64,000 nucleotides of DNA from Leptolyngbya sp. SIO1E4 (GTDB lineage Bacteria > Cyanobacteriota > Cyanobacteriia > Phormidesmidales > Phormidesmidaceae), in the NCBI GenBank assembly GCA_010672825.2, contig JAAHFU020000001.1, positions 1,116,001-1,180,000 of the forward strand, in the 5' to 3' direction. Under the pieces are notes generated by a model. The model ran no database searches. It was given only the letters and a program-made list of their open reading frames with translations, and was not told the DNA's origin. How positions within the stretch are numbered: the stretch's first letter is position 1; each line of letters opens with the position of its first letter. Made by a program: the position numbers and the translations under genes. Shown piece after piece: positions 1-64,000 of the stretch.

Positions 1-188
1 AACCACTGACTCACGGCAGATACCATCAGCACAATGAGGGCGACATCATCAATTTGCCCAAAAACAGGGGCAAAATCAGGAAATAGATCAAACGGGCTAA
101 TTAAGTAAAGCAACGTTGCTAACACCACCCAGATACCATATCGGGGATGGGTGATTAAACGGCGATACCCTTCAAGGAAAAAGCGCAT
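1..188 (-). CDS. DUF1232 (YkvA-like) membrane protein, 3' end cut by window edge
   Basis: Translation from the ATG at 188 begins MRFFLEGYRRL and runs open to base 1, giving about 62 residues. The stretch YLISPFDLFPDF followed by GQIDDVALIVLMV is the hallmark of the DUF1232/YkvA family: a short hydrophobic helix, the SPFDLxPD motif, then a second helix with a DD pair. Members are small membrane proteins of unknown biochemical role. The gene is on the same strand as the cupin and protease genes that precede it, with only 15 bp between it and the cupin stop, so they may be co-transcribed. The family call is firm; the function is unknown. Confidence 0.75.
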   Translation of the reverse strand, partial: MRFFLEGYRRLITHPRYGIWVVLATLLYLISPFDLFPDFAPVFGQIDDVALIVLMVSAVSQW

Positions 189-203
189 AGCTTAAAGCAT
201 GAA

Positions 204-494
204 TCAACCGAAAGAATAATGCTTTTTCACGGCAGACCGAATTTCCCAACGGCAGCTCATGCCAGCCGGAAAAGTCACAAGATCACCCTGCCCCATAGTG
301 ACAGGACTACCCCCCTCTGGGGTAACCACCACCTCCCCCGCAAGGAAATAGCAGGTTTCCGAGTCATCATAAGTCCAGGGAAACGTTGAGACGTCTTTCG
401 TCCAAACGGGCCATGAGAAAACCCCTAGCGCCTCTAGGCGATCGCGGGCTAACCCCGTTTCAACCTTAATATGGGCCGCTTGAGAGATTTCCAT
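204..494 (-). CDS. small cupin-domain protein (DUF861/cupin_3 type)
   Basis: The 96-residue product is a single cupin barrel: a CYFLAGEVVVTPEG segment (cupin motif 1 region), then MGQGDLVTFPAGMSCRWEI (motif 2 region). This length and motif pair fit the DUF861/EutQ-like small cupins, which bind a metal or small ligand; the substrate here is unknown. The ATG at 494 is chosen because AGGAGG lies five bases upstream on the coding strand; a longer reading frame exists but would read through this ribosome site. It follows the S8 protease gene by 68 bp on the same strand. Confidence 0.75.
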   Translation of the reverse strand: MEISQAAHIKVETGLARDRLEALGVFSWPVWTKDVSTFPWTYDDSETCYFLAGEVVVTPEGGSPVTMGQGDLVTFPAGMSCRWEIRSAVKKHYSFG

Positions 495-562
495 GATTTC
501 CTCCTGGCTTCCTTTTGCTAACCCTAACAAAACCCACCCAAAAACGCTGACTCGGAACGCCC

Positions 563-2224
563 TTATTCTGCGGCTGTCGATACTGCCCACCAGGCCAAGG
601 CATAGTCCTGGGCTAACGCATCGTCAATTTGCTGACGATACACTACCCGTAGCTTGTATTGGCCCGTGGCTGGAATCTGGGTAAAAATATGCTCAACGCT
701 ATCAACATCACTGACTGAAGACCAGACACTGTCAGCGATATCGTCATCTTCAGCCCGCATCAGGTACAAATCGAGATTATTCAGCCCTCGATCAGCAAAA
801 GTCTCGCCCAAATCGTAGAGCTTATTGTCGTTGGCATCCTCTAGCACAACCAGGCGCTCCCAGGCTAAGGTAGCCGACAAATAGCTGCCTTCCTGTAGCG
901 GTGTCTCAAAGAAATAATCGTGGGATAAGGCGGTCGTCTCAGTCCGAGGCAACTCAGGGGGCAACGACGACTCCGCCGTGCCATAGCTCCAGCCAATCAC
1001 AGGAATTTGCTCTCCAGGGGCCCATTGCCCTCCCTGTAGCTGTAGGAGCGCCCGATAGGCATTTAAATGCCCTGTCCCCAGATCGGCATGCAGCGGAATT
1101 TTGACATCCCGATAGGCATCTGACGTTAGCCATGTTTGATTGCTCTCGTCATAGAGCGTTCGGGTCATCCCTAGGAGTAGGCCATCTCCTGTATCTTCGA
1201 GTTTGTCAGCAGAGTTCAACAAAACGGCCTTCATCACCATGGGTTCACGGGCATCCAGGCTCCACCGAGGAACACCTGCCCTCAGCTGGCGATCGCCCCA
1301 CTCTTGTAAGAGGGCCACGGTTGCTGCAACATGGGGCGCAGCAAAACTGCTGCCACTTGCCACCCGTGCTTGCCCATCTGGATCAATCACCTCAATCTGA
1401 CTGCCAGGGGCCACTAAATTCACTGACCGACGCGCCCCCACATTACTTTCAGGAGTCTGCGATCGCTGGGGACGAAACGTAGGCTCGCTGCTTAGATTAG
1501 CAAAGTCTACTTTGGCAAAACGCCCGTCTAACAGTCGGGAGTAGGCCACATTGATGCCATTAAAATTATCCGTTGGAATCGGAATGCCGCCCCCCCCTTG
1601 GTTGCCTGCAATCACATACAGCACATCGTGAACTCGCTCTGACCAGTCAATACATTGTGTCAACAAAGCATTGCCATCCAAGACCGCATTGGGACGGGGA
1701 TCTCGACTAAGAGACTCGCCAAAGCTGTAGTTCATAACGCGAACATCCCCCCCATTACTGAGGGCCACCTGTTGAGAGGCGAAACACTCTTCCGGCTGGC
1801 CACTGCGCCCCCGAATTGGCCCGACAGCAGCTGAATAAAGCGTTGCTCCAGGGGCAACGCCTGTCAGGTCTTTATCCTGGCTGATCATGACACTGGCGAC
1901 ATTCGCCGCATGACCATCCACATACTGATTAGGATTCGGCTGCTGATCTAGCAAAAAAACTCGATTCACCACGACAGGCAGCGCAGCATCGGCCACCTTA
2001 TCTAAGCCAAACTGGCTAGGCCGCCCAATTTCAACTTGGCCAATCGCAATCTTACGCCCGGTCAGCAAGTAAGGCTCTGCATGTAGCCTACGAGCATCAA
2101 TCCCTTCTGAACCCACTGAAGTCGAGAGGGCGAAGACCGGTACCCCAATGCCAATAACACCTGCAACCCCCAGACACCCACTCTGCCAATGACGCAGCAG
2201 GCTCCTGAATTTTTGTGGATACAT
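563..2224 (-). CDS. secreted S8-family (subtilisin-like) protease, divergent Asp site
   Basis: The 553-residue product starts at the ATG at 2224 (MYPQKFRSLL), with a basic N-terminus and a hydrophobic stretch around residues 18-33 that looks like a signal sequence. Subtilase landmarks are the His motif DGHAANVASVM (His105), the oxyanion region VIAGNQG (Asn208) and the Ser motif GSSFAAPH (Ser293). The usual first motif (hydrophobic-Asp-Thr/Ser-Gly) is not present: the equivalent place reads KIAIGQVEIGRPS around residues 58-70, with Gln or Glu instead of Asp. The C-terminal ~170 residues resemble a pre-peptidase/jelly-roll domain. It is probably exported; activity is uncertain because of the missing Asp. 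Confidence 0.8.
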   Translation of the reverse strand: MYPQKFRSLLRHWQSGCLGVAGVIGIGVPVFALSTSVGSEGIDARRLHAEPYLLTGRKIAIGQVEIGRPSQFGLDKVADAALPVVVNRVFLLDQQPNPNQYVDGHAANVASVMISQDKDLTGVAPGATLYSAAVGPIRGRSGQPEECFASQQVALSNGGDVRVMNYSFGESLSRDPRPNAVLDGNALLTQCIDWSERVHDVLYVIAGNQGGGGIPIPTDNFNGINVAYSRLLDGRFAKVDFANLSSEPTFRPQRSQTPESNVGARRSVNLVAPGSQIEVIDPDGQARVASGSSFAAPHVAATVALLQEWGDRQLRAGVPRWSLDAREPMVMKAVLLNSADKLEDTGDGLLLGMTRTLYDESNQTWLTSDAYRDVKIPLHADLGTGHLNAYRALLQLQGGQWAPGEQIPVIGWSYGTAESSLPPELPRTETTALSHDYFFETPLQEGSYLSATLAWERLVVLEDANDNKLYDLGETFADRGLNNLDLYLMRAEDDDIADSVWSSVSDVDSVEHIFTQIPATGQYKLRVVYRQQIDDALAQDYALAWWAVSTAAE

Positions 2225-2540
2225 TAAGACGTCAAACTCCCATGCAGCGATAAAGCTTCTGATCCTTGCATTAATGCTTAACAAGACTGCCTGTGCCCAA
2301 TCGTTAAGCGCACAACAGCCCAAGTCCGTCATCAGGCCATAACAGATTCCAGCCCGGAGCAATGACTCCGCAAACGGAATACACCAGTCTTAAACAGCTC
2401 ATTGTTAGCGGCATTAACTGCCCTCATTAAAGCGTAAACACTTCTGAAATGTCTGAAGAAATAGCGTTATCCCACCTTCTGGAAAGCTGAAGGTTTTGTT
2501 ACGATAGTTACTAAAGATTTGTTAGGAGAAACTCTCAGCC

Positions 2541-3248
2541 ATGATTCAAGCCCAGTCTCAGAAATCAGTTGTCGTTGCTCCATCGATTTTGTCTGCTGAC
2601 TTCAGTCGGCTGGGTGAAGAAGTCCGTGCCATTGATGAAGCCGGGGCCGATTGGGTTCATGTCGATGTCATGGATGGCCGGTTTGTGCCCAACATCACGA
2701 TTGGGCCGTTAATCGTTCAGGCAATTCGCCCGGTGACTCAGAAGCCCTTAGATGTGCATCTGATGATTGTCGAGCCTGAAAAATATGTTGAAGATTTTGC
2801 TAAAGCCGGGGCTGACATCATCTCAGTACATGCAGAGCATAATGCGTCTCCCCATCTCCATCGGACCTTGTCCAAAATCCGCGAACTCGGCAAACAGGCT
2901 GGGGTGGTTCTCAATCCATCGACACCGCTTGATCTGATCGAATACGTTTTGGAATTGTGTGATCTGGTACTGATCATGAGCGTTAATCCTGGCTTTGGTG
3001 GCCAGTCGTTCATTCCAGGCGTGACACCTAAGATTCGTAAATTACGTCAAATGTGTGATGAGCGGGGTTTAGATCCTTGGATTGAAGTCGATGGCGGCTT
3101 GAAGCCGAATAATACTTGGCAAGTACTCGAAGCCGGTGCTAATGCAATTGTGGCAGGGTCGGCGGTGTTTAAAGCCCCTGACTATGCAGAGGCGATCGCG
3201 GGTGTCCGCAACAGCAAACGCCCAACGCCCGAATTAGCGGCTGTATAG
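2541..3248 (+). CDS. rpe: ribulose-phosphate 3-epimerase
   Basis: The 235-residue TIM-barrel enzyme interconverts ribulose 5-phosphate and xylulose 5-phosphate in the Calvin and pentose phosphate cycles. Family signatures are clear: [16 protein letters not shown] at the N-terminus, [16 protein letters not shown] with the metal-binding His and Asp, [17 protein letters not shown], and the phosphate-binding [10 protein letters not shown] and AGSAVFK segments. Length matches the usual 220-240 residues. AGGAG at 2524-2528 lies 12 bases before the ATG. The gene stands alone and ends in a strong terminator. Confidence 0.97.
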
Positions 3249-3282
3249 AGAACGCTTGTAGAAACTAAAGCTTTCAAAGCTC

Positions 3283-3313
3283 AAGGAGGTGCATCTGCAC
3301 CTCCTTATTTTTT
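3283..3313 (+). terminator. intrinsic terminator of rpe
   Basis: A perfect 11-bp stem (AAGGAGGTGCA / TGCACCTCCTT) with a 2-base loop is followed by ATTTTTT, 34 bp after the rpe stop codon. Confidence 0.92.
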
Positions 3314-3673
3314 GTCTCAGTATACGTATGCAGTTTTTAGATAAATACTTTACAAACCCTTGAAGGAAATATGACTTAGCATTTTTTTTGCTTGAAATTA
3401 GGCCTTAATATTGAAGAGATTTGTCGCGTAGCTTCATATCTGAATGCGCTTTAACACCGATGCAGCAATCAATATATCTCATTAAGATAATGATATAGTT
3501 CAGACAGGTTCCAGCTTGCCGCAGACGCGAGGCTTCATAGCTTGTCCGGAAGTGATTCTCTCCCGACCCTGATAACAGTTCTGCACTCATGATTAGCAGC
3601 TGACATCTGAACTCCACACACGTTCTTTCAATTTCAACTGTTTGCAACTCAGAGAATCAGGAGTGTGCTCCCT
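3314..3673. other. intergenic region upstream of the first small-protein gene
   Basis: About 360 bp without a convincing gene. An 80-codon open frame on the minus strand (3405-3647) has no family features. The stretch probably carries the promoter for the small gene at 3674; no clear operator is visible. Confidence 0.5.
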
Positions 3674-3850
3674 ATGATGACCACAGAAACAAAGATTGAG
3701 AAAATCTTGGCCAACCGTCGAATTACCCGTAAGGATCAGCAGCAGCTGATGTTAATGTTTTCCCAAGGCGCACTGACATCTTCTGATAAAGAGCTGATCA
3801 ACCGAATCTATAAGGCTCTCCGGCAAGGTCTGGTAAAAGTTGTTGATTAA
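3674..3850 (+). CDS. small conserved-type protein with RITR motif (paralogue of 7768-7965)
   Basis: A 58-residue product (MMTTETKIEKILANRRITR...). The ATG at 3674 is preferred because AGGAG at 3659-3663 is ten bases upstream; a GTG at 3665 would be too close to it. The last 43 residues align without gaps to the C-terminal part of the small protein at 7768-7965, sharing RITR, LM, Leu, Ser, Ile, Arg, Gly and a terminal VD (about 13 of 43 identical). I do not recognise a named family; it looks like one of the short all-alpha proteins common in cyanobacterial genomes. Function unknown. Confidence 0.65.
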   Translation: MMTTETKIEKILANRRITRKDQQQLMLMFSQGALTSSDKELINRIYKALRQGLVKVVD

Positions 3851-4360
3851 CCATCAGCACTTAAGCAAACCCCCTATGAAAGATAGTGTCAACGATATTG
3901 TTGTAGACCGGAGACCAAATCGGGGGATATTTAGGTTGCGTTGATTTTCGGATATTGAGTTGACATTCGGATAAAGCGCACCCTAAATCCACCCCTTAAA
4001 CTTTGCCTTGACCAAGTTTTTCTAGACTCAACTGAACCAGTCCATATAGCAGCGCTACGGCTCTTTATGCCGTCTTGGGACAAGGTTCATCATAACAAAG
4101 CTCATCAAACATATTCTCAGGCTAGAAGCTCTTAACGACTTAGGTTAAGGGCTTTATCTTGTGACGATTGCCGTCCCTTACCCTACAGCTGTACACCAAT
4201 AGCAAAAGGCAGAAGGCAGAAAGCAACCCTTGCTGCATAAGAATGTCAGGAAATCCGATTGCCTTAACTAGCATTTCAGGTTCAATATCTCTTGTGCGAG
4301 AAGCCTAAAGCCACAGCTGCAAAGACAACAAGCATCAGCACGACATTAAAGACTTGACTG
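3851..4360. other. convergent intergenic region with a repeat copy
   Basis: About 510 bp between two convergent genes. It contains a family-B repeat copy (4199-4292) and, near 4024-4045, a short stretch (AACTGAACCAG) resembling a fragment of repeat family A. No gene was found. Confidence 0.55.
4199..4292 (+). repeat. dispersed repeat family B, copy B3
   Basis: Begins AATAGCAAAAGGCAGAAGG and continues through CCTTGCTGCATAAG and AGGAAATCCGATTGCC to TAGCATTTCAGG. The same ordered blocks occur at 26327-26420 (+) and, inverted and interrupted by another repeat, at 62846-63047. It is non-coding. Confidence 0.75.
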
Positions 4361-6133
4361 CTAGAATTTCCATCGCCAATCTAAACCTTGTTCAGCAAGG
4401 CTAGTCGCCTCTTGTGCTGCCAGTGGCTTAGAAAATAAATAGCCCTGGCCATAATCGCATTTCATTTGGCTTAGGTAGGCTAAATGGTAGGCTTTCTCAA
4501 TACCTTCAGCAACAACTTTAACGCCCAGACTATGGGCCAGACTAATAATGGAGTTCGTTATATTGAGGCTCGTATTTTCGTTAGAGATATCGATATCAGA
4601 GACAAAAGAGCGATCAATCTTCAGAGTATCGATCGGAAATCGGTTGAGATAACTCAACGAAGAATATCCAGTTCCAAAATCATCTACCACTAACGGCACC
4701 CCGATTTGCCTGAGTTGGTTGGATATTTTGATGGTATGTTGGCTATTTTCCATAGCGATGCTTTCCGTAACCTCAAGCTTTAATTCATCAGGGTTTAGCC
4801 TGTATTCTTGCAAAATCTCTTGAATATTTCCTATAAGGCGAGTATCAGATAATTGTTTGGAGGAAACATTAATACTAATGGATAATGTTTCTTGAATAGA
4901 AGCATTTCTTTTCCATAAGGTTAGTTGCCGGCAGGCCTCATGGAGAGTCCACATACCTAAGCGATAAATAAGATTAGTCTCTTCTGCAATAGGAATAAAA
5001 AGCTCAGGGCTAATCATGCCCAATTCTGGATGATTCCATCGAATGAGTGCTTCGAAACCAACGAGTTTCCTTTCCTTAAGTAAGACAATCGGCTGATAGT
5101 AAAGTTGTAGCTGCTGATTCTCGATCGCTTTTCTTAAATCGCCATCTAGCTTTAAAAGTTCACTTGCCTTTTGATGCATCTTTTCATCAAACACGACAAA
5201 TCTTGCTTTGCCAGTTTTCTTAGCATTGTACATTGCCGTATCTGCATCTCTAAGAATGTCTTCTACAGTCTGGTACTGGAGATAACTAGAGGCAATACCA
5301 ATGCTGATGCTAGGGTAAACCTCTTGATTTTCAAGTTTTAAGGGTTTGGCCACGTCTTTTTGTAAGCGTTTAGCCACAGAAGTTGCTTCACTTAACCCTT
5401 CTATATCATCCAGTAATATCGCGAACTCATCGCCGCCAAGCCTGGCTACCATATCATTAGGACGCAGACAAGCTTTAAATCTCTCAGATAACTGAATCAA
5501 AAATTTATCGCCTGCCAAATGGCCTAGGCTATCATTAATCATTTTGAATCTATCTACATCAATGAAAAGAATCGAAAACTGATGGTCTTCTGCAATCTTT
5601 TTCTTAAATTCAAGGGATTTACAAACTCTCGCAAGAAAAGCACTTCTATTAGGAAGCCTTGTCAGATCATCCAACTGTGATCTTTGCAGCTTTGACATAA
5701 TAGTTTTCGAGGCTATTTCATCTTTTGAAAGCTTAACTCCTCTGGTATCTTTACCGGAAAAAAATAGAGTCAGATTTTTGACTGATTGTTCAAACATTTC
5801 ATTCGTGTTCAAATCACCGTGGCATTCTAGGAAAATCGCATAAACATCTTTACAAAACGCGATAATGTCGTATCGCCTTAGCTGATGCACGAAAGTTCTT
5901 TCGCCATTAATAAGCAAACCGTTAGTACTCGTACGACCTTTAAAGTCACCATCAATAATCCAGAAACTATCATCCTTAAAGTAGATAGATGCATGACATC
6001 TGGAAACGCCTCTGACGGTCAAAAATATATCATCAGAGGAACAGCGCCCTATCGTATAAATCTTTTTAGCTAGAATCTCAACAACAATATTATCTTTCTC
6101 TTTAATCACTAAAATACTTTTTGATTCCAGCAT
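4361..6133 (-). CDS. FHA-GGDEF-EAL protein (cyclic di-GMP synthesis/degradation)
   Basis: The 590-residue cytoplasmic protein has an N-terminal FHA phosphothreonine-binding domain (about residues 25-95, with GRCSSDD, SRCHASI and STNGLLING), a GGDEF domain (about 153-312; GGDEF at 233-237 with an RxxD inhibitory-site motif at 224-227) and an EAL domain (about 330-580; EAL at 361-363, with NVSSKQL, LEVTES, DDFGTGYSSL and KIDRSFV). All core residues for both diguanylate cyclase and phosphodiesterase activity are present, so it may be bifunctional or one domain may regulate the other. FHA suggests control by Ser/Thr phosphorylation. There is no transmembrane segment. A similar FHA module is encoded alone at 59756-60202. 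Confidence 0.93.
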   Translation of the reverse strand: MLESKSILVIKEKDNIVVEILAKKIYTIGRCSSDDIFLTVRGVSRCHASIYFKDDSFWIIDGDFKGRTSTNGLLINGERTFVHQLRRYDIIAFCKDVYAIFLECHGDLNTNEMFEQSVKNLTLFFSGKDTRGVKLSKDEIASKTIMSKLQRSQLDDLTRLPNRSAFLARVCKSLEFKKKIAEDHQFSILFIDVDRFKMINDSLGHLAGDKFLIQLSERFKACLRPNDMVARLGGDEFAILLDDIEGLSEATSVAKRLQKDVAKPLKLENQEVYPSISIGIASSYLQYQTVEDILRDADTAMYNAKKTGKARFVVFDEKMHQKASELLKLDGDLRKAIENQQLQLYYQPIVLLKERKLVGFEALIRWNHPELGMISPELFIPIAEETNLIYRLGMWTLHEACRQLTLWKRNASIQETLSISINVSSKQLSDTRLIGNIQEILQEYRLNPDELKLEVTESIAMENSQHTIKISNQLRQIGVPLVVDDFGTGYSSLSYLNRFPIDTLKIDRSFVSDIDISNENTSLNITNSIISLAHSLGVKVVAEGIEKAYHLAYLSQMKCDYGQGYLFSKPLAAQEATSLAEQGLDWRWKF

Positions 6134-6863
6134 CTTCTGTCAGATCCATTTCGATTTACGTAAAACATTGTTTTATACGAACAGGAACCCATGCGACTCC
6201 CTTTAACACTTCATTCTCAGATAAAGCACTCGCAGCCCACTATCCTTTCTCTCCCCGTAATCGTTGAGTTATCTTCAGTCAGCATTTGTAAACAGCAAAT
6301 AGGCTACTAGGTTCCCCTCTCGTCAAGAAAAAGATTCCCCTACACTTGCTAGAAGGTTCATCAAAGTCTTGCAAGCAGGGGTATAACTCAAATTTTGAAA
6401 CGTCCCCTTCTCTAAAAGAAAAGAGAGCATTCAAGATAATGATCGAAAAGTGATCACATACAGTCGAGCACTTTTCCAGAGACAGGGCATCTCTAGGAAA
6501 CCTTTCCAGCAGAAAAATCTGTACTGGAGATAGGAGGTATTTTCATTCCCGAACCTGAAGAGAACTCATTATTTGAAATGAAGGATTAGGCGGCTATCCA
6601 TGAATTCACAACTTTATCTGACTCTACAGTTATTGTTCCCAACGCGATCGCAGGAAGCAATTACAGACCTCATCCCTCACTAAGTCACGGTACATCATGG
6701 GAAAAGACAAAAACCTTCTCAAATATTAATTATCAATCAAAATTCATTGGTTGAAATCGTTGAAATCTCGTAAATCATCTTCCAATGATCTTCGGCAGCA
6801 AAGGTGCTTGCTCAACCAGTCTGGATTGATTGATAGCCTTTCTAGAAGTTCTTATCAGAGTAT
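6134..6863. other. long non-coding region upstream of the FHA-GGDEF-EAL gene
   Basis: About 730 bp, AT-rich, with no convincing coding frame. It is the 5' flank of the c-di-GMP gene and the 3' flank of the GNAT gene. I see no repeat copy, tRNA or strong hairpin. Confidence 0.5.
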
Positions 6864-7412
6864 TCAGAGAACCCTTTCCTCAGGAGACTGATATACAACA
6901 GCACGCATCAGAATCCAGTCAGTTTGTAAGTCTTTACCCATTAAAAAGTCATGGCTTCCGACTTGCTGAAATCCCCACCGCGCATAAAATTTCTGTGCAC
7001 GATAGTTTTTCTCCCAAACCCCTAGCCAAATTGTGTCAAATCCTTCCTGGGCGGCATGGTCTAGGCAAGACTGCATCAGTTTTGCGCCATACCCCTTGCC
7101 AATCATGCCTTTATCTACGTACAGCCTTACCACCTCAAGCGGGTGATTGCCTGTCACGCAGGGCTCTGTGTTGTCTTTAAGATGGGCATATCCGAGCAGC
7201 TGGTTACCTGGGTTAGGCGTGTCATAGGCCAACAAAAAAGTTGACGCTGAGGCCATTAACTCAGCCTGAACCTGATCTCGCGAAAACGCTTTGGCAAGGT
7301 ATTGCTCTATGTCAGCAGGATCGTTGTCTGCAGCAAAGGTATCGAAGAAAGTTCGCTTGCCCAAAGTCACCAGTAAATCAACATCTTTATGGGTAGCTTG
7401 TCGGATATACAC
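6864..7412 (-). CDS. GNAT family N-acetyltransferase
   Basis: The 182-residue product has the GNAT fold order: N-terminal MYIRQATHKDVDLLVTL (beta1-alpha1), the acetyl-CoA-binding motif A VVRLYVDKGMIGKGYGAKLM, and motif B WLGVWEKNYRAQKFYARWGF. The latter resembles the PaiA/RimI-type enzymes that acetylate small amines or N-termini. The substrate cannot be told from sequence. The start is a GTG (7410-7412), which fits the conserved family N-terminus; no ATG lies nearby in frame. Confidence 0.88.
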   Translation of the reverse strand: MYIRQATHKDVDLLVTLGKRTFFDTFAADNDPADIEQYLAKAFSRDQVQAELMASASTFLLAYDTPNPGNQLLGYAHLKDNTEPCVTGNHPLEVVRLYVDKGMIGKGYGAKLMQSCLDHAAQEGFDTIWLGVWEKNYRAQKFYARWGFQQVGSHDFLMGKDLQTDWILMRAVVYQSPEERVL

Positions 7413-7767
7413 GGGGGAGTCTTTATTTCTTTACCTAATAATAAGAAGAAAGGGTGTCACAAAGGAATCATTTATCCCTCAGGTCAAGGCTTAGGCAGGC
7501 AACCTGACCATGCTTGTACGAGTTGACAACACAGTTGTGTCACAGGTTTCTGAACGTGGAATATCGCCAGGAGATTTTCTTACACAATAGACGAATTGAA
7601 GCAGTGATTGAGATCACGTCATTTTATGATTTTGAACGCAAATTAATTCCTCATAAATCACAGAGATAGACAATCTTAGTCACATATTGCCGCAGTAACC
7701 ATCACATCAGTGTGTCTACTTATGGGCCAAACTAAATAAAATCAGAACGCTAGATAAGTGCTGTTTT
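7413..7767. other. divergent intergenic region
   Basis: About 355 bp between the divergently transcribed GNAT gene and the second small-protein gene. It should hold both promoters. I found no inverted repeat convincing enough to call an operator. Confidence 0.45.
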
Positions 7768-7965
7768 ATGACTCCCGAAGATCTCTCCTTGGCAGTGTCG
7801 GATGTATATGCGCGCACAGTCACTACGGGTAGAATTACCCGTAGTCATCGTCGTATTCTGATGAAGGCTATTTGCTTTTCGGATTTGGGGAGCGAAGAAC
7901 GGTCTGCAATTGACCGCTTACTTTGGTCAGCAAGCCGGGGCCGGTTTGAACTAGTTGACGAATAA
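7768..7965 (+). CDS. small conserved-type protein with RITR motif (paralogue of 3674-3850)
   Basis: The 65-residue product starts MTPEDLSLAVSDVYAR and ends GRFELVDE. Its C-terminal 43 residues align without gaps to the protein at 3674-3850 (RITR...LM...VD). The N-terminus differs, so the shared unit is a short helical domain. It has no signal peptide, membrane helix or metal site. It lies convergent to purB with a 22-bp gap. Function unknown. Confidence 0.65.
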   Translation: MTPEDLSLAVSDVYARTVTTGRITRSHRRILMKAICFSDLGSEERSAIDRLLWSASRGRFELVDE

Positions 7966-7987
7966 TTGGATCTGAGGCACTTACGCC

Positions 7988-9283
7988 TTAAATGCCTAGG
8001 CGTTGATATATTTCGTCTAGATTCTGCAAATGATGGCTGGGGTCAAAGCAGGCGTTAATTTCTTCTGAAGAAAGGTGTTGCTTGATACGATCGCTCTGGG
8101 AGACTAGCGCTCGAAAATCTCCTCCCTCAGTATTCCAAGCGGTATGGGCGAGGGACTGCACGATTTCATAAGCGGCTTCTCGAGACACCTCTTTGCCAAC
8201 CAGTGCCAGTAAGACTCGCTGGCTGAAGACTACGCCCCCGTATACGTTCATGTTGCGCTTCATATTGTCGGGGTAAACCAGGAGCTTTTTGATTAGATTC
8301 GTAGTTTCCACCAGCATGAAGTGGGTCAGGATACACGAGTCTGGCAAAATCACACGCTCTACCGAGCTGTGGGAGATATCGCGCTCATGCCACAAAGCCA
8401 CATTTTCCAGGGCGGCCATAGCGTTGCCTCGAATAATGCGAGCACACCCAGTCAACCGTTCCGAGCGAATGGGGTTACGCTTGTGGGGCATCGCTGAGGA
8501 GCCTTTTTGTCCCTTAGAGAAGAATTCCTCAACTTCGAGGACATCGGTGCGCTGTAGATTGCGAATTTCTACGGCAAACCGCTCAATGGAAGCAGCCAGC
8601 AGCGCTAGCGCATTCATAAACTCTGCATGAATGTCGCGGGAAATGACTTGCGTGGAGGCCGTATCGGGTCTGAGCCCTAACTTTTGGCAAGCAAGGGCCT
8701 CAACTTTAGGATCAATGTTGGCGTAGGTGCCAACCGCACCGGAGATTTTGCCCACGGCAATTTTGTCCCCAAGGTGGGTGAGGCGATCGCGGTGACGCAG
8801 CATCTCAGCCAGCCAGCCAGCTAGCTTAAACCCGAAGGTGATGGGTTCAGCATGGATCCCATGGGAGCGACCGATCATCACCGTGTCTCGATGCTCCTGG
8901 GCTTTGTAGCGAATCGCCTGAATCAAATTTTCCACATGGGTCATGATGACCTTCAGGCTCTCAACTAGCTGCAGCGAGAGGGCCGTGTCTAACATGTCAG
9001 AGCTGGTCATCCCGAGATGGATGTAGCGGCCAGCATCCCCAACGTATTCGTTGACGTTCGTGAGAAATGCAATCACATCATGACGAACTTCCGCTTCAAT
9101 TTCGAGAATTCGCTGCGGGTCAAAGTCTGCTTTTGCCTTAATTTCTTCGACTGCTTCTGCCGGGATATCGCCAAGCTCTGCCTGCGCTTCACAGACCGCA
9201 ATCTCGACCTGTAGCCAAGTTTTGTACTTGTAGAGATCACTCCAGAGTTCGCCCATCTCGGGCAGGGTATAACGTTCAATCAA
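7988..9283 (-). CDS. purB: adenylosuccinate lyase
   Basis: The 431-residue enzyme of the fumarase/aspartase superfamily catalyses two steps of purine synthesis: SAICAR to AICAR and adenylosuccinate to AMP. Markers are MIERYTLPEMG at the start, YIHLGMTSSDMLDTAL, GRSHGIHAEPITFG with the catalytic His region, and the superfamily signature KGSSAMPHKRNPI. The start is a TTG (9281-9283), chosen because translation from it gives exactly the conserved bacterial PurB N-terminus; there is no ATG in frame upstream. No clear ribosome site is visible before it. Confidence 0.97.
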   Translation of the reverse strand: MIERYTLPEMGELWSDLYKYKTWLQVEIAVCEAQAELGDIPAEAVEEIKAKADFDPQRILEIEAEVRHDVIAFLTNVNEYVGDAGRYIHLGMTSSDMLDTALSLQLVESLKVIMTHVENLIQAIRYKAQEHRDTVMIGRSHGIHAEPITFGFKLAGWLAEMLRHRDRLTHLGDKIAVGKISGAVGTYANIDPKVEALACQKLGLRPDTASTQVISRDIHAEFMNALALLAASIERFAVEIRNLQRTDVLEVEEFFSKGQKGSSAMPHKRNPIRSERLTGCARIIRGNAMAALENVALWHERDISHSSVERVILPDSCILTHFMLVETTNLIKKLLVYPDNMKRNMNVYGGVVFSQRVLLALVGKEVSREAAYEIVQSLAHTAWNTEGGDFRALVSQSDRIKQHLSSEEINACFDPSHHLQNLDEIYQRLGI

Positions 9284-9684
9284 AGCGTGGCGCAGAATAC
9301 GACCGCTCTATTGTACATACCCAACCGATCGAAGCGGAAATTAAACGGGCCTTAACCTGCGCTAGGGCTCAGGCAATGGGGTGGATTGATTGGATTCTCT
9401 TCCTACAAGGTTCCAATTATTCGATTACCTTCCCACAAAGTTCCAATTACCCTCTATTAATCTTGGAAACCTACATTGCTACCTTGTGTGGCTCTTATTG
9501 CTTTCTGGGCAATGGCTTGTAGTTCTTTCGAGGCACTGAGTCAAAGGCTTATCGCTCGGTAAATGGAGTATCCGTATCGGGACTTCATTTAGGTATGGGC
9601 ATGGGCAAGTGCCAGTCAGCAGTATACACAGAGCTGCCGTGAGAACACAGACACGTTTTCCAAGAAGTAAGGATGCAGGTCATC
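9284..9684. other. divergent purB/phoX promoter region
   Basis: About 400 bp. It holds a 30-bp-period direct repeat (9393-9452). A TACAAT that could be the purB -10 element lies on the minus strand near 9311-9316. No gene. Confidence 0.45.
9393..9452. repeat. two 30-bp imperfect direct repeats upstream of phoX
   Basis: Two tandem units start GATT at 9393 and at 9423; both contain ACAA(G/A)GTTCCAATTA at the same offset. They lie about 230 bp before the phoX start. They could be a regulator-binding array (a Pho-type response would be expected for phoX), but they do not match the usual TTAA-based cyanobacterial Pho box closely. Confidence 0.5.
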
Positions 9685-11892
9685 ATGAGCCTCAAGCGCA
9701 GACACTTTCTCATGTTTTTAGGAGCAACGGCAGGCGCCAGTGCCCTCGGGTCTTTAAGCCGTCCGGGGGAAAATATCGCGACGCCTTTTCAGGGCTCTCC
9801 AGCTATGGCGAGTTCTATGCCCTTTGAACCTGTCCGTAGCCCCATGCCTTTAGCCACTACCGGGCTCTCCGCTGCTGAACAAGCAGACCTGTACAGCAGC
9901 TTCGCCATACAGGATGACTTGGTTCTCCCTCCAGGGTATACCTACGACATTATTGGGGCCTGGGGAGACACGGTTGGCGACTCTCGCTTTGGCTATAACA
10001 ATGACTATCTGTCCTTTGTCGAAACTGCCCCCGGCGAAGGTTATTTGACCATTAACTTTGAGTACATTAGTGCCGTCACCTGGATGGCAACCTATCCTGA
10101 GGTGATCGCGCCGGGCTTACCCCTAGAGGCAGTGCAAGCCGCGGTTGAAGCTGCAGGCGAAGCAGGCGTTGATGTCTACGGGCTTCCAGATAATGACACC
10201 TTAAAGGCACAGTTCCTGGAAGTGTGTAAAGAAGCGCTGATCGATGTAGGGCTGGGCGTGGTTTCCATTCGTCGCAATGCTGAAGGCCAGTGGGAACGTA
10301 CCTTTTCGGAGGTAGATCGCCGCATCACGGGTATTTCGGGCCTTGAAGATGGACGCTATCTCACAGCAACCGGCCCCGCCGTGGCTGTTTTTAGCAAGGC
10401 GTCTGGTCAAGGCTATATCGACGATCTCGGCACCAACATTATCGGCACGTTTAACAACTGTGCCGGTGGGACGACCCCTTGGGGCACCGTGATGAGTGCT
10501 GAAGAAAACTTCCAAAACTTTGTCCCTGAACCAGTGAATGCAGATGGCACCTCAATGCCCTCTGCAGACAAACCGTTCTCGATTGAAATTGACGGTTTTA
10601 ATGGCTTAGGGAGCGCCTTTGGGTATGCAGCCAATAAGTATGGCTGGATGGTAGAGGTAGACCCTGCTAACGCCAGCGACTACGGCGTCAAGCACACTTG
10701 GTTAGGGCGTTTCCGCCACGAGGCAGTAGCGGTGCGAGCCGTGCCAAACCAGCAATTGGCAGTTTATTCGGGCTGCGATCGCCGGGGCGGCCATCTCTAT
10801 AAATTTGTGAGCGCTGACCCCGTTGTTGATCCGACCGATAAAAGCAACTCGCGCCTGTTCCAGGACGGGATGCTCTATGCCGCCAAATTTAACCCGGACG
10901 GTACCGGTACCTGGATTCCCCTAGAGGCAAGCACCCCTGTGAATCCTGACATGCCGAGCATGGTTGCTGGGGGCATGATCCCCCTGCCCAAGCGACCTGA
11001 AGGGGGTGTGGTCAAAATCGAGTCTGATGCAGACATGCAAGCCTTTGCTCAGCAGTATGCGACGCTGGGTGACCTCTATGCAGGAAACGCGGAAGAGAAG
11101 CAAGGGGCCATTCTCATTGATGCCCACTTTGCCGCGAATGCAGTCGGTTCCACCAACACGGCTCGTCCTGAAGACACCGATGTCGCTGCTGACGGAACTC
11201 TGTTTATTGCGTTCACCTCTGGGGGGCCTGGGGGAGATGGTGGCCCGCACAATGACATCTTCCAAGGGCCTAACGGGGAAACCCCCTACGAACATGGTTG
11301 GATCATGAAGCTGCAGGAATCGGCAAATGAACCGGCCGCAATGACGTTCCGCTGGGAGATGCTGGCCCTCGGAGGTGAACCGGCTGAAGGAGGCTTTGGC
11401 TTTTCTAACCCTGACAACCTTGAAATTGATGGCGGGGGCAACCTGTGGATGGTGACTGATATGTCTACCAGCAAACACAACACAGAGGTAGCCAATCGAG
11501 TAGACGAAACCGGGGAACCCGTCAGCCAGTCTAATCTCCGAGGATTGTTTGGCAATAACTCAATTTGGTATATGCCTGTTTCTGGCCCCAATGCTGGGGA
11601 AGCCTACATGTTTGGTTATGGGCCGATGGAATGTGAAATGTGCGGGCCATTCATCACCCAAGACCAAACCACTTTATTCCTCGCGGCTCAGCACCCGGGT
11701 GAATTCAACGGCATTCGTCAGGATGAGGCTGCTGAAATGCGTCAGTTCGCCATGAAGACAACCTCAGGGGAACTCTTTATGCAGGAACGCAGTGTTCCGA
11801 TTGGTTCTAACTGGCCCAGCAAGGAGCCTAATGTAGCCCCTCGTCCTGCAGTGGTTGCCGTGCGCAAAGTAGACGGCAGCACTCTGGTGTAA
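9685..11892 (+). CDS. phoX: PhoX-type alkaline phosphatase (DUF839), Tat-exported
   Basis: The 735-residue product has a twin-arginine signal (KRRHFLMFLGA) in its first 20 residues, so it is exported folded to the periplasm or outside. Characteristic PhoX/DUF839 segments are PPGYTYDIIGAWGD, FGYNNDYLSFVE, NCAGGTTPWGTVMSAEENF, YSGCDRRGGHLYKFVS and PDNLEIDGGGNLW. Characterised PhoX enzymes are Ca/Fe-dependent phosphomonoesterases that release phosphate from organic phosphate under phosphate limitation. The ATG at 9685 is preferred over 9673 because AAGGA sits directly against the latter. A strong terminator follows. Confidence 0.92.
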   Translation: MSLKRRHFLMFLGATAGASALGSLSRPGENIATPFQGSPAMASSMPFEPVRSPMPLATTGLSAAEQADLYSSFAIQDDLVLPPGYTYDIIGAWGDTVGDSRFGYNNDYLSFVETAPGEGYLTINFEYISAVTWMATYPEVIAPGLPLEAVQAAVEAAGEAGVDVYGLPDNDTLKAQFLEVCKEALIDVGLGVVSIRRNAEGQWERTFSEVDRRITGISGLEDGRYLTATGPAVAVFSKASGQGYIDDLGTNIIGTFNNCAGGTTPWGTVMSAEENFQNFVPEPVNADGTSMPSADKPFSIEIDGFNGLGSAFGYAANKYGWMVEVDPANASDYGVKHTWLGRFRHEAVAVRAVPNQQLAVYSGCDRRGGHLYKFVSADPVVDPTDKSNSRLFQDGMLYAAKFNPDGTGTWIPLEASTPVNPDMPSMVAGGMIPLPKRPEGGVVKIESDADMQAFAQQYATLGDLYAGNAEEKQGAILIDAHFAANAVGSTNTARPEDTDVAADGTLFIAFTSGGPGGDGGPHNDIFQGPNGETPYEHGWIMKLQESANEPAAMTFRWEMLALGGEPAEGGFGFSNPDNLEIDGGGNLWMVTDMSTSKHNTEVANRVDETGEPVSQSNLRGLFGNNSIWYMPVSGPNAGEAYMFGYGPMECEMCGPFITQDQTTLFLAAQHPGEFNGIRQDEAAEMRQFAMKTTSGELFMQERSVPIGSNWPSKEPNVAPRPAVVAVRKVDGSTLV

Positions 11893-11949
11893 AGACCCTT
11901 TAAGAACCCAATACGTAGAGAGGGGGATGTATCGTCCTCTCTACCCTTG

Positions 11950-11980
11950 GGCGGGCAGTGTGCGATCTGCCCGCCTTTTT
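11950..11980 (+). terminator. intrinsic terminator of phoX
   Basis: A 9-bp stem GGCGGGCAG / CTGCCCGCC with an 8-base loop is followed by TTTTT, about 57 bp after the phoX stop. Confidence 0.92.
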
Positions 11981-12047
11981 GCTTGTGAGGGTGACCGGCA
12001 AGGGGGTACAAGGTAAAGGTACACTTCACGCGCCCAAGGGAGTCTTT

Positions 12048-12683
12048 ATGCAGCTGTCTCAGCAACTCTGGCAAGCTAACGAAGACCTGGCCCAGGCCTC
12101 TCTTAACCATCCTTTTGTGCAGGGCATCTATGACGGGACTTTGCCAAAAGAAAAGTTTGCCTATTATGTGGGACAAGATGCCTTTTTCTTAGAAGCGTTT
12201 GCCAGAGCCTACAGCATCGCAGCTGCTAAGTCTTCAGATTGGCAGGGATTCAAAACGTTTCATGACCTGGCCGGAGGGGTTCTACAAGAATTACAGCTCC
12301 ATGAAGGATTCGCCGATAGCTGGGGCGTCTCCCTGCAAGATATCCAGCCAGGGAGTGCCACTCGACGCTATACCGATTTTTTGTTGGCCACTGCTTGGAG
12401 TCACGCAGTGGGTATTACGGCAGTTGCCATGTCCCCCTGTATGAGGCTGTATGCCTACATTGGGCAGTCATTAGCGACTCAAGGGATTCCCACCCATCGC
12501 TATGGAGACTGGGTGAAGACTTACAGCAGTGATGACTTCGAACCGCTCGCAGCTCAGTTAGAGGCTTTAGTCAATCGCTACAGCCCTGACACCCCACTGG
12601 TGCAAGATACCTTTCGCTACGCCATGCTCTGCGAGCGCGATTTCTTTCGGGCAGCTTGGGAGTTTGAGCCTGAAGGCGCATGA
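12048..12683 (+). CDS. tenA: TenA family aminopyrimidine aminohydrolase (thiaminase II)
   Basis: The 211-residue all-helical protein matches TenA: FVQGIYDGTLPKEKFAYY, GQDAFFLEAFARAYS (Asp44 at the position of the TenA active-site Asp), Cys131 in AVAMSPCMRLYAYIG (the catalytic cysteine position) and CERDFFRAAWE near the C-terminus with the proton-shuttle Glu. TenA salvages the pyrimidine moiety of degraded thiamin. AAGGGAG lies five bases before the ATG at 12048; a longer frame would begin inside the phoX terminator. No TPP riboswitch was recognised upstream. Confidence 0.92.
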   Translation: MQLSQQLWQANEDLAQASLNHPFVQGIYDGTLPKEKFAYYVGQDAFFLEAFARAYSIAAAKSSDWQGFKTFHDLAGGVLQELQLHEGFADSWGVSLQDIQPGSATRRYTDFLLATAWSHAVGITAVAMSPCMRLYAYIGQSLATQGIPTHRYGDWVKTYSSDDFEPLAAQLEALVNRYSPDTPLVQDTFRYAMLCERDFFRAAWEFEPEGA

Positions 12684-12748
12684 GTCGGCATGGTTGAGCG
12701 CCCCTAAACCTACGCCATCATGAAACAGGTGCGCTATCAGAACAAGCC

Positions 12749-13405
12749 TTGACGACTCCGATTTTTGACATTGACCAAGCCATACCGCTGTTGCGCGAGG
12801 CCGTGAAGCCCTTCCCAAAGGCAGCCATGTTTCAACTGGCAGACGAGGGATTTGCTTCACTCTACGAACAGCTGATTTCCTGCATTATTTCTATTCGCAC
12901 TTACGATGAGGTCAGTGTCCCGGTCTCTCACAAACTCTTTGCCCGTGCCCGCACGCCAGCCCAGATGATTGAGCTTAACGTGTCTGAAATTTTGGAACTG
13001 ATTCGAGAATCTACTTTTCCAGAAAACAAGGCCGAGCAAATTCACCAAATTTCCCAGCAGATACTGAATGATTTCGATGGCGAGCTGCCTGCTGACCCAC
13101 AGGTACTCACCCAATTCAAAGGCGTTGGGCCAAAATGCGCACACCTGGCGCTAGGGGTGGCCCGCGGCTATCCCTGCATTAGTGTGGATGTGCATGTGCA
13201 TCGGGTGACAAACCGCTGGGGCTATGTAGACACCAAAACACCTGAAAAGACCATGAAAGCTCTGGAGGTTCAACTGCCGCAGGCATATTGGGTGGAGATT
13301 AATCAGCTGCTGGTCCCTTTCGGCAAACACATCTGCAGAGGTCGTTATCCCAAATGCCGCAGCTGCCCTCTGGAAACGATGTGTCATCAAATCGGAGTGG
13401 GCTAA
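12749..13405 (+). CDS. nth: endonuclease III-like DNA glycosylase with [4Fe-4S] cluster
   Basis: The 218-residue HhH-GPD glycosylase/AP lyase excises oxidised pyrimidines. The helix-hairpin-helix FKGVGPKCAHLAL contains the catalytic Lys129, and SVDVHVHRVTNRW holds the catalytic Asp147. The C-terminal CRGRYPKCRSCPLETMC fits the C-x6-C-x2-C-x5-C iron-sulfur loop. The N-terminal ISIRT deviates from the usual LSAQT, as in the Nth-like subgroup. The start is a TTG at 12749; no ATG or GTG is available in frame upstream. It lies 65 bp after tenA. Confidence 0.87.
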   Translation: MTTPIFDIDQAIPLLREAVKPFPKAAMFQLADEGFASLYEQLISCIISIRTYDEVSVPVSHKLFARARTPAQMIELNVSEILELIRESTFPENKAEQIHQISQQILNDFDGELPADPQVLTQFKGVGPKCAHLALGVARGYPCISVDVHVHRVTNRWGYVDTKTPEKTMKALEVQLPQAYWVEINQLLVPFGKHICRGRYPKCRSCPLETMCHQIGVG

Positions 13406-13439
13406 GGGTGGCCTGTACCATTGATGCGGGGTCATCAGG

Positions 13440-14195
13440 TTATTTCCGCACGATACCCAGCCCCATTTCTTCATAGGGAGCCAGCAGTTGGGCAGCAGTC
13501 GCAGGCTCTGTCACTAAATGGGTTAGCGCATTTACTGGATTGACAACGTACGGAGCAACTGTTCCCAATTTCTCAGAGGACGCCAGGGCAATGACCTCTG
13601 CTGCACAGGACATCATCATTCGTTTGACATGGGCCTCCTCATAATCGTAGACAGTGATGCCGGTTTCGGGGTGCAACCCAGCGACGCCTAGAAAACACAG
13701 ATCAGCTCGAAACTGCTGCAACGCTTTAACCGTCTCAATCCCAACGACCACCTGTAGGTCTTTATTTAAATGACCGCCTAAAACAATTACCTCGATTTGT
13801 GGATGTTGCATTAATACCGTCGCGATCGGAGGACTGTTCGTCACAAGGGTGGCCTTTAAGTCTGGCGGCAGATTTTGAGCCAGCAAGAAAGCTGTTGTAC
13901 CACTATCCAGAATGACGACTTGCCCAGGGCGAATCAACCTAGCGGCGGCTTTGGCAATTTCCTGCTTTGCAAGGGGCGCTTGATTTTGGCGAGTCTTGTA
14001 ACTGTAAGCCGTGGGGGATTTTGGGAGGGCACCACCATGAACCCGATGCAGCAACCCCGCGTCTGCCATTTCCCGTAAATCTCGACGGATGGTATCTTCT
14101 GAAACCTTCAGATCGGCACTCAGTTTCGACGAGAGAACTTTGCCATCTCGCCGCAGCAGCCCCAGGATGTGCTGTCTTCGCTCTTCAGTCAGCAT
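13440..14195 (-). CDS. DeoR family transcriptional repressor
   Basis: The 251-residue product has an N-terminal winged helix (LTEERRQHILGLLRRDGKV, then the recognition helix in VSEDTIRRDLREM) and a C-terminal DeoR sensor domain with VILDSGTTAFLLA and VVLGGHL, which bind phosphorylated sugars. It is divergent from the HAD phosphatase gene at 14344, across a region rich in TTTAT repeats. That layout suggests autoregulation and control of the phosphatase. The ligand is unknown. Confidence 0.92.
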   Translation of the reverse strand: MLTEERRQHILGLLRRDGKVLSSKLSADLKVSEDTIRRDLREMADAGLLHRVHGGALPKSPTAYSYKTRQNQAPLAKQEIAKAAARLIRPGQVVILDSGTTAFLLAQNLPPDLKATLVTNSPPIATVLMQHPQIEVIVLGGHLNKDLQVVVGIETVKALQQFRADLCFLGVAGLHPETGITVYDYEEAHVKRMMMSCAAEVIALASSEKLGTVAPYVVNPVNALTHLVTEPATAAQLLAPYEEMGLGIVRK

Positions 14196-14238
14196 GAACT
14201 CGTGTCCTCAACGTTCCTGATTCTTCTTGAATGTCAGT

Positions 14239-14295
14239 GTTTGTGCATTTATAATCATGTTTATAAGTGTTTAAGCGTTTTTATGCGTTTTTATC
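14239..14295. promoter_or_regulatory. probable DeoR operator: iterated GTTTNTAN units
   Basis: The DeoR/HAD divergent spacer contains a run of roughly 10-bp iterations: GCATTTATAATC, GTTTATAAGT, GTTTAAGC, GCGTTTTTAT and GCGTTTTTAT. DeoR-family repressors commonly bind such short direct repeats. Binding is inferred from position and pattern only. Confidence 0.5.
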
Positions 14296-14343
14296 TGCGG
14301 AATCAAGTGTCTCTGAAACTTTTCGGATAGAGGGGAGGCAAGC

Positions 14344-15006
14344 ATGCATCTGCAAAACCCTGCATTCATCTTTGATATGGATGGTACGCTCATCGAAAAT
14401 ATGACGTTCCACATACAGGCTTGGCAACGCTTTCTGTCAGAGATGGGGATTGACATGACGGAAGCTGAGATACACCAGCAGAATCATGGCACCATCGAGG
14501 AGATAATTCGGCGGATTTTTGGGAGTCACCTTTCTGATGCAGAAGTCGCTGTGTTGGGAGAACGTAAGGAATCACTTTACCGAACCCTGTATCACCCCCA
14601 TCTGCAACCAATTAAAGGCTTAATACCCTTTCTGCAAGCTGCCCAAGCGATGGGTGTTCCTATGGCAATTGGCACCTCTGCCGGACAACAAAACATTGAT
14701 TTTGTACTGGAGGGGCTAAACATTGCCGCTTATTTCATGGTCTGTGTTGGTGGAGATGATGTGGCCTACGGTAAACCCCATCCTGAAACATTTCTAACGG
14801 CTGCTCAAAAGTTAGGCGTCACTTCAGAACGCTGTATTGTCTTTGAAGATACGGTCAGTGGTGTTGAAGCCGCTCAGAATGCTGGCATGGTCGCGATCGC
14901 CCTCACCACAACATCATCGGCCTCCGTATTTGAGAACTTGCCTAATGTCGAAAAAATCGTGCAGGATTACTCATGCCTTCACCCAGCATCATTCCTGCAT
15001 GAATGA
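14344..15006 (+). CDS. HAD-superfamily hydrolase (beta-phosphoglucomutase-like)
   Basis: The 220-residue product has HAD motif I FDMDGTLIEN (the DxD nucleophile pair), a cap domain containing HHIQAW-like helices, motif II GTSAG, motif III Lys in YGKPHPETF, and motif IV VFEDTVSGVEAAQNAGM. These are typical of sugar-phosphate phosphatases and beta-phosphoglucomutases. GGGGAGG lies seven bases before the ATG. The divergent DeoR gene supports a role in phosphosugar metabolism; the substrate is not known. Confidence 0.9.
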   Translation: MHLQNPAFIFDMDGTLIENMTFHIQAWQRFLSEMGIDMTEAEIHQQNHGTIEEIIRRIFGSHLSDAEVAVLGERKESLYRTLYHPHLQPIKGLIPFLQAAQAMGVPMAIGTSAGQQNIDFVLEGLNIAAYFMVCVGGDDVAYGKPHPETFLTAAQKLGVTSERCIVFEDTVSGVEAAQNAGMVAIALTTTSSASVFENLPNVEKIVQDYSCLHPASFLHE

Positions 15007-15209
15007 GGTAGTGGTTTAATCTGCTCCAGATGCTCGCGCTGCCAATCAGGGACTGACGCACTGTATCCAAAGGCGAACCGATCATCCTCAGAGATATAGA
15101 GAATCTCCCCCGTTTCTAGATCGAGAAAGTACTCCATTCTGTCACTGCTGAACTCAACAGCCTCGGTTAGATCACTGAGTTGAATAGTGGGTCTGATCAT
15201 CTGGGTCAA
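14979..15209 (-). CDS. short UPF0158-like protein
   Basis: The 76-residue product contains IQLSDLTEAVEFSSDRMEYFLDLETGEILYISEDD, which resembles the N-terminal half of UPF0158 proteins (DL..A.E..SDEM..YLD..TGE). Usual family members are about 140-160 residues, so this is either a short form or truncated. Its last 28 bp overlap the end of the HAD gene on the other strand. Function unknown. Confidence 0.5.
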   Translation of the reverse strand: MTQMIRPTIQLSDLTEAVEFSSDRMEYFLDLETGEILYISEDDRFAFGYSASVPDWQREHLEQIKPLPHSCRNDAG

Positions 15210-15339
15210 AACAGAAACTGGTCTGTCTCTATTTCAGATCACTGAGTGTTCTCTGTAGCATTATTAACGTATGGGGTAAAACCGACGAGATGCATCTATC
15301 AAAACTCCGTTGATCACCGCAGTTAAGGATTCATCCAGT

Positions 15340-16593
15340 ATGTTTAGCTTTGCCAGTTGGCGATCGAGCAGTGTTGCATTGGCGTCATTCGGCATTTTAA
15401 CCGGTGCCGCCGCACCCTTAGTTTATATTGTGCCTGCCGCTGCCCAGCAGACCAGCTTCTCAGATGTTAGCGCTAGCTATTGGGCACGTCCCTTCATCGA
15501 GCGGCTAGCAGAAGAAGATATTATTGCCGGATTTCCCGATGGTTCCTTCAAACCTGACCAGCCGGTTACCCGGGCTCAGTTTGCGGCCATCATACAAAAA
15601 GCATTTAATCAACCTACGACGAATGCTGCCCGCACCTTTCCCGATGTCGCCAGTGACTATTGGGCTCAAAATGCTATCCAAAATGCCTACCGAATGGGCT
15701 TTTTGAGTGGTTATCCTGACGGTCGTTTTCAACCAGAACAAGCGATCCCACGGGTGCAGGTGCTGGTTTCGTTGGCTAACGGGTTAGAGTTTACAGCCAG
15801 CGGTTCGGTCTCTAGCATCTTAGACACCTACCGTGACGATGGTGAAATCCCTGAATATGCCTTAGGCCCTGTTGCTGCGGCTACCCAGGAGAAAATGGTT
15901 GTTAACTACCCCAACATTGATCTCCTCAACCCTAATCGGGTGGCCACTCGCGCTGATGTTGCCGCCTTTGTATACCAGGCTATGGTTGCCCAAGACAGGC
16001 TACCCCAGGTCGCTGCCGGGTCAACGGCTAACAGCTATATCGTGGGCTACAGCGGCCAACCCACTCAAGCGTCATCCTTAAGCATCAACAGCGGGACTGT
16101 GCTCGATATGCGCTATCCCAGTACGGCTGGCGACAGCGTTGATATTGTGGTGGCCCCAGGGCAAACCGTGGTGCTGGCGCTGGAGGTGGCTAACCCCATT
16201 ACCAATGGCAGCGGGCAAACCTTGATTCCGGCAGGAAGCACCGTACAAGGGCGGATTGTGCCGGTCAATATCCAGGGGGCAGACATCAATGCGGCTAAGT
16301 TTGTCGCCGAACAGCTTACCGTGGGCAATCGGTCTTACCGAATTCAGGCAGAATCTGACCCTGTGGCTGCCAGCAGTAGCGTTGATTCCGACAATCTTGA
16401 GGGCGCTTTGGTCACGGCTGCTGCCCAGTCAATTTTGGGGGATCTGCTAGGGAATCGCAGCCTCGGCAATATCGTGGGTGGAGTGCTGACGGGGAGTGAC
16501 AATACGACGTCGCAAAACGCGGTGATCGTCATTGACCCGAATCAGCTCGACTTGCAGGTCGAGACCGCCTTTGAGGTGGAAGCTGTGCAGTAG
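15340..16593 (+). CDS. SLH-domain cell-envelope protein
   Basis: The 417-residue product has a signal sequence ending near VPAAAQQ. The S-layer-homology repeats are FSDVSASYWARPFIERLAEE...FPDGSF, FPDVASDYWAQNAIQNA...YPDGRF, and a weaker third ending ATRADVAAFVYQAM. The remaining 220 residues are Gly/Val/Asn-rich, predicted mostly beta, with no family I recognise. SLH domains anchor proteins to the peptidoglycan or pyruvylated wall polymers. The ATG at 15340 has AAGGA ten bases upstream; a TTG at 15310 is possible. Confidence 0.88.
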   Translation: MFSFASWRSSSVALASFGILTGAAAPLVYIVPAAAQQTSFSDVSASYWARPFIERLAEEDIIAGFPDGSFKPDQPVTRAQFAAIIQKAFNQPTTNAARTFPDVASDYWAQNAIQNAYRMGFLSGYPDGRFQPEQAIPRVQVLVSLANGLEFTASGSVSSILDTYRDDGEIPEYALGPVAAATQEKMVVNYPNIDLLNPNRVATRADVAAFVYQAMVAQDRLPQVAAGSTANSYIVGYSGQPTQASSLSINSGTVLDMRYPSTAGDSVDIVVAPGQTVVLALEVANPITNGSGQTLIPAGSTVQGRIVPVNIQGADINAAKFVAEQLTVGNRSYRIQAESDPVAASSSVDSDNLEGALVTAAAQSILGDLLGNRSLGNIVGGVLTGSDNTTSQNAVIVIDPNQLDLQVETAFEVEAVQ

Positions 16594-16605
16594 AGACGAA
16601 CCCCA

Positions 16606-16633
16606 GTAGGGACAGCCAATTGGCTGTCCCTAC
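16606..16633. repeat. 28-bp perfect palindrome between convergent genes
   Basis: The half-site is GTAGGGACAGCCAA followed directly by its complement, 12 bp after the SLH gene stop and before the end of the acetyl-CoA synthetase gene. Position suggests a bidirectional terminator or mRNA-end hairpin, although no T-tract follows. Similar GTAGGG...CCCTAC palindromes are common in cyanobacterial intergenic DNA as far as I recall. Confidence 0.7.
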
Positions 16634-16686
16634 ATCCGGACAATTCCCGTATTCCCAGGGATAGGATAGGGCATTGGCGAGACCGA

Positions 16687-18657
16687 TCAGGCCCCTTCAC
16701 GGAGTTTGTCGAGAACACTTTGGTCTTCCATGGTGGTGGCGTCGCCGACCAGGGCTTCTCCGCTGGCCAGGTTGCGTAGGAAACGACGGATGATTTTGCC
16801 CGATCGCGTCTTGGGTAGCGCATCGGCAAAGCGAATTTCGGCAGGCCGGGCGATCACGCCAATTTCCTGCACGACGTGCTGCTTTAAGGCAGCCTTGAGG
16901 TCATCGCTGGGCTTATGGGTGCCTTCCAGCGTGATAAAGGCAAACACCTCCTCACCCGTAATCTCGTTCTTGCGGCCCACAACAGCCGCTTCCGCCACCG
17001 CCGGGTGTGATACCAGCGCTGACTCAATTTCCATCGTTCCTAGACGATGCCCGGAAACGCTCAGCACGTCATCCACACGACCCATCACCCAAAAATAGCC
17101 GTCCTCATCCCGCCGGGCACCATCCCCTGCGAAGTAAAGGTACTGGCCATCCTTAGGGGGGATATGCTCCCAATAGGTGCGCCGGAAGCGATCGTCATCG
17201 CCATATACCGTCCGCATCATGCTGGGCCAGGGATGCTTCACAACTAAGTAGCCCCCTTCGTTGTCGCCAACAGCATTCCCGTCTAGATCCACAACATCTG
17301 CCAGGATGCCTGGGAAAGGTTTCGTAGCCGATCCTGGTTTGGTGGGCGTAGCACCGGGTAGGGGCGTCAACATAAAGCCCCCGGTTTCTGTCTGCCACCA
17401 GGTATCCACAATGGGACAGCGCCCACCGCCAATCACTTCGTGATACCAAATCCAGGCTTCCGGGTTAATGGGTTCACCTACAGTGCCCAAAATACGCAGC
17501 GATGAGAGATCTCGTGCCTTAGGCTCATGTTCACCCATTTTGATGAAGGCCCGGATAGCGGTCGGGGCGGTATAGAAGATGTTGACGCCATATTTTTCCA
17601 CCACATCCCAGAAGCAACCTGGATTTGAAGGCCGGGGCACCCCTTCATACATAAGGCTCGTGGCCCCGTTGGATAACGGGCCATAGACGATGTAGCTGTG
17701 ACCCGTTATCCAGCCCACATCAGCGGTACACCAATAAACATCGGTGTCTTTATGGTCAAAGGTCCACTGAAAGGTCATGTGGGTATAGAGGTTATACCCC
17801 CCGGTGGTGTGCACGACGCCCTTAGGTTTGCCGGTGGTCCCGCTGGTGTAGAGAATGAAAAGCATGTCTTCGGCGTCCATCTCTTCAGCCGGGCAGTGGC
17901 CAGAAGCGTTTTTCTGAAGGTCGTGCCACCAGTGGTCGCGACCAGGCTGCAGGGTCACTTTTTCCTGGGTTCGCTGCACCACCAACACATTTTCAACACT
18001 GGGTACAGCATTATTTGCCAGGGCCTGATCGACAGCGACCTTGAGGGGAATCACCTTATCTTTACGGAAGCCACCATCGGCCGTAATGACAGCTTTAGCC
18101 TGGGCGTCATTGAGGCGATCGCGCAGGGCCTCGGCGCTAAAGCCACCAAATACGACGGTGTGAGGTGCCCCAATGCGGGCACAGGCCAACATCGCGATCG
18201 CAGCTTCTGGAATCATCGGCATGTACAGCCCGACGCGATCGCCCTTCTTGACCCCCAGATCCTTGAGTACATTGGCCATTTGGCAGACTTCCCGATGCAG
18301 CTCAGCATAGGTCAGAGTGCGCGAATCACCCGGTTCTCCCTCCCAAATCAGGGCCGCTTTATTGCGCCGCCAGGTCGTCAAGTGACGATCCAGGCAGTTG
18401 TAGGAAATATTGAGTTTGCCGCCAACAAACCACTGGGCAAAAGGAGGCTGCCAATCCAGCACGGTATCCCACGTTTTGAACCAATGCAGTTCCTGTTCAG
18501 CCAATTCTGCCCAAAAAGCAGCGGGATCAGCCGCTGCTTTTTGATAGAGGGCATCATACGCCGCCATGCCATTGATGCGGGCATTCGCAGAAAACTCTGC
18601 CGGTGGATTAAAAAGCCGTTTTTCGTTGAGAATAGATTCAATCGTCGGTTGAGACAT
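16687..18657 (-). CDS. acs: acetyl-CoA synthetase (acetate-CoA ligase)
   Basis: The 656-residue ANL-superfamily enzyme makes acetyl-CoA from acetate, ATP and CoA through acetyl-AMP. Signatures: the ACS N-terminal domain ([15 protein letters not shown]), the P-loop-like [25 protein letters not shown], and the C-terminal catalytic lysine in [13 protein letters not shown] (the residue acetylated in regulated Acs). The ATG at 18657 ([10 protein letters not shown]) matches the family start; an upstream TTG at 18678 would add seven residues. It is divergent from the MASE1 cyclase gene. Confidence 0.96.
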
Positions 18658-18889
18658 AACACTCTTGGGAGACTGCAAAGTCTGAGGGCGGGTGCTGTCG
18701 TCAGCTTGCCTTCATTCCAAAACCATACTTTTTTCGGTCACAGCCGTTCAGGGTGTGCAGCTTTTTTTAACTTCAGCAACCGATAGCCTCCGTAGGATTC
18801 GGTTAAACCTTATAGAAGGAGCGTCTTAACAGGTGCTAGGGTGCGTTGACCAAAGAAGATCCGGTAAATAGACCTATGGTTTCCAATTT

Positions 18890-20530
18890 ATGCAGCTTAT
18901 GCCGTCATTGAAGAACGTCTGGTGGGATGCCTTGCGCCCCCGTCGTGATGCCATCTACTCAAACTGGTCGCGCCGCTTACAGGGAGGTGGATACTTGGCG
19001 GCGATCGCGGCTCTCGCCATTGGCTATCGTCTGCTGGTATGGCTGATCTATCAGTTTCCTTTGCCCAATAATTTGCCGGCCTATCCCATTTGGCCACCCG
19101 CTGCTTATAGCCAGCTCATCTTGTTACTGCTGGGCCTTAAGTTTTGGCCAGCAGTTGCCCTGGGCTCACTATTCAATACCATCCTGTCAGAGGGTCAGAC
19201 TGTCTGGATGACGGGCATTATTGCGGCCATTAACAACACGCTGCAGGCTGCATTAGGTGCCTGGTTACTGCTGCGCACGGGCTTCTCACCCCGCATTGAT
19301 CGCCTGCGAGATGTGGGTCTGCTCATTACTTTGGGGGGCGTATTGCCTGCAACCGTCAGTGCCACCATTGGCATCCTCAACTGCTGTTTGTCGCTGGTGA
19401 GCGATATGCAGTCGCTGAGCACCATCTGGTGGAACTGGTGGTTGGGAAACGTGAGCAGCGTACTGATTTTGTTCCCGGCGGTACTCACGCTGCCCGAGTG
19501 GCCAAAGCAGTTACAAACGAGGCCTCAACAACTCGTAGGACTGCCGTGGCTGGCCAGTTTGGCTTTGTTGAGTTGGTTTGTCTTTGCCGCCCCCGATCGC
19601 ACGATCATTGCGCCCTACCCGCTGGAATATTTACCGTTTCCGTTAATTGTCTGGGGCGCGTTACGCCTCGGCCCCCCAGGCGCTGCCGCCTCCATTCTGC
19701 TCACAACCGGCTTTGCCTGCTGGGGCTTTATTCAGAACCATGGGCCTTTTTTCCACTTCTCTGCCAGACCGGAGCAGGCAATTTTGGCCTTGCAAGCTTA
19801 CATCTGTGTGCTAGTCATTACGGCCCTGGCCTTAGCTGCCAGCATGGTTGAGCGTGAACAGGCACGCATGGAACTCCAAGCCGAAAAGGAAAAATCTGAA
19901 CAGCTGTTGCTCAACATCTTGCCCCAGCCCATCGCAACCCGGCTGAAACAGCATGAGAGTACCATCGCCGATCACTTTGCTGAAGTAACCGTTCTGTTTG
20001 CTGACATCGTAGACTTTACGCGCCTATCGACGGAGCTGTCTCCCCAGGCTTTGGTGATTATGCTCAATGAAATTTTTTCAATTTTTGATGCACTGGCAGA
20101 TAAACACGGCCTGGAAAAAATCAAGACCATTGGAGATGCCTACATGGTTGTCGGGGGGCTCCCAGAACATCGCGATGACCATGCCGCCGCGATCGCAGAA
20201 ATGGCTCTGGATATGCAAAGGGCCGTCGCCAACTTCAGCAGACAATACGAACGCCCGTTCACCATGCGCATTGGCATCAACACTGGGCCAGTCGTTGCAG
20301 GCGTCATTGGCACCAAAAAGTTTATCTATGATCTATGGGGCGACACCGTTAACATCGCCAGCCGCATGGAGTCGTCCGGGATTGCAGGCGAAATTCAGGT
20401 CACCGAGGCAACCTACAAAGCCCTGACAGCAAGCTACCAATTTGATGCTCGGGGGGAGATTGCGGTGAAAGGCAAAGGTATGATGGAAACGTATCTACTC
20501 CGCGATCGCAGGCCGTTAGCAGCGTCTTAA
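18890..20530 (+). CDS. membrane MASE1 class III adenylate cyclase
   Basis: The 546-residue product has an N-terminal MASE1 sensor domain with about eight hydrophobic helices (residues ~30-310), a short coiled coil (EREQARMELQAEKEKSEQ) and a C-terminal cyclase domain (~350-546). Both metal aspartates are present (LFADIVDFT and GDAYMVVGG). The base-specifying pair is Lys in EKIKTIGDAYM and Asp in YDLWGDTVNIASRM, which indicates ATP rather than GTP. NIASRM holds the transition-state Asn and Arg. It likely makes cAMP in response to an unknown membrane or external signal. The neighbouring divergent gene is acs. Confidence 0.92.
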   Translation: MQLMPSLKNVWWDALRPRRDAIYSNWSRRLQGGGYLAAIAALAIGYRLLVWLIYQFPLPNNLPAYPIWPPAAYSQLILLLLGLKFWPAVALGSLFNTILSEGQTVWMTGIIAAINNTLQAALGAWLLLRTGFSPRIDRLRDVGLLITLGGVLPATVSATIGILNCCLSLVSDMQSLSTIWWNWWLGNVSSVLILFPAVLTLPEWPKQLQTRPQQLVGLPWLASLALLSWFVFAAPDRTIIAPYPLEYLPFPLIVWGALRLGPPGAAASILLTTGFACWGFIQNHGPFFHFSARPEQAILALQAYICVLVITALALAASMVEREQARMELQAEKEKSEQLLLNILPQPIATRLKQHESTIADHFAEVTVLFADIVDFTRLSTELSPQALVIMLNEIFSIFDALADKHGLEKIKTIGDAYMVVGGLPEHRDDHAAAIAEMALDMQRAVANFSRQYERPFTMRIGINTGPVVAGVIGTKKFIYDLWGDTVNIASRMESSGIAGEIQVTEATYKALTASYQFDARGEIAVKGKGMMETYLLRDRRPLAAS

Positions 20531-20578
20531 CCCAGGGTGCCTTATGCTTAAATTTGCATAGTCATTTTATTGGATATA

Positions 20579-21130
20579 ATGGCTCTGACCCATGCAATCC
20601 TGGTCGCTTTAATAGACTGTCCGAGTAGTGGCTATGACTTAGCCAAGCGCTTTGATGGTTCAGTAGGCTTTTTTTGGGATGCCAGTCACCAACAGATTTA
20701 TCGAGAGCTTTCTAAGTTAGAGGCAGAGGGGCACATCACTGCTCAAAAGATTGAACAAGACACCCGGCCTAACAAAAAGCTCTATTCCGTTACTGACAGC
20801 GGCAAAACCTTGGTCATCGAGTGGATTAAAACCCCCACATCGATCAATCCCGTTAAAGATGATCTGCTAGTCAAACTCTTTGGCGGCTATTTAGTCACTC
20901 CAGATATTTTGCTGGCAGAACTGCGCCAGCACCGTAAGCAGCACCAGCTGCGCCTGACGGAATATCAAGCCATTGAAGATCGCTTTTTCCCCGATGTAGA
21001 AGCCCTGTCTCAATCCGTGACTTACCAATACCTCACCTTACGTAATGGAATTCAGTTTGAGCAGGGATGGCTACGGTGGTGTGACGAAGCCGTCTCAACA
21101 CTACAGGCCTTTCAGCATCACAAGGATTAA
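20579..21130 (+). CDS. PadR family transcriptional regulator
   Basis: The 183-residue product begins MALTHAILVALIDCPSSGYDLAKRFD and has the PadR winged-helix motif HQQIYRELSKLEAEGHIT, followed by the helical Vir_act_alpha_C dimerisation domain. It usually represses adjacent or distant export or detoxification genes. The ATG at 20579 fits the family start; the upstream TTG at 20570 is less likely. It is 48 bp after the cyclase gene, same strand, and may share its transcript. Confidence 0.9.
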   Translation: MALTHAILVALIDCPSSGYDLAKRFDGSVGFFWDASHQQIYRELSKLEAEGHITAQKIEQDTRPNKKLYSVTDSGKTLVIEWIKTPTSINPVKDDLLVKLFGGYLVTPDILLAELRQHRKQHQLRLTEYQAIEDRFFPDVEALSQSVTYQYLTLRNGIQFEQGWLRWCDEAVSTLQAFQHHKD

Positions 21131-21268
21131 CCCCGCTGCTGCCATAACCATGTGCCTGTCGATCTAAGGATATCCGGTGTGCTTGTGGCAAACAGAGAAC
21201 CGGATAGGCTTCCCAGTGCTTATCATTCTCAACCGCTGGCATCAAATCCTGACTTGCCCTCGAGATCC

Positions 21269-22543
21269 TTACCCTATCCACACCTGACCCACCTTGCCTT
21301 GCAAAGACTGATAGAGGAAAGGCGTATTGAGCGCAGGCGATCGCAAACTGCCGGGCTCTACTGTCCAAACTGCTGTGGGGTCAAACAGAAACGCCGCAAC
21401 CGGGCTACCCACCGCAATGCGGTCAGACGCGAGGCTCAAACACTGCGCTGGGTTTAAACTCATAGCCTGTAACAGCACCAGCGCAGGCCATTCACCCGAG
21501 GCCACAAAGCGCTGCCAGAGGGCTGAAAACGCCAGTTCCAAGCCGATGACACCCGGCGGTGCATCCCGAAAAGCAACGGTTTTTTCTTCGTAGGTGTAGG
21601 GGCTATGGTCGATCGCAATGGCATCAATCACCCCCGTTTTGACTCCATTCGCCAGCGCTACTTGGTCAGCCGTATTACCCAGGGGCGGTTCTAAGCGCAG
21701 GTTGGGATCATAGCTGAGGGCATCTTGGGTAGAAAATAGCAGGTGCATCCAGGTCGTACTGGCAGTCACTGGCAGCCCTTGGGCCTTGGCCTGGGTAATG
21801 AGGTCAACACTGCGGGCAGTAGACACCCGCATAATGTGAATCGGCGTCCCAATTTCTTGTACCAGCTCTAACAAAGCGGCAAGGGCTGTTGTTTCCGCCG
21901 TGACTGGGTTCCCCGGTAACCCACCCATAAGGGCAAGGGCACCTTCCCGTGCGACCCCATTGCCCACTAGCGCCAAATTACAGGGCCAGAGCGCCAGGGG
22001 GCAATTCAGCGGTTTTAGATATTCCAGCAATCGCCGCAGCAAGACAGGGTTATCCAACGGGCGACCGTCAGCAAACCCGGCTAGTGCCAGCGCTCGGAGG
22101 CGTGCTAGTTCGGCTAATTCAGTCATTTGTTGACCCGCTGCCCCTTGGGTCAGGGCAGCCCACGGCAACAGGTAGGGCTGTGGGATGGGCAATTCACAGG
22201 CCAGATCCAGCAGGTGGCGGATAGCGCCTGGATGTTCCAGGGGCGGTACCGTATTGGGCAAAATCCCTACACGCGTAAACCCGCCTGCGATCGCTCCGGC
22301 CATCAAATCGGCCAGCGTCTCCCGCGACTCATGGCCAGGTTCGCTGCTATGGCTATACAAATCCACCAGGCCCGGGGCCAGCACCTTACCGGTGCCATCA
22401 ATGATTTCCACATCCGCAGACGGCGTTGGCAGGTCAGGGGCGATCGCCTGAAAGACCCCATCGACCATTAACACATCTGTCACCTGATCCGTCTGTGATG
22501 CCGGATCTAGCAGCCGTATCCGCTGCAGTAACGTGCCCGCCAT
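21269..22543 (-). CDS. pyrC: dihydroorotase-like protein (PyrC type), non-canonical metal site
   Basis: The 424-residue amidohydrolase-fold protein aligns with class I dihydroorotases: GLVDLYSHSSEPG, GILPNTVPPLEHP and AIDHSPYTYEEK. The usual HxHxR of the first motif reads Tyr63-Ser-His65-Ser-Ser67, and the usual DHAPH reads DHSPY. Two metal or substrate ligands are therefore changed, as in the aspartate-carbamoyltransferase-associated pseudo-dihydroorotases. It may be a cyanobacterial clade with altered chemistry or a non-catalytic partner. It starts two bases after the stop of the upstream phosphatase gene, so the two are translationally close. Confidence 0.8.
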   Translation of the reverse strand: MAGTLLQRIRLLDPASQTDQVTDVLMVDGVFQAIAPDLPTPSADVEIIDGTGKVLAPGLVDLYSHSSEPGHESRETLADLMAGAIAGGFTRVGILPNTVPPLEHPGAIRHLLDLACELPIPQPYLLPWAALTQGAAGQQMTELAELARLRALALAGFADGRPLDNPVLLRRLLEYLKPLNCPLALWPCNLALVGNGVAREGALALMGGLPGNPVTAETTALAALLELVQEIGTPIHIMRVSTARSVDLITQAKAQGLPVTASTTWMHLLFSTQDALSYDPNLRLEPPLGNTADQVALANGVKTGVIDAIAIDHSPYTYEEKTVAFRDAPPGVIGLELAFSALWQRFVASGEWPALVLLQAMSLNPAQCLSLASDRIAVGSPVAAFLFDPTAVWTVEPGSLRSPALNTPFLYQSLQGKVGQVWIG

Positions 22544-22545
22544 AT

Positions 22546-23901
22546 TTATAGGGCACCCGCTGCAGTCTTATCAAAAATGCTGTCTGAAAGGTGAACGGTG
22601 ATGTTGGCAGCGGTCAAGACCGGAGGACTGTCGACGCCATCGGGATAGTCAATGACGCTGACTGCGCCATTACCCTGCTTAAATTGCCAAAACGCAGCTG
22701 GCCCGAGCCCAACAATGTGGCACAGAATGGCCTTATTGATCGCATCATGGGCCGACACCAGCACAGTGATAGGAGCTTCAGTACCGCTGTACTTGGCGAC
22801 AACTTGCTTCCACGCAGCGATCGCCCGCTCCCAAACCTGCTCCAGGTTTTCGCCCCCTTCCCCCGGCATTTGAACCGTTTCAGGCTGCTGCTGCCACTGC
22901 TGCAACATCCCCGGATATCCAGCTTCAATTTCATGTTCGTACAGACCTTCCCACTCACCATGGCCAATTTCTTTCAGGTCCTCGGTGGTTTCCAGCACTA
23001 CCCCAGGATGGTGACGCAAAATTAATTCTGCCGTTTCTTTGGGACGTGAGAGGGAACTGGTGACAGCCGCATCAATTTTCACCGTCTGCAAAAACTCAGC
23101 GGCTTGTTCGCCTTGACGCCGACCATTCTCATTCAGAGGAATGTCGATCTGTCCTTGAAAGCGTTTCTGGCGGTTCCATTCTGTCTCGCCATGGCGCACC
23201 AGCAGCATGCGTGGCCCCTTATGACGCGCTCGCATCGTGGGTAGCGGCTCACCCATATGGTTGGTGAGGTTCATCGACTCTAGCTGCGCCGCGTCACCCA
23301 ACTTCCCTGAGAAGTTGAGGATGCTAATGGCGCAGTTAGCCTGGTGCAGGTTTTCGTGACGATCAGGGCCGAGACCCAGAGCCGTGCCAATCAGGGCTCG
23401 GTTGATGGCGCTGTGGGCCACAATTAACAGAGTTTGGCCCAGGTGTTGGGGCAGGGTCGCCTGCCAAAATTGGGTAGCGCGCTCATAGAGCGATCGCACC
23501 GGGTAGAACTCGGTGCCGTCCTCTAAGCTCATCTTGCAATTCGCCGGATCGTGATACCAGGCGTGATACACCTCAGGATCTCGGGCTTTAGCCTCGTCAA
23601 AAGATAACCCTTCCCACGGGGGTAAATCAATTTCTTTAATGGTGTCTACGGGTTCAGGCGCAGGGATCTCAGGTAGCTGAGTGCGCAACACCTCAACGAT
23701 GACTTCTGCAGTTTGGTAGGCCCGTTTGAGGGAGCTGGCATAAATATGATCGAAGGGAATACCCGTCAGCGCTTCCCCGACCTGTTGGGCTTGGGCAATG
23801 CCCAAATCGGTCAAGGTAGAAACATCGATCTGCCCCTGAATGAGTTTCTTCAGGTTGTAAGTGCTCTGGCCATGGCGAACCAGAATAACGCGCGTTTTCA
23901 A
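22546..23901 (-). CDS. two-domain histidine phosphatase (phosphoglycerate-mutase family)
   Basis: The 451-residue protein has two histidine-phosphatase domains in tandem. The first starts VILVRHGQSTYN (residues 5-16, catalytic His in RHG); the second starts MLLVRHGETEWN (about residues 232-243). Each carries a later catalytic His (VAHSAINRAL and VSAHDAINKA). Two-domain forms are a cyanobacterial type; a related Synechocystis enzyme has been reported, as I recall, as a metal-independent phosphoserine phosphatase. The start is a TTG at 23901, with GGGAGG eight bases upstream. It is the first gene of a pair with pyrC. Confidence 0.87.
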   Translation of the reverse strand: MKTRVILVRHGQSTYNLKKLIQGQIDVSTLTDLGIAQAQQVGEALTGIPFDHIYASSLKRAYQTAEVIVEVLRTQLPEIPAPEPVDTIKEIDLPPWEGLSFDEAKARDPEVYHAWYHDPANCKMSLEDGTEFYPVRSLYERATQFWQATLPQHLGQTLLIVAHSAINRALIGTALGLGPDRHENLHQANCAISILNFSGKLGDAAQLESMNLTNHMGEPLPTMRARHKGPRMLLVRHGETEWNRQKRFQGQIDIPLNENGRRQGEQAAEFLQTVKIDAAVTSSLSRPKETAELILRHHPGVVLETTEDLKEIGHGEWEGLYEHEIEAGYPGMLQQWQQQPETVQMPGEGGENLEQVWERAIAAWKQVVAKYSGTEAPITVLVSAHDAINKAILCHIVGLGPAAFWQFKQGNGAVSVIDYPDGVDSPPVLTAANITVHLSDSIFDKTAAGAL

Positions 23902-24334
23902 GGTTTTCCCTCCCCCTGCTTAAAAGCCAGTCCGATTCTACCTTGTCGTTATTCGTGGATCTGGGATAGGTTTGGCGATCAAGTAGGTTGGTACGTGAAA
24001 TGGCAGCGATCGCGTTGGCAAGGACCCAAAAATAAAGTGAATTGACCATGCCGATCTCATCTTGGATAGTTCAGCCCCTCGGGGGCACCTCCCCGGAAGA
24101 AGGGTTCGAGTTTCGAGAAGTCTTTGGTTTCAACGAGTGAGGCGTGGGCTATGGGGTCATGGTGTCCTCTTCTTTATACATTGGGCGTTGTAACCTCTCA
24201 CCCCTTACAAAAGTTATTGGGAAAAGGGCTGGAAAGGGCTCCTGATAACCGGAGCTGGCCTCAAAATAGATGAAGATGAATGAAGACAAGAGTTCTTACA
24301 AGCCAAAGCTGGTATTGACAGGAGTGATTGACAG
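23902..24334. other. intergenic region before the TIR gene
   Basis: About 430 bp with no convincing gene. A frame near 24050-24140 reads like a short protein tail (VQPLGGTSPEEGFEFREV, then stop) and could be a remnant of a lost gene; this is weak. Confidence 0.4.
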
Positions 24335-25303
24335 ATGCCGGAGCAGCAATTTGATGTTTTCTTAGCTCACAGCAGTAAGGATAAACCGCTGATTCGGCAG
24401 ATCTATCGTCAGTTAAAGACACGAGGCATTCGACCCTGGCTAGATGAAGAAGAGATTGCTCCAGGTACTAAGTTTCAGGATGAAATACAGCAAGCGATCA
24501 AGCAAATCAAAACCGCTGCCATCTTTTTCGGGAAAGGTGGACTAGGAGGCTGGCAGGCTTTAGAACTCAAATCCTTCATCAGTCAATGCGTCGAGCGAAA
24601 CATTCCTATCATTCCTGTGTTGCTACCGGGCGTTGAAAATATCCCAGAGGAGTTGATTTTTCTGCAGGAATTTCACGCTGTCTTTTTCAAAGACAACATT
24701 GAGGATAAAAAAGCCCTGTTTCAGTTGGAGTGGGGTATCACTGGGACAAGGCCAACTACCCCTTCGCCACCACCATCGCCGTTACCACCACCGCCGTCAC
24801 CAGACGTTAATCGTAAAGAACTCTATGAGTGTGAGCCCTCAAAGCTTCTTTTCATCAAAAATGTCCGAGATCCTAATGGGGGTTGGGCTTACACCCTAGA
24901 TCGCATTCAGCAAATGGGGGCCTCACTGGAAAGTCGGGTTTTTGAGCTTTTTTGGTTACCGACTAGCAAGGGTGCGAGATCGGCCTCTAAAGGCGACCTG
25001 ATGATCTTGAACCAGCATGCTAAGGTCACTCATGTTGTGGAGATGCTTGATGATGAAATAAGAAAAAACGACGCAGGCTATTTCCGCTGGGTGCAGATTG
25101 TCTGGTTACCAGCGCAAAAAGACTGGTCTCAACTCCCCCATCAGCGAGAAATTCTTGGATTTGAACCTCCTACTATTGGTGGTGGAGCAACTTACTCATT
25201 TGCGAGTCCAAATTTTGGAAAGTTTCGTGCTGCTTGGGAAAATTTGGGCTCTTTTCAGCAGCATGTTTTCAAAATGCTGATAGGAACTGAAGGGCAACCC
25301 TGA
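24335..25303 (+). CDS. TIR-domain protein with C-terminal PUA/EVE-like region
   Basis: The 322-residue product has a TIR domain at residues 5-135 (FDVFLAHSSKDKPLIRQI, RGIRPWLDEEEIAPG). The Glu77 in GWQALELKS is at the position used for NAD cleavage in bacterial TIR NADases. A proline-rich linker (141-156) leads to a C-terminal domain (~165-318) with KGDLMILNQHAKVTHVVEML, which weakly resembles PUA/EVE-type folds. AGGAG lies ten bases before the ATG. A GUN4-like frame begins directly after the stop but in another frame. Such TIR proteins can act in anti-phage or stress signalling; that role is inferred. Confidence 0.82.
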   Translation: MPEQQFDVFLAHSSKDKPLIRQIYRQLKTRGIRPWLDEEEIAPGTKFQDEIQQAIKQIKTAAIFFGKGGLGGWQALELKSFISQCVERNIPIIPVLLPGVENIPEELIFLQEFHAVFFKDNIEDKKALFQLEWGITGTRPTTPSPPPSPLPPPPSPDVNRKELYECEPSKLLFIKNVRDPNGGWAYTLDRIQQMGASLESRVFELFWLPTSKGARSASKGDLMILNQHAKVTHVVEMLDDEIRKNDAGYFRWVQIVWLPAQKDWSQLPHQREILGFEPPTIGGGATYSFASPNFGKFRAAWENLGSFQQHVFKMLIGTEGQP

Positions 25304-25664
25304 ATAACGCTGAAGAAGATAAGCTCATTTCCGAGAAAGGCATTGACTAAACGCGACTTCGAGACTTGCTCAAGATGGGAGATTGGGAAGCAGCTGATCA
25401 GGAAACTGCTCGCTGTATGTTAGAAGCCGTCGGGAGAGATAAAGACGACTTAATCCAACCCGATGAGTTTGCAAATTTTCCTTGTGCTGACTTGCGAACG
25501 ATTGATCGATTGTGGGTGAACTATAGCAAAGGAAGATTTGGTTTTAGCGTGCAAAAGCGAATCTACATTGGTTGCGGTGCCAAGCTCAATGGCAAGCATC
25601 CAGGCAATAGTATCTGGGAAAAGTTTGGAGAGCGAGTAGGATGGCGAGTGCAAGGAAAAAGGAT
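25291..25664 (+). pseudogene. broken GUN4-domain coding sequence
   Basis: In frame 1 the sequence reads EEDKLISEKGID, a TAA stop at 25348-25350, then TRLRDLLKMGDWEAADQET and on through DLRTIDRLWVNYSKGRFGFS to RVGWRVQGK. GUN4 domains typically have Tyr at the stop position (IDYxxLRDLL), so TAA looks like a point mutation of a Tyr codon. The frame also differs from that of the TIR gene it abuts, so a frameshift separates the two. The domain is cut at its C-terminal end by the inverted-repeat element at 25661. GUN4 binds tetrapyrroles, and in multi-domain cyanobacterial proteins it acts as a ligand-binding module. Confidence 0.8.
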
Positions 25665-26270
25665 CCCCTGCTGTCGCCCCCCCTTTTCAAAGAGGCTTTT
25701 CCAATCCCGAATATGTATGCCCCCCTTTTTTCAAAGGGGGGTTGGGGGGATCAAACTTTGAAGCACACTGCAAACTCCTTCAAATTCTTGTAGCACCTAC
25801 TCATTTGTAAAACGCATCACGCTTAATCCATATCCTTCCAAAATCTTTGTTCGCTCTGCATCTCGCGCTTGCGCTTCAAGGGATGCATGGCTTTCTCCAT
25901 CGACTTCAATTGCCAACCGCAAAGCAGCACAGTAGACATCTACGATGAAGTTATCAATGGGGCGTTGCCGCATAACCCGAAACGAAAAATGGCGCAGGTA
26001 ATGTTTCCAGAGCTTCTGTTCTGCTGGCGCCATGTTACGCCGTAGCTCTCGCGCTCTAACTTTCAGGGCAGGATTGTAGGGCAAGTAGATTGGTGAAGTA
26101 ATAAGACGAGACATAAAGCCCCTTATCTCTTTTGAAAAGGTTACTTTAATACATCAGTTGCTGATATATCTCCACCGGGTTTGATCCCCCACCCCCCTTG
26201 AATAAGGGGGCATAAACCACCCGAATTGGGCGAGTCCCCTTGAGAAGGGAACAGCAACAGCAAGGGCTCC
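25661..26270. mobile_element. 610-bp element with ~95-bp inverted ends around a DUF559 gene
   Basis: The left end (25661-25756) and the inverted right end (26179-26270) align along their length. They share GGA(T/G)CCC at the outer tip, then GCTGT, CCCTT(T/C)TCAA, CCAAT, TATGCCCCC, TTCAA, GGGGGG and GGGATCAAAC at the inner tip. The interior holds only the DUF559 endonuclease gene. The left end interrupts the GUN4 frame. No clear target duplication was found. This looks like a small endonuclease-associated mobile unit; the mobility is inferred. Confidence 0.65.
25731..26114 (-). pseudogene. DUF559 (Vsr/restriction-fold) endonuclease gene with internal stop
   Basis: The open part (25797-26114, 105 residues, ATG at 26114) has the DUF559 features LRRNMAPAEQKLWKHLR-like helix, FRVMRQRPIDNFIVDVYC (catalytic Asp region) and LAIEVDGESH (the ExxGxxH-like site). 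A TAG at 25797-25799 interrupts it, and the same frame continues with VLQEFEGVCSVLQSL and IPPTPL to a TGA at 25731-25733. That matches the normal end of this family. The final residues are encoded within the left inverted repeat. The loss is recent-looking because only one codon is changed; a truncated product is possible. Confidence 0.78.
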
Positions 26271-26326
26271 TGCAGGATATCCATCCATAATTCAGGATTT
26301 GCATGAGCAGCAGTTTGAGAAAGGGA

Positions 26327-26420
26327 CTATGGCAAAAGGCAGAAATCAAAACCTCGCTGCATAAGGATTCCAGAAAATCCGACTGCTCTAAACAGCACTT
26401 CAGGTGCAATATTTGAGATA
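26327..26420 (+). repeat. dispersed repeat family B, copy B2
   Basis: Begins TATGGCAAAAGGCAGAAATC and continues with ACCTCGCTGCATAAGGATTC, GAAAATCCGACTGC and AGCACTTCAGGTGCAATAT. It aligns with the copies at 4199-4292 and 62846-63047. It lies in the 395-bp gap between the DUF559 element and tlyA, which otherwise holds no gene. Confidence 0.75.
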
Positions 26421-26509
26421 TCCATTGCGACAAGGGTGCCTAGAAATTGAGGAAATAACCGAAGTAATAGTGGAGTGCACCCCAATGTCTTCAACAGGGA
26501 GTGCAAGGC

Positions 26510-27349
26510 TCAACTCGAGGGTGTAGGTTTCAACGCCATTTGAGCTTGGTGAGTAAGACCGTGCACCTTTTCCAGCGTTAGCGGCGCTGCGATCGCAGCT
26601 GTCTCTTCAGGCATTGTGAGCCAGAGCAGATATTCAATATTGCCTGCGGGGCCAACGATGGGGGAGTAAGTGAGGCCGCGATCACACCACCCTAGGGCTT
26701 GCGCTGCCAACAGCACTTGCCAAATCGCCTCAGCCTGATCCTTCGCGGACCGCACGACCCCCTTCTTACCCACCTTATCTTTGCCCACCTCAAACTGTGG
26801 CTTCACCAGCAAAACCACTTCTCGTGGAGGCACCAGCAACTGCCAAAACGCAGGCAGCACCTTAGTCAGAGAAATAAACGAAACATCCATAACACCCAAG
26901 TCAGGGCGCGGGGCCTCTTCCGGGTACAGGGCCTCGGGGGTCAGATATCGCAGATTCGTGCGTTCTCGCAGCACCAGGCGGGAATCTTGCCGTAGCTTCC
27001 AGGCGACCTGTCCATAGCCCACATCAATGCCATATACCCGGTTTGCCCCCCCCTGCAACAAACAGTCTGTGAAGCCGCCCGTAGAAATGCCCCCGTCCAG
27101 GCAGATGCGTCCTTGCGGGGTAATCTCAAAAGCCTGGAGCGCTTTCGCCAGCTTTTCGCCCCCTCGGGAAACGAATGGAGATTTCTGCTTAACCTTAATC
27201 TCAGCATCCTCTGCGATCGCGGTGCCTGGCTTGTCAACCACCTGCTGGTTGACCTGCACTTCCCCAGCACGAATGACGCGCTGAGCCAACTGGCGCGTTT
27301 CACAGAGCCCTCGCTCAACGAGTACAACATCAAGTCTTTGTTTAGCCAA
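26510..27349 (-). CDS. tlyA: TlyA family rRNA 2'-O-methyltransferase / hemolysin-like
   Basis: The 279-residue product has an N-terminal S4 RNA-binding domain (RLDVVLVERGLCETRQLAQR, residues 4-62) and an FtsJ/RrmJ-type SAM methyltransferase domain with CLDGGISTGGFTD, VYGIDVGYGQ and LVKPQFEVGK. TlyA enzymes methylate ribose in 16S and 23S rRNA. The start is a TTG at 27347-27349, which gives the family N-terminus (MAKQRLDVVL). No in-frame ATG is near. It begins 17 bp after the cpcT stop on the same strand. Confidence 0.92.
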   Translation of the reverse strand: MAKQRLDVVLVERGLCETRQLAQRVIRAGEVQVNQQVVDKPGTAIAEDAEIKVKQKSPFVSRGGEKLAKALQAFEITPQGRICLDGGISTGGFTDCLLQGGANRVYGIDVGYGQVAWKLRQDSRLVLRERTNLRYLTPEALYPEEAPRPDLGVMDVSFISLTKVLPAFWQLLVPPREVVLLVKPQFEVGKDKVGKKGVVRSAKDQAEAIWQVLLAAQALGWCDRGLTYSPIVGPAGNIEYLLWLTMPEETAAIAAPLTLEKVHGLTHQAQMALKPTPSS

Positions 27350-27366
27350 CGGTCTATGGCAGTGAG

Positions 27367-27960
27367 TTAGCTGAGGGAGACTTCATCCTGGTAGCTGGCA
27401 CGGCGGACAAAATTAAACGGCCCCGCCAGAGAGCCCCAAATGTGTTCATCGCTGTCAGGGTCACGCCCCCGATCCCAGCTAATAAACTTGTGCTCGTCAA
27501 TTTCAAACTCGCTGTCCAGGTAGGTGGTTTTGCCCTGACGCACAACTATGCAGGTTTTCCCCGGTTCCACAGTGCCTTTGAAGCTGTGCCCCGTCCACGC
27601 CACCTGCATATTGCACCCCGGCATTTTCTCCACCCGATCGCGGGTCAAGTCGCTGAGCTGGGCGCGATCGCGAGCGGCCCCATATAGGCTGGCTTCATCT
27701 TTAATGGTGAAATTTTCAATCTCAATGCGATCGCCAACCGTAATCAGCTTGAGCACCCGCGCCCGATAGGGTTGCTTCAACATAAAGTCATAGGCTTGTT
27801 CTAAATACAAACTCAAACCATCGAGCAATGGGTACGGCAAAGGACGCATGCAGACCCGAATATGGGCAAATAGAGGCGGGTTATCAAACGCCTGTTGTTG
27901 GTTACTAAAATCCGCCGCCATCCAGCGGGCTAACGTAGCAATATCGGTCGCGTGAGTCAT
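27367..27960 (-). CDS. cpcT: CpcT/CpeT-type phycobilin lyase
   Basis: The 197-residue product matches the CpcT/CpeT (DUF1001) family: IATLARWMAADFSNQQQAF, PPLFAHIRVCMRPLP, YLEQAYDFML and MPGCNMQVAWTG. CpcT attaches phycocyanobilin to the second beta-subunit cysteine of phycocyanin; related CpeT proteins act on phycoerythrin. The chromophore and target cannot be settled here. The ATG at 27960 (MTHATDIATL) matches the family start; an upstream TTG would add eight residues. Confidence 0.93.
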   Translation of the reverse strand: MTHATDIATLARWMAADFSNQQQAFDNPPLFAHIRVCMRPLPYPLLDGLSLYLEQAYDFMLKQPYRARVLKLITVGDRIEIENFTIKDEASLYGAARDRAQLSDLTRDRVEKMPGCNMQVAWTGHSFKGTVEPGKTCIVVRQGKTTYLDSEFEIDEHKFISWDRGRDPDSDEHIWGSLAGPFNFVRRASYQDEVSLS

Positions 27961-28021
27961 GCGATAGACAGACTGAATAAACAAGCTTTATTGTACGCCC
28001 GCTGGTGAAGAGGCAACGGTG

Positions 28022-28118
28022 GATAGCGGTTGGCATTTGAATCAAGCTCACCCCAGCCCCTAAACCCTAGTCCCTGTCTTGCTCCCGCTATATTGAACTC
28101 AACTCAACCAGGCTATAC
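28022..28118 (-). repeat. dispersed repeat family A, copy A5
   Basis: On the minus strand it runs from TATAGCCTGGTTGAGTTGAG through ACTAGGGTTTAGGGG to ATGCCAACCGCTATCC, about 97 bp. It begins ten bases after the stop codon of the ABC-2 permease gene and has the same orientation as that gene. Confidence 0.8.
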
Positions 28119-28127
28119 AGCTCCCCT

Positions 28128-28910
28128 TCAACTCGAAGCACTGGTATAAAACCGCAGGGCAAACCACCAAAACCAGCGGGAAAGCTGTAGCAGGGCGATC
28201 GCGAGCAGGGCTGATCCGAGCATCCAAATCCATTCCCCTCGTCCGAGCAATGTTTGAGCGGGGATAGTGGTCAAAAAGGCAACGGGGATGACAAACGTAA
28301 AAAACACTCGATAGGCGACAGGATAGGCCACGATAGGAAACCGCCCGGCTTCTAGTAACCCCCGAAGCACCTCCGTAACGTTGTAGATCTTGACAAACCA
28401 AATGCTGGTGGCCCCCAGCATAAACCATAGGCTGTATAGGCTGAGAAACCCAAATATCAGCGGTGGCAAGGCAATGACATAGGCCCAAGGGTTTAAGGCC
28501 AGCTGCGATCCGGCATAGCCAATCATGATGGAGCCAAACAGCAGATCAGGAATCCCCCAGGGCGAGAGCGTACGGGTCGATAGCCAAAACTGTGAACTCA
28601 CAGGCTTAAGCAGCACAAAATCCAGGGTGCCGTCCTCGACCTGCTTCACAATTTTGTTGAGGTTAGGGGCCAAAAAGGTAGCAGCGAACCCCTGAAGCAG
28701 GGTAAAAATGCCCAGCACCACCAGCGATTCTTCCCAACTCCAACCGGCAAACTGATACCCCGTTCGGTAAAACAAAAACAGGCCAAACAGGCTTCCCACT
28801 AAGCCCCCTAAGCTGCTAAAGGCAGCTACCACAAAATTCAGCCGATACTCTAGTTCTGCGGCGATCGCAGTACTCCAAAAGAGTTTTAATACGGCTAGAT
28901 AGCGCTGCAT
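28128..28910 (-). CDS. ABC-2 type permease (DUF990/COG3694-like)
   Basis: The 260-residue integral membrane protein has about six hydrophobic segments (for example FNFVVAAFSSLGGLVGSLFG-like, VVLGIFTLLQGF and LLAIALLQLS) and the ABC-2 family motif KIVKQVEDGTLDFVLLKPVS before the second half. Its ATG follows directly on the TAA stop of the upstream permease gene. The two almost certainly form one heteromeric exporter. No cognate ATPase gene is adjacent. Substrate unknown. Confidence 0.85.
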   Translation of the reverse strand: MQRYLAVLKLFWSTAIAAELEYRLNFVVAAFSSLGGLVGSLFGLFLFYRTGYQFAGWSWEESLVVLGIFTLLQGFAATFLAPNLNKIVKQVEDGTLDFVLLKPVSSQFWLSTRTLSPWGIPDLLFGSIMIGYAGSQLALNPWAYVIALPPLIFGFLSLYSLWFMLGATSIWFVKIYNVTEVLRGLLEAGRFPIVAYPVAYRVFFTFVIPVAFLTTIPAQTLLGRGEWIWMLGSALLAIALLQLSRWFWWFALRFYTSASS

Positions 28911-29729
28911 TTAGGCCCCCATCCCAGAATATTGACGGAGCCCCCGTCGCCACAGCCACCGATTCAGCGCCAGAAAGATCAGGCTCCATCCGGCGATCGC
29001 CAAAAATCCCTGAATCATGTCTGTGGGTTGCCCAATAATCACATTGGCCGGGAAGTAAATCAGATAAGGAAACGGCGTCCACAAAACGACCCGCTGCACC
29101 GCTTCAGGAAACACCTCTAGCGGAGCAATCATGCCAGACAAAAAGATATAGATCAGATACCAAAACTGCTCGATGGCATTGGCTCGCTCTGTCCAAAAAG
29201 CCAACATGGCAAAGGTGTATTGAATAATGAAGCGCAGGCAAAAAGCCAAGATGATCGCCAATAGCCCCAGCGGTAAGGATCGCAGAGGTGGCCACCAAGC
29301 AGCTTGGGGATAAAGGGAAAAGAATAGCCCCATCAGAACGGCAATAAACGGGAAACGTGCAAAGCGCTCGGACACATGACTAAAGAAGTGTCGCCAAACC
29401 GGATCAATCGGCTGCAGCAAGAAGGGCGAAAGCTTACCTTCATTGATCTCTCGCTCAAATTCCCATACGACCCAAACCACAGTCAGCTGGCGCACGAGAA
29501 AGACCACCAGAAAATAGCGAACAAATGTCATAGAATCCAGGGAAAATTGACCACCTTGGGCCGCCTTTGCCCAAATTCCCATAAAAATCAGGGGAAAAGT
29601 GCCCGAAAGCACCCAAAACATGAGTTCTGCCCGATATTCCACCATGTAGGCGTAATAAACAGACAACAATACTCGCGATACTGACAGAAGTCTGCCGATT
29701 GACTTAATTGACCGAGCTGCGATTCCCAC
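28911..29729 (-). CDS. ABC-2 type permease (COG4587-like)
   Basis: The 272-residue membrane protein has about six helices and the paired-permease motif EFEREINEGKLSPFLLQPID. It is the upstream member of a two-permease pair; its TAA stop abuts the ATG of the next gene. The start chosen is a GTG at 29729. Such pairs usually work with a separately encoded DUF/natA-like ATPase. The exported substrate is unknown. Confidence 0.85.
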   Translation of the reverse strand: MGIAARSIKSIGRLLSVSRVLLSVYYAYMVEYRAELMFWVLSGTFPLIFMGIWAKAAQGGQFSLDSMTFVRYFLVVFLVRQLTVVWVVWEFEREINEGKLSPFLLQPIDPVWRHFFSHVSERFARFPFIAVLMGLFFSLYPQAAWWPPLRSLPLGLLAIILAFCLRFIIQYTFAMLAFWTERANAIEQFWYLIYIFLSGMIAPLEVFPEAVQRVVLWTPFPYLIYFPANVIIGQPTDMIQGFLAIAGWSLIFLALNRWLWRRGLRQYSGMGA

Positions 29730-29797
29730 ACAAACACCCTGTTTTCCTTAACCGACCTTAACGCCTTTGGCCCGCACCCAACATTAACCCTGCCCAT

Positions 29798-29823
29798 AAA
29801 AAAGGACGCACATAAGTGCGTCC
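29798..29823 (-). terminator. intrinsic terminator of the peroxiredoxin gene
   Basis: On the minus strand, stem GGACGCAC / GTGCGTCC with a 4-base loop is followed by TTTTTT. It lies 46 bp after the peroxiredoxin stop codon. Confidence 0.92.
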
Positions 29824-29868
29824 ACCCAGACGATTAAAACCTGCAAAACTGACTACAGTTGCTTCTGC

Positions 29869-30504
29869 TTACTTGTTAGGCTGAGGCGTCATGCGCAGAT
29901 AGGGCTTAACCTCGGTCACACCCTTGGGAAACTTCTGCTTCGCTTGTTCCGTGGGGATAGCCGGAGAAACGACCACATCTTCCCCTTCTTGCCAGTTCAC
30001 CGGAGTTGCCACGCTGTAGTTGTCAGTCAACTGCAGTGAATCGATCACTCGCAAAATCTCCTGGAAGTTACGGCCCGTGCTGGGGGGATAGGTGATCGTC
30101 AACCGCAGCTTATGGTTGGGGTCAATCACAAACACAGTCCGTACAGTCACCTTTGCATCGGCATTGGGGTGAATCATGCCGTACAGGTCAGAAACCTTTT
30201 TGTCTTCGTCAGCAATGATCGGGTAGTTGACGGTTGTACCTTGCGTTTCGTTGATGTCACCAATCCAGCCCTGGTGAGACTCAACCCCATCGACGCTCAG
30301 CGCAATTACTTTAGCGTTACGCTTTTCAAACTCGCCCTTCAGCTTAGAAACTTCACCCAATTCAGTGGTACAAACGGGGGTATAGTCAGCCGGATGAGAG
30401 AAAAAGACAACCCAGCTATCACCAGCCCAGTTGTAGAAGTCAATTTCACCCTCGGAGGTCTTTTGAGTGAAATTGGGTACGATATCGCCCAATTGAAGCG
30501 TCAT
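29869..30504 (-). CDS. 1-Cys peroxiredoxin (Prx6 type)
   Basis: The 211-residue thioredoxin-fold enzyme reduces peroxides. The peroxidatic Cys45 is in HPADYTPVCTTELG. No other cysteine occurs in the protein, so it is a 1-Cys enzyme. The C-terminal extension (VNWQEGEDVVVSPAIP) is the Prx6 signature. The ATG at 30504 (MTLQLGDIVP) is the family start. It is monocistronic with its own terminator. Confidence 0.95.
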   Translation of the reverse strand: MTLQLGDIVPNFTQKTSEGEIDFYNWAGDSWVVFFSHPADYTPVCTTELGEVSKLKGEFEKRNAKVIALSVDGVESHQGWIGDINETQGTTVNYPIIADEDKKVSDLYGMIHPNADAKVTVRTVFVIDPNHKLRLTITYPPSTGRNFQEILRVIDSLQLTDNYSVATPVNWQEGEDVVVSPAIPTEQAKQKFPKGVTEVKPYLRMTPQPNK

Positions 30505-30767
30505 AGGAAACTCTCTTTGTGAATCTGATAGGTGAGTACAAACTGTGGCTTTGGGAACCACGTTTGCTATCTTGCCACAAACCCCGGTATTCCGGTCGGG
30601 CTTTAGAGGATTGTTTATTAATTTTATGTGTAATCTGCAGCAGATAAAATTCGCCTTGTCTGCCTAAAGGCTGATGAGATAGACGGCAAGGCACACATTT
30701 GATTCCAAATCGCGGACTTTTTGCCACGATATGATGACTTCTTTCAGGCTATTGGCAACGCCGTTCA

Positions 30768-31319
30768 CTAAGTTTGCAAGCGCTGAAGCCCCAGGTAAAG
30801 GGCAGCTACAGAGCCAGAAACTGCAACGAGTCCGTCTGCGATCGCCTCTGAAATCTTATTTAACGGCAGGGTGGTGACTTCGATTTCTTCTGTGATGTCC
30901 CAAACCTGGCCCCCCACTGGCACCACATTTCGGGCCAAAAAGATGTGGGTTTCGTAGGTGCATTTGACGGGGTTGTCGTAGAGGCAGCCTAAGCACTCTA
31001 TCTGGGTCGCCTGGTAACCGGTCTCTTCTCGCAGCTCTCGAACGGCAGCGGTAGCAGCATCTTCTGTTTGTGGATTGAAGGTACCCGCAGGGAGTTCTAG
31101 CATGACCCGGGCAGCGGCGTGGCGATATTGGCGCACAAAAACTACTTCATTTTGCCGAGTTACCGGCATCACGAGGGCAACCGAAGGGAGTTCTGCTACA
31201 AAGTAGTCGTCTACAACGGTGCCATTAGGTAAGGCAACGGTGTCTTGCCGTACGGTCAACCAGCGATTGCTGAATACAGCGTGCGATTCCAAGCGTTTCC
31301 AGGGCTTTGGGGTCGTCAT
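30768..31319 (-). CDS. NUDIX hydrolase (ADP-ribose pyrophosphatase-like)
   Basis: The 183-residue product has the Nudix box in LELPAGTFNPQTEDAATAA followed by VRELREETGY, with one extra residue between the Gly and the first Glu compared with the consensus. The N-terminal LESHAVFSNRWLTVRQD and FVRQYRHAAARV resemble ADP-sugar pyrophosphatases. It likely hydrolyses ADP-ribose or a nucleoside-diphosphate sugar. It starts 35 bp after the truncated DMT gene. Confidence 0.9.
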   Translation of the reverse strand: MTTPKPWKRLESHAVFSNRWLTVRQDTVALPNGTVVDDYFVAELPSVALVMPVTRQNEVVFVRQYRHAAARVMLELPAGTFNPQTEDAATAAVRELREETGYQATQIECLGCLYDNPVKCTYETHIFLARNVVPVGGQVWDITEEIEVTTLPLNKISEAIADGLVAVSGSVAALYLGLQRLQT

Positions 31320-31354
31320 TATGCGGTTTCAGGACTCCGAACACAACCACACCC

Positions 31355-31846
31355 CTATTGAACCCGGCAGAATGCGATGCTATCGGTTGCCGCTGTCAAG
31401 TCTACTATTTTGGTGCCAACAACTAGCACAACACCGAGGAGCCCAATCACCATCCCAGCCCACTGCATGGATGAAACACGCTCTTGCAGTAGCGGCCCAG
31501 ACAAGACGCTGGTGACCATGGGCTGGAGGGCTGTAATCAACGCCACAATCCAGGGAGAAACACCGAGAGAGATCGCCCCAAAAACCGCACTCAGCCAGAT
31601 AGCATGGGCCAGCAGTCCGACAACTACAGAACGGGCGATCGCGGCTTGGCTCCTGAAGTGCAATTCCCGGCGATAGCTCAGCCATACAAACAGCAACAAC
31701 GCAACCAGAGCGTAGCGAATAAATAACAGGGTGAATGGCCCTGCATAGGGCAGTCCATACTTTGCCCCAATGAAACCCGTGCTCCAGAGCACGACAAACA
31801 TCAGTTCCAGGCCTACAATGCCCATGCTCCACCAACGTTTCTTCAT
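31355..31846 (-). CDS. DMT/EamA transporter, N-terminal half only
   Basis: The 163-residue product has five hydrophobic segments and the first EamA repeat of a drug/metabolite transporter (LWSTGFIGAKYGLPYAGPF, then LQPMVTSVLSGPLLQERVS and WAGMVIGLLGVVLVVG). Full transporters have two such repeats and about 290-300 residues. After VVGTKIVDL the sequence becomes unrelated and stops. Only 35 bp separates it from the NUDIX start, so the second half has been deleted. It is probably a pseudogene. Confidence 0.75.
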   Translation of the reverse strand: MKKRWWSMGIVGLELMFVVLWSTGFIGAKYGLPYAGPFTLLFIRYALVALLLFVWLSYRRELHFRSQAAIARSVVVGLLAHAIWLSAVFGAISLGVSPWIVALITALQPMVTSVLSGPLLQERVSSMQWAGMVIGLLGVVLVVGTKIVDLTAATDSIAFCRVQ

Positions 31847-31850
31847 GTCT

Positions 31851-32546
31851 TCATCCCCACAGAAATGCCCTCAAAGAGTCGTCTCCAGAGAAATTGGGGA
31901 GCATTGACATCGGCTCTATCCTGGCTTCCTCCGGCAACAGCAACTGAAAAGTTTGGCCCTGATCGTCAGAATAAAACTGGATAGTTTCGGGGCCGCGATT
32001 AGGAGATTCAGCCGTGGGGCAAGCCCATTCTCTGCACTGGTAGGTGATTGACCATCGTTCACCCAAGGTTTCCGAAGAAGAATCACCTGCTATCTGCACT
32101 TCTGTTATGAAGTAGTCGTAGTGACCGTTGAGGCCAGAGCCTGCGTCCCATATTGCTTGGGTCGCATAACTCTCCCAGCCTGCGGCTACATAGGGATAAA
32201 AGTGTATTGGTTCTCGATCTTCACGCCAGAAGAAGACGTGACTGGAACTGCTAACCACTACCCAATCGCTGATTAGTCGGGGGGGATTGCTCGGAGAAAT
32301 GCCTTCATCAGACTCATTACGATAACTGGCAAAGGTCTCACCATTAATTGTGTAAATCCTTTCATAAACCGGATCAGACCAGCCCGCGTGTTCGTAGATT
32401 GTTTCTACAACAACATCGTTGTCTACAGGATATTGAATTTCAGAAACCAGCCGAGAGGTTTCAACTGCTTCAACACAAGCGACCAGGGGAGCACACAGTA
32501 AAGTCAGCCCCACCACAGGAACTCTGGACATTACGCCAGTTCTCAT
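31851..32546 (-). CDS. putative lipoprotein, unknown function
   Basis: The product has a lipoprotein-type signal: basic residues, VVGLTLLCAPLVAC with a lipobox ending LVAC, and then a soluble domain of about 210 residues rich in Trp, Tyr and Asp. Starts are possible at 32546, 32531 or 32579; 32546 gives the most normal 24-residue signal peptide. I do not recognise the soluble domain. It lies four bases before the truncated DMT gene on the same strand. Confidence 0.6.
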   Translation of the reverse strand: MRTGVMSRVPVVGLTLLCAPLVACVEAVETSRLVSEIQYPVDNDVVVETIYEHAGWSDPVYERIYTINGETFASYRNESDEGISPSNPPRLISDWVVVSSSSHVFFWREDREPIHFYPYVAAGWESYATQAIWDAGSGLNGHYDYFITEVQIAGDSSSETLGERWSITYQCREWACPTAESPNRGPETIQFYSDDQGQTFQLLLPEEARIEPMSMLPNFSGDDSLRAFLWG

Positions 32547-32670
32547 CCCTGGACTGCCAGTATGAGAAGGATTTGACATGATCCGTTGCAGATAAATTGC
32601 TTCCAATATAGTCACCATCAGGGCTCTTTAGCCCTTTACAGCACAGTTGAAAACTTTCTGCATAGAGGAT

Positions 32671-35097
32671 TCACAGTAACGTCTCAACCACCACCGCTGG
32701 AAGACACTCGCCAAAATATTCCACCGTCACCGAGGTTCCAGGGGCAGCATAACTCAGTGGCAAATAGGCATAGGCAACACAACGCCCCAGGCTATAACCG
32801 TAGCCAGCGCTGGTCACATAGCCCAGCACCTTACCCTCCGCAGACAGCACTGGCTCTTTTCCCATCACTACCACTGTTGGATCAGCCAGGGTCAAAAAGC
32901 AGAGTTTGCGGGTGGCGTATTCCTGACGTTGCAAAAGCGCGTCCTTACCAATGAAGTTTCCTTTGTTGGGCTTTACTGCAAACCCCAGTCCGGCCTCAAA
33001 GGGGTCGTATTCGGTGTGAATGTCCGCTCCCCAGAGCAAAAAGCCTTTTTCTAGACGCAGGGTTTCAAAGGCTCCCAAGCCAGCCGCGATGATGCCGTGT
33101 TCTTGCCCTGCAGCCCACAATACATCCCACAGCTTCAAGCCCGACTCAGTGGGTGCATAAATTTCCCAGCCAGCTTCACCCACATAGGACACCCGCGAGG
33201 CCAAGACAGGAATATTGCCGATGTAGAACTGCTGATGGGTGAAGAAGCCAAAGGCTGCTTTCGACACATCCTGCTGCGTCACTGCCTGTAATACCGCTGG
33301 CGCGTTAGGCCCCCATAGCCCGACACAACAATAGCTGGATGACACATCAGTAATGCGAACCGAACCATCCGTGGGCAGGTGCGATCGCATCCAGGCTAAG
33401 TCATGGCCCTGTACCGAACCGCCTGTCACCACCCAGTACTTCTCTAGCCCCAGACGACTCACCGTGAGGTCACACATGATGCCGCCGTTGGTATCCAGCA
33501 TGGCGGTGTAAACAACTTTGCCGACGGGTTTATCCACATTGTTGGCACAGAGGTTCTGCAGATAGTCCACAACGCCAGGGCCAGTGACCTCGAATTTAGC
33601 AAAGGGGGTGAGATCGTAGAGGGCAACGCGATCGCGGGTCGCCAAATGCTCCGCCCCTTGAATCGGCGACCAGTTCTGAGCTTCCCACCCTTGTCGTCGG
33701 GGAATGGTGTATTCCTCCAGCAGCTGGATATTGGCCTTGAACCACTGGGGTCGCTCCCATCCTGCGCTGAAGACACACTGTGCCCCAAGTTCCTGCAAAC
33801 GAGGATAAAACGGACTCACCCGCAGCGCTCGCGAGTGGGTCTGCTGATCCAACGGGTGAATGATGTCGTACACCTCGTCGTACTGCTGGGCTCCGGCTTT
33901 GAGAATGTAATCAGCGCTCTGGCACACCTCAGGGAAACGATGAATATCCATTTCATGCAGATCGAGGCTGGGCACCCCTGTGGTCATCAGTTCTGCCACG
34001 ACTTTGCCAACACCTCCACCATGGGTGACCCATACCGCTTCTGCGACCCAAAAGCCTTTTGCTTTTGAGGATTCTCCAATCACGGAACCGCTGTCGGGCG
34101 TAAAGGAAAACATGCCGTTGATTTTGTAAGGCAGCTCGGCATTGGCCAGCGATGGAAACAGCTCTTTAGTTGATTCCCAAGCAGCGGTGAAATGCGCTTC
34201 CGTAAAGGGCCTGACTGAAGGCATCACGGGAGCCTCGGCATAGGGCAAGATATTGTCTGGATCGACTAAAAGCGGTTCATGCTGGTAGGAACCAATGCCC
34301 CAGCAGTCCCCATGCTGCCGAAAATACATGGCGTGATCCTGGTGACGCACGATGGGCTGGGTGACCTCTTCTGTTTCTCCTACCAGCTCGGGAATCGGGC
34401 CAGTTTTCACATATTGGTGCTGCACAGGGGTAAGGGGAATAATTTCCCCCACCATGCGGCCAATGCGCGGCCCCCAAATGCCTGCACACACCAGCACCTG
34501 GTTCGTCGTGATGCGACCTTTGTCCGTCACAACAGATTGCACCTGTCCATCCACCACCTCAATGTCCATGACGGTAGTATCGCCATAGAAATCAGCAGCT
34601 CCGGCTGCTTTCGCAAAATTGGCCATTGCCTCTGCCGCTCTGAGCGCCTTGGCAATCCCATCCGTGGGGACGTAGTACCCGCCGAGAACCTTTGTTGCGT
34701 CCATCAAAGGAACCTTGGCCTTCACGTCCGCTGGAGTCAGCAGACAGGCTCCTTCAATTCCCCAAGATTTTGCCCAGCCCAGCTTCCGCTTGAGTTCTTG
34801 CAGGCGGGCCTCAGTGTAGGCAACTTCAACCCCGCCAACGGGATAATACGCTGGCCCCTCCTCTGTACTGAGCTGGCTGTAAAGCTCAACCGTGTACTTG
34901 GCGAGCTGGGCCATGGTCTTAGAAGGGTTTGTCTGAAATACCAGCCCTGGCGCGTGCGATGTGGAACCGCCTGTAGCGAACAACGGTCCCTGCTCCACTA
35001 CCACGATATTCTGCCAGCCCAGCTTAGTCAGATGATAGGTGGTGCTACAGCCGACAATGCCCGCACCAATGACAACAACAGCCGCATCAGTTTTCAT
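32671..35097 (-). CDS. dimethylglycine/sarcosine dehydrogenase-like FAD protein with GcvT domain
   Basis: The 808-residue protein has an N-terminal FAD-dependent DAO domain (GAGIVGCSTTYHL, residues ~10-390) and a C-terminal GcvT-type tetrahydrofolate-binding domain (~430-800, with VTGPGVVDYLQNLCANNVDK, GWEIYAPTE and GLGAFETLRLEKGF). This arrangement is that of dimethylglycine and sarcosine dehydrogenases, which remove N-methyl groups and pass the formaldehyde to folate. Its neighbours (a Rieske oxygenase, BCCT transporter and sarcosine oxidase) support a role in betaine demethylation. Exact substrate is inferred. Confidence 0.85.
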   Translation of the reverse strand: MKTDAAVVVIGAGIVGCSTTYHLTKLGWQNIVVVEQGPLFATGGSTSHAPGLVFQTNPSKTMAQLAKYTVELYSQLSTEEGPAYYPVGGVEVAYTEARLQELKRKLGWAKSWGIEGACLLTPADVKAKVPLMDATKVLGGYYVPTDGIAKALRAAEAMANFAKAAGAADFYGDTTVMDIEVVDGQVQSVVTDKGRITTNQVLVCAGIWGPRIGRMVGEIIPLTPVQHQYVKTGPIPELVGETEEVTQPIVRHQDHAMYFRQHGDCWGIGSYQHEPLLVDPDNILPYAEAPVMPSVRPFTEAHFTAAWESTKELFPSLANAELPYKINGMFSFTPDSGSVIGESSKAKGFWVAEAVWVTHGGGVGKVVAELMTTGVPSLDLHEMDIHRFPEVCQSADYILKAGAQQYDEVYDIIHPLDQQTHSRALRVSPFYPRLQELGAQCVFSAGWERPQWFKANIQLLEEYTIPRRQGWEAQNWSPIQGAEHLATRDRVALYDLTPFAKFEVTGPGVVDYLQNLCANNVDKPVGKVVYTAMLDTNGGIMCDLTVSRLGLEKYWVVTGGSVQGHDLAWMRSHLPTDGSVRITDVSSSYCCVGLWGPNAPAVLQAVTQQDVSKAAFGFFTHQQFYIGNIPVLASRVSYVGEAGWEIYAPTESGLKLWDVLWAAGQEHGIIAAGLGAFETLRLEKGFLLWGADIHTEYDPFEAGLGFAVKPNKGNFIGKDALLQRQEYATRKLCFLTLADPTVVVMGKEPVLSAEGKVLGYVTSAGYGYSLGRCVAYAYLPLSYAAPGTSVTVEYFGECLPAVVVETLL

Positions 35098-35149
35098 AGT
35101 TCGTTATCCGTGATTGATTTGTGGGGAATGGGAAGTGAGGGGGAGGAGT

Positions 35150-35246
35150 TATAGCCCTATTCAGTTCAATCCAGTACGTTTTGGTGAAGGCAGGGCCTAG
35201 GGTTTGGGGTCTAGGGTGTATGTGATCCAAATGCACACCGCTATAA
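35150..35246 (+). repeat. dispersed repeat family A, copy A2
   Basis: Runs from TATAGCCCTATTCAGTTC through GGGCCTAGGGTTTGGGG and TCTAGGG to GCACACCGCTATA, about 97 bp. It lies between the Rieske and the DMGDH-like genes, opposite to their direction. Its core has four G-runs fitting a quadruplex motif. The rest of the 284-bp gap is G- or C-rich low-complexity sequence. Confidence 0.85.
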
Positions 35247-35381
35247 GGAGTTAGAGAATCCAGGGAATGGGGAGTCGAGGATGGGTTATTGCAGAGGAAT
35301 TGGATACTCGCAGGCAGAAAGCAGGTGTCAATTCAGACTTAATTTGCATCCCATCCTCTAACTCCCTACTTCCCATGCCCC

Positions 35382-36647
35382 TTACCTCCCGACCTCCCCA
35401 TCCACACCTCCAACCGCCTTAGCGACCTGCTGCTGGAATCGATAAACCGTTTGCTCTAGGGCGGGGGAAAAGCAGCCTCCGGTGAATTTGGGTGACTGGC
35501 GTCCGACTTGCATGCGCTCAATCATGTCGATGTCTTCGTCGTTGGTAACTTTCCACAAATCGATGGGGAGGTGACGCAGGGCGGTGTTCTCGGGGGTCAT
35601 GGCGTCATCGCCTACGAAGTAGAACACCATGCGTTCGGCTGTTTGGTCGGGTTGGAGGGGGTTCACGGTAAAGACGAGGAAATAGTCGGGATGAACTCCC
35701 AGCATTAGGTTGGGGAAAACGGTGATATATTCGGCGACAGTTTGTTTGCCCATATCTGCCAGGTTCGGGAAGGTGGGCAGCGATCGCCCCTCAATCACGC
35801 CGCTTTGATAACGCAAACTCCCCTGCCCGACATGGGGATCGGCAACGTCAAAGCCAAAATGGTCTTCCATGCGGGAGCAGTTGTTCAGAGCGGGATGCAC
35901 CCAACTCAGGTGATAACTTTCAGAGAAATTTTCGACGGCGAGCTTCCAATTCGCGTTGCAGGTCAGAGTGACCGCTTTAGATTCGCGACGCAGCAAGCTG
36001 AGGTCATAGCCTGACCAGCGCTCAATCACGGGTTGCAGATAAGTTTTCAGCGGTGGGGCGTCTCCCGACAAGTTAACAAAGACCATGTCTAACCACTGTT
36101 CGCAGCGGATGGGGACGAGCCCTTTGCTGGCGCGATCAAAGCCAGCATGGGAGTCTTGGTAATACCCCCCAAAGTGAGGCGTGCTTTTAAGGGTACCGTC
36201 TAGCTTATAGGCCCAGGAATGATAGGGACACCGGAGACTGCCTTGCACGTTGCAGGGCTGATTGACTAACTGCAGACCCCGGTGGCTGCAGACGTTGTGA
36301 AAGGCCCGCAGCTTACTCCCTTTTTCTGTCCCGGCTTGACCACCGGGCCTGCGACCATCGCGCACCAAAACAATGGGCATGCCCGCCACTTCGGTCGGAT
36401 AAACATCCCCAGGATTAGGCACATCTGATGCTAGCCCGACACAGACCCAATAGCGACTGAAAACGGTTTGACGCTCGTGTTGCAGATAGCGAGGCTGGGT
36501 GTAAGCGTCTGCTGGCAACCCCTGCTGTGTATAAGATTCCAGGGGCATCACCGGAGCTTCTAGACAAGGCTCTATTGTCTGCACCCCCTCAAGGCTATGC
36601 ATTAAAGAGACATCAGAACAGGGAGCAAATGCATTTTCTAGATTCAT
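35382..36647 (-). CDS. Rieske mononuclear-iron oxygenase, large subunit (GbcA/CMO-like)
   Basis: The 421-residue protein has a Rieske [2Fe-2S] site Cys120-x-His122 / Cys140-x2-His143 and a mononuclear-iron site NWKLAVENFSESYHLSWVHP (His246 and His251), with the third acidic ligand likely in the NDEDIDMIERM region. The family includes glycine-betaine demethylase GbcA, choline monooxygenase and carnitine oxygenase. In this locus glycine betaine to dimethylglycine is the best fit. No reductase subunit gene is adjacent; a cellular ferredoxin could supply electrons. ATG at 36647 with GGCGGAG just upstream. Confidence 0.88.
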   Translation of the reverse strand: MNLENAFAPCSDVSLMHSLEGVQTIEPCLEAPVMPLESYTQQGLPADAYTQPRYLQHERQTVFSRYWVCVGLASDVPNPGDVYPTEVAGMPIVLVRDGRRPGGQAGTEKGSKLRAFHNVCSHRGLQLVNQPCNVQGSLRCPYHSWAYKLDGTLKSTPHFGGYYQDSHAGFDRASKGLVPIRCEQWLDMVFVNLSGDAPPLKTYLQPVIERWSGYDLSLLRRESKAVTLTCNANWKLAVENFSESYHLSWVHPALNNCSRMEDHFGFDVADPHVGQGSLRYQSGVIEGRSLPTFPNLADMGKQTVAEYITVFPNLMLGVHPDYFLVFTVNPLQPDQTAERMVFYFVGDDAMTPENTALRHLPIDLWKVTNDEDIDMIERMQVGRQSPKFTGGCFSPALEQTVYRFQQQVAKAVGGVDGEVGR

Positions 36648-36732
36648 ACTCCGCCTCGCTGCTCATAACTTAACGACTGGAATGGCACAACTCGATGGGT
36701 AATCGACTGGGAAGAAGGTTTCAATCACAGGG

Positions 36733-36758
36733 GTATTTCATCTGTACAGATGAAATAC
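36733..36758. promoter_or_regulatory. 26-bp perfect palindrome, candidate operator
   Basis: The half-site GTATTTCATCTGT is followed by its exact complement. It lies 86 bp upstream of the Rieske ATG. The central CTGTACAG is of the size and symmetry used by GntR-type dimers; the GntR/UTRA gene at 40892 is a plausible binder. This is inference from position. Confidence 0.6.
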
Positions 36759-36926
36759 TCAAACCACAGAGAAATTCACAGGTGAGCCGTCACCTCTGCT
36801 CAGCACTAACGGCTAGCCTAAAAATCTTCACCAAAAGATTTCCCTAGCGGCCCTAAAAAACACGGCCTGAGCAAGGCCTGAATCTAGGCGCAAAGGACTT
36901 TTTACTTGGTGGTCAATTACCCGCTC

Positions 36927-36950
36927 CAACACTTGTCATAACAAGTGTTG
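36927..36950. repeat. inverted repeat, 10-bp arms and 4-base loop
   Basis: CAACACTTGT, loop CATA, ACAAGTGTTG. It is in the divergent spacer of the Rieske and BCCT genes. It may be an operator or an RNA hairpin. Confidence 0.7.
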
Positions 36951-37570
36951 AAACTAGACGATAAAACTTGCAATTGTCCAAAAAATGTTTTCTGTTTGAC
37001 AATTTATAGATCTTTTTTGAAAGTTCTTTTATAAACAGTGCTAATGCAAGGCAATGGCTTGACTCAATTGCTTTTTAAGCGCGTTGGTCAACTGAAGCGA
37101 GACCTATAGCAATGAGCTTGACAACCACAGGTATCCCCCAGAAACCTTATCCTGCAATATTTCTACATATTTTGCCATTGCAGAAAAGTTTAAGGGTTCA
37201 CAAGCCAAATAGCCTTTATTATCATGAAATCTTGAAATTCAAAACTTGTAGTAACAACCTGTATCCCTCAAAACAGAAGCCCATTTATGGTCAGCTTATT
37301 CTTTTGCTTTGAGAGTTGCCTGTGAGGTTCCTGCATGCTTTTTGCAAGAATTCTCAGGGGCGTTAGTCATAGCAGAGCTGCATTCAGTTGTTCGAGCTGT
37401 ACTGAATCTTTGTGCCTAGTGCGCAAGATGTGTGCGAGGCGTTTTAGCGATCATGGATGCTTGAATCGGCATTGACGGTGATATCCAGTTTTCAAGTTAT
37501 TGAAGTCAAGAGTTGTTCTGTTGGAGCACATCATCGTATGCGTTCCGTGTTTGTGGAGTAGACGTCATCT

Positions 37571-39229
37571 ATGACTCATCAAGACCCCATTGGCCAAGAT
37601 CAAGAAGATCTGCATCTAAATGGTCACCGTTCTCGAAGTCGCCGACAGCCTGGCGATCGCAACATTACAGGCTACGGCTTTGACTTTCACCCAGAGGTAT
37701 TTCTGGTCTCTGCCGGGTTGATTCTGCTGTTTGTGGTTGTGACGCTGATTTTTCAAGAGCCTGCAGAGAATGCTTTTGGCGCCATTCAAACCTTTATTGC
37801 TGATGCTATGGGCTGGTTTTTGATCCTGTCCGTCAGCATTTATCTTGGCATCGCAATTATTTTGGCCTTTAGCAAATTTGGCAAAATCCGCCTGGGTGGA
37901 CAAAACGCTCAGCCCGATTTTCCCACCTTTGCCTGGGTTGCCATGCTCATCAGTGCTGGCATGGGGATCGGTCTCATGTTCTGGAGCGTTGCTGAACCCA
38001 TTTATCACTTCCAAGATCCACCTGCTCTGATTGGCGTGATTGATCCCCTCTCTGGGGAAGCTGCCCAGCAGGCGTTGGGCATTACCTTTTTCCACTGGGG
38101 GCTCCATGCCTGGGGGATCTATGCATTAGTGGGGCTTGCTCTGGGGTTCTTTGCCTACAATTGGGGGCTGCCGCTTACGATTCGCTCCGTGTTTTATCCC
38201 ATCTTGGGCGATCGCATTTATGGCTGGCCCGGTAATGTGGTGGATATTTTGGCCGTAGCCTCCACCTTATTTGGGCTGGCAACCTCCCTCGGATTTGGGG
38301 TACAGCAGGTCAATGCCGGGTTCAACTTTTTAGTCGGTCTACCCATTAGCACACCAATTCAGGTCGGGTTAATTGCGATCATTACAGGCTTTGCCACCGC
38401 TTCTGTAGTCTCTGGCCTGGATGCTGGGGTGCGGCGCCTCAGCGAACTCAATATGATTCTGGCCGCCATCTTCATGGGGTTTGTGTTGCTAGTAGGGCCA
38501 ACCTTGTTCATCTTGGGGTCTTTTGTCGAAACCTTAGGCTATTACGCGGCTTCCTTGCCCACCCTCAGCTTTTGGACTGAAACCTTTGAGGGGACTGCCT
38601 GGCAAAATGGATGGACTGTATTCTATTGGGGCTGGTGGGTTTCTTGGTCTCCTTTTGTGGGCATCTTTATCGCCCGCGTGTCTAAGGGGCGAACCGTTCG
38701 GGAGTTTGTGCTGGGCGTACTGCTGCTGCCGTCACTGCTCACCTTCCTGTGGATGTCAGTGTTCGGCGGCACCGCACTCTCAATGGAGTTAGGTGGCTTG
38801 CAAGGCGTTATCAGTAATGCCGTGAGTGAGAACGTGGCTACGGCCCTCTTTGTCATGATGCAACAGCTACCTCTGACAGGTATTACCTCTTTTGTCGGCA
38901 TTGTGCTGGTGGTGGTGTTCTTCGTCACGTCCTCTGATTCAGGCTCCCTCGTGGTCGATAGCCTCACCTCCGGGGGCAAGCTCGATTCTCCTATCACACA
39001 GCGTGTTTTCTGGGCTGTGACTGAAGGCGTCGTCGCTGCCGTGCTGCTATTGGGGGGCGGTCTGCAAGCGTTACAAACTGCATCGATTACGACTGGGTTA
39101 CCCTTTGCAATTGTGCTGCTTGTGATGTGCTACAGCCTGTATCGAGGTCTGAGTCAAGAGCTGGCCATGATTGAAGCCCAAGCTTTGCAGAAAACCGAAA
39201 GCGCTGCTGAAGAGGCGATCGTTCAGTAA
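37571..39229 (+). CDS. BCCT family betaine/choline/carnitine transporter
   Basis: The 552-residue protein has about twelve membrane helices. BCCT features: ILSVSIYLGIAIILAFSKFG, the glycine-rich ISAGMGIGLMFWSVAEPIYHF and the signature region WGWWVSWSPFVGIFIARVS with the aromatic substrate-binding box. A hydrophilic N-terminal tail of about 45 residues precedes helix 1; the C-terminal tail is short. It imports a quaternary amine with sodium or protons. Its position suggests it feeds the demethylation enzymes rather than only osmoprotection. Confidence 0.95.
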   Translation: MTHQDPIGQDQEDLHLNGHRSRSRRQPGDRNITGYGFDFHPEVFLVSAGLILLFVVVTLIFQEPAENAFGAIQTFIADAMGWFLILSVSIYLGIAIILAFSKFGKIRLGGQNAQPDFPTFAWVAMLISAGMGIGLMFWSVAEPIYHFQDPPALIGVIDPLSGEAAQQALGITFFHWGLHAWGIYALVGLALGFFAYNWGLPLTIRSVFYPILGDRIYGWPGNVVDILAVASTLFGLATSLGFGVQQVNAGFNFLVGLPISTPIQVGLIAIITGFATASVVSGLDAGVRRLSELNMILAAIFMGFVLLVGPTLFILGSFVETLGYYAASLPTLSFWTETFEGTAWQNGWTVFYWGWWVSWSPFVGIFIARVSKGRTVREFVLGVLLLPSLLTFLWMSVFGGTALSMELGGLQGVISNAVSENVATALFVMMQQLPLTGITSFVGIVLVVVFFVTSSDSGSLVVDSLTSGGKLDSPITQRVFWAVTEGVVAAVLLLGGGLQALQTASITTGLPFAIVLLVMCYSLYRGLSQELAMIEAQALQKTESAAEEAIVQ

Positions 39230-39233
39230 GGAA

Positions 39234-39262
39234 AGCAGGGGCATGGTAACCATGCCCCTGCT
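39234..39262 (+). other. strong hairpin between the BCCT and sarcosine-oxidase genes
   Basis: Stem AGCAGGGGCATGG / CCATGCCCCTGCT with a 3-base loop, five bases after the BCCT stop. No T-run follows, so it is more likely an mRNA stabiliser or processing signal than a full terminator. Confidence 0.75.
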
Positions 39263-39313
39263 GGGTTCGATTGCGATCCTCGACTGCGATGCATACCAGG
39301 AGAAACGACGACC

Positions 39314-40480
39314 ATGGCTCGGCATTTTGATGCCATTGTGATTGGGGCTGGGGGGGTGGGCAGTGCTGCCACCTATTACCTCGCCAAGGCAGGGCAACGT
39401 GTCTTACTGCTAGAACAGTTTGAGCTTAACCACCAGAACGGCAGTTCTTACGGTCACTCCCGCGTCATTCGCTATACCTATGACGACCCTATTTACATCA
39501 ATTTAATGCGGGATGCCTATCCCCTCTGGTTTGCCTTGCAAGAAGAGGCCGGAGAAACGCTCTATGTCAAAACCGGTGGGCTTGATTTTGGCTTCCCTGA
39601 CGTCGAAACCTTCCAGGGGCTGAAAGCCAGCATGGATGAGGCAACCCTAGATTACGAACATCTGACTCGGGATGAAATTGCCCGACGCTATCCCCAGTTT
39701 GTTCTCCAAGACGGTATGGAGGGATTGTTCCATGCTGATTCGGGGCTGTTGCGGACGTCTCGCTGCGTCTTGGCCCATGTGCGCTTAGCCCAAGCCCGAG
39801 GTGCAACGGTGATGGATCAAACCCCCGTGGTAAAAGTGACACCCAGTGCAAGTGGGGTCGAAGTCCAGACCGAGAAAGAAACCTTTAGCTGCGATCGCAT
39901 TGTCTTAACCACTGGCAGCTGGGCCAAGGGGCTCTTGGCAGAGCAGGGTATCGACCTGCCGCTAAAGATCATGCCCTGTCAGCTAGGGTTTTACCAGCCT
40001 GACAAAACTGCCGACTTTGCACCGGGAACTTTTCCAGTTTTCTTTGCCCATATGAACGGCATCTATGGCGAAATGCCCTACGGCATTCCCCATGAAGACC
40101 CCAGTATCGGCGTTAAAATCACCACCTTCTATGGCTGGGAGACGGTGAACACTCCCGGCGAAGTAGACTATACGCCCAGTCAAGCGTGGACGGAGCACAT
40201 CCGCGACTTTGCTCGGGAATATATCCCAGGGGCTGCTGGGCCGTTGGTGAGTACCCGTCGCTGCCTATACACCCTCACGCCCGATAAACATTTCATTGTG
40301 GATCAGCATCCCAGCTATTCTCACGTTGTCATCGGGGCTGGCTTTTCTGGCCATGGGTTTAAGTTCACCACACTGACGGGCAAGATGCTAGCCGATTTGG
40401 CCGTTCATGGCAGTACCCCCCATGACACCAGCCTGTTTAAAGTCGCCCGATTTCAGACCGTTAAGGCATCGTCGAGGTAA
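39314..40480 (+). CDS. monomeric sarcosine oxidase / N-methyl-amino-acid oxidase type flavoprotein
   Basis: The 388-residue FAD enzyme has GAGGVGSAATYYLAKAG at the N-terminus and the MSOX/MTOX-family covalent-flavin cysteine Cys317 in TRRCLYTLTPDKHFIVD. It ends with the family's GAGFSGHGFKF FAD-contact segment. MSOX oxidises sarcosine to glycine, formaldehyde and peroxide; relatives act on N-methyltryptophan or pipecolate. Genomic context favours sarcosine. AGGAG lies 11 bases before the ATG. Same strand as BCCT, 84 bp downstream. Confidence 0.88.
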   Translation: MARHFDAIVIGAGGVGSAATYYLAKAGQRVLLLEQFELNHQNGSSYGHSRVIRYTYDDPIYINLMRDAYPLWFALQEEAGETLYVKTGGLDFGFPDVETFQGLKASMDEATLDYEHLTRDEIARRYPQFVLQDGMEGLFHADSGLLRTSRCVLAHVRLAQARGATVMDQTPVVKVTPSASGVEVQTEKETFSCDRIVLTTGSWAKGLLAEQGIDLPLKIMPCQLGFYQPDKTADFAPGTFPVFFAHMNGIYGEMPYGIPHEDPSIGVKITTFYGWETVNTPGEVDYTPSQAWTEHIRDFAREYIPGAAGPLVSTRRCLYTLTPDKHFIVDQHPSYSHVVIGAGFSGHGFKFTTLTGKMLADLAVHGSTPHDTSLFKVARFQTVKASSR

Positions 40481-40891
40481 GTGAAAAAATATGAGGCATC
40501 CGGGCAACAGCTTTGTCCGTCCTTCAGGATGGTTTAGTAGCGGGATGCTTGAACCTTCTCATACCCATTCTCCAAAGCAGCGCTACCTAAGGACTTATGT
40601 ATAACCAGGAGTCTTGACAAGGGTAGGAAGGGTCTGATCTGTAGCATTAGAAACGAGAACGGGTATACCATCCTCTAATGGCAATTATTCAGGGGCAGCA
40701 CTACTAGGGTGATGGGGGTATTCCGCTGACCTCAGACGCCGTCGAACAGGGTCGCCATCCTGGATCGCGCGGGCGTAGGGGGTGATAAGGCAGATCTAAC
40801 AGGCTGCTTTAGCTCATTGTCGGCTTGGCCGTTCGAATGCCTCAAACTCAATTTTTCTTTACTCATAGGATATCTGGAGTGACCCACGAGA
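40481..40891. other. intergenic region before the GntR gene
   Basis: About 410 bp. It contains an inverted repeat (40645-40680) around a GGTATACC core, a possible GntR-family site. No gene found. Confidence 0.45.
40645..40680. promoter_or_regulatory. inverted repeat with GGTATACC core, candidate operator
   Basis: CATTAGA at 40645-40651 and TCTAATG at 40674-40680 flank the palindrome GGTATACC (40662-40669). HutC-type GntR regulators favour GT..TA..AC sites, so this may be an autoregulatory site. Tentative. Confidence 0.4.
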
Positions 40892-41677
40892 ATGACGTCA
40901 TCTTCTAAGGTTCCACAGGAGCCCAGTGCTTCGAAACATCCTCTACACATCGTTATTTCAGAGCAGCTAAAAGAACAAATTGAAGCAGGTCAATACGTCC
41001 CTGGAGAGCGTTTACCCAGTGAATTTGATCTAGGAAAAGCCTTCAACGTTAGCCGCACCACCATCCGTCGAGCGATCGCCAACCTGATTCAACAAGGGCT
41101 GGTAACCACTCAACAGGGCAAGGGGATTTTTGTCAGCGATCGCCACAAAATCAGTTTCTCAATGTCTAACCCGCTGATGCAATTTGACCTTGCCCTCAAG
41201 CAACAGGGGTACACCGGGCACGTTCATTCTTTGCGGTTCCAGCTCACAAAGGCTCCTGCTGAAGTCACTCGAATGCTGCAGCTCTCGCATCAAGAAACCC
41301 AAGTCTACTGGCAAGAAAAAATTATTTATGCGGATGAATGTCCCATTGCCTTAGACATTACGTATTTGCCCGAAGCCATGGGCGCGGCGCTCGCTAAGCC
41401 TTTGCAGGAAGGTTTTACCTATAGTGCCTTGATGATGAACGGCATTGATCTCAACGCTGCCGAAGTCCGTTTAGAAAGCGTGCCCGCCACCTACGAACTG
41501 AGTGAGTATTTAGCCGTGCCGCTGGGGATGCCGCTGTTGGTCTTCAGCTATGTGGTCTATTGGGGAAAATGCACCCCTGCAGCCTGTGGCAAAACTTTGT
41601 CTCGCTCTGACTGGACCTGCTACACCTCCCAAATTGAAGTGGCACAGGCAAGCGATGGCGGCGATCACACCCCTTAG
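40892..41677 (+). CDS. GntR family regulator with UTRA ligand domain (HutC type)
   Basis: The 261-residue protein has an N-terminal winged helix (YVPGERLPSEFDLGKAF, then NVSRTTIRRAIANLI, residues ~30-95) and a C-terminal UTRA domain (~115-250, ending in KTLSRSDWTCYTSQIEV). HutC-type regulators are relieved by the substrate or an intermediate of the pathway they control. It lies after the BCCT and oxidase genes in the same direction and is the obvious regulator of the locus. A family-A repeat begins 15 bp after its stop. Confidence 0.92.
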   Translation: MTSSSKVPQEPSASKHPLHIVISEQLKEQIEAGQYVPGERLPSEFDLGKAFNVSRTTIRRAIANLIQQGLVTTQQGKGIFVSDRHKISFSMSNPLMQFDLALKQQGYTGHVHSLRFQLTKAPAEVTRMLQLSHQETQVYWQEKIIYADECPIALDITYLPEAMGAALAKPLQEGFTYSALMMNGIDLNAAEVRLESVPATYELSEYLAVPLGMPLLVFSYVVYWGKCTPAACGKTLSRSDWTCYTSQIEVAQASDGGDHTP

Positions 41678-41692
41678 GGGTTTTCTGAGAAA

Positions 41693-41757
41693 TATAGCCT
41701 TGTTCAGTTGACTCCAGTACATCTGGGTCGAGACAGGGTCTAGGGTTTGGGGTCTAT
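41693..41757 (+). repeat. dispersed repeat family A, copy A3 (3' part lost)
   Basis: Starts ATATAGCCTTGTTCAGTTG, contains CCAGTACATCTGGGTCG and GGGTCTAGGGTTTGGGG, then diverges after TCTATTG. It begins 15 bp after the GntR stop, in the gene's direction. A degenerate stretch resembling inverted repeat B may follow (41780-41830). Confidence 0.75.
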
Positions 41758-41854
41758 TGCACCTGTCTATTCATCCTTCTGCCAACTGCTACACAGAAGC
41801 AAGCTACATCCTTTTGCCGTTTGCCATACAATCACCTCATTCAAATCACCCCAT

Positions 41855-42661
41855 TCAAATTGAGAGTTGCCCTAAGAAAAACCGCAGCTGCTGTTGGGTT
41901 TGCCACACATAATCAGTGGGGTTCCACAACTCCCGGAGGCCAAAATCAATCAGCTGTGCCGGAACCAAATGATCACGGCGTTCCACCAGCATCATGCGCT
42001 CTAAAATCCACGGATCGCGAGAATATTCTGGATGGCCGGAAAAAACCAAAATGTGACTGCCTAGCATCCACCCTAGATATTCTGTCACGCCGCTGGTGCC
42101 TAGGGACACCGCTCCAGGCGGAAGCTCAACAACCCCATCATTGTGATGGACTTGGATGGCGTAGGCAGTGCGATCGGTGCCAAAATACGTCTGCGCTGCC
42201 GGGCTGAGGTTAAGGGTCACGACGGATAGCTCAGTGCCGGGGGGGTTACGCTCAACCTTGCCCCCTAAAGCCTGGGCCACAATCTGAGGCGCAAAGGAAA
42301 ACCCTGACAGGCGTATCTGCTGGCGATGGTAGTCCTGAATGACGGCACACAGTTCTGCAATCCAATCATCCGGATCATAGGCCCCACTGGCAGAACCGGA
42401 GATGACGATGCCGTCCAGATTCGCAAGGTCTTCTTTGCTGGGGTAATGGGATTTACGGGGTTCGTATTTAATCAGCTCGACACTGCTTAGCGCTACCCCA
42501 CCCAGATCTTCAGGCTGACTTTCTTGACACACTGTGTCGAAGAGCTGTCGGTGCATTTCATAGAATCCATCAGGATAGCGCTCTAAAATTTCGGGAGCCC
42601 ACCAGCGGAGATCGTCAGTGCCGACATCAAAACTGGCGAGGCGGAGGGTTTTGGGGGGCAT
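41855..42661 (-). CDS. class I glutamine amidotransferase-like protein lacking the catalytic Cys
   Basis: The 268-residue protein has the class I GATase fold: LDGIVISGSASGAYD, then GFSFAPQIVAQALGG and later VFSGHPEYSRD with His and Glu. The nucleophile elbow, normally GxCFGHQ, reads GFSFAPQ, so Ser122 replaces Cys, and Gly and His are also changed. It is the last gene of the five-gene operon with a glutamine-synthetase-like ligase, where PuuD-type gamma-glutamyl hydrolases would be expected. It may be a serine enzyme, a binding protein or inactive. ATG at 42661. Confidence 0.8.
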   Translation of the reverse strand: MPPKTLRLASFDVGTDDLRWWAPEILERYPDGFYEMHRQLFDTVCQESQPEDLGGVALSSVELIKYEPRKSHYPSKEDLANLDGIVISGSASGAYDPDDWIAELCAVIQDYHRQQIRLSGFSFAPQIVAQALGGKVERNPPGTELSVVTLNLSPAAQTYFGTDRTAYAIQVHHNDGVVELPPGAVSLGTSGVTEYLGWMLGSHILVFSGHPEYSRDPWILERMMLVERRDHLVPAQLIDFGLRELWNPTDYVWQTQQQLRFFLGQLSI

Positions 42662-42702
42662 GGGGAGGGGGAATAGGGGTAAGGGGAATAGGGGTAAGGG
42701 GT
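42662..42702 (+). repeat. G-rich tandem repeat with quadruplex potential
   Basis: Two tandem units of GGGGAATAGGGGTAA lie in a run of five or more G4 tracts on the plus strand, directly before the amidotransferase-like ATG. In the mRNA of that gene the run is C-rich. A similar GGGG-rich run lies at about 47100-47175 before the ligase gene. Confidence 0.7.
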
Positions 42703-42760
42703 GTTGGATGAGCAATCACTCATCACCGACCACCCATCACCAACGACTCAGCATCCATCT

Positions 42761-43648
42761 CTAAGCCAAGAAATCATCACAGTAGTCGGCGAGGAAGGGG
42801 GTGCGATAGCCGTCTTGGTGCCAAAGAATGGGGAAGAAGCTTTCGTCCATTTCTAGGCTGTCGATGCGGCGATAGCGGCTGAAGATGTAGCCCTGCCCGA
42901 TGCCGGGGGGTTGAAATTGGGTGGAGATGGGGAGGGTGCTAATGGCGAGGCTATGGCGGGTTTGATCGGTGGTGCGGTTGCGGCCTGAGCCATGCCAGAG
43001 ATCGCCGTGGAAGAAAATGCCGCTTCCTGGTGGCAGCTCTACCGAGATAATGTCTGGGTCTTGGATACCGGCCTCAGCGACGGCTTTCCAGAGGGGGGTG
43101 CGATAGTCGTCTTTAGGCGCGTGGAGGAAGCGTACGGTGTCTGAGCAGTTCCACTGATGAGAGCGGGGCACAATTTCGAGGGTGCCGGCTTTTGGGGTGG
43201 CGTGGCTGAGGGCAATCCAGCAAGTGATGACGGATGCCGGGTTCACCGTAGAAACATAGATGTTGTTGCGGTGAAAAGAGACTTCTGGAGCGTCGGGAGG
43301 TTTGATCCAGCAGGCATCGAAGGCGTAGCGTGCCCCCTGCCAGCCCATCAGCGTGGCATTGAGGCGGCCAATTTCACTGGAGAGGGTGTAGCCAGCCAGG
43401 GTGCGATCGCACCGCCACAGCCCAGTCATCTGACGGGTGGCATTGGGCTGGCTCAGGCCAGGGCGCCCATACCATTCGTCGGGGTAGATACCGGTTTCAA
43501 ACTGGGTATCAAAGAGGGGCTCGAAGCGATCGATGATTTGGTCGATCTGGGTGGGTGTCAGAAGATTCTCCAGAATCAAATAGCCCTGGGATTGAAATTG
43601 GGCAATCTGACTCGGCGTGAGGGATATTCGGGTTTGAACTGAGGGCAT
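42761..43648 (-). CDS. phytanoyl-CoA dioxygenase (PhyH) family protein, altered iron triad
   Basis: The 295-residue Fe/2-oxoglutarate-oxygenase-fold protein begins TRISLTPSQIAQFQSQGYLI and has ETGIYPDEW and MTGLWRCDRTLAG in common with its two neighbours. The metal motif HxD reads His126-Arg-Asn128 in SFHRNNIYV, so Asp is replaced by Asn. The distal His (FFHGDLWHGSG) and the 2-oxoglutarate Arg (TRHSLAIS) remain. It is the most diverged of the three tandem copies. It may have changed chemistry or lost activity. The ATG at 43648 was chosen by alignment to the paralogues. Confidence 0.85.
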   Translation of the reverse strand: MPSVQTRISLTPSQIAQFQSQGYLILENLLTPTQIDQIIDRFEPLFDTQFETGIYPDEWYGRPGLSQPNATRQMTGLWRCDRTLAGYTLSSEIGRLNATLMGWQGARYAFDACWIKPPDAPEVSFHRNNIYVSTVNPASVITCWIALSHATPKAGTLEIVPRSHQWNCSDTVRFLHAPKDDYRTPLWKAVAEAGIQDPDIISVELPPGSGIFFHGDLWHGSGRNRTTDQTRHSLAISTLPISTQFQPPGIGQGYIFSRYRRIDSLEMDESFFPILWHQDGYRTPFLADYCDDFLA

Positions 43649-43759
43649 GGGGTCTTTGAAAAATAAGGGGGCACCGTAGGAACGGGTTTTGTTTATCAAA
43701 CCTGGCCAATGACTCAATAACGGGCTAAACCTATGCTTACGGAGGGACGAATGGGGCTA

Positions 43760-44638
43760 TTAGCCCCCGCAATAATCGGCCAAAAACGGGGTGCGATAGC
43801 CATCTTCACGCCAGACGATGGGGAAGAAACTTTCGTCCATCGTGTTGTCACCGTGGCGGCGGTATTTACCCGCGATATACCCCCCAGGGACATAGGCACC
43901 AAAGGGCTTAAATTGCGCCTCAGCCGGGACGTAGGCCAGCACCATGCTGCGACGCACAACATCCATTGTGTTTTTGCCGGAACCATGCCAGGTGTTGCCG
44001 TGATGGAAAACGCCACTACCTGGGGCAATATCGAGCTGCACGACTTCTGGTTGCTCAACGCCAGCCAGCTTGGCAGCCTGCTCCATCTCAGAGCGATAGC
44101 TCTTGCTTTGATTGTGAAATTCGGGCACGGCCTCTGACAGCGTCCACCGGTGAGACCCGCGTGCGTATTCAATCGTGCCAGCTCCAGTAACGGCATGGCT
44201 GAGGGCAAGCCAACAGACCGTCACACCGGAGGGCGTGTGGTAGTCAATGTACATGGAATCTTGGTGCAGGGTTGTTTCTTTGGCACCGCAGGGCTTTTGC
44301 CAGATGCCATCTGAGAGCAGTCGGGCACCTGACCATCCTTCCAGGGCTGCAGCAATCTGACCAATTTTGGCTGACGTGATCACGGCGGCAAGGGTGCGAT
44401 CGCACTTCCAAATCCCCGTCATTTGTCCGGCGGCTCCAGGCTTGCCCAAATAGGGATTCCAATGCCACTCGTCGGGATACACCCCTGTCTCAAATTCCCC
44501 CGCAAACAAAGGATCAAACTGGGCAATCAGCCGTTCCACCTGTTCTGGTTCGATCAGATTTTCGACCACCAAAAACCCGTCACGGTGGAACTGATCAACC
44601 TGCTCAGCGGTAATGGGAGCTTTTGTTATCGTTTGCAT
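43760..44638 (-). CDS. phytanoyl-CoA dioxygenase (PhyH) family oxygenase
   Basis: The 292-residue Fe(II)/2-oxoglutarate oxygenase has intact ligands: His125-x-Asp127 in TTLHQDSMY, the distal His in FHHGNTWHGSG, and the Arg in VRRSMVLAYVP. It is very similar along its whole length to the next gene upstream (shared HRDGFLVVENL, FETGVYPDEWHWNPYLGKPG), so a recent tandem duplication is likely. The family hydroxylates small substrates including ectoine, phytanoyl-CoA and quaternary amines. The substrate here is unknown. ATG at 44638 by match to the paralogue. Confidence 0.9.
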   Translation of the reverse strand: MQTITKAPITAEQVDQFHRDGFLVVENLIEPEQVERLIAQFDPLFAGEFETGVYPDEWHWNPYLGKPGAAGQMTGIWKCDRTLAAVITSAKIGQIAAALEGWSGARLLSDGIWQKPCGAKETTLHQDSMYIDYHTPSGVTVCWLALSHAVTGAGTIEYARGSHRWTLSEAVPEFHNQSKSYRSEMEQAAKLAGVEQPEVVQLDIAPGSGVFHHGNTWHGSGKNTMDVVRRSMVLAYVPAEAQFKPFGAYVPGGYIAGKYRRHGDNTMDESFFPIVWREDGYRTPFLADYCGG

Positions 44639-44796
44639 GATTCTCAACCCTTCATCAACAATCGTGGGGGATCAAATTGTCGTCAAGTACTCAGGAAAAA
44701 GGTTAAAAGGACAGGGGCAACCGTTCTGTCACAAAAGTACCGATCGCTCACGAAAGTTGGATTTTTCCCCTGACCCCTATCCCCATCTGACTGCGG

Positions 44797-45690
44797 CTAA
44801 GGCAACAGCGCATCGTCGCAATAGCGCGTCAAGAAAGGGGTTCGGTAGCCATCTTCGCGCCAGACAATCGGAAAGAAGCTTTCGTCCATGGTGTCGTCAC
44901 CGTAGCGTTTATACTTGCCCGCAATGTAGCCGCCAGGAACATAGGCACCCGATGGTTTGAATCGCGCCTCCGCCGGAATATAGGACACCACCAAACTGCG
45001 ACGCACCCGATCAGGCAGTTGGTTTTGCCCTGAGCCATGCCACATATGCCCATGGTGGAAGGCGCAGCTACCAGGCTTCAGATCAAGCTGCAATACCTCT
45101 GGATGCTGAACCGCTGCTTGCTGAGCCGCCTGCTCCATTTCCCAGCGATAGCTTTTGCTCGGCCCATGAAATTCAGGCACCGTCTTAGACAACGACCAGC
45201 GGTGCGACCCTCTGACATATTCAATTGTGCTACCGCCAGGGACAGCATGGCTCAGGGCAACCCAGCACACTACACAGGTTGGCGGCGTGTGATACGTGAA
45301 ATACATCGAGTCCTGGTGCAGGGTGGTAGCGTTGGCGCCAGGGGGCTTCTGCCAAATATCGTCTATGAGCAGTCGTGACCCAGACCAGCCCTCTAACGCA
45401 GCGGCTATCTGCCCAATTTTGGCCGAAAGCAATACAGCAGCGAGGGTGCGATCGCACTTCCAAACCCCCGTCATCTGCCCCGCCGCGCCAGGTTTACCCA
45501 AATACGGATTCCAATGCCACTCATCAGGGTACACCCCCGTTTCAAACTCCCCCGCAAACAACGGTTCAAATCGAGCCACCAGTTGTTCGACCACTTGGGG
45601 TGCCAGCAAATTCTCAACCACCAAAAACCCATCACGGTGGAACTGATCAATCTGCTCAGTCGTCAGAGGCGGCCTGATTTTGGTCTGCAT
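44797..45690 (-). CDS. phytanoyl-CoA dioxygenase (PhyH) family oxygenase
   Basis: The 297-residue Fe(II)/2-oxoglutarate oxygenase starts MQTKIRPPLTTEQIDQFH. It has the intact HxD motif (TTLHQDSMYF), the distal His (FHHGHMWHGSG) and Arg (VRRSLVVSYIP). It is the first of three tandem copies and begins 14 bp after the ligase stop, with AAGG just before its ATG, so it is co-transcribed. An upstream start would overlap the ligase gene and is not needed. Confidence 0.9.
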   Translation of the reverse strand: MQTKIRPPLTTEQIDQFHRDGFLVVENLLAPQVVEQLVARFEPLFAGEFETGVYPDEWHWNPYLGKPGAAGQMTGVWKCDRTLAAVLLSAKIGQIAAALEGWSGSRLLIDDIWQKPPGANATTLHQDSMYFTYHTPPTCVVCWVALSHAVPGGSTIEYVRGSHRWSLSKTVPEFHGPSKSYRWEMEQAAQQAAVQHPEVLQLDLKPGSCAFHHGHMWHGSGQNQLPDRVRRSLVVSYIPAEARFKPSGAYVPGGYIAGKYKRYGDDTMDESFFPIVWREDGYRTPFLTRYCDDALLP

Positions 45691-45704
45691 TACCTTGTCT
45701 ATCC

Positions 45705-47045
45705 TCAATACACCTCCAAATACTCCGCCACTTCCCAATCTGTAATGTGATCGTGGAACCGCGCTAGCTCAAACTGCTTCACCGTTGAAAACAGCTGGCA
45801 AAACTCTGTCCCTAGCAGCTCCTGCATGGGTTCGTCTGCTGCAAGGGCGGCTAAGGCTGCATCCAATGTTTTGGGAAAGGGGGTGAGGCTGGCATCTTCT
45901 TCACTGGGGCCTACTGTCATCGGCTGCAGTGGGCGCTGCTGCTTCAGCCCCAACAAGCCTGCCGCCAGGGTTGCTGCCGCACTCAGATAAGGGTTACTTA
46001 GCCCTGAACCAGCACGCATTTCCAGATGCGTACTGTCATCTCCCGTGGCCTTCACACGCACCATGGCGGTGCGGTCTTCAATGCCCCAACTAATATTCGA
46101 GGGGGCAAAGGTGTGAGGTTTCAGCCGTCGGTAGCAATTAGGGGTCGGCCCAATCAGAGGCATCATCGCTGCCGCATGATCGAGAATGCCTTGGGTGAAC
46201 GACTTTGCCACCGGGGAAAGCCCATCTGCAGCATCCATATCTAGAAACGCGTTGGTGCCATCCTGGTGCCAAAGGCTAATGTGAAAATGGCAACAGCAGC
46301 CTGCCATATCCGCAAAGGGTTTCGACATAAAGCTAGCCTGGTAGCCCAGATGGTGGGCAATTTCTTTGACTGCGTTTTTAAAGGTAAACGCCTTGTCTGC
46401 CCCCTGAAGCCCCATACCAGGACCATAATTAATTTCAAATTGGGAGGGGGCGTACTCACAGTTATGGGTAATCAGATCAATGCCTGCCGCCTGCAGATAC
46501 TCCAGCATTTGGCCTAGTTCAGGCACGTATTGGTTACGAATGTGGTTAAAAATATGGAGCCCGTCGAATAAAGGTTTGTGGGTCTCAGCATCCAGTAGAT
46601 AAAACTCAAACTCATGCCCCATCATCACCTCAAAGCCCATCTGCCGAGCCAAGTTCAGCAACGACTGCAGAACGTAGCGAGGGGCACCTTTGATCGGGTC
46701 GTCGGAACTCCAGTAGGCATCACAAATAACCTTGACAGTGTTGTCCATCCAGGGGACTGGCGTGCAGCTCTCAATATCAGGGAACAGCAGCATATCGCAG
46801 TACTTACGCTCTTCGTGGTAGCCCGATGCTGGCACCACCAATGAAGCCGTATCCAGCGCCAGAGTGCCCCCATAGAGGTTGAGCCCTTTGCGGGCATAGC
46901 CCTCGACCTTGCCCAGGGGGATGACTTTTAGCCGCGAAACTCCATGCAGATCAGGGATTTCGAAACGCACATACTTGACGCCCTGATCCTTTAGAGAATT
47001 GACCCAGCTAGAAATACCCTCAACACTTGGCGCAGCTACAACCAT
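45705..47045 (-). CDS. glutamine-synthetase-like gamma-glutamyl-amine ligase
   Basis: The 446-residue protein has the GS beta-grasp and catalytic domains: VKYVRFEIPDLHGVSRLKV, GHEFEFYLLD and NCEYAPSQFEINY (metal glutamates), CCCHFHISLW (ATP-site His), PNCYRRLKP and EMRAGSGLSNPYLSAAATL. It lacks the adenylylation-site Tyr of GSI-beta. The C-terminal NPYL loop differs from true GS, as in PuuA, GmaS and IpuC, which glutamylate amines. Its operon with three PhyH oxygenases suggests it activates an amine as a gamma-glutamyl derivative. The ATG at 47045 starts the conserved part; a much longer open frame upstream is Pro-rich low-complexity. Confidence 0.85.
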   Translation of the reverse strand: MVVAAPSVEGISSWVNSLKDQGVKYVRFEIPDLHGVSRLKVIPLGKVEGYARKGLNLYGGTLALDTASLVVPASGYHEERKYCDMLLFPDIESCTPVPWMDNTVKVICDAYWSSDDPIKGAPRYVLQSLLNLARQMGFEVMMGHEFEFYLLDAETHKPLFDGLHIFNHIRNQYVPELGQMLEYLQAAGIDLITHNCEYAPSQFEINYGPGMGLQGADKAFTFKNAVKEIAHHLGYQASFMSKPFADMAGCCCHFHISLWHQDGTNAFLDMDAADGLSPVAKSFTQGILDHAAAMMPLIGPTPNCYRRLKPHTFAPSNISWGIEDRTAMVRVKATGDDSTHLEMRAGSGLSNPYLSAAATLAAGLLGLKQQRPLQPMTVGPSEEDASLTPFPKTLDAALAALAADEPMQELLGTEFCQLFSTVKQFELARFHDHITDWEVAEYLEVY

Positions 47046-47280
47046 GGCTCTTGTCTTCGACGACGTCTTTAATGTCTCGGAGAATTTTGGTGGGTGTTGT
47101 ATCAGAGGGGACAAAGTAGGGAAGGGGTGAAGATAGGGGTGGAGGGGAGATAGGGGAATAGGGCAATGGGGGGCAGGATTGGGGTTAGAACTTTTCTGAT
47201 TGAGACAGGGCGATCGCCAAATGCGGTGACTGTAGGAGGAAAGGGGTGGACGTAGGGTTTCCTGTTGGGAGCAGCACGCC

Positions 47281-47394
47281 CTAGACCCCAAACCCCTAGA
47301 CCCCAGACCCCAAACCCTCAGACCCTAAACCCCTAGACCCCAAACCCTAGACCCCAAACCCCAAACGTACTGAACTCAACCAACAAAACCATAG
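47281..47394 (-). repeat. repeat family A, copy A6, with expanded telomere-like core
   Basis: On the minus strand it starts ATGGTTTTGTTGGTTGAG and CAGTACGTTTGGGG, then runs into about eleven G-runs separated by TTT, TCTA or TTTA (units such as GGGTTTGGGGTCTAG). The element's normal G-rich core has been amplified. It begins 11 bp after the stop of the peptidase-like gene, in the gene's direction. Strong quadruplex potential on the minus strand. Confidence 0.8.
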
Positions 47395-47404
47395 AACCTG
47401 CAAA

Positions 47405-48271
47405 CTACATCAACATAGGAGAACCGTTATCCCACGCGGCAATCTGAAAACCGACTTTTTCCGCAACGGCAATAAGGTGGGGGCGCACTTTGGTTGTGAC
47501 AAACAGTGCTATCCCACCTTGGGTAGGCTGATTAGGGCGCTGGAGGGATTGGGCCAAGGCTGCAGGAGGCTGAAAGTGCAGGCCATTCCAGCCGAAGTGG
47601 GGGTAGGTGTCGAGCACAGCATACAGAGCATGCCCCTTCCCATCGGAGCCAGGTGCATCGTCTTGCAGGGGTACGGAGCCTGCGCCGTCTGATTCGTTCC
47701 GCAGTTGACCAATCAGCAGCGCGAAATGGCCAACTTTCCAGTCGGCTAGTGGTGGTGATAGCTCCCCTGTTTGCAGATAGGTCAACACCGTTAGCGGCGC
47801 TAGGTGAAAGTTCCAGAGGTAGCTCGTGTGAACATTCAGAATTGGAACTGCTTGCCAGTCGGGATGGGTTTGGCAGAGGTTCCGAATGGCGTCTAGTCCG
47901 TCTACCCAGTGGGTAGTTTGCAGGGGAACGAGGCAAAAGCGACCTTGACTTAACGTTTCGGTCGCGTGGATGAGCCCGGTAACAGAGGTGCCGCAGGCAT
48001 CCAGGTTGGGGGTAGTGGGGATGCGATCGTAGTTGTGACCGAAGCGAGGGGTAGCTTTGGAAGGTAACCAATCAGCGGGATCACCCTGGCTAGGGAGAAC
48101 GGTGGCGGCTGAGAGGGCAACATCTACGGCAGATACTGAAAGCCCATCATAAACCTGCAGCAATAAAGAGACCCAGTAGGGGCCGCAGAGGTTATCCGGC
48201 TGCTGTCCTACTTTTTCGTAGCGATGTATTAGCGGTTCGAGGCCAGGGAAAGTGGTTAGTTTCAGCTGCAT
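47405..48271 (-). CDS. cysteine-peptidase-like protein of unknown function
   Basis: The 288-residue soluble protein has a Cys in a papain/C39-like context (DNLCGPYWVSLLLQVY, residues ~26-41), a possible catalytic His in VGHFALLIG (about 180-188) and an acidic residue in YAVLDTYPHFG. That order (Cys, His, Asp) fits a papain-fold peptidase, transglutaminase or acyltransferase. There is no signal peptide. I do not recognise a named family with certainty. It is on the same strand as the ligase-PhyH operon, 360 bp upstream. Confidence 0.6.
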   Translation of the reverse strand: MQLKLTTFPGLEPLIHRYEKVGQQPDNLCGPYWVSLLLQVYDGLSVSAVDVALSAATVLPSQGDPADWLPSKATPRFGHNYDRIPTTPNLDACGTSVTGLIHATETLSQGRFCLVPLQTTHWVDGLDAIRNLCQTHPDWQAVPILNVHTSYLWNFHLAPLTVLTYLQTGELSPPLADWKVGHFALLIGQLRNESDGAGSVPLQDDAPGSDGKGHALYAVLDTYPHFGWNGLHFQPPAALAQSLQRPNQPTQGGIALFVTTKVRPHLIAVAEKVGFQIAAWDNGSPMLM

Positions 48272-48681
48272 CTGTACTCAGTTCTCTCTGGGTTAAAGGT
48301 AAGCCGATTCGGCCATAGCAGTTGTTCAATTAAGTGGTGCAGAGTGGATCGGAACTCAGGGTTAAGCGGATAAGCGTCATAGAGTTTGGGTTACTAAAAC
48401 TGAAGGCAACCTTACCGCTAATGCCAACAGAGGACTCAAGACGAACCGCTGAAGCTCATTGACCTAAGCAATTGAGCGCGTTGCCCATCGAAATGGTTCA
48501 ACGCCTATGATGACAATTTCTTCTCAAAGAAATTTCAGTGCCTTTTTTTTGATAGGAAATTGGCACCATTGCTAGCAAAATATTTCTTCTATCTGGGAAA
48601 ATTTAACTAATGGAACTTACGCACCTGACCAGACTGTGTAACGCCTGACTGAGAACTTTCTTACCCCAGCCACCGTTGTCT
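48272..48681. other. divergent intergenic region
   Basis: About 410 bp between the peptidase-like and methyltransferase genes, presumed to hold both promoters. AT-rich around 48530-48620. No operator or gene recognised. Confidence 0.4.
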
Positions 48682-49350
48682 ATGAAGTCCTTGCTCCAGT
48701 CCAACCAACGCGCCAAACTTGATGCCAGCAGCGATACCTTCTTCTACGAGGTGCCTCGCTTCGTCACCCATGTAGACGAGGGCTTCATTCAACAACTGAC
48801 CGACCTTTATCGAGAACGACTGCAGCCCGGTAGCCGCATTCTCGACATGATGAGCAGTTGGGTCTCTCACCTGCCTGAAGACATGACCTTTGAGTGGATC
48901 GAAGGCCACGGCATGAATGAAGAGGAACTGGCCAGAAATCCACGCCTTGATCACTACTTCGTGCAAAACCTCAACGAAAATGACACCTTGCCCTTCGAAG
49001 ACCAGTCCTTTGATGCGGCGCTGAACACCGTTTCAGTGCAGTACCTGCAATATCCCGAAGCCGTCTTTGCCGAGATTTACCGCATTCTGAAACCCGGTGG
49101 TATTGCCATCATCAGCTTCTCGAATCGGATGTTTTACCAAAAGGCGATCGCGGCCTGGCGAGACGGCACGGAAATGCAGCGAGTGGGGCTGGTTAAGCAA
49201 TATTGTCAGTCGGTGCCTGGGTTTGGCACCCCAGAGGTGATTGCCCAGCCCTCAAACGTCCCCCCCTTTCTGCAGATGCTGGGGTTAGCGGGGGGTGACC
49301 CATTTTATGCGGTGATTGCCGAACGGATGGAACGGCTGGTTCGCGATTGA
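48682..49350 (+). CDS. class I SAM-dependent methyltransferase
   Basis: The 222-residue protein has the Rossmann methyltransferase core: motif I in GSRILDMMSSWVSHLP (atypical, Gly-poor), LPFEDQSFDAALNTVSVQYL (motifs II-III) and IYRILKPGGIAIISFS (post II). A Gly-poor motif I with DMMSSW is typical of a plant/cyanobacterial subgroup of unknown substrate. It may be unrelated to the nearby amine genes. ATG at 48682; a TTG two codons upstream is possible. Confidence 0.82.
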   Translation: MKSLLQSNQRAKLDASSDTFFYEVPRFVTHVDEGFIQQLTDLYRERLQPGSRILDMMSSWVSHLPEDMTFEWIEGHGMNEEELARNPRLDHYFVQNLNENDTLPFEDQSFDAALNTVSVQYLQYPEAVFAEIYRILKPGGIAIISFSNRMFYQKAIAAWRDGTEMQRVGLVKQYCQSVPGFGTPEVIAQPSNVPPFLQMLGLAGGDPFYAVIAERMERLVRD

Positions 49351-50590
49351 GAGAGCCCCTTCGTAACCGACCGTTACAGACCCTCACCAGGGTTTGGGTA
49401 GCCTGGTGCAAGTGAGGGTAGAACATCTGGATCAAGCAGCGGCCAGGGTTGGGAACCTAGACCGGGCTTCATCCGAACGCACACTGCTGCCAACGTGGCC
49501 AACCGTAAAAGTTCACAGCAAACAGCACTAAGCGAGATCGCGCCTTATCTTTCAGTACAAGGATTTTGGGTCTAAGCTGGGTATTGCATCCAGCCAGCGT
49601 AGTGATGACCTTGCTCAGGCAACTGCAGCCAGCCTGAGTTTCGGCAACGGGCATAACTGAGTGTATTCAGTTGAATTTATTGCCGCTTGTCACCCGTTTT
49701 CCCACGATTAATGAGCAGCTCCACTAGAGAGCTATCACAGTAGGCATGTGTGTTAGGGGCGAGCAGACACTAAGCCGTCCTGTTATCAAGCTTTTTGTTC
49801 ATCCCTCTGATATTTGCGATCGCGGGCATTTGCAGGCTAACAAACTGCCTAGAATTGGGGCTTGGGGATTTTAATCCAATATACAAACACGGTGGGACAG
49901 CAGTCGAAATCAAGCTGTTAGTTCAATAATTGCGCCTCAAAAACATTACACTGCCTAGATTGATCTATTCCTCAAAATACCCTAGAGTCTTCCAGTAAGA
50001 ATCCGTTGGAGCGCATTAAAATTGTGTGAGATTAGCATCGAGTCTAACCTGCTCAGAAGGTTCTCTTTTGCTTTTACTTAGGATTTTCAGGTCAGATATT
50101 ATCAGGTATTTTCATCGAGCATAGCGAACAGCGTCAGAATTTCTCGCTTTGAGTAGGCTTGCAAAAATGCCTGCCACTGTTGCCAGCACCACTGCTGCAT
50201 TAAAGCAGAGTGAAGCGTCTATTGCGAGTACTACCAGCACCCTCAGGCTTGACTAAAGCTCTTACCAGCTTGCACATTAAGCCATCTTTAAACTTCCTTA
50301 AGCAGAAGAATCTTGGTTGCATCAACTGATATAGACACAGCAATTATCTTTTTCAGAAACTCCTCTTCTTTCTTACTTTCCATTAAGAGAACAGGATATA
50401 GGACGTAATTTTCCTATAAGCTTTCTTCCAAGCTGTTCTTTATCTTAAAGACTCTCAGATCACGGCCCTTTCTCTTCACATTACGTGGCTGGTCTCGTCA
50501 GTACAGTCATCGTCCCTTAGGAGGTTTCTCGCATTCCTAGGAAGAGAAAGGCTACGTCAGCTTTAGCTTTGTTTATTAGCTTGATATAAC
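49351..50590. other. 1.24-kb region without recognisable genes
   Basis: The longest non-coding stretch in the window, between the methyltransferase and gltS genes. It starts with a hairpin (49381-49418). A 61-codon minus-strand frame at 49469-49654 has no family resemblance. The part after 49850 is AT-rich. It could contain a small RNA or a decayed gene. Confidence 0.45.
49381..49418 (+). terminator. hairpin after the methyltransferase gene
   Basis: CCCTCACCAGG pairs with CCTGG...GTGAGGG (one arm bulged), 31 bp after the stop codon. There is no T-run, so factor-independent termination is uncertain. Confidence 0.45.
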
Positions 50591-52039
50591 ATGTTCACAC
50601 TCAAGGATGTTTTCTTCGCTTTTGTGATGATTGCGCTCTTGGTACTTGCAGGGCGCTACATCAAACAAAAAGTTCGTTGGCTGCAAAGACTTTATCTGCC
50701 TGAGTCAATTGTGGCAGGGGTTCTGGCATTACTCTTAGGCCCCCAAGTGCTAGGGGCGATCGCCACATCAGTGTCGGGAGAAGAGGCATTACTCTCCGGT
50801 GGGCTCTTTTCAGAACCCATTCGGACTGTATGGTCTCAATCGCCCAGTGTTTTTATCAATATTGTTTTTGCGGCTCTGTTTCTGGGTGAATCCATTCCGA
50901 ACCCCAGAAGTATTTGGCGCAAGGCAGCCCCGCAAGTGGTCTTTGGCCAAACCCTTGCATGGGGGCAATATGTCACGGGTATTTTGGTGACCTTAGCTAT
51001 CTTAATTCCTGTTTTTGGGGCCAATCCAATCTCTGCAGCCCTGATTGAGATTGGGTTTGAGGGGGGCCATGGCACCGCCGGTGGGATGGCCGATACACTC
51101 ACGGAACTCGGCTTTGCAGAAGGGGCAGACTTAGCCTTAGGACTGGCAACCGTGGGCATTGTTTCTGGCATTGTGGCAGGAACTGCCCTGGCTGATTGGG
51201 GACGACGCAAAGGCCATGTTGCAACAGGGTCACAGACCGTCGATGAGGTCGATAGCGTTCCTGAATTGACCCATACAGAAACCCCTGAGATTCGCAATCG
51301 CCGAGCTGTTCTCATGCGGGGATTATTGATCGATCGCCTGTCGGTCAACTTTGGCATTGTAGGAATTGCCATCATCCTGGGTTGGCTGATCCTAAATGGC
51401 CTGATTTGGCTGGAGTCTGTCACCTGGGGCACCGGTGGATTTACGTTCATGACCTACGTACCTTTATTTCCCATGGCGTTGGTCGGCGGCATCCTTGTAC
51501 AAATCTCACTCGAGCGCTTAAATCTGGAGCCCTTAGTCATTCAGCCCTTGATGAAAAGCATCGCAGGCTTAGCCCTGGATGTGGTGGTTGTCACAGCTTT
51601 GGCATCTATTTCCCTGAGGGTAATTGGCAGCAATTTAGGGGTGTTTGCGATTTTAAGCATTGTTGGCATCAGCTGGAACGTCCTCTTCTTTCTGTACTTT
51701 GCACCTCGCATTTTTCCCAGCCACTGGTTTGAAAAGGGCATCGGTGACATGGGTCAGTCTATGGGGGTAACCGCCACTGGCATTCTGCTACTGCGCATGG
51801 TTGATCCAGACAATCACTCTGGTGCGTTTGAGAGTTTTGCCTATAAGCAGCTCTTTTTCGAGCCGATTGTAGGAGGAGGGTTGTTTACTGCAGCGTCTCC
51901 TGCCCTGATCGTCCGCTTTGGGCTCTGGGGCACCTTAATCATTACGGGCGGGCTACTGCTCTTTTGGCTCGCGATGGGATTTATCTTGATCCGTCAAAAT
52001 CGTCGCAGGCTACAGGTCTCCCAAGAACCATCATTGTGA
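50591..52039 (+). CDS. gltS: GltS-type sodium/glutamate symporter
   Basis: The 482-residue protein has about ten to twelve helices and the GltS family motifs YLPESIVAGVLALLLGP, IEIGFEGGHGTAGGMADTL (the first pore loop) and a matching MGQSMGVTATGILLLR loop in the second half. It imports glutamate with sodium. It is monocistronic. Glutamate would be a co-substrate for the nearby gamma-glutamyl ligase, but a link is only inferred. Confidence 0.93.
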   Translation: MFTLKDVFFAFVMIALLVLAGRYIKQKVRWLQRLYLPESIVAGVLALLLGPQVLGAIATSVSGEEALLSGGLFSEPIRTVWSQSPSVFINIVFAALFLGESIPNPRSIWRKAAPQVVFGQTLAWGQYVTGILVTLAILIPVFGANPISAALIEIGFEGGHGTAGGMADTLTELGFAEGADLALGLATVGIVSGIVAGTALADWGRRKGHVATGSQTVDEVDSVPELTHTETPEIRNRRAVLMRGLLIDRLSVNFGIVGIAIILGWLILNGLIWLESVTWGTGGFTFMTYVPLFPMALVGGILVQISLERLNLEPLVIQPLMKSIAGLALDVVVVTALASISLRVIGSNLGVFAILSIVGISWNVLFFLYFAPRIFPSHWFEKGIGDMGQSMGVTATGILLLRMVDPDNHSGAFESFAYKQLFFEPIVGGGLFTAASPALIVRFGLWGTLIITGGLLLFWLAMGFILIRQNRRRLQVSQEPSL

Positions 52040-52120
52040 TTGGGAAGCGTAGTTGGGAGACCTATAGACCTGCCACGCGCTCACACAGCACTTTTTTGTT
52101 ATCTGCGAGGGGGCTCCCTT

Positions 52121-52172
52121 AAAAAATCAACGTGAGTTTAACCGCACAGTTTTGGCTACGCTCGAACTCACG
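52121..52172 (-). terminator. probable terminator of the dev operon
   Basis: On the minus strand, stem CGTGAGTT / AACTCACG with a long loop (about 26 bases) is followed by TTGATTTTTT. It lies 125 bp after the devA stop. Confidence 0.5.
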
Positions 52173-52296
52173 CTCAATCAGAATAAACCCGGAGCATTGA
52201 CGGTGAGCTGTACACAGCCATCGCAATGCCCCGGATTTGCCTGTTGATCAAGGTGGTCTTGTTTCCACCCAAAGAAACGGAGTCGATTTACCCAGA

Positions 52297-53085
52297 TCAC
52301 ATAATAAACATGCGCCGATCAAGGTTTTTGGGATCATGGGTGGCGACAAACGTGTCGAGGGCTTCATCAGATTCTAAGTAGCCGTCTACCAGGTTGATGA
52401 TGCGATCGGCCACGTCCAGAATCCGGTTATCGTGGGTCACCATGAGGATGGTACGGTTTTGCTCGCGGGCCAGTTGCTGCATCAGGGTAACGACGTCGCG
52501 CCCAGATTTTTTGTCCAAAGCAGCCGTCGGTTCGTCGGCCAAAATCAGGGCAGGTTGGTTAACCAGGGCACGGGCGATCGCCACCCGCTGCTTTTGTCCG
52601 CCCGAGAGGGCCTCGGGTTTGTAATCAACCCGATCACTTAACCCAACTTGTTCAAGAATGCCCGTAGCCTGCGATCGCTTGGTCTGAAATTGTCGCTTTA
52701 GCTCCACCGCCATCTCCACATTTTGCGAAGCCGTGAGCGATTCAAACAAATTGTGCGCCTGAAAAATAAACCCAATGTTGCGCCGAACTCCCACCAGTTT
52801 ACGGTTATGCAAGCCTACTAACTCTTGCCCTAATACCTGCAAGCTGCCTTCATAGGCCGAGCGCAGCGCCCCAATCAGCGTCAGCAGAGTCGTTTTCCCA
52901 GAGCCCGAGGGCCCCGTCATGATAACGATTTGCCCCCGAGGCAAGTCTAGATTGACATCACACAGGACCTGCTTACGCAAATCTCCGCGTCCAAAGTAGT
53001 AGTTCAGGTTGCGAATTTGGACAGCGCAGGGCGTGGCTTGAACAGTGCCCGTGAGCGAGTCGGTTTCAGATGAGGATGAAGTCAT
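52297..53085 (-). CDS. devA: DevA-type ABC exporter ATPase
   Basis: The 262-residue ATPase has Walker A GPSGSGKTT (Lys64), signature LSGGQKQRVAIARAL, Walker B LILADEPTAALD and the switch His in VTHD. The MacB/DevA type works with DevC permeases and a DevB fusion protein to export glycolipids or other substrates through TolC. Its ATG overlaps the devC stop by one base (TAATG), so it is translationally coupled. Last gene of the operon. Confidence 0.92.
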   Translation of the reverse strand: MTSSSSETDSLTGTVQATPCAVQIRNLNYYFGRGDLRKQVLCDVNLDLPRGQIVIMTGPSGSGKTTLLTLIGALRSAYEGSLQVLGQELVGLHNRKLVGVRRNIGFIFQAHNLFESLTASQNVEMAVELKRQFQTKRSQATGILEQVGLSDRVDYKPEALSGGQKQRVAIARALVNQPALILADEPTAALDKKSGRDVVTLMQQLAREQNRTILMVTHDNRILDVADRIINLVDGYLESDEALDTFVATHDPKNLDRRMFIM

Positions 53086-54266
53086 TAGCCAAACACCTCT
53101 GCCGGATCAGTAGACTGCACTTTGCGAACCGCGATCGCCCCTGAGATTAAGCACATCACAAAACTCAGGAGATAGATATTCAAAATTCGCTCAGGGGTCA
53201 TGAGAAACACCAGCCCAGTCACATTACCGGCCCCGTTATACAAAAGACGGCTCACCAAGACCCCTGGAATAAAGCCCAACACCGAGAGAATGACGGCTTC
53301 TTGAATCACAATGCCTAACAAGAAAAAGTTGGTGTAGCCCATCGCTTTGAGCGTCGCGTACTCTGACCAGTGATCGGCCACGTCAGTGTAGAGAATTTGA
53401 TACACCAGAATGATGCCAACAAAAAAGCTCATAGTCGTTAGCAAAGAGAACACAAACGCAATATTGGTGCTCTCTCGCCAATAATCCCGCTCTTGAGCCT
53501 CCAGGCTATTGCCAGGCCCAGAACGGTGCATGACCTTAACATCATCTGGCAGGCTAGCTTGCAGTTGTTGAAGCAGCGCCTCCACATCCACACCGGGGGC
53601 CACCTTGACGAGGCCAATATCAGCGGTGGCGAAGCTGCGTTCGTCTTCTTCTGGCCCCCGATTGGCAAAGTAGCGCAGAAAGTTCTGGTCGCTCATAATC
53701 AGGTTGCCGTTACCGGAGGCAAAGTCGGTGCCCAGACTAAAGCTACCGACAATGCGAATTTCGCGATCGGCTAACTCAGTAACAACGCCTGCTTCGCGGG
53801 GGCCGATTTCGGCGCGGGCACGGGTATCGATCAGGGCCGTGTTGGGCATCTTCAGCTGGTCAAGCTGCTCAGCGACCCCCGGCAACGGCAACACCGGATC
53901 GGCCAGGTTAAAGGCTAAGACACGGACAGGGCGGGTTTGCTTGGTGACGGGGTTTTTCCACCGCACATCGCTGATATAGAGAGGATAGGCGTCTTGCACC
54001 CCCTCAAAAGCTCGGGCCTGGTAGAGTCGCCGTCGAGCAAACGACCTGGGTACAAACATATTGTTCTTCAGACGATTAATGATGACGATCTCGCCGTTGA
54101 GCCGATTAATGACCTGCACCTGACTGTCATACAAGGCATTTTTGAAGCCCGTAAACAGAAACATCAGCAGCACCGCAAACCCCACACCCGCCAGTGAGGT
54201 CACGAACTTGCGGCGATCGTGGATCAGGTTTAATAAGGCCAGGGGTGTCCGTTTCCAAAGCGTCAT
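53085..54266 (-). CDS. devC: DevC-type ABC exporter permease, second copy
   Basis: The 393-residue MacB-fold permease has an N-terminal helix (FVTSLAGVGFAVLLMFLFTG), a large periplasmic domain and three C-terminal helices (FVFSLLTTMSFFVGIILVYQ, then EYATLKAMGYTNFFLLGIV, then ILNIYLLSFVMCLIS). It is related to, but distinct from, the adjacent upstream devC (shared LALLNLxxxR, LYQILYTDxxDH, EYATLKAMGY). The two probably form a heterodimer. An eight-base gap separates them. Confidence 0.9.
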   Translation of the reverse strand: MTLWKRTPLALLNLIHDRRKFVTSLAGVGFAVLLMFLFTGFKNALYDSQVQVINRLNGEIVIINRLKNNMFVPRSFARRRLYQARAFEGVQDAYPLYISDVRWKNPVTKQTRPVRVLAFNLADPVLPLPGVAEQLDQLKMPNTALIDTRARAEIGPREAGVVTELADREIRIVGSFSLGTDFASGNGNLIMSDQNFLRYFANRGPEEDERSFATADIGLVKVAPGVDVEALLQQLQASLPDDVKVMHRSGPGNSLEAQERDYWRESTNIAFVFSLLTTMSFFVGIILVYQILYTDVADHWSEYATLKAMGYTNFFLLGIVIQEAVILSVLGFIPGVLVSRLLYNGAGNVTGLVFLMTPERILNIYLLSFVMCLISGAIAVRKVQSTDPAEVFG

Positions 54267-54274
54267 CGGCTTAC

Positions 54275-55414
54275 CTAGAACACCTCCGCTGGATCAGCCG
54301 TTGCAGCCCTGCGCACAGAAATCAGCCCTGAGAGGCCACACATAATCACCGTCAATATAAACACTGATACGATTCGAGCCGGGCTCATAAACATCGGGAG
54401 CTGGGTGGCTCTGAAGGTCAACTGATAAAGCCCCAAGGCAACCACAAAACCAGGCACATAGCCCATCACCGCTAGAATAATCGCTTCTTGCAAAACCACG
54501 GTGAACAGATACAGACTTTTGTAGCCCATCGCCTTGAGGGTGGCATATTCTTTCAGGTGATCGCGGATGTCAGTGTAAAGAATTTGGTAAACAATGACGG
54601 TGCCCACAATAAAGGACACCGCGACCCCCAGGCTAAACATGAAGCCGATGGCCGTATTTTCTAGCCAAAACTGTAGGTCATTTTGCATGATTTCATCTTT
54701 AGTGAGCACCCGCACATCGGCGGGCAGCAGTTGTTGCATGGTGGCCGCAACCAGTTCTGGATTCACCCCAGGCGCAAGCTTGATCAGCCCAAGATTGATC
54801 AGGTTGAAAGGACGCGGATCAAAAAATCGGACGAAGTTTTGATCGCTCATGATCAGGGTGCCATCCGCCGCAAACCCGCCCCCCAGGGTGTATTGCCCTC
54901 CAATAGTGACCTTGCGTCGATCGGCTTCGGTTTCGAGGCCAGTGGTTTGAGGGCCAAATTCCGCCCGTGAGAGGCGATCAATAAACACTGTATTCGGGCG
55001 CTCTAGAGTTTCGATCGCCGCTGGATCCTGGAATTCTGGCATCAGGAAAACCGGATCTTGCGGGTTCATGGCAAAGACAAACATGGCTCGACTGATGCGA
55101 GTTTCCGGGTTCCGCCAGAGTAAATATTCCAGATATAGAGGCATCACCTGCTCAACCCCTTCAACCCCAGCAACCTGATACAGGCGCTCACGGGGAAAGG
55201 CCTTGGTAGAGCTAATTTCCAGGGATTGGGGAGAACTCAGAAAAATATCGGCATTGATTTGGTCATAGAAGGTGATGGTGCTCTGGAGCAGCGCCCCCTG
55301 AAACCCCAGATTCATGAAAATCAACAGCACCGCAAACGCCACCCCTGAGATCGCCACAATCAGCCGTGTTCGTTCGTGCAGCAGGTTGAGTAAGGCCAGC
55401 GGGGTGCGTTTCAT
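54275..55414 (-). CDS. devC: DevC-type ABC exporter permease, first copy
   Basis: The 379-residue permease has the same layout as the downstream copy: helix 1 (IVAISGVAFAVLLIFMNLGF), a periplasmic domain, then IGFMFSLGVAVSFIVGTVIV, EYATLKAMGYKSLYLFTVV and a final helix pair. Its ATG directly follows the devB TAG stop. In most dev clusters only one devC is present. Confidence 0.9.
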   Translation of the reverse strand: MKRTPLALLNLLHERTRLIVAISGVAFAVLLIFMNLGFQGALLQSTITFYDQINADIFLSSPQSLEISSTKAFPRERLYQVAGVEGVEQVMPLYLEYLLWRNPETRISRAMFVFAMNPQDPVFLMPEFQDPAAIETLERPNTVFIDRLSRAEFGPQTTGLETEADRRKVTIGGQYTLGGGFAADGTLIMSDQNFVRFFDPRPFNLINLGLIKLAPGVNPELVAATMQQLLPADVRVLTKDEIMQNDLQFWLENTAIGFMFSLGVAVSFIVGTVIVYQILYTDIRDHLKEYATLKAMGYKSLYLFTVVLQEAIILAVMGYVPGFVVALGLYQLTFRATQLPMFMSPARIVSVFILTVIMCGLSGLISVRRAATADPAEVF

Positions 55415-56590
55415 CTAAGACTCCACATCAATCGCCACATCCACCTGCAGATTGGTGAGCCCTCCAATTACCTCACTTTGATCAACCCGCACCCGCACTT
55501 CTACCACCCGGGCGTCGGCATTCGCAGCAGGGTCATCGTCGAGCACGTCATTTTTGAAGATTTGTAATCCCACTTCATCAACGGTACCCGTCAGCGTCTG
55601 CTCAAATGCACCATTACGGCTGGTGATGGTTGCCTGTTGCCCCGGCTTAATCAGGGTGACATCCGTTTCATAAACTTCAGCAACCACATACATTTGGTCA
55701 GTATTGCCTAACGCGAGAATGGGGTTGCTGGTGGTGACTGCTTCACCGGGTTCTGCATGGAGCTTTAAAATTTGCCCAGCGCTTGGGGCTCGAATCACGG
55801 TCTGGGCCAGACGCGCTTCTGCCAGCGCTAGATTTTGAGCCGCCGAATCCACGGTCACCTGGGCTTGAGACAGGGTCAGATTAGCCGTTTCCACCTCTAT
55901 CTGGGCGGTTGCATTGGCCATGTCGCTGCGGCGAGCCGCTTCTAGCTCTTGCTTGCGGGCCTGAGCGCTAAGGATGTCTTCTTGCAGCTGATGAACGGTT
56001 GCCTGCTGGCGATCTAACGCTTGTCTAGCAATACCACCATCTGCGTAGAGCTGTTGAAACCTGGACAGGTCTGCCTCCTCCACCATAAGCTCTGCCTGGA
56101 GACTCTCAATGGTGTTCTGCTGAGCTTGAATAGCCGCTAGCTGGGGCTGATCAATCTGGTCAACCCGTGTTTTAGCCTCTTGAATACTGGCTTCGCCATA
56201 CACGATTTCTGCGTTGAGCAAGCTTTGGGCCTCTGCCAGTTGACTGGCCGCATAGTCACGTTCGGCCAGCCGCACCTCATAAATATCTAGATACGCCAGA
56301 ATTTGGTTCGCTTCGACCGCATCCCGTTCTTTGACCACCACTCGACTGAGGCGGCCATTTTCAGAGGGCACCACATCCACCACTCGTCCCGCTGGTTCCA
56401 CCCGTCCTAAGGCTGCCACCTGCACCCGTTGAGGCGGCGCCACCACCGTTTCTTCCGTCACCGCTGCCTGCCGAGACTGAAGTCGCGATCGCACCGTGAT
56501 AAAAGACACCCCACCCACCACAATCAATGCGGCAATCAAGAGCCAGAGAGGTCTTCCTGGAACCGATGTCTGGGGACGATTCATCGTCAT
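55415..56590 (-). CDS. devB: DevB-type membrane fusion protein (HlyD family)
   Basis: The 391-residue periplasmic adaptor has one N-terminal membrane helix (LWLLIAALIVVGGVSFIT, about residues 14-31), a lipoyl/barrel-sandwich half (VAALGRVEPAGRVVDV), a long coiled coil (~110-260, many Ala, Gln, Leu and Glu) and a second lipoyl half (VIRAPSAGQILKLHAEPGEAV). It links the DevC permeases to TolC. First gene of the devBCCA operon; a promoter candidate lies just upstream. Confidence 0.92.
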   Translation of the reverse strand: MTMNRPQTSVPGRPLWLLIAALIVVGGVSFITVRSRLQSRQAAVTEETVVAPPQRVQVAALGRVEPAGRVVDVVPSENGRLSRVVVKERDAVEANQILAYLDIYEVRLAERDYAASQLAEAQSLLNAEIVYGEASIQEAKTRVDQIDQPQLAAIQAQQNTIESLQAELMVEEADLSRFQQLYADGGIARQALDRQQATVHQLQEDILSAQARKQELEAARRSDMANATAQIEVETANLTLSQAQVTVDSAAQNLALAEARLAQTVIRAPSAGQILKLHAEPGEAVTTSNPILALGNTDQMYVVAEVYETDVTLIKPGQQATITSRNGAFEQTLTGTVDEVGLQIFKNDVLDDDPAANADARVVEVRVRVDQSEVIGGLTNLQVDVAIDVES

Positions 56591-56623
56591 AGGGCTTGAC
56601 TCTCAAAAAATTTAGATAATTAT

Positions 56624-56653
56624 TTATTAGGATAGTGAGTATTTTATCTGCAA
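56624..56653 (-). promoter_or_regulatory. candidate sigma70-type promoter of devBCCA
   Basis: On the minus strand TTGCAG (56648-56653), an 18-base spacer and TAATAA (56624-56629) lie 34 bp upstream of the devB start. Reasonable spacing and sequence; not tested. Confidence 0.4.
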
Positions 56654-56731
56654 GAAACACTCAACCGTGTAGTTTTTTATGCCTGTTTTATATGCCGTAA
56701 AGCGTCTTAGCTGCAGGCAAAACACCTGGGT

Positions 56732-56839
56732 TATGGCTTTTTTCAGTTGAGTTTCAGTTGAGTCCAGTCCATTTGGATCACTGCAGGGGCAAGGGTTTAG
56801 GGTTTGGGATGTGCTTTACTTGAATGCACATCGCCATAG
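56732..56839 (+). repeat. dispersed repeat family A, copy A4
   Basis: Starts TATGGCTTTTTTCAGTTGAG, contains a duplicated TTTCAGTTGAGT block and AAGGGTTTAGGGTTTGGG, and ends ATGCACATCGCCATAG. About 108 bp because of the internal duplication. Its ends (TATGGC/GCCATA) pair as in other copies but with one changed base. Confidence 0.75.
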
Positions 56840-57001
56840 ACCCACTGCAGTCATTAGCCCTGCATTCAAGTGAGAAACGTGACCGGTTCGTTATCGCAAC
56901 CGGCTATCGTAATCATTTTGATGTTGAGATCACTTGATGTTGAGACCACGGCTGATCGGGACGGATTGGCAGAGTTTTTGCGTCCGGCAACGGCTGCCTG
57001 G

Positions 57002-57946
57002 CTAGGGCACCAAGGCCATCAGCGTGACTTCCCAAACCAGACGGGGCTGCACAAACCGACGTAAGTGAGAACGGGCACTTTCTAGCGCTGTGACCAGGGC
57101 AGGCGATCGCAGGTGTTGCCAGTAATACTGTTGCAGATAGTCCACCAGCCACAGCTGGGCTTCCGTGTCGAGTTCTTTGCTGACTCGACGGGCCAAGTCT
57201 AACGCCTGACGCAAGCTCTGAGGGGGTTGCTGGAGAGCCCCGATCAGCTCTTCCGGCAAGGTTTGGAGTTGTTGCCAGGCTGCGATCGCTTGCCCAGGGC
57301 TGCCCTGGGCCATAGCGAGGATATCTGGCTGCTGCAGAACTTCGGGATACCCAGCTGCCGTTAACACAGCCGCCATCCTCTCCTGGGAGAGTCTGCGGAA
57401 GGGAATTTGCTGACAGCGCGACACCAGCGTGGGTAACAGGGCAGCGCTGTCAGGGGCCAGTAAAATCAGCGAGGCTTGGCCTGGTTCTTCCAGCGTCTTG
57501 AGGAGGCCATTGGCAGCAGCTTCTGCCATCGTTTCAGCGCCTTCAATGATCACCACGGCACGGGGCGATTCTAGCGGCGGGCGAGCCAGAAAGTGGGTAA
57601 TCTCTCGCACCTGAACTAGACGAATTTGAGGGGGGCTCTTGCGCCGCACCCCGAGTTCCTCCGCAGCTGCCAGCGTAATGGGTTTGCCCTGGTGTAAATA
57701 GGTGGGTTCCACCCACAGCAAGTCAGGGTGGTTACGGGTTTCAATGCGCCGTCTTAAAACCGTGATATCAGCCGTTAGCGCCCCCAGTAAAGGCTCAGCA
57801 AACCGCAGGGCCGCCAATCGCCGCCCGACCCCTGCTGGCCCTGCAAAAAGGTAGGCCGGAGCTATCCGTTGCTGAGCGATCGCCTGACACAACAGATCAA
57901 CCGCCGTATCTTGCCCTAATAAGCCTGTAAATGTGTCCCGTACCAT
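57002..57946 (-). CDS. holB: DNA polymerase III delta' subunit
   Basis: The 314-residue clamp-loader subunit begins MVRDTFTGLLGQDTAVDLL and has the AAA+ layout with an imperfect P-loop GPAGVGRRLAAL (Lys replaced by Arg) and ANGLLKTLEEPG, TLVSRCQQIPF. Delta' subunits are expected not to hydrolyse ATP. It helps load the beta clamp. Its start overlaps the end of tmk by 31 bp, a frequent bacterial gene pair. Confidence 0.9.
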   Translation of the reverse strand: MVRDTFTGLLGQDTAVDLLCQAIAQQRIAPAYLFAGPAGVGRRLAALRFAEPLLGALTADITVLRRRIETRNHPDLLWVEPTYLHQGKPITLAAAEELGVRRKSPPQIRLVQVREITHFLARPPLESPRAVVIIEGAETMAEAAANGLLKTLEEPGQASLILLAPDSAALLPTLVSRCQQIPFRRLSQERMAAVLTAAGYPEVLQQPDILAMAQGSPGQAIAAWQQLQTLPEELIGALQQPPQSLRQALDLARRVSKELDTEAQLWLVDYLQQYYWQHLRSPALVTALESARSHLRRFVQPRLVWEVTLMALVP

Positions 57947-58608
57947 GCTTGTAAACGCTGTTCCACCACGGTTTGGATTTGCTGTGCGACTGTCATTTCC
58001 CTAGGGGTTGCATCAATCGGCACAATCCGTTCAGGATACTGAACGGCTAACGCTTCAAACCCCTGCTGCACCTGTTGATGAAACTGCAGATTCGCTTGCT
58101 CCATACGATCAAGCTGCCCACGAGATTGGCTGCGGGCCAACCCCGCTTCAGCATTGAGCTGCAGCCAGAGTGTCAGGTGGCAGGAGATGCCTTGGGTCGC
58201 AATCTGATTCAGCTGCTCAATCAGGGACAAGCTGAGCCCCCGCCCATAGCCTTGATAAGCCACCGTAGAATCGATGAAGCGATCGCAGACCACCCAACTC
58301 CCCGCTTGCAGCGCCGGTCGGATCACCTCTTCTACGTGTTGCGCTCGATCAGCCGCATAGAGCAGCAGCTCGGCTTGCGATTGCAACGGTACAGCAGACT
58401 GGCTCTCTAGCAACAGGGATCTCAACGCCGTTCCTAAGGAGGTGCCGCCGGGTTCTCGGGTCACAATCAGAGCCGGGATAATTCCCTGCGATTGGAGGTG
58501 TTGAAAGCCAGCGTGGGTCTGTAACCAGCGCTTTAAGTGAAGTATCTGAGTACTTTTTCCACTACCTTCCACCCCTTCAAAGACAATCAGCTTACCTTCC
58601 ATACCCAT
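57916..58608 (-). CDS. tmk: thymidylate kinase
   Basis: The 230-residue P-loop kinase phosphorylates dTMP to dTDP. Signatures: GVEGSGKST (Walker A), the DRFIDSTVAYQGYGRG region with DR(Y/F/H) catalytic motif (VVCDRF), LTLWLQLNAEAGLARSQSRG (LID region) and TREPGGTSLG. ATGs at 58608 and 58602 are both possible; a much longer reading frame upstream has no family similarity. Confidence 0.95.
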   Translation of the reverse strand: MGMEGKLIVFEGVEGSGKSTQILHLKRWLQTHAGFQHLQSQGIIPALIVTREPGGTSLGTALRSLLLESQSAVPLQSQAELLLYAADRAQHVEEVIRPALQAGSWVVCDRFIDSTVAYQGYGRGLSLSLIEQLNQIATQGISCHLTLWLQLNAEAGLARSQSRGQLDRMEQANLQFHQQVQQGFEALAVQYPERIVPIDATPREMTVAQQIQTVVEQRLQAWYGTHLQAY

Positions 58609-59229
58609 AGCACCATCAGGCGACAGGGCGATTAGGCATCGGCACACCCAGAAAGCCCAAAACGCCCACCAGTATTGCACAAAAGTGCAAAATTTTAGAG
58701 GCAGCCCCACGTCTACAAAAGCAGGTGCTAGCCTCAAGACAACAGCAGGAATGGCCACTATCTCGCGTCCATCTGATGATGATTGCCTGCTTAAAAAAAT
58801 TCCAACCAACACCATTGATATCCCCTGATAATACGGTGCTAGCAGAGGTTTCTCATGTTGCCCTAGGGCTCCCTCAATCTCACTGTCAGAGGCCAACCCC
58901 ACCCTTGAAAGGCCTTGACAAGCCAAAGCGTTAAACGTATTAAAGAGGTAACCATAAGGGAAGATGCTTAATCTAAATTAGTCTTCAAAATGGGCCCACA
59001 ATTTAGTAGGCTGAGAGACTTTGCTATCCTGGGGAAAACGTAGTAAGCACTGCAGACTCATAATTTAGAGTAGCGATATTCTTGCAAAGTAAGCATTTAG
59101 CAGAGATTACGTCAGTCCAAGCGTTTCCAAAAGTATTCAGATCAAGCCTCTCTGCTTCATCTAGAACAATCAGGCTAGGTTGTTGAGTTCCTTGTACTTC
59201 TGTTCGTTGTTCCTTTCCCCTGTACGCCT
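58609..59229. other. intergenic region between tmk and the next gene
   Basis: About 620 bp divergent spacer. The minus-strand frame extending upstream of tmk to 58926 gives a hydrophobic but unfamiliar translation and is taken as non-coding. No repeat copy or clear operator seen. Confidence 0.4.
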
Positions 59230-59550
59230 ATGGCACGTTATACCACGCTATTTCGAGCAATGAGTTCCCCGGCTCAGCTCCGGCAAACTCTAGCAGATAC
59301 CTTGGCATCCTGTGATTTAAATCTCATCTACGAGAATGAGGATTATCTGGTTGCCAAGGAAAAGCCGGGTGGGGTCAAGCCTGCTCAACTAGCGACGGTG
59401 GAGGTTTTGATTAACCCACCAACCGTTTCTGAACCTTCTGCCAAGGTCAATATTGTTGTCAAAAACGAAGAGCTACCCCTCAATCGGGATAACCACTGCC
59501 ATCGAATTTTTGAACTAGTCCATCAGGCACTCTCAGGCACCTCTCTCTAG
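59230..59550 (+). CDS. conserved-type hypothetical protein
   Basis: The 106-residue product is soluble, with a central segment VEVLINPPTVSEPSAKVNIV and VVKNEELPLNRDNHC that looks like a conserved beta-rich core, and a helical C-terminus. No signal or membrane segment. The ATG at 59260 (MSSPAQLRQTL) is an alternative start. I do not recognise it with certainty; it resembles a cyanobacteria-only family. Confidence 0.6.
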   Translation: MARYTTLFRAMSSPAQLRQTLADTLASCDLNLIYENEDYLVAKEKPGGVKPAQLATVEVLINPPTVSEPSAKVNIVVKNEELPLNRDNHCHRIFELVHQALSGTSL

Positions 59551-59755
59551 GTACCCATAGACGCTTCATACGGGGGAGCGCATCCACCACCCACAAGCTG
59601 TATTGGTGTCAGCGGATGATTCTGGGCAAAGCGATGGAGAGGCGCAAATTGTGCGATCGCGGTGTTCCCTTCCCACTCATACAGTTCAAGGCGCTAGGAG
59701 AGCTTGGTTAGCCTTCTCAGCCCACTCACTCCTTGATACTACGGGAGAAATCACT

Positions 59756-60202
59756 CTACTGACTCGCCGTATCACCCGTTTCATCTTCTAGCTCGTCAAC
59801 CATGTTCGGGCTGATAAGGGTGATATCAAACTCGTCAGGCGGCAGTGTTGACGTTGCATCACGTCGAAGTTGGTAATAGATTGCCCGAGCTTGAGGGCCA
59901 AAGACAATCTCATCCTCATTTTTGAGGTCATGGGCCTGTAGCTTGCGCCCATTAATTAGCATGCCGTTGGCACTCGGCTTACCTTTCAGGTTGCCATCTA
60001 CGATGCGGTAGTAATAGCTATTGTCATCCTTTGGCAACTGCACAAGGGTGGCATGATGACGAGAGACGAACTGTGACGCGAGCCGGATATCGCATTTAGG
60101 ATCTCGACCGATGGAATAGAGCGAGCTATCCAGAATAATCTCACGTCGCCCTTTACTATCCTCAACAATCAAGATGCTGCTGAGCTGAGATTCTGCAGAC
60201 AT
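59756..60202 (-). CDS. FHA-domain protein
   Basis: The 148-residue protein is nearly all FHA domain: YSIGRDPKCDIRLASQFVSRHHA (residues ~30-55, with the phosphopeptide-binding Arg, Ser and His) and LKGKPSANGMLINGRKL. The C-terminal 30 residues are acidic and Thr-rich. It reads phosphothreonine signals; its partner is unknown. It is the same subtype as the FHA in the protein at 4361-6133. ATG at 60202; a TTG two codons upstream is possible. Confidence 0.9.
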   Translation of the reverse strand: MSAESQLSSILIVEDSKGRREIILDSSLYSIGRDPKCDIRLASQFVSRHHATLVQLPKDDNSYYYRIVDGNLKGKPSANGMLINGRKLQAHDLKNEDEIVFGPQARAIYYQLRRDATSTLPPDEFDITLISPNMVDELEDETGDTASQ

Positions 60203-60444
60203 GCTCAACGCCTCTTCCCATGACCTATAACAACGTTGCCCCGATGAAGCCTAACCAGTCTAGCAATCAAGTGCTGTAACTTTACCATTACATTTTCTTC
60301 CCCGCCTGCTTTCCAGCAAAAATTATGCCTTGGTCCGAGCGAAAATTCCTGTCGCGCCAACATCGTGGACAGCGTGCTCTCGTCTCGAATTATCTGTTCT
60401 GCTTTCGCAGAATAGCCCATAGGGCGCTACTAAACTTTACACGG

Positions 60445-60999
60445 CTAGATTTCCCAATTTTGCATATCAGAATCTCTAAGGCGTCGCATTAACCAATCAA
60501 AACGAATACCTCCTAACTCCATACTGTCTGCCATATCGGGGGAAAAACAGTTTTCTCCAAGGGCAGTGGGTTGCCAAAATTCTGCGTCTAAATGACGAAC
60601 CGTTCCCCTCAGGCGGATAGAGAGCAAAATGGCTAGGGCTTGATACCAGCGACAGGCAAAGCTTATCTCTTGGGTTAGCTTTTGATTCAGAATTTCTCGA
60701 TCAATTTCCAAAACGACAGAAGGTTCGGCAGCGATTACCGTAGCTGACGCGGGGAGGTGGTCGACGAAAGACATTTCACCGACCACCTCCCCGCTCGATA
60801 AATGGGCAATTTCTGTATCTCGAGATCGAGTTACAGAGACGACAAATCGGCCCCGCAGGATAAGGTAGATAGCAGTGTTGGGCTCGCCTTCTCGGATCAG
60901 CATCTCATTGCTAGCGAGTTCGCGTCGCTGCCCCGCGCTCACCAACCAATCCACATCTTCGTCTTCTAAAATGCCCAAAATGAATAAGATGCGTTCCAT
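60445..60999 (-). CDS. cyclic-nucleotide-binding-domain protein without HTH
   Basis: The 184-residue protein has one CNB domain (residues ~8-115: LIREGEPNTAIYLILRGRF and EVVGEMSFVDHLPASATV). The phosphate-binding Arg of the usual PRxAT motif is replaced by Ala84, so cAMP/cGMP binding is doubtful. The C-terminal helices carry no helix-turn-helix. The ATG at 60999 has GAGGA nine bases upstream; an upstream start is less likely. Confidence 0.82.
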   Translation of the reverse strand: MERILFILGILEDEDVDWLVSAGQRRELASNEMLIREGEPNTAIYLILRGRFVVSVTRSRDTEIAHLSSGEVVGEMSFVDHLPASATVIAAEPSVVLEIDREILNQKLTQEISFACRWYQALAILLSIRLRGTVRHLDAEFWQPTALGENCFSPDMADSMELGGIRFDWLMRRLRDSDMQNWEI

Positions 61000-61116
61000 C
61001 CTGTCACTTCCTCGATAAGTGCTTGTGCGGGTTCCTTGCTGTTGTGATTCACCGGCCTGTGCGGGTGCATGCAAGGCAACTCATTTCGTGTTTCTGTTGC
61101 AACGTTAAATTACAGA

Positions 61117-61917
61117 ATGTCTGTACTTTTTCCTGAAAAAGATGCTGTTAAGGTTCGGGCCTACTTCTTGGGGCAACAGATAGATTTGCAACCCTTTACC
61201 CAAACTGAGCCCCTTGCCCTTAATCCCCTGATAGTCAATAGCCATGAAGGCGGCTGTATTGTCTTGTTCGACTATGGAGCTGCCGTATTACTAGGGCTCT
61301 CTGCAGCCGAAGAAGCTAAATTTCTGGAAAATATCCAGGGATTGATTGTAGATCCCTTTGCTTCTCCTGAGACAGAGGAAGTATTGATTCGAATCGCGCC
61401 AGTCAATGAGGGGAAGGTTGAAGATGGCATTATCCTTCTCTCACACTTTGACATCCCCGCCTTACAGCTAGTCGCTGATGTCCTCGCGAAGAGTGTCGTC
61501 CTGGCTGAGTATGAGTTAGCGTCTGCCCAAGTCTTTGATCAGATTGAGCCCTTTGCGGCCAGTTTGCAGCAACGCAACTTCAACCGCCAACGGGCTACCG
61601 ATCTGCTTGGGCAGATTGGTAATTCGCTGATGATTCAACACAAAATTGTGGGCCGAGTTGAGATTGTCGATAAACCAGAACTGTTGTGGGAATATCCCGA
61701 ATTAGATCGAGTTTATGCACGCTTAGAAGATGAATATGAAATTAGAGAACGCCATCTCGCCTTAGAACGTAAGCTAGATTTAGTGTCTCGGACAGCTGAG
61801 ACCGCATTGGAAATTCAGCAACAAAATACTGGACTACGGCTTGAATGGTATGTGGTCATTCTGATTGTGATTGAAGTTCTGTTATCGCTATATGACCTGA
61901 TAACAACGCATAGATAA
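61117..61917 (+). CDS. Rmd1/DUF155 family membrane protein
   Basis: The 266-residue protein has the DUF155 core VRAYFLGQQIDLQPF, GCIVLFDYGAAVLLG and FDIPALQLVADVLAKSVVLAEYE, a long coiled helix, and one C-terminal membrane helix (WYVVILIVIEVLLSLYDLI) typical of yeast Rmd1/Rmd8 and bacterial homologues. Function is unknown in bacteria; eukaryotic relatives are mitochondrial. An ATG at 61069 would add 16 residues. Same strand as cnoX, 19 bp upstream of it. Confidence 0.85.
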   Translation: MSVLFPEKDAVKVRAYFLGQQIDLQPFTQTEPLALNPLIVNSHEGGCIVLFDYGAAVLLGLSAAEEAKFLENIQGLIVDPFASPETEEVLIRIAPVNEGKVEDGIILLSHFDIPALQLVADVLAKSVVLAEYELASAQVFDQIEPFAASLQQRNFNRQRATDLLGQIGNSLMIQHKIVGRVEIVDKPELLWEYPELDRVYARLEDEYEIRERHLALERKLDLVSRTAETALEIQQQNTGLRLEWYVVILIVIEVLLSLYDLITTHR

Positions 61918-61936
61918 GCTCAGGGAGAAAATTTTT

Positions 61937-62758
61937 ATGGGGTCAGTGATTGAGGTCGCTAGCCAAACCTTTGAAGAAGAGGTGCTAGAACAGTCCTTTG
62001 AGACACCTGTAGTAATTGACTTTTTTGCCCAGTGGTGTGGCCCTTGTCAGCTGCTCAAACCGGTGTTGGAACAGCTGGCTCAAGAGTATGATTTTGTGCT
62101 GGCAAAAGTGGACATTGACCAAAACCCAGAACTTGCTCGCATCTATCAGGTGGAAGGGGTGCCTGATGTGAAAGTGGCCATACAGGGGCAGGTGCACAAC
62201 GGGTTTGTGGGCATGTTGGCGGAGCCGCAGCTGCGGGAGTTTTTAGCTCAGCTGAACCTCACCTCTGCCTTTGACAAGCAGATGGCTGCGATCGCCTCAG
62301 CACAGGCTGCAGGTCACCTAGAACAGGTCAAGCAGGGCTATGAGGCGCTGTTAAGCCAATATCCTGACCGACCGCAGGTGACTTTAGCAGCCGCTCAATT
62401 TAGCCTCAGTCAGGGGAACCTGGCAGCCACAGCAGCACTCTTAGACAAAATTGACCCGTATCAGCGCCCCTACGGAGATCAGGCGCAGGCTCTGCGATCG
62501 CTGATGGCCTTTCATCAGGTTGCCGCAGAGATGATGCCCACAACCAACGCCGATCAGCAGTATCTGGCTGGAGCCAAGGCCGCAATTGTAGAAGACTATG
62601 AAACGGCTCTAGAGAGCTTTTTGAACCTGGTGAAGTGCGATCGCCGCTACCGAGATGATGCCGGTCGTAAAGCGCTGCTCACCCTGTTTGCAGTTCTGGG
62701 AGACGACCACCCCCTCACCCAGACCTACCGTAAGCGGTTGATGCAAACCCTTTTCTAA
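61937..62758 (+). CDS. cnoX: CnoX (YbbN)-type thioredoxin-TPR chaperedoxin
   Basis: The 273-residue protein has an N-terminal thioredoxin domain (residues ~1-108, active site WCGPC) and a C-terminal TPR region (~115-270, with repeats around GHLEQVKQGYEALLSQYPD and LAGAKAAIVEDYETALESFL). CnoX proteins protect clients from oxidation and pass them to DnaK or GroEL. Co-directional with Rmd1 at 19-bp spacing. Confidence 0.9.
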   Translation: MGSVIEVASQTFEEEVLEQSFETPVVIDFFAQWCGPCQLLKPVLEQLAQEYDFVLAKVDIDQNPELARIYQVEGVPDVKVAIQGQVHNGFVGMLAEPQLREFLAQLNLTSAFDKQMAAIASAQAAGHLEQVKQGYEALLSQYPDRPQVTLAAAQFSLSQGNLAATAALLDKIDPYQRPYGDQAQALRSLMAFHQVAAEMMPTTNADQQYLAGAKAAIVEDYETALESFLNLVKCDRRYRDDAGRKALLTLFAVLGDDHPLTQTYRKRLMQTLF

Positions 62759-62845
62759 AGAGCCTGCATCCATTTCTCCAGGCATCAGGTACTTCAGGAA
62801 TCAGAATCTATCGGAGACGCTTACTCTGACGGCACGGGGCCTATC

Positions 62846-63047
62846 ACACCTGAAATGCTAGTGATAGCCTTGTTCAGTTGAGTCCAGTACATCTGGATCA
62901 AGACAGGGTCTAGGGTTTGGGGTCTAGAGTGTGCTTGATTAGCCTGCATACCGCTATAGGACAATCAAATTTCCTGGGATCCTCATGCAGCAAGGTTTTG
63001 ATTGCTACCTTCTGCCTTCTTCTTCTTTCTGCCTTTTGCTATATCCC
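62846..63047 (-). repeat. dispersed repeat family B, copy B1, split by an A element
   Basis: On the minus strand: TATAGCAAAAGGCAGAAAG, then ACCTTGCTGCATGAGG, CCAGGAAATTTGATTG, then the whole of repeat A1 in inverted orientation, then ACTAGCATTTCAGGTG. Copies B2 and B3 have the same blocks contiguous. Confidence 0.8.
62863..62959 (+). repeat. dispersed repeat family A, copy A1, inside repeat B1
   Basis: Starts ATAGCCTTGTTCAGTTGAG, contains GGGTCTAGGGTTTGGGG, ends GCATACCGCTATAG; about 97 bp. The flanks are the two halves of a family-B repeat, so A1 inserted into B1. It is also downstream of the CnoX stop in the same orientation. Confidence 0.88.
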
Positions 63048-64000
63048 CTCTAAATCATCCTCGGAGATCCAAGGGATATCCACCGTAAAGGTGGTGCCAA
63101 CGCTAACCTGGCTCTCAACCTCGATAGAGCCGCCATGGAGATCTAAGCACTTTTTGACCACGGCTAAGCCTAAACCCGTTCCTGAGATCGTTTTCACATT
63201 TTGCCCCCGGCGAAAAGACTCAAACAAATGTTGCTGATCACCCGGTGAAATGCCAATTCCCTGATCGCTCACCTGAAAACGGGTACGGCCATTCTCTCCC
63301 CAAATTGTGAATTTAATTTCGCTCTCCTGGGGCGAATATTTAATTGCGTTGGTCAATAAGCTCATTAACAGCGCCCGTAGCAGTTTTTCATCTAAACACG
63401 CATAGCTACATTCACCCTGCTGCTGCACTGAGATGCGATGTTGGGCCTGAGTATTAAACTTGACTTCTTCGACCAAACGCTGGCAAAAATCTTGTAGCTC
63501 AATCGTTTGAGGATTAAATTCCAATTTACCGGCCTCGGCACGGGTCAGCAGCAAAATATCCGCTAAGAGTTGAGCCATCGTTTTCGCTGCCGATTGAATG
63601 CGTCTGAGGTTACGAGAGCGCTTGTCTTCCGACCAGTTAGCATTCGGATTATCCAGCAATTGAGCCGACACTAAAATAGAACTGAGGGGGGTTCTCAATT
63701 CATGGGATGCTAAGGAAAAGAAATTCAGTTTTAGATCCGTCAGCTCTTTAGCTTGTTCGATCTCTTGACAAGTAGTTTCGAGTTCTTGACGGTGAATTAA
63801 TTCAGTTCTTAAGGCAGTTTTAGCCTGCTGTAAATCCAACATTTTAGTGTCTAGCGTTTGGGAAAGTTGTTGGTTGCGATCGCGCAGGTCAGTGGTCATA
63901 TTTTCCCGACGTCTCAGGGTCTGCATGACCCCTCCATATAAAATGCCGATAGCAATACAGCCTAGCCCAACGGTGATACTTGTAAACCAGAGGTCCCGAT
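63039..64000 (-). CDS. membrane sensor histidine kinase, 5' end beyond the window
   Basis: At least 320 residues, open through base 64000. Reading from the window edge: a transmembrane helix (about FTSITVGLGCIAIGILYGG), a long coiled coil, an H-box SLASHELRTPLSS, N-box LLTNAIKYS, G1 DQGIGI and G2 GTGLGLAVV. All kinase motifs are intact. No receiver domain follows. The TAG stop is inside the first bases of repeat B1. No cognate regulator is adjacent within the window. Confidence 0.9.
   Translation of the reverse strand, partial: RDLWFTSITVGLGCIAIGILYGGVMQTLRRRENMTTDLRDRNQQLSQTLDTKMLDLQQAKTALRTELIHRQELETTCQEIEQAKELTDLKLNFFSLASHELRTPLSSILVSAQLLDNPNANWSEDKRSRNLRRIQSAAKTMAQLLADILLLTRAEAGKLEFNPQTIELQDFCQRLVEEVKFNTQAQHRISVQQQGECSYACLDEKLLRALLMSLLTNAIKYSPQESEIKFTIWGENGRTRFQVSDQGIGISPGDQQHLFESFRRGQNVKTISGTGLGLAVVKKCLDLHGGSIEVESQVSVGTTFTVDIPWISEDDLEGI

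Follow-up and report, generated by a model that had tools for sequence, protein, structure and literature searches.

Trimethylamine monooxygenase (Tmm), TMAO demethylase (Tdm) and GmaS take part in the catabolism of methylamine and trimethylamine, and the known methylamine routes use N-methylglutamate synthase and N-methylglutamate dehydrogenase. PuuB, the gamma-glutamylputrescine oxidase of E. coli (L136), is a flavoenzyme. It belongs to the Puu pathway (PuuPADRCBE), in which the substrate is glutamylated, oxidized and then hydrolysed, as outlined in PMC8394153. Aniline degradation uses a trio made up of a glutamine synthetase (GS)-like ligase, a Rieske oxygenase and an amidotransferase-like protein, the substrate of the oxygenase being the gamma-glutamyl amide (PMC11335346). 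In the aniline dioxygenase systems AtdA1-A5, NpaA1-A5, TdnQ/T and DcaQ/T the ligase, the class I amidotransferase-like protein and the oxygenase are encoded together, with a reductase.

The operon described here also encodes a GS-like ligase, an oxygenase and a class I amidotransferase-fold protein together. However, its oxygenases are PhyH-family Fe/2OG enzymes, and no Rieske oxygenase or reductase is encoded in the operon. The principle is already known from aniline degradation, but that system, as PMC11335346 presents it, includes neither this oxygenase class nor a DUF6885 protein. The initial annotation regarded the use of Fe/2OG hydroxylases as a variant not known to have been described. 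In the open-licence literature no link of PhyH to gamma-glutamylmethylamide was found, nor one of PhyH to trimethylamine together with glutamine synthetase, nor a route combining a gamma-glutamyl intermediate, a GS-like enzyme, a 2OG dioxygenase and an amine; for glutamine synthetase with amidotransferase in cyanobacteria, titles and the beginnings of abstracts gave no such route.

Organization and distribution of the gene cluster

The window, a stretch of 64,000 nucleotides from Leptolyngbya sp. SIO1E4, contains six clustered minus-strand genes that are real and conserved in other cyanobacteria. Five of these had been placed on one strand by the initial annotation, and all five are indeed on the minus strand, but the set was incomplete as the gene for a DUF6885 protein (47405-48271) had been overlooked. 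This gene is followed by those for the GS-like ligase (45705-47045, with its ATG at 47045), PhyA (44797-45690), PhyB (43760-44638), PhyC (42761-43648) and the class I amidotransferase-fold protein, GAT (41855-42661). The gaps between likely ATGs and the preceding genes, from the ligase through to GAT, are 14, 158, 111 and 99 bases, and because of these gaps a single operon fits. A promoter and terminator scan is uninformative for the operon limits: it gave 1 and 4 sites, fewer than the means for shuffled sequence (4.4 and 7.1). For five of the six proteins (all but PhyA) dN is 0.10-0.36 versus a dS of 1.55 to saturated.

The arrangement PhyB-PhyC-GAT, referred to as type I, is found in six other cyanobacterial loci from five genomes, and its order recurs in other genera. 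Five of the six also have the ligase. A second arrangement, type II, has a PhyA-PhyC pair; in ten loci the pair is accompanied by the same ligase clade, and most of these have a permease, a Cys-type amidotransferase and DUF6885. Of all 16 type II loci, 7 have an APC permease, 12 a Cys-type amidotransferase and 2 a PuuC-like aldehyde dehydrogenase. Both a Cys-type amidotransferase and DUF6885 are present in seven, one of these pairs including a fragment. The best NCBIfam match of the L055 permease is the amino acid transporter TIGR00909 (121.3 bits, below cut-off). The permease, ligase and Cys-type amidotransferase of these clusters resemble the set of PuuP, PuuA and PuuD, with PhyH oxygenases in the place of PuuB.

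A GS-like gene is present in 32 of the 58 cyanobacterial PhyH loci (5/6 type I, 10/16 type II and 17/36 single-PhyH) versus 0.57 expected, the expectation being based on the 5 GS genes of the window genome and the loci being related by descent and not all independent (L098 overlaps L051, and L050 and L053 come from the same MAG). The clustering is more than chance. Outside the cyanobacteria GS is found in 2 of 21 PhyH loci; the other 19 have none in the stretch covered. In cyanobacteria, and in two proteobacterial MAGs, relatives of PhyA and PhyB are co-located with other GS-like ligases and with genes for trimethylamine oxidation. An in-frame TAG lies in the ligase gene of contig L053 (G433).

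The GS-like ligase

The ligase (PF00120, 290.6 bits) had been assigned to the PuuA/GmaS type. In a tree of 48 rows, whose long branches require the deep order to be read with caution, it forms its own clade, and the GlnA proteins of the host and E. coli pair elsewhere (100/100). The tree and the altered ammonium site rule out ordinary GlnA as its identity. The ligase keeps 11 of the 16 GlnA positions compared, ten of them catalytic (E130, E132, E213, E221, H270, R322, R340, R345, E358 and R360, E. coli numbering), and differs at D51 (Y), S54 (T), Y180 (L), N265 (A) and E328 (F). D51, S54, Y180 and E328, all lost here, are the residues which we take to bind ammonium in GlnA. Three of these, D51, Y180 and E328, are also altered in PuuA, GmaS and DcaQ, while the N265 position is Ala in the ligase and in PuuA and Thr or Pro in GmaS.

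The separation from GlnA and the altered site agree with the original assignment, but the ligase is below the NCBIfam cut-offs for both PuuA (NF045547, 245.9 vs 650 bits) and the type III glutamate-ammonia ligase (GlnT/GmaS-like; TIGR03105, 269 vs 469.6) and is outside the GmaS group in the tree. PuuA and the ligase share a side when the tree is rooted at its midpoint (94/89), but the PuuA branch is 4.83 changes per column, and the place of the ligase relative to PuuA is unsure because of the long branches. The ligase has the sequence features of the glutamyl organic amine ligases (GoaS, which include PuuA, GmaS, AtdA1 and kin), and activity on an amine is predicted from these features.

The PhyH proteins

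PhyA and PhyB match PF05721 with 83.4 and 81.5 bits, and both have the complete HxD...H triad (HDH) and the Arg in the alignment. A copy of PhyB is found in the other type I clusters; PhyA, among the type I loci read, is found in the window only. PhyC also matches PF05721 (96.9 bits) but has HxN instead of HxD. The iron-binding Asp is absent from all 21 aligned PhyC proteins, a set that excludes the partial L057 and the merged ORF of L061, and in 6 of the 21 the distal His is replaced by Arg as well. Because the Asp is absent throughout, PhyC is probably non-catalytic, so that two of the three proteins previously called oxygenases keep that name. The survey of the iron triad covers 74 of the 79 loci, PhyH being missing from five through ORF choice. 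For L061 and L092 the PhyC copy alone was kept, which produced two single HNH rows, and the partner copies are seen in the locus map. The first copy in L095 is divided into two ORFs and the second copy in L057 is truncated by the contig end.

The three genes were described as products of tandem duplication. They are paralogues that lie side by side, but PhyC and PhyA/B form separate clades in the tree, each with 100/100, and thus the duplication that gave rise to PhyC is old by this tree. A recent tandem duplication of all three is ruled out. PhyA branches as sister to the type I PhyB proteins as a whole. Across the loci, the clades of PhyA/B and PhyC are parallel.

The amidotransferase-fold protein and DUF6885

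GAT has no Pfam match at E <= 0.001; it was recognized from its PDB relatives and from NCBIfam models, the best of which scores 75.2 bits and none of which reaches its cut-off. Its best PDB match by sequence is Arabidopsis gamma-glutamyl peptidase 1 (76.5 bits). The fold predicted from alignment A5 (pLDDT 76.7) leads to the same protein, 9k7l, with a VIA Z of 24.9 over 221 aligned residues (rmsd 2.5); the next other protein has a Z of 20.0. According to this model and the sequence match, the closest known relative of GAT is gamma-glutamyl peptidase, and it has a class I amidotransferase fold without the Cys nucleophile. It had been called Cys-less, which is correct as far as the nucleophile is concerned, but it is specifically Ser (Ser122) that takes its place, and the His and Glu of the triad (H210 and E212) are retained. 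All eight GAT members examined (that of the window, L024 and L049-L054), which come from seven genomes, have the Ser, within the motif GFSFAPQ or GYSFAPQ; the reading included an alignment with plasmid members (A4). The surroundings have changed too, from G-x-C-x-G-H-Q in gamma-glutamyl peptidase to G-x-S-x-A-P-Q. A GAT search of viral contigs confirmed none of three candidate stretches. A search with the window GAT retrieved L129 (31% identity), a locus of the aniline layout which is presumably of the chloroaniline type; unlike the window, its amidotransferase has Cys, its ligase lies elsewhere in the tree and no DUF6885 is annotated there.

The DUF6885 protein (PF21819, 219.1 bits) matched DUF6885 alone in Pfam, with no match to a phytochelatin family, and it is unnamed in the open-licence literature searched. 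Its AF2 model (pLDDT 84.9) resembles papain-like proteins, with a putative Cys-His-Asp triad of C29, H182 and D221. These residues are invariant in 10 of 10 members and again in 8 of 8 with archaeal members included. The top VIA match is the primitive phytochelatin synthase Alr0975 (Z 13.8, 172 aligned, rmsd 2.9), which forms an acyl-enzyme with glutathione according to PDB titles and has the same conserved Cys, His and Asp, but the identity is only about 11%. 22oc ties with it in VIA (Z 13.6), other papain-like proteins match too, and in Foldseek 22oc ('P210 CD lyase', 3.8e-4) ranks slightly above Alr0975 (4.6e-4), both modest E-values.

In the cyanobacterial phylum set DUF6885 is found in 1 of 386 genomes, that of the window, and in none of 14 control genomes including E. 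coli. In the family 6 of 63 genomes have it, and this ligase is present in 5 of those 6 (Fisher p 1.7e-5, the genomes being related). G004 has DUF6885 and the ligase on different contigs and G013 has only a remnant with a stop. A plasmid search for DUF6885 returned two Haladaptatus records only. In Haladaptatus caseinilyticus the gene comes directly after that for gamma-glutamylputrescine synthetase (702.2 bits, cut-off 650), and in H. halobius after one annotated as such.

Proposed pathway and alternative explanations

On balance, and with confidence only a little above even, we favour an oxidative amine pathway that depends on gamma-glutamylation and is most likely catabolic. It would serve to scavenge nitrogen from a small amine, which may be methylated, or to detoxify it; the substrate and every reaction are inferred. 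The ligase would join glutamate and the amine with ATP to give a gamma-glutamyl amide, as its retained catalytic residues, altered ammonium site and clade suggest. Using Fe(II), 2-oxoglutarate and O2, PhyB, and PhyA in the window, may then hydroxylate the glutamylated amine, as the aligned iron triad implies, most simply at the carbon beside the nitrogen, which would lead to breakdown to an aldehyde and glutamine. PhyC, whose gene directly follows PhyA or PhyB, may be a non-catalytic partner subunit. DUF6885, with its putative thiol triad and a predicted fold like that of an enzyme forming a gamma-glutamylcysteinyl acyl-enzyme, may remove the glutamyl group or recycle unproductive gamma-glutamyl amide. 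GAT could act as a slow hydrolase that uses Ser, or could have a role in binding or regulation.

The order of glutamylation, oxidation and release was proposed initially and is supported by the conserved cluster, the ligase clade and the Puu-like content of type II, but the release step is reassigned. GAT had been seen in the place of a gamma-glutamyl hydrolase; its relationship to gamma-glutamyl peptidase fits this, but it has Ser for the needed Cys, and DUF6885 is the better candidate for the hydrolase or transferase. The idea that Fe/2OG enzymes replace the flavin and aldehyde dehydrogenases agrees with type II, where PhyH occupies the place expected for the flavin oxidase and the PuuC-like enzyme is limited to the two loci mentioned. 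As a more tentative proposal, which we consider less likely than not, this may be a third architecture of glutamylated-amine catabolism. A PhyH enzyme obligately paired with a paralogue lacking the iron ligand would oxidize the gamma-glutamyl amide. DUF6885, also found in haloarchaeal gamma-glutamylputrescine loci, would be a thiol enzyme similar to phytochelatin synthase and an unrecognized gamma-glutamyl amide hydrolase or transferase.

A methylated or quaternary amine had been suggested as the substrate, and a link to methylated amines has some support. Tmm is above the NCBIfam cut-off in L025 and L121 and Tdm in L121 (below in L025); Tmm is found in 3/36 single-PhyH cyanobacterial loci and 2/21 non-cyanobacterial loci, and Tdm in 5/36 and 2/21. 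Among type I loci, L051 adjoins Tmm-Tdm-GSm, L052 has GSm, and L049 has an ammonium transporter nearby. The host genome has Tmm above the cut-off and a Tdm-like gene. Tmm, Tdm and the ammonium transporter occur in 0/16 type II loci within the stretch covered, and therefore the link is not extended to type II. Betaine-type demethylation genes lie near the operon (32671-41677), the Rieske gene (35382-36647) being 5.2 kb away with three other genes between, but the tie is weak: Rieske, BCCT, MTOX, GntR and DAO-GcvT genes occur in 0/6 other type I stretches, some being short contigs. The possibility that MTOX (39314-40480) belongs to the set as a flavin oxidase like PuuB was rejected; it is on the opposite strand, is above the N-methyl-L-tryptophan oxidase cut-off and is absent from those six stretches. 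A DmmA search of 9 genomes was empty and, having no positive control, carries no weight.

A variant compatible with the pathway we favour is that the substrate is a polyamine, ethanolamine, another primary amine or an amino acid, which we consider possible but somewhat unlikely. The type II loci, with an APC permease and no Tmm or Tdm, point this way, as do the haloarchaeal DUF6885 position, the L060 aldehyde dehydrogenase (betaine/aminobutyraldehyde type, below every cut-off among the best 25 of 38 models) and a copper amine oxidase in 11/79 loci (10 of them single-PhyH; two members verified by Pfam), whereas the Tmm-Tdm neighbours of L051, the nearby betaine-type genes and a ligase pocket of Y/T/L/F, unlike the P/V/V/Y of PuuA, argue against it. 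Less expected still is that GAT is a working Ser-His-Glu hydrolase and that DUF6885 has another role, such as peptide or thiol chemistry. The invariant Ser with its retained His and Glu, a GAT dN of 0.11-0.15 close to the 0.10-0.11 of the ligase, and the persistence of PhyB-PhyC-GAT in Leptolyngbya sp. BC1307 (L054/G012), which lacks this ligase and DUF6885 at the thresholds used, are consistent with this, but the altered motif and the seven type II loci with both a Cys-type amidotransferase and DUF6885 are not. A change of Cys to Ser in class I amidotransferases usually abolishes activity.

It is improbable that the operon is biosynthetic, a gamma-glutamyl intermediate being hydroxylated on the way to a specialized metabolite, osmolyte or signal. 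In Tolypothrix (L037/L068) the neighbours of the PhyA-PhyC pair are a P450 and a polyketide synthase, a setting that suggests a different role for the pair, and among the solved PhyH structures similar to PhyB are those of the mycosporine enzyme MysH and of antibiotic enzymes. However, Pfam found neither a carrier-protein nor an adenylation gene in the window operon, and breakdown is what the type II permease and the Tmm/Tdm genes beside other loci suggest. A loose neighbourhood of unrelated genes around a betaine locus is very improbable; partial clusters exist (L054, L064, L065, L068 and L070), L064 and L065 having PhyA-PhyC and a Cys-type amidotransferase with no ligase in the stretch covered, but the order is conserved across genera and the PhyH clades are parallel. 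The points counted against the favoured pathway are the lack of Tmm, Tdm and an ammonium transporter in type II, L054, L064/L065, the Tolypothrix context, DUF6885 in G004 and G013, the L053 TAG, the 19 non-cyanobacterial loci without GS and the rank of 22oc.

Implications

If the proposed pathway is correct, cyanobacteria and some Proteobacteria would oxidize amines with an Fe/2OG enzyme not shown for such routes in the literature searched, which would bear on the use of amines as nitrogen by phototrophs. There would also be a testable role for DUF6885, a family of unknown function, and a natural pair of catalytic and apparently non-catalytic Fe/2OG paralogues for study.

Operon organization

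The host of the operon is a cyanobacterium with an 8.22 Mb genome on 12 contigs, and its relatives are Leptolyngbya- and Halomicronema-like. The initial annotation described a five-gene operon, and all five genes are confirmed on the minus strand: the GS-like ligase (45705-47045), the PhyH-family proteins PhyA (44797-45690), PhyB (43760-44638) and PhyC (42761-43648), and the class I amidotransferase-fold protein, GAT (41855-42661). A sixth gene on the same strand, encoding DUF6885 (47405-48271), had been overlooked. It is separated from the ligase gene by 359 bases containing short tandem repeats (47279-47366), and short tandem repeats also lie immediately ahead of the GAT gene (42668-42702). 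Cotranscription of DUF6885 with the rest of the operon is possible.

Conservation among relatives

Scanning genome contigs with the PhyH alignment confirmed 140 places, and the best 80 of the 140 were retained as 79 loci, which all locus counts given here (type I, type II and single-PhyH) cover. PhyB, PhyC and GAT occur in the window order in six loci from five genomes (type I, L049-L054), L050 and L053 belonging to one MAG. The ligase precedes these genes in five of the six; it is partial in L050 and has a stop in L053, and both contigs start within it. DUF6885 lies upstream of the ligase in three (L049, L051 and L052). L054, from Leptolyngbya sp. BC1307, keeps PhyB-PhyC-GAT with no ligase before them, and neither this ligase nor DUF6885 was found genome-wide at the thresholds used. 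Because they come mostly from genomes already seen (G023, G027, G014, G012, which is BC1307, and G433), the type I loci add no extra evidence.

GAT matches were found in 30 genomes in a search of 59 relatives (E <= 0.001). The full protein is matched in the window genome and, at 77-82% identity, in five others; the match in G003 is restricted to the last 35 residues, and the rest are distant (22-33%). Counting the window genome, the ligase is present at E <= 1e-90 in seven of 63 family genomes, where the copy in G004 is cut by a contig end, that in G433 has an in-frame TAG and that in G021 is 63% identical. A PhyB relative at E <= 1e-40 occurs in 5 of 386 phylum genomes, again with the window genome counted.

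An adjacent PhyA-like/PhyC pair occurs in sixteen further loci (type II: L055-L066, L068, L070, L092 and L095), for which one or two members of each gene family were verified by Pfam. Ten of the sixteen have a ligase of the same clade, seven an APC permease, seven DUF6885 (a fragment in L066) and two an aldehyde dehydrogenase. Twelve encode a divergent amidotransferase whose motif reads GICLGSQ or GVCLGSQ, and HLE or HPE is also found in 11 of these 12, the L066 copy being a fragment. L064 and L065 have no ligase within the available stretch, and the stretches of L057 and L062 end too early to judge its presence. The ligase is also absent from L070 of Planktothrix, which has the same pair, and from L068 of Tolypothrix brevis (contig stretch L037, 6031-18001). 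In the latter, Pfam identifies a P450, an acyl transferase and a polyketide synthase beside the pair, which may serve a natural-product cluster there.

PhyA/B and PhyC

The first PhyH copy retains HxD of the iron-binding triad in the 20 two-copy loci aligned, and the second has HxN, or HxQ in L054. The Asp is absent from PhyC in 21 of 21 sequences, and the distal His is replaced by Arg in 6 of the 21. Single PhyH rows have H-D-H in 52 of 54 cases, the remaining two being ORF-choice artefacts. PhyA/B and PhyC form separate clades (100/100). Their inner order is partly alike, as each clade places L063 deep and groups L068 with L070, though not within type I, and on the evidence of this tree the partial match speaks for a single ancient duplication with the copies mostly inherited together. 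PhyC is maintained by selection, as shown by a dN of 0.22-0.30 when dS ranges from 1.55 to saturated. The simplest reading is that PhyA/B and PhyC form a putative heterodimer.

The ligase, GAT and DUF6885

In a tree of 48 rows the ligase groups with the type I and II ligases, then with a ligase from a Rhizobium plasmid (100/99) and one from Thermomicrobium (96/83), apart from ordinary glutamine synthetase (GlnA), the GmaS/GlnT group and a Tmm-adjacent ligase. PuuA lies on the same side of the midpoint root as this ligase, but its very long branch makes the placement unsure. The ligase retains 11 of the 16 GlnA positions compared, changes five and reaches no equivalog cut-off. The Rhizobium sp. 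ACO-34A plasmid (L128, 8151-13461) encodes consecutively a GATase, a GS-like ligase (48.7% to that of the window), an amidase, a 2Fe-2S ferredoxin and a serine hydroxymethyltransferase, with ABC transporter genes upstream. This is possibly another glutamylation-type cluster.

The best PDB relative of GAT by sequence is Arabidopsis gamma-glutamyl peptidase 1 (76.5 bits), and the folds agree, with Z 24.9 and rmsd 2.5 over 221 aligned positions, compared with Z 20.0 for the next other protein. Where the peptidase has the nucleophile Cys followed by G-H, GAT has Ser followed by A-P, and the Ser is present in 8 of 8 members read. The dN of GAT (0.11-0.15) is close to that of the ligase (0.10-0.11), so GAT is a maintained protein, and it may be a hydrolase.

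The model of DUF6885 (pLDDT 84.9, ten sequences) is papain-like. The top VIA match is the primitive phytochelatin synthase Alr0975 (Z 13.8, 172 aligned, rmsd 2.9), with lyase entry 22oc (13.6) and pseudomurein endoisopeptidase (13.3) tied within 1 Z; Foldseek ranks 22oc first and Alr0975 second. C29, H182 and D221 are invariant, even in haloarchaeal members at 26-27% identity. Among the 386 phylum genomes DUF6885 occurs in the window's own alone. Six of the 63 family genomes have it. Five of these also have the ligase, and the copy in the sixth, G013, is a remnant containing a stop. The ligase occurs without DUF6885 in G021 and G433, both fragmented, and G004 has the two on different contigs. 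On two Haladaptatus plasmids the start of DUF6885 coincides with the final base of a gene that is annotated gamma-glutamylputrescine synthetase; an M20 peptidase comes next, and a permease lies farther on. The first synthetase scores above the NCBIfam cut-off and the second checks as a GS-family protein. A haloarchaeal gamma-glutamyl amine context is credible because Haloferax mediterranei GlnA-2 has been reported to act as a glutamate-putrescine ligase (PMC8394153).

Proposed pathway and substrate

The operon is best read as a route of glutamylation, Fe/2OG oxidation and glutamyl removal or recycling. An amine would be glutamylated, the glutamylated amine would be oxidised by an Fe/2OG enzyme, and the glutamyl group would then be removed or recycled. 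The closest working precedent is found in the aniline systems, in which an oxygenase attacks the gamma-glutamyl amide and an amidotransferase-like enzyme hydrolyses surplus amide (PMC11335346).

A methylated amine is a candidate substrate, favoured by the trimethylamine monooxygenase (Tmm) and TMAO demethylase (Tdm) genes that lie beside single PhyH genes and beside L051. Of the 36 single-PhyH cyanobacterial loci, 17 carry a GS-like gene, 29 a type 3 solute-binding protein, 11 an ammonium transporter, 5 Tdm and 3 Tmm. Among the 21 other loci, which are mostly from Proteobacteria, GS, Tmm and Tdm are each present in 2, and one locus has an ammonium transporter. Tmm exceeds its cut-off of 675 in both L025 (787.7 bits) and L121 (854.9). 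Tdm is above its cut-off in L121 (1170.2 vs 1100) and below it in L025 (829), where the first 152 model positions are absent. GS is found in 32 of 58 cyanobacterial loci against 0.57 expected at the window-genome GS density (binomial 1e-48), a figure that is only a guide because the loci share descent and some share a genome. The window genome itself has a Tmm above cut-off and a Tdm-like gene. The type II loci, however, do not favour a methylated amine, and Tmm, Tdm or an ammonium transporter was found near none of the sixteen.

The betaine-type genes of the window, which include a DAO-GcvT protein and MTOX, point weakly to the methylated amine. The BCCT transporter scores 635.5 bits with PF02028 and 573.7 with the glycine betaine model (cut-off 650). 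The Rieske oxygenase beside these genes (35382-36647) scores 137.8 with the GbcA model (cut-off 670), and its substrate may differ from that of glycine betaine monooxygenase.

Other gene arrangements were also observed. The Proteobacteria MAG loci L121 and L124 have PhyH-Tmm-Tdm together with a GS-like ligase, and L121 adds a permease for amino acids as well as a glutamate-synthase-family protein (4964-6616), an arrangement that recalls methylamine loci. Of the 79 loci, 11 have a copper amine oxidase and 9 an acyl-CoA dehydrogenase-like gene; in L076-L106 these adjoin PhyH, on whose opposite side a type 3 solute-binding protein stands alone (for example L081, 10918-14582).

The operon is real and conserved, and the PhyA/B-PhyC pair and DUF6885 are parts worth separate tests.
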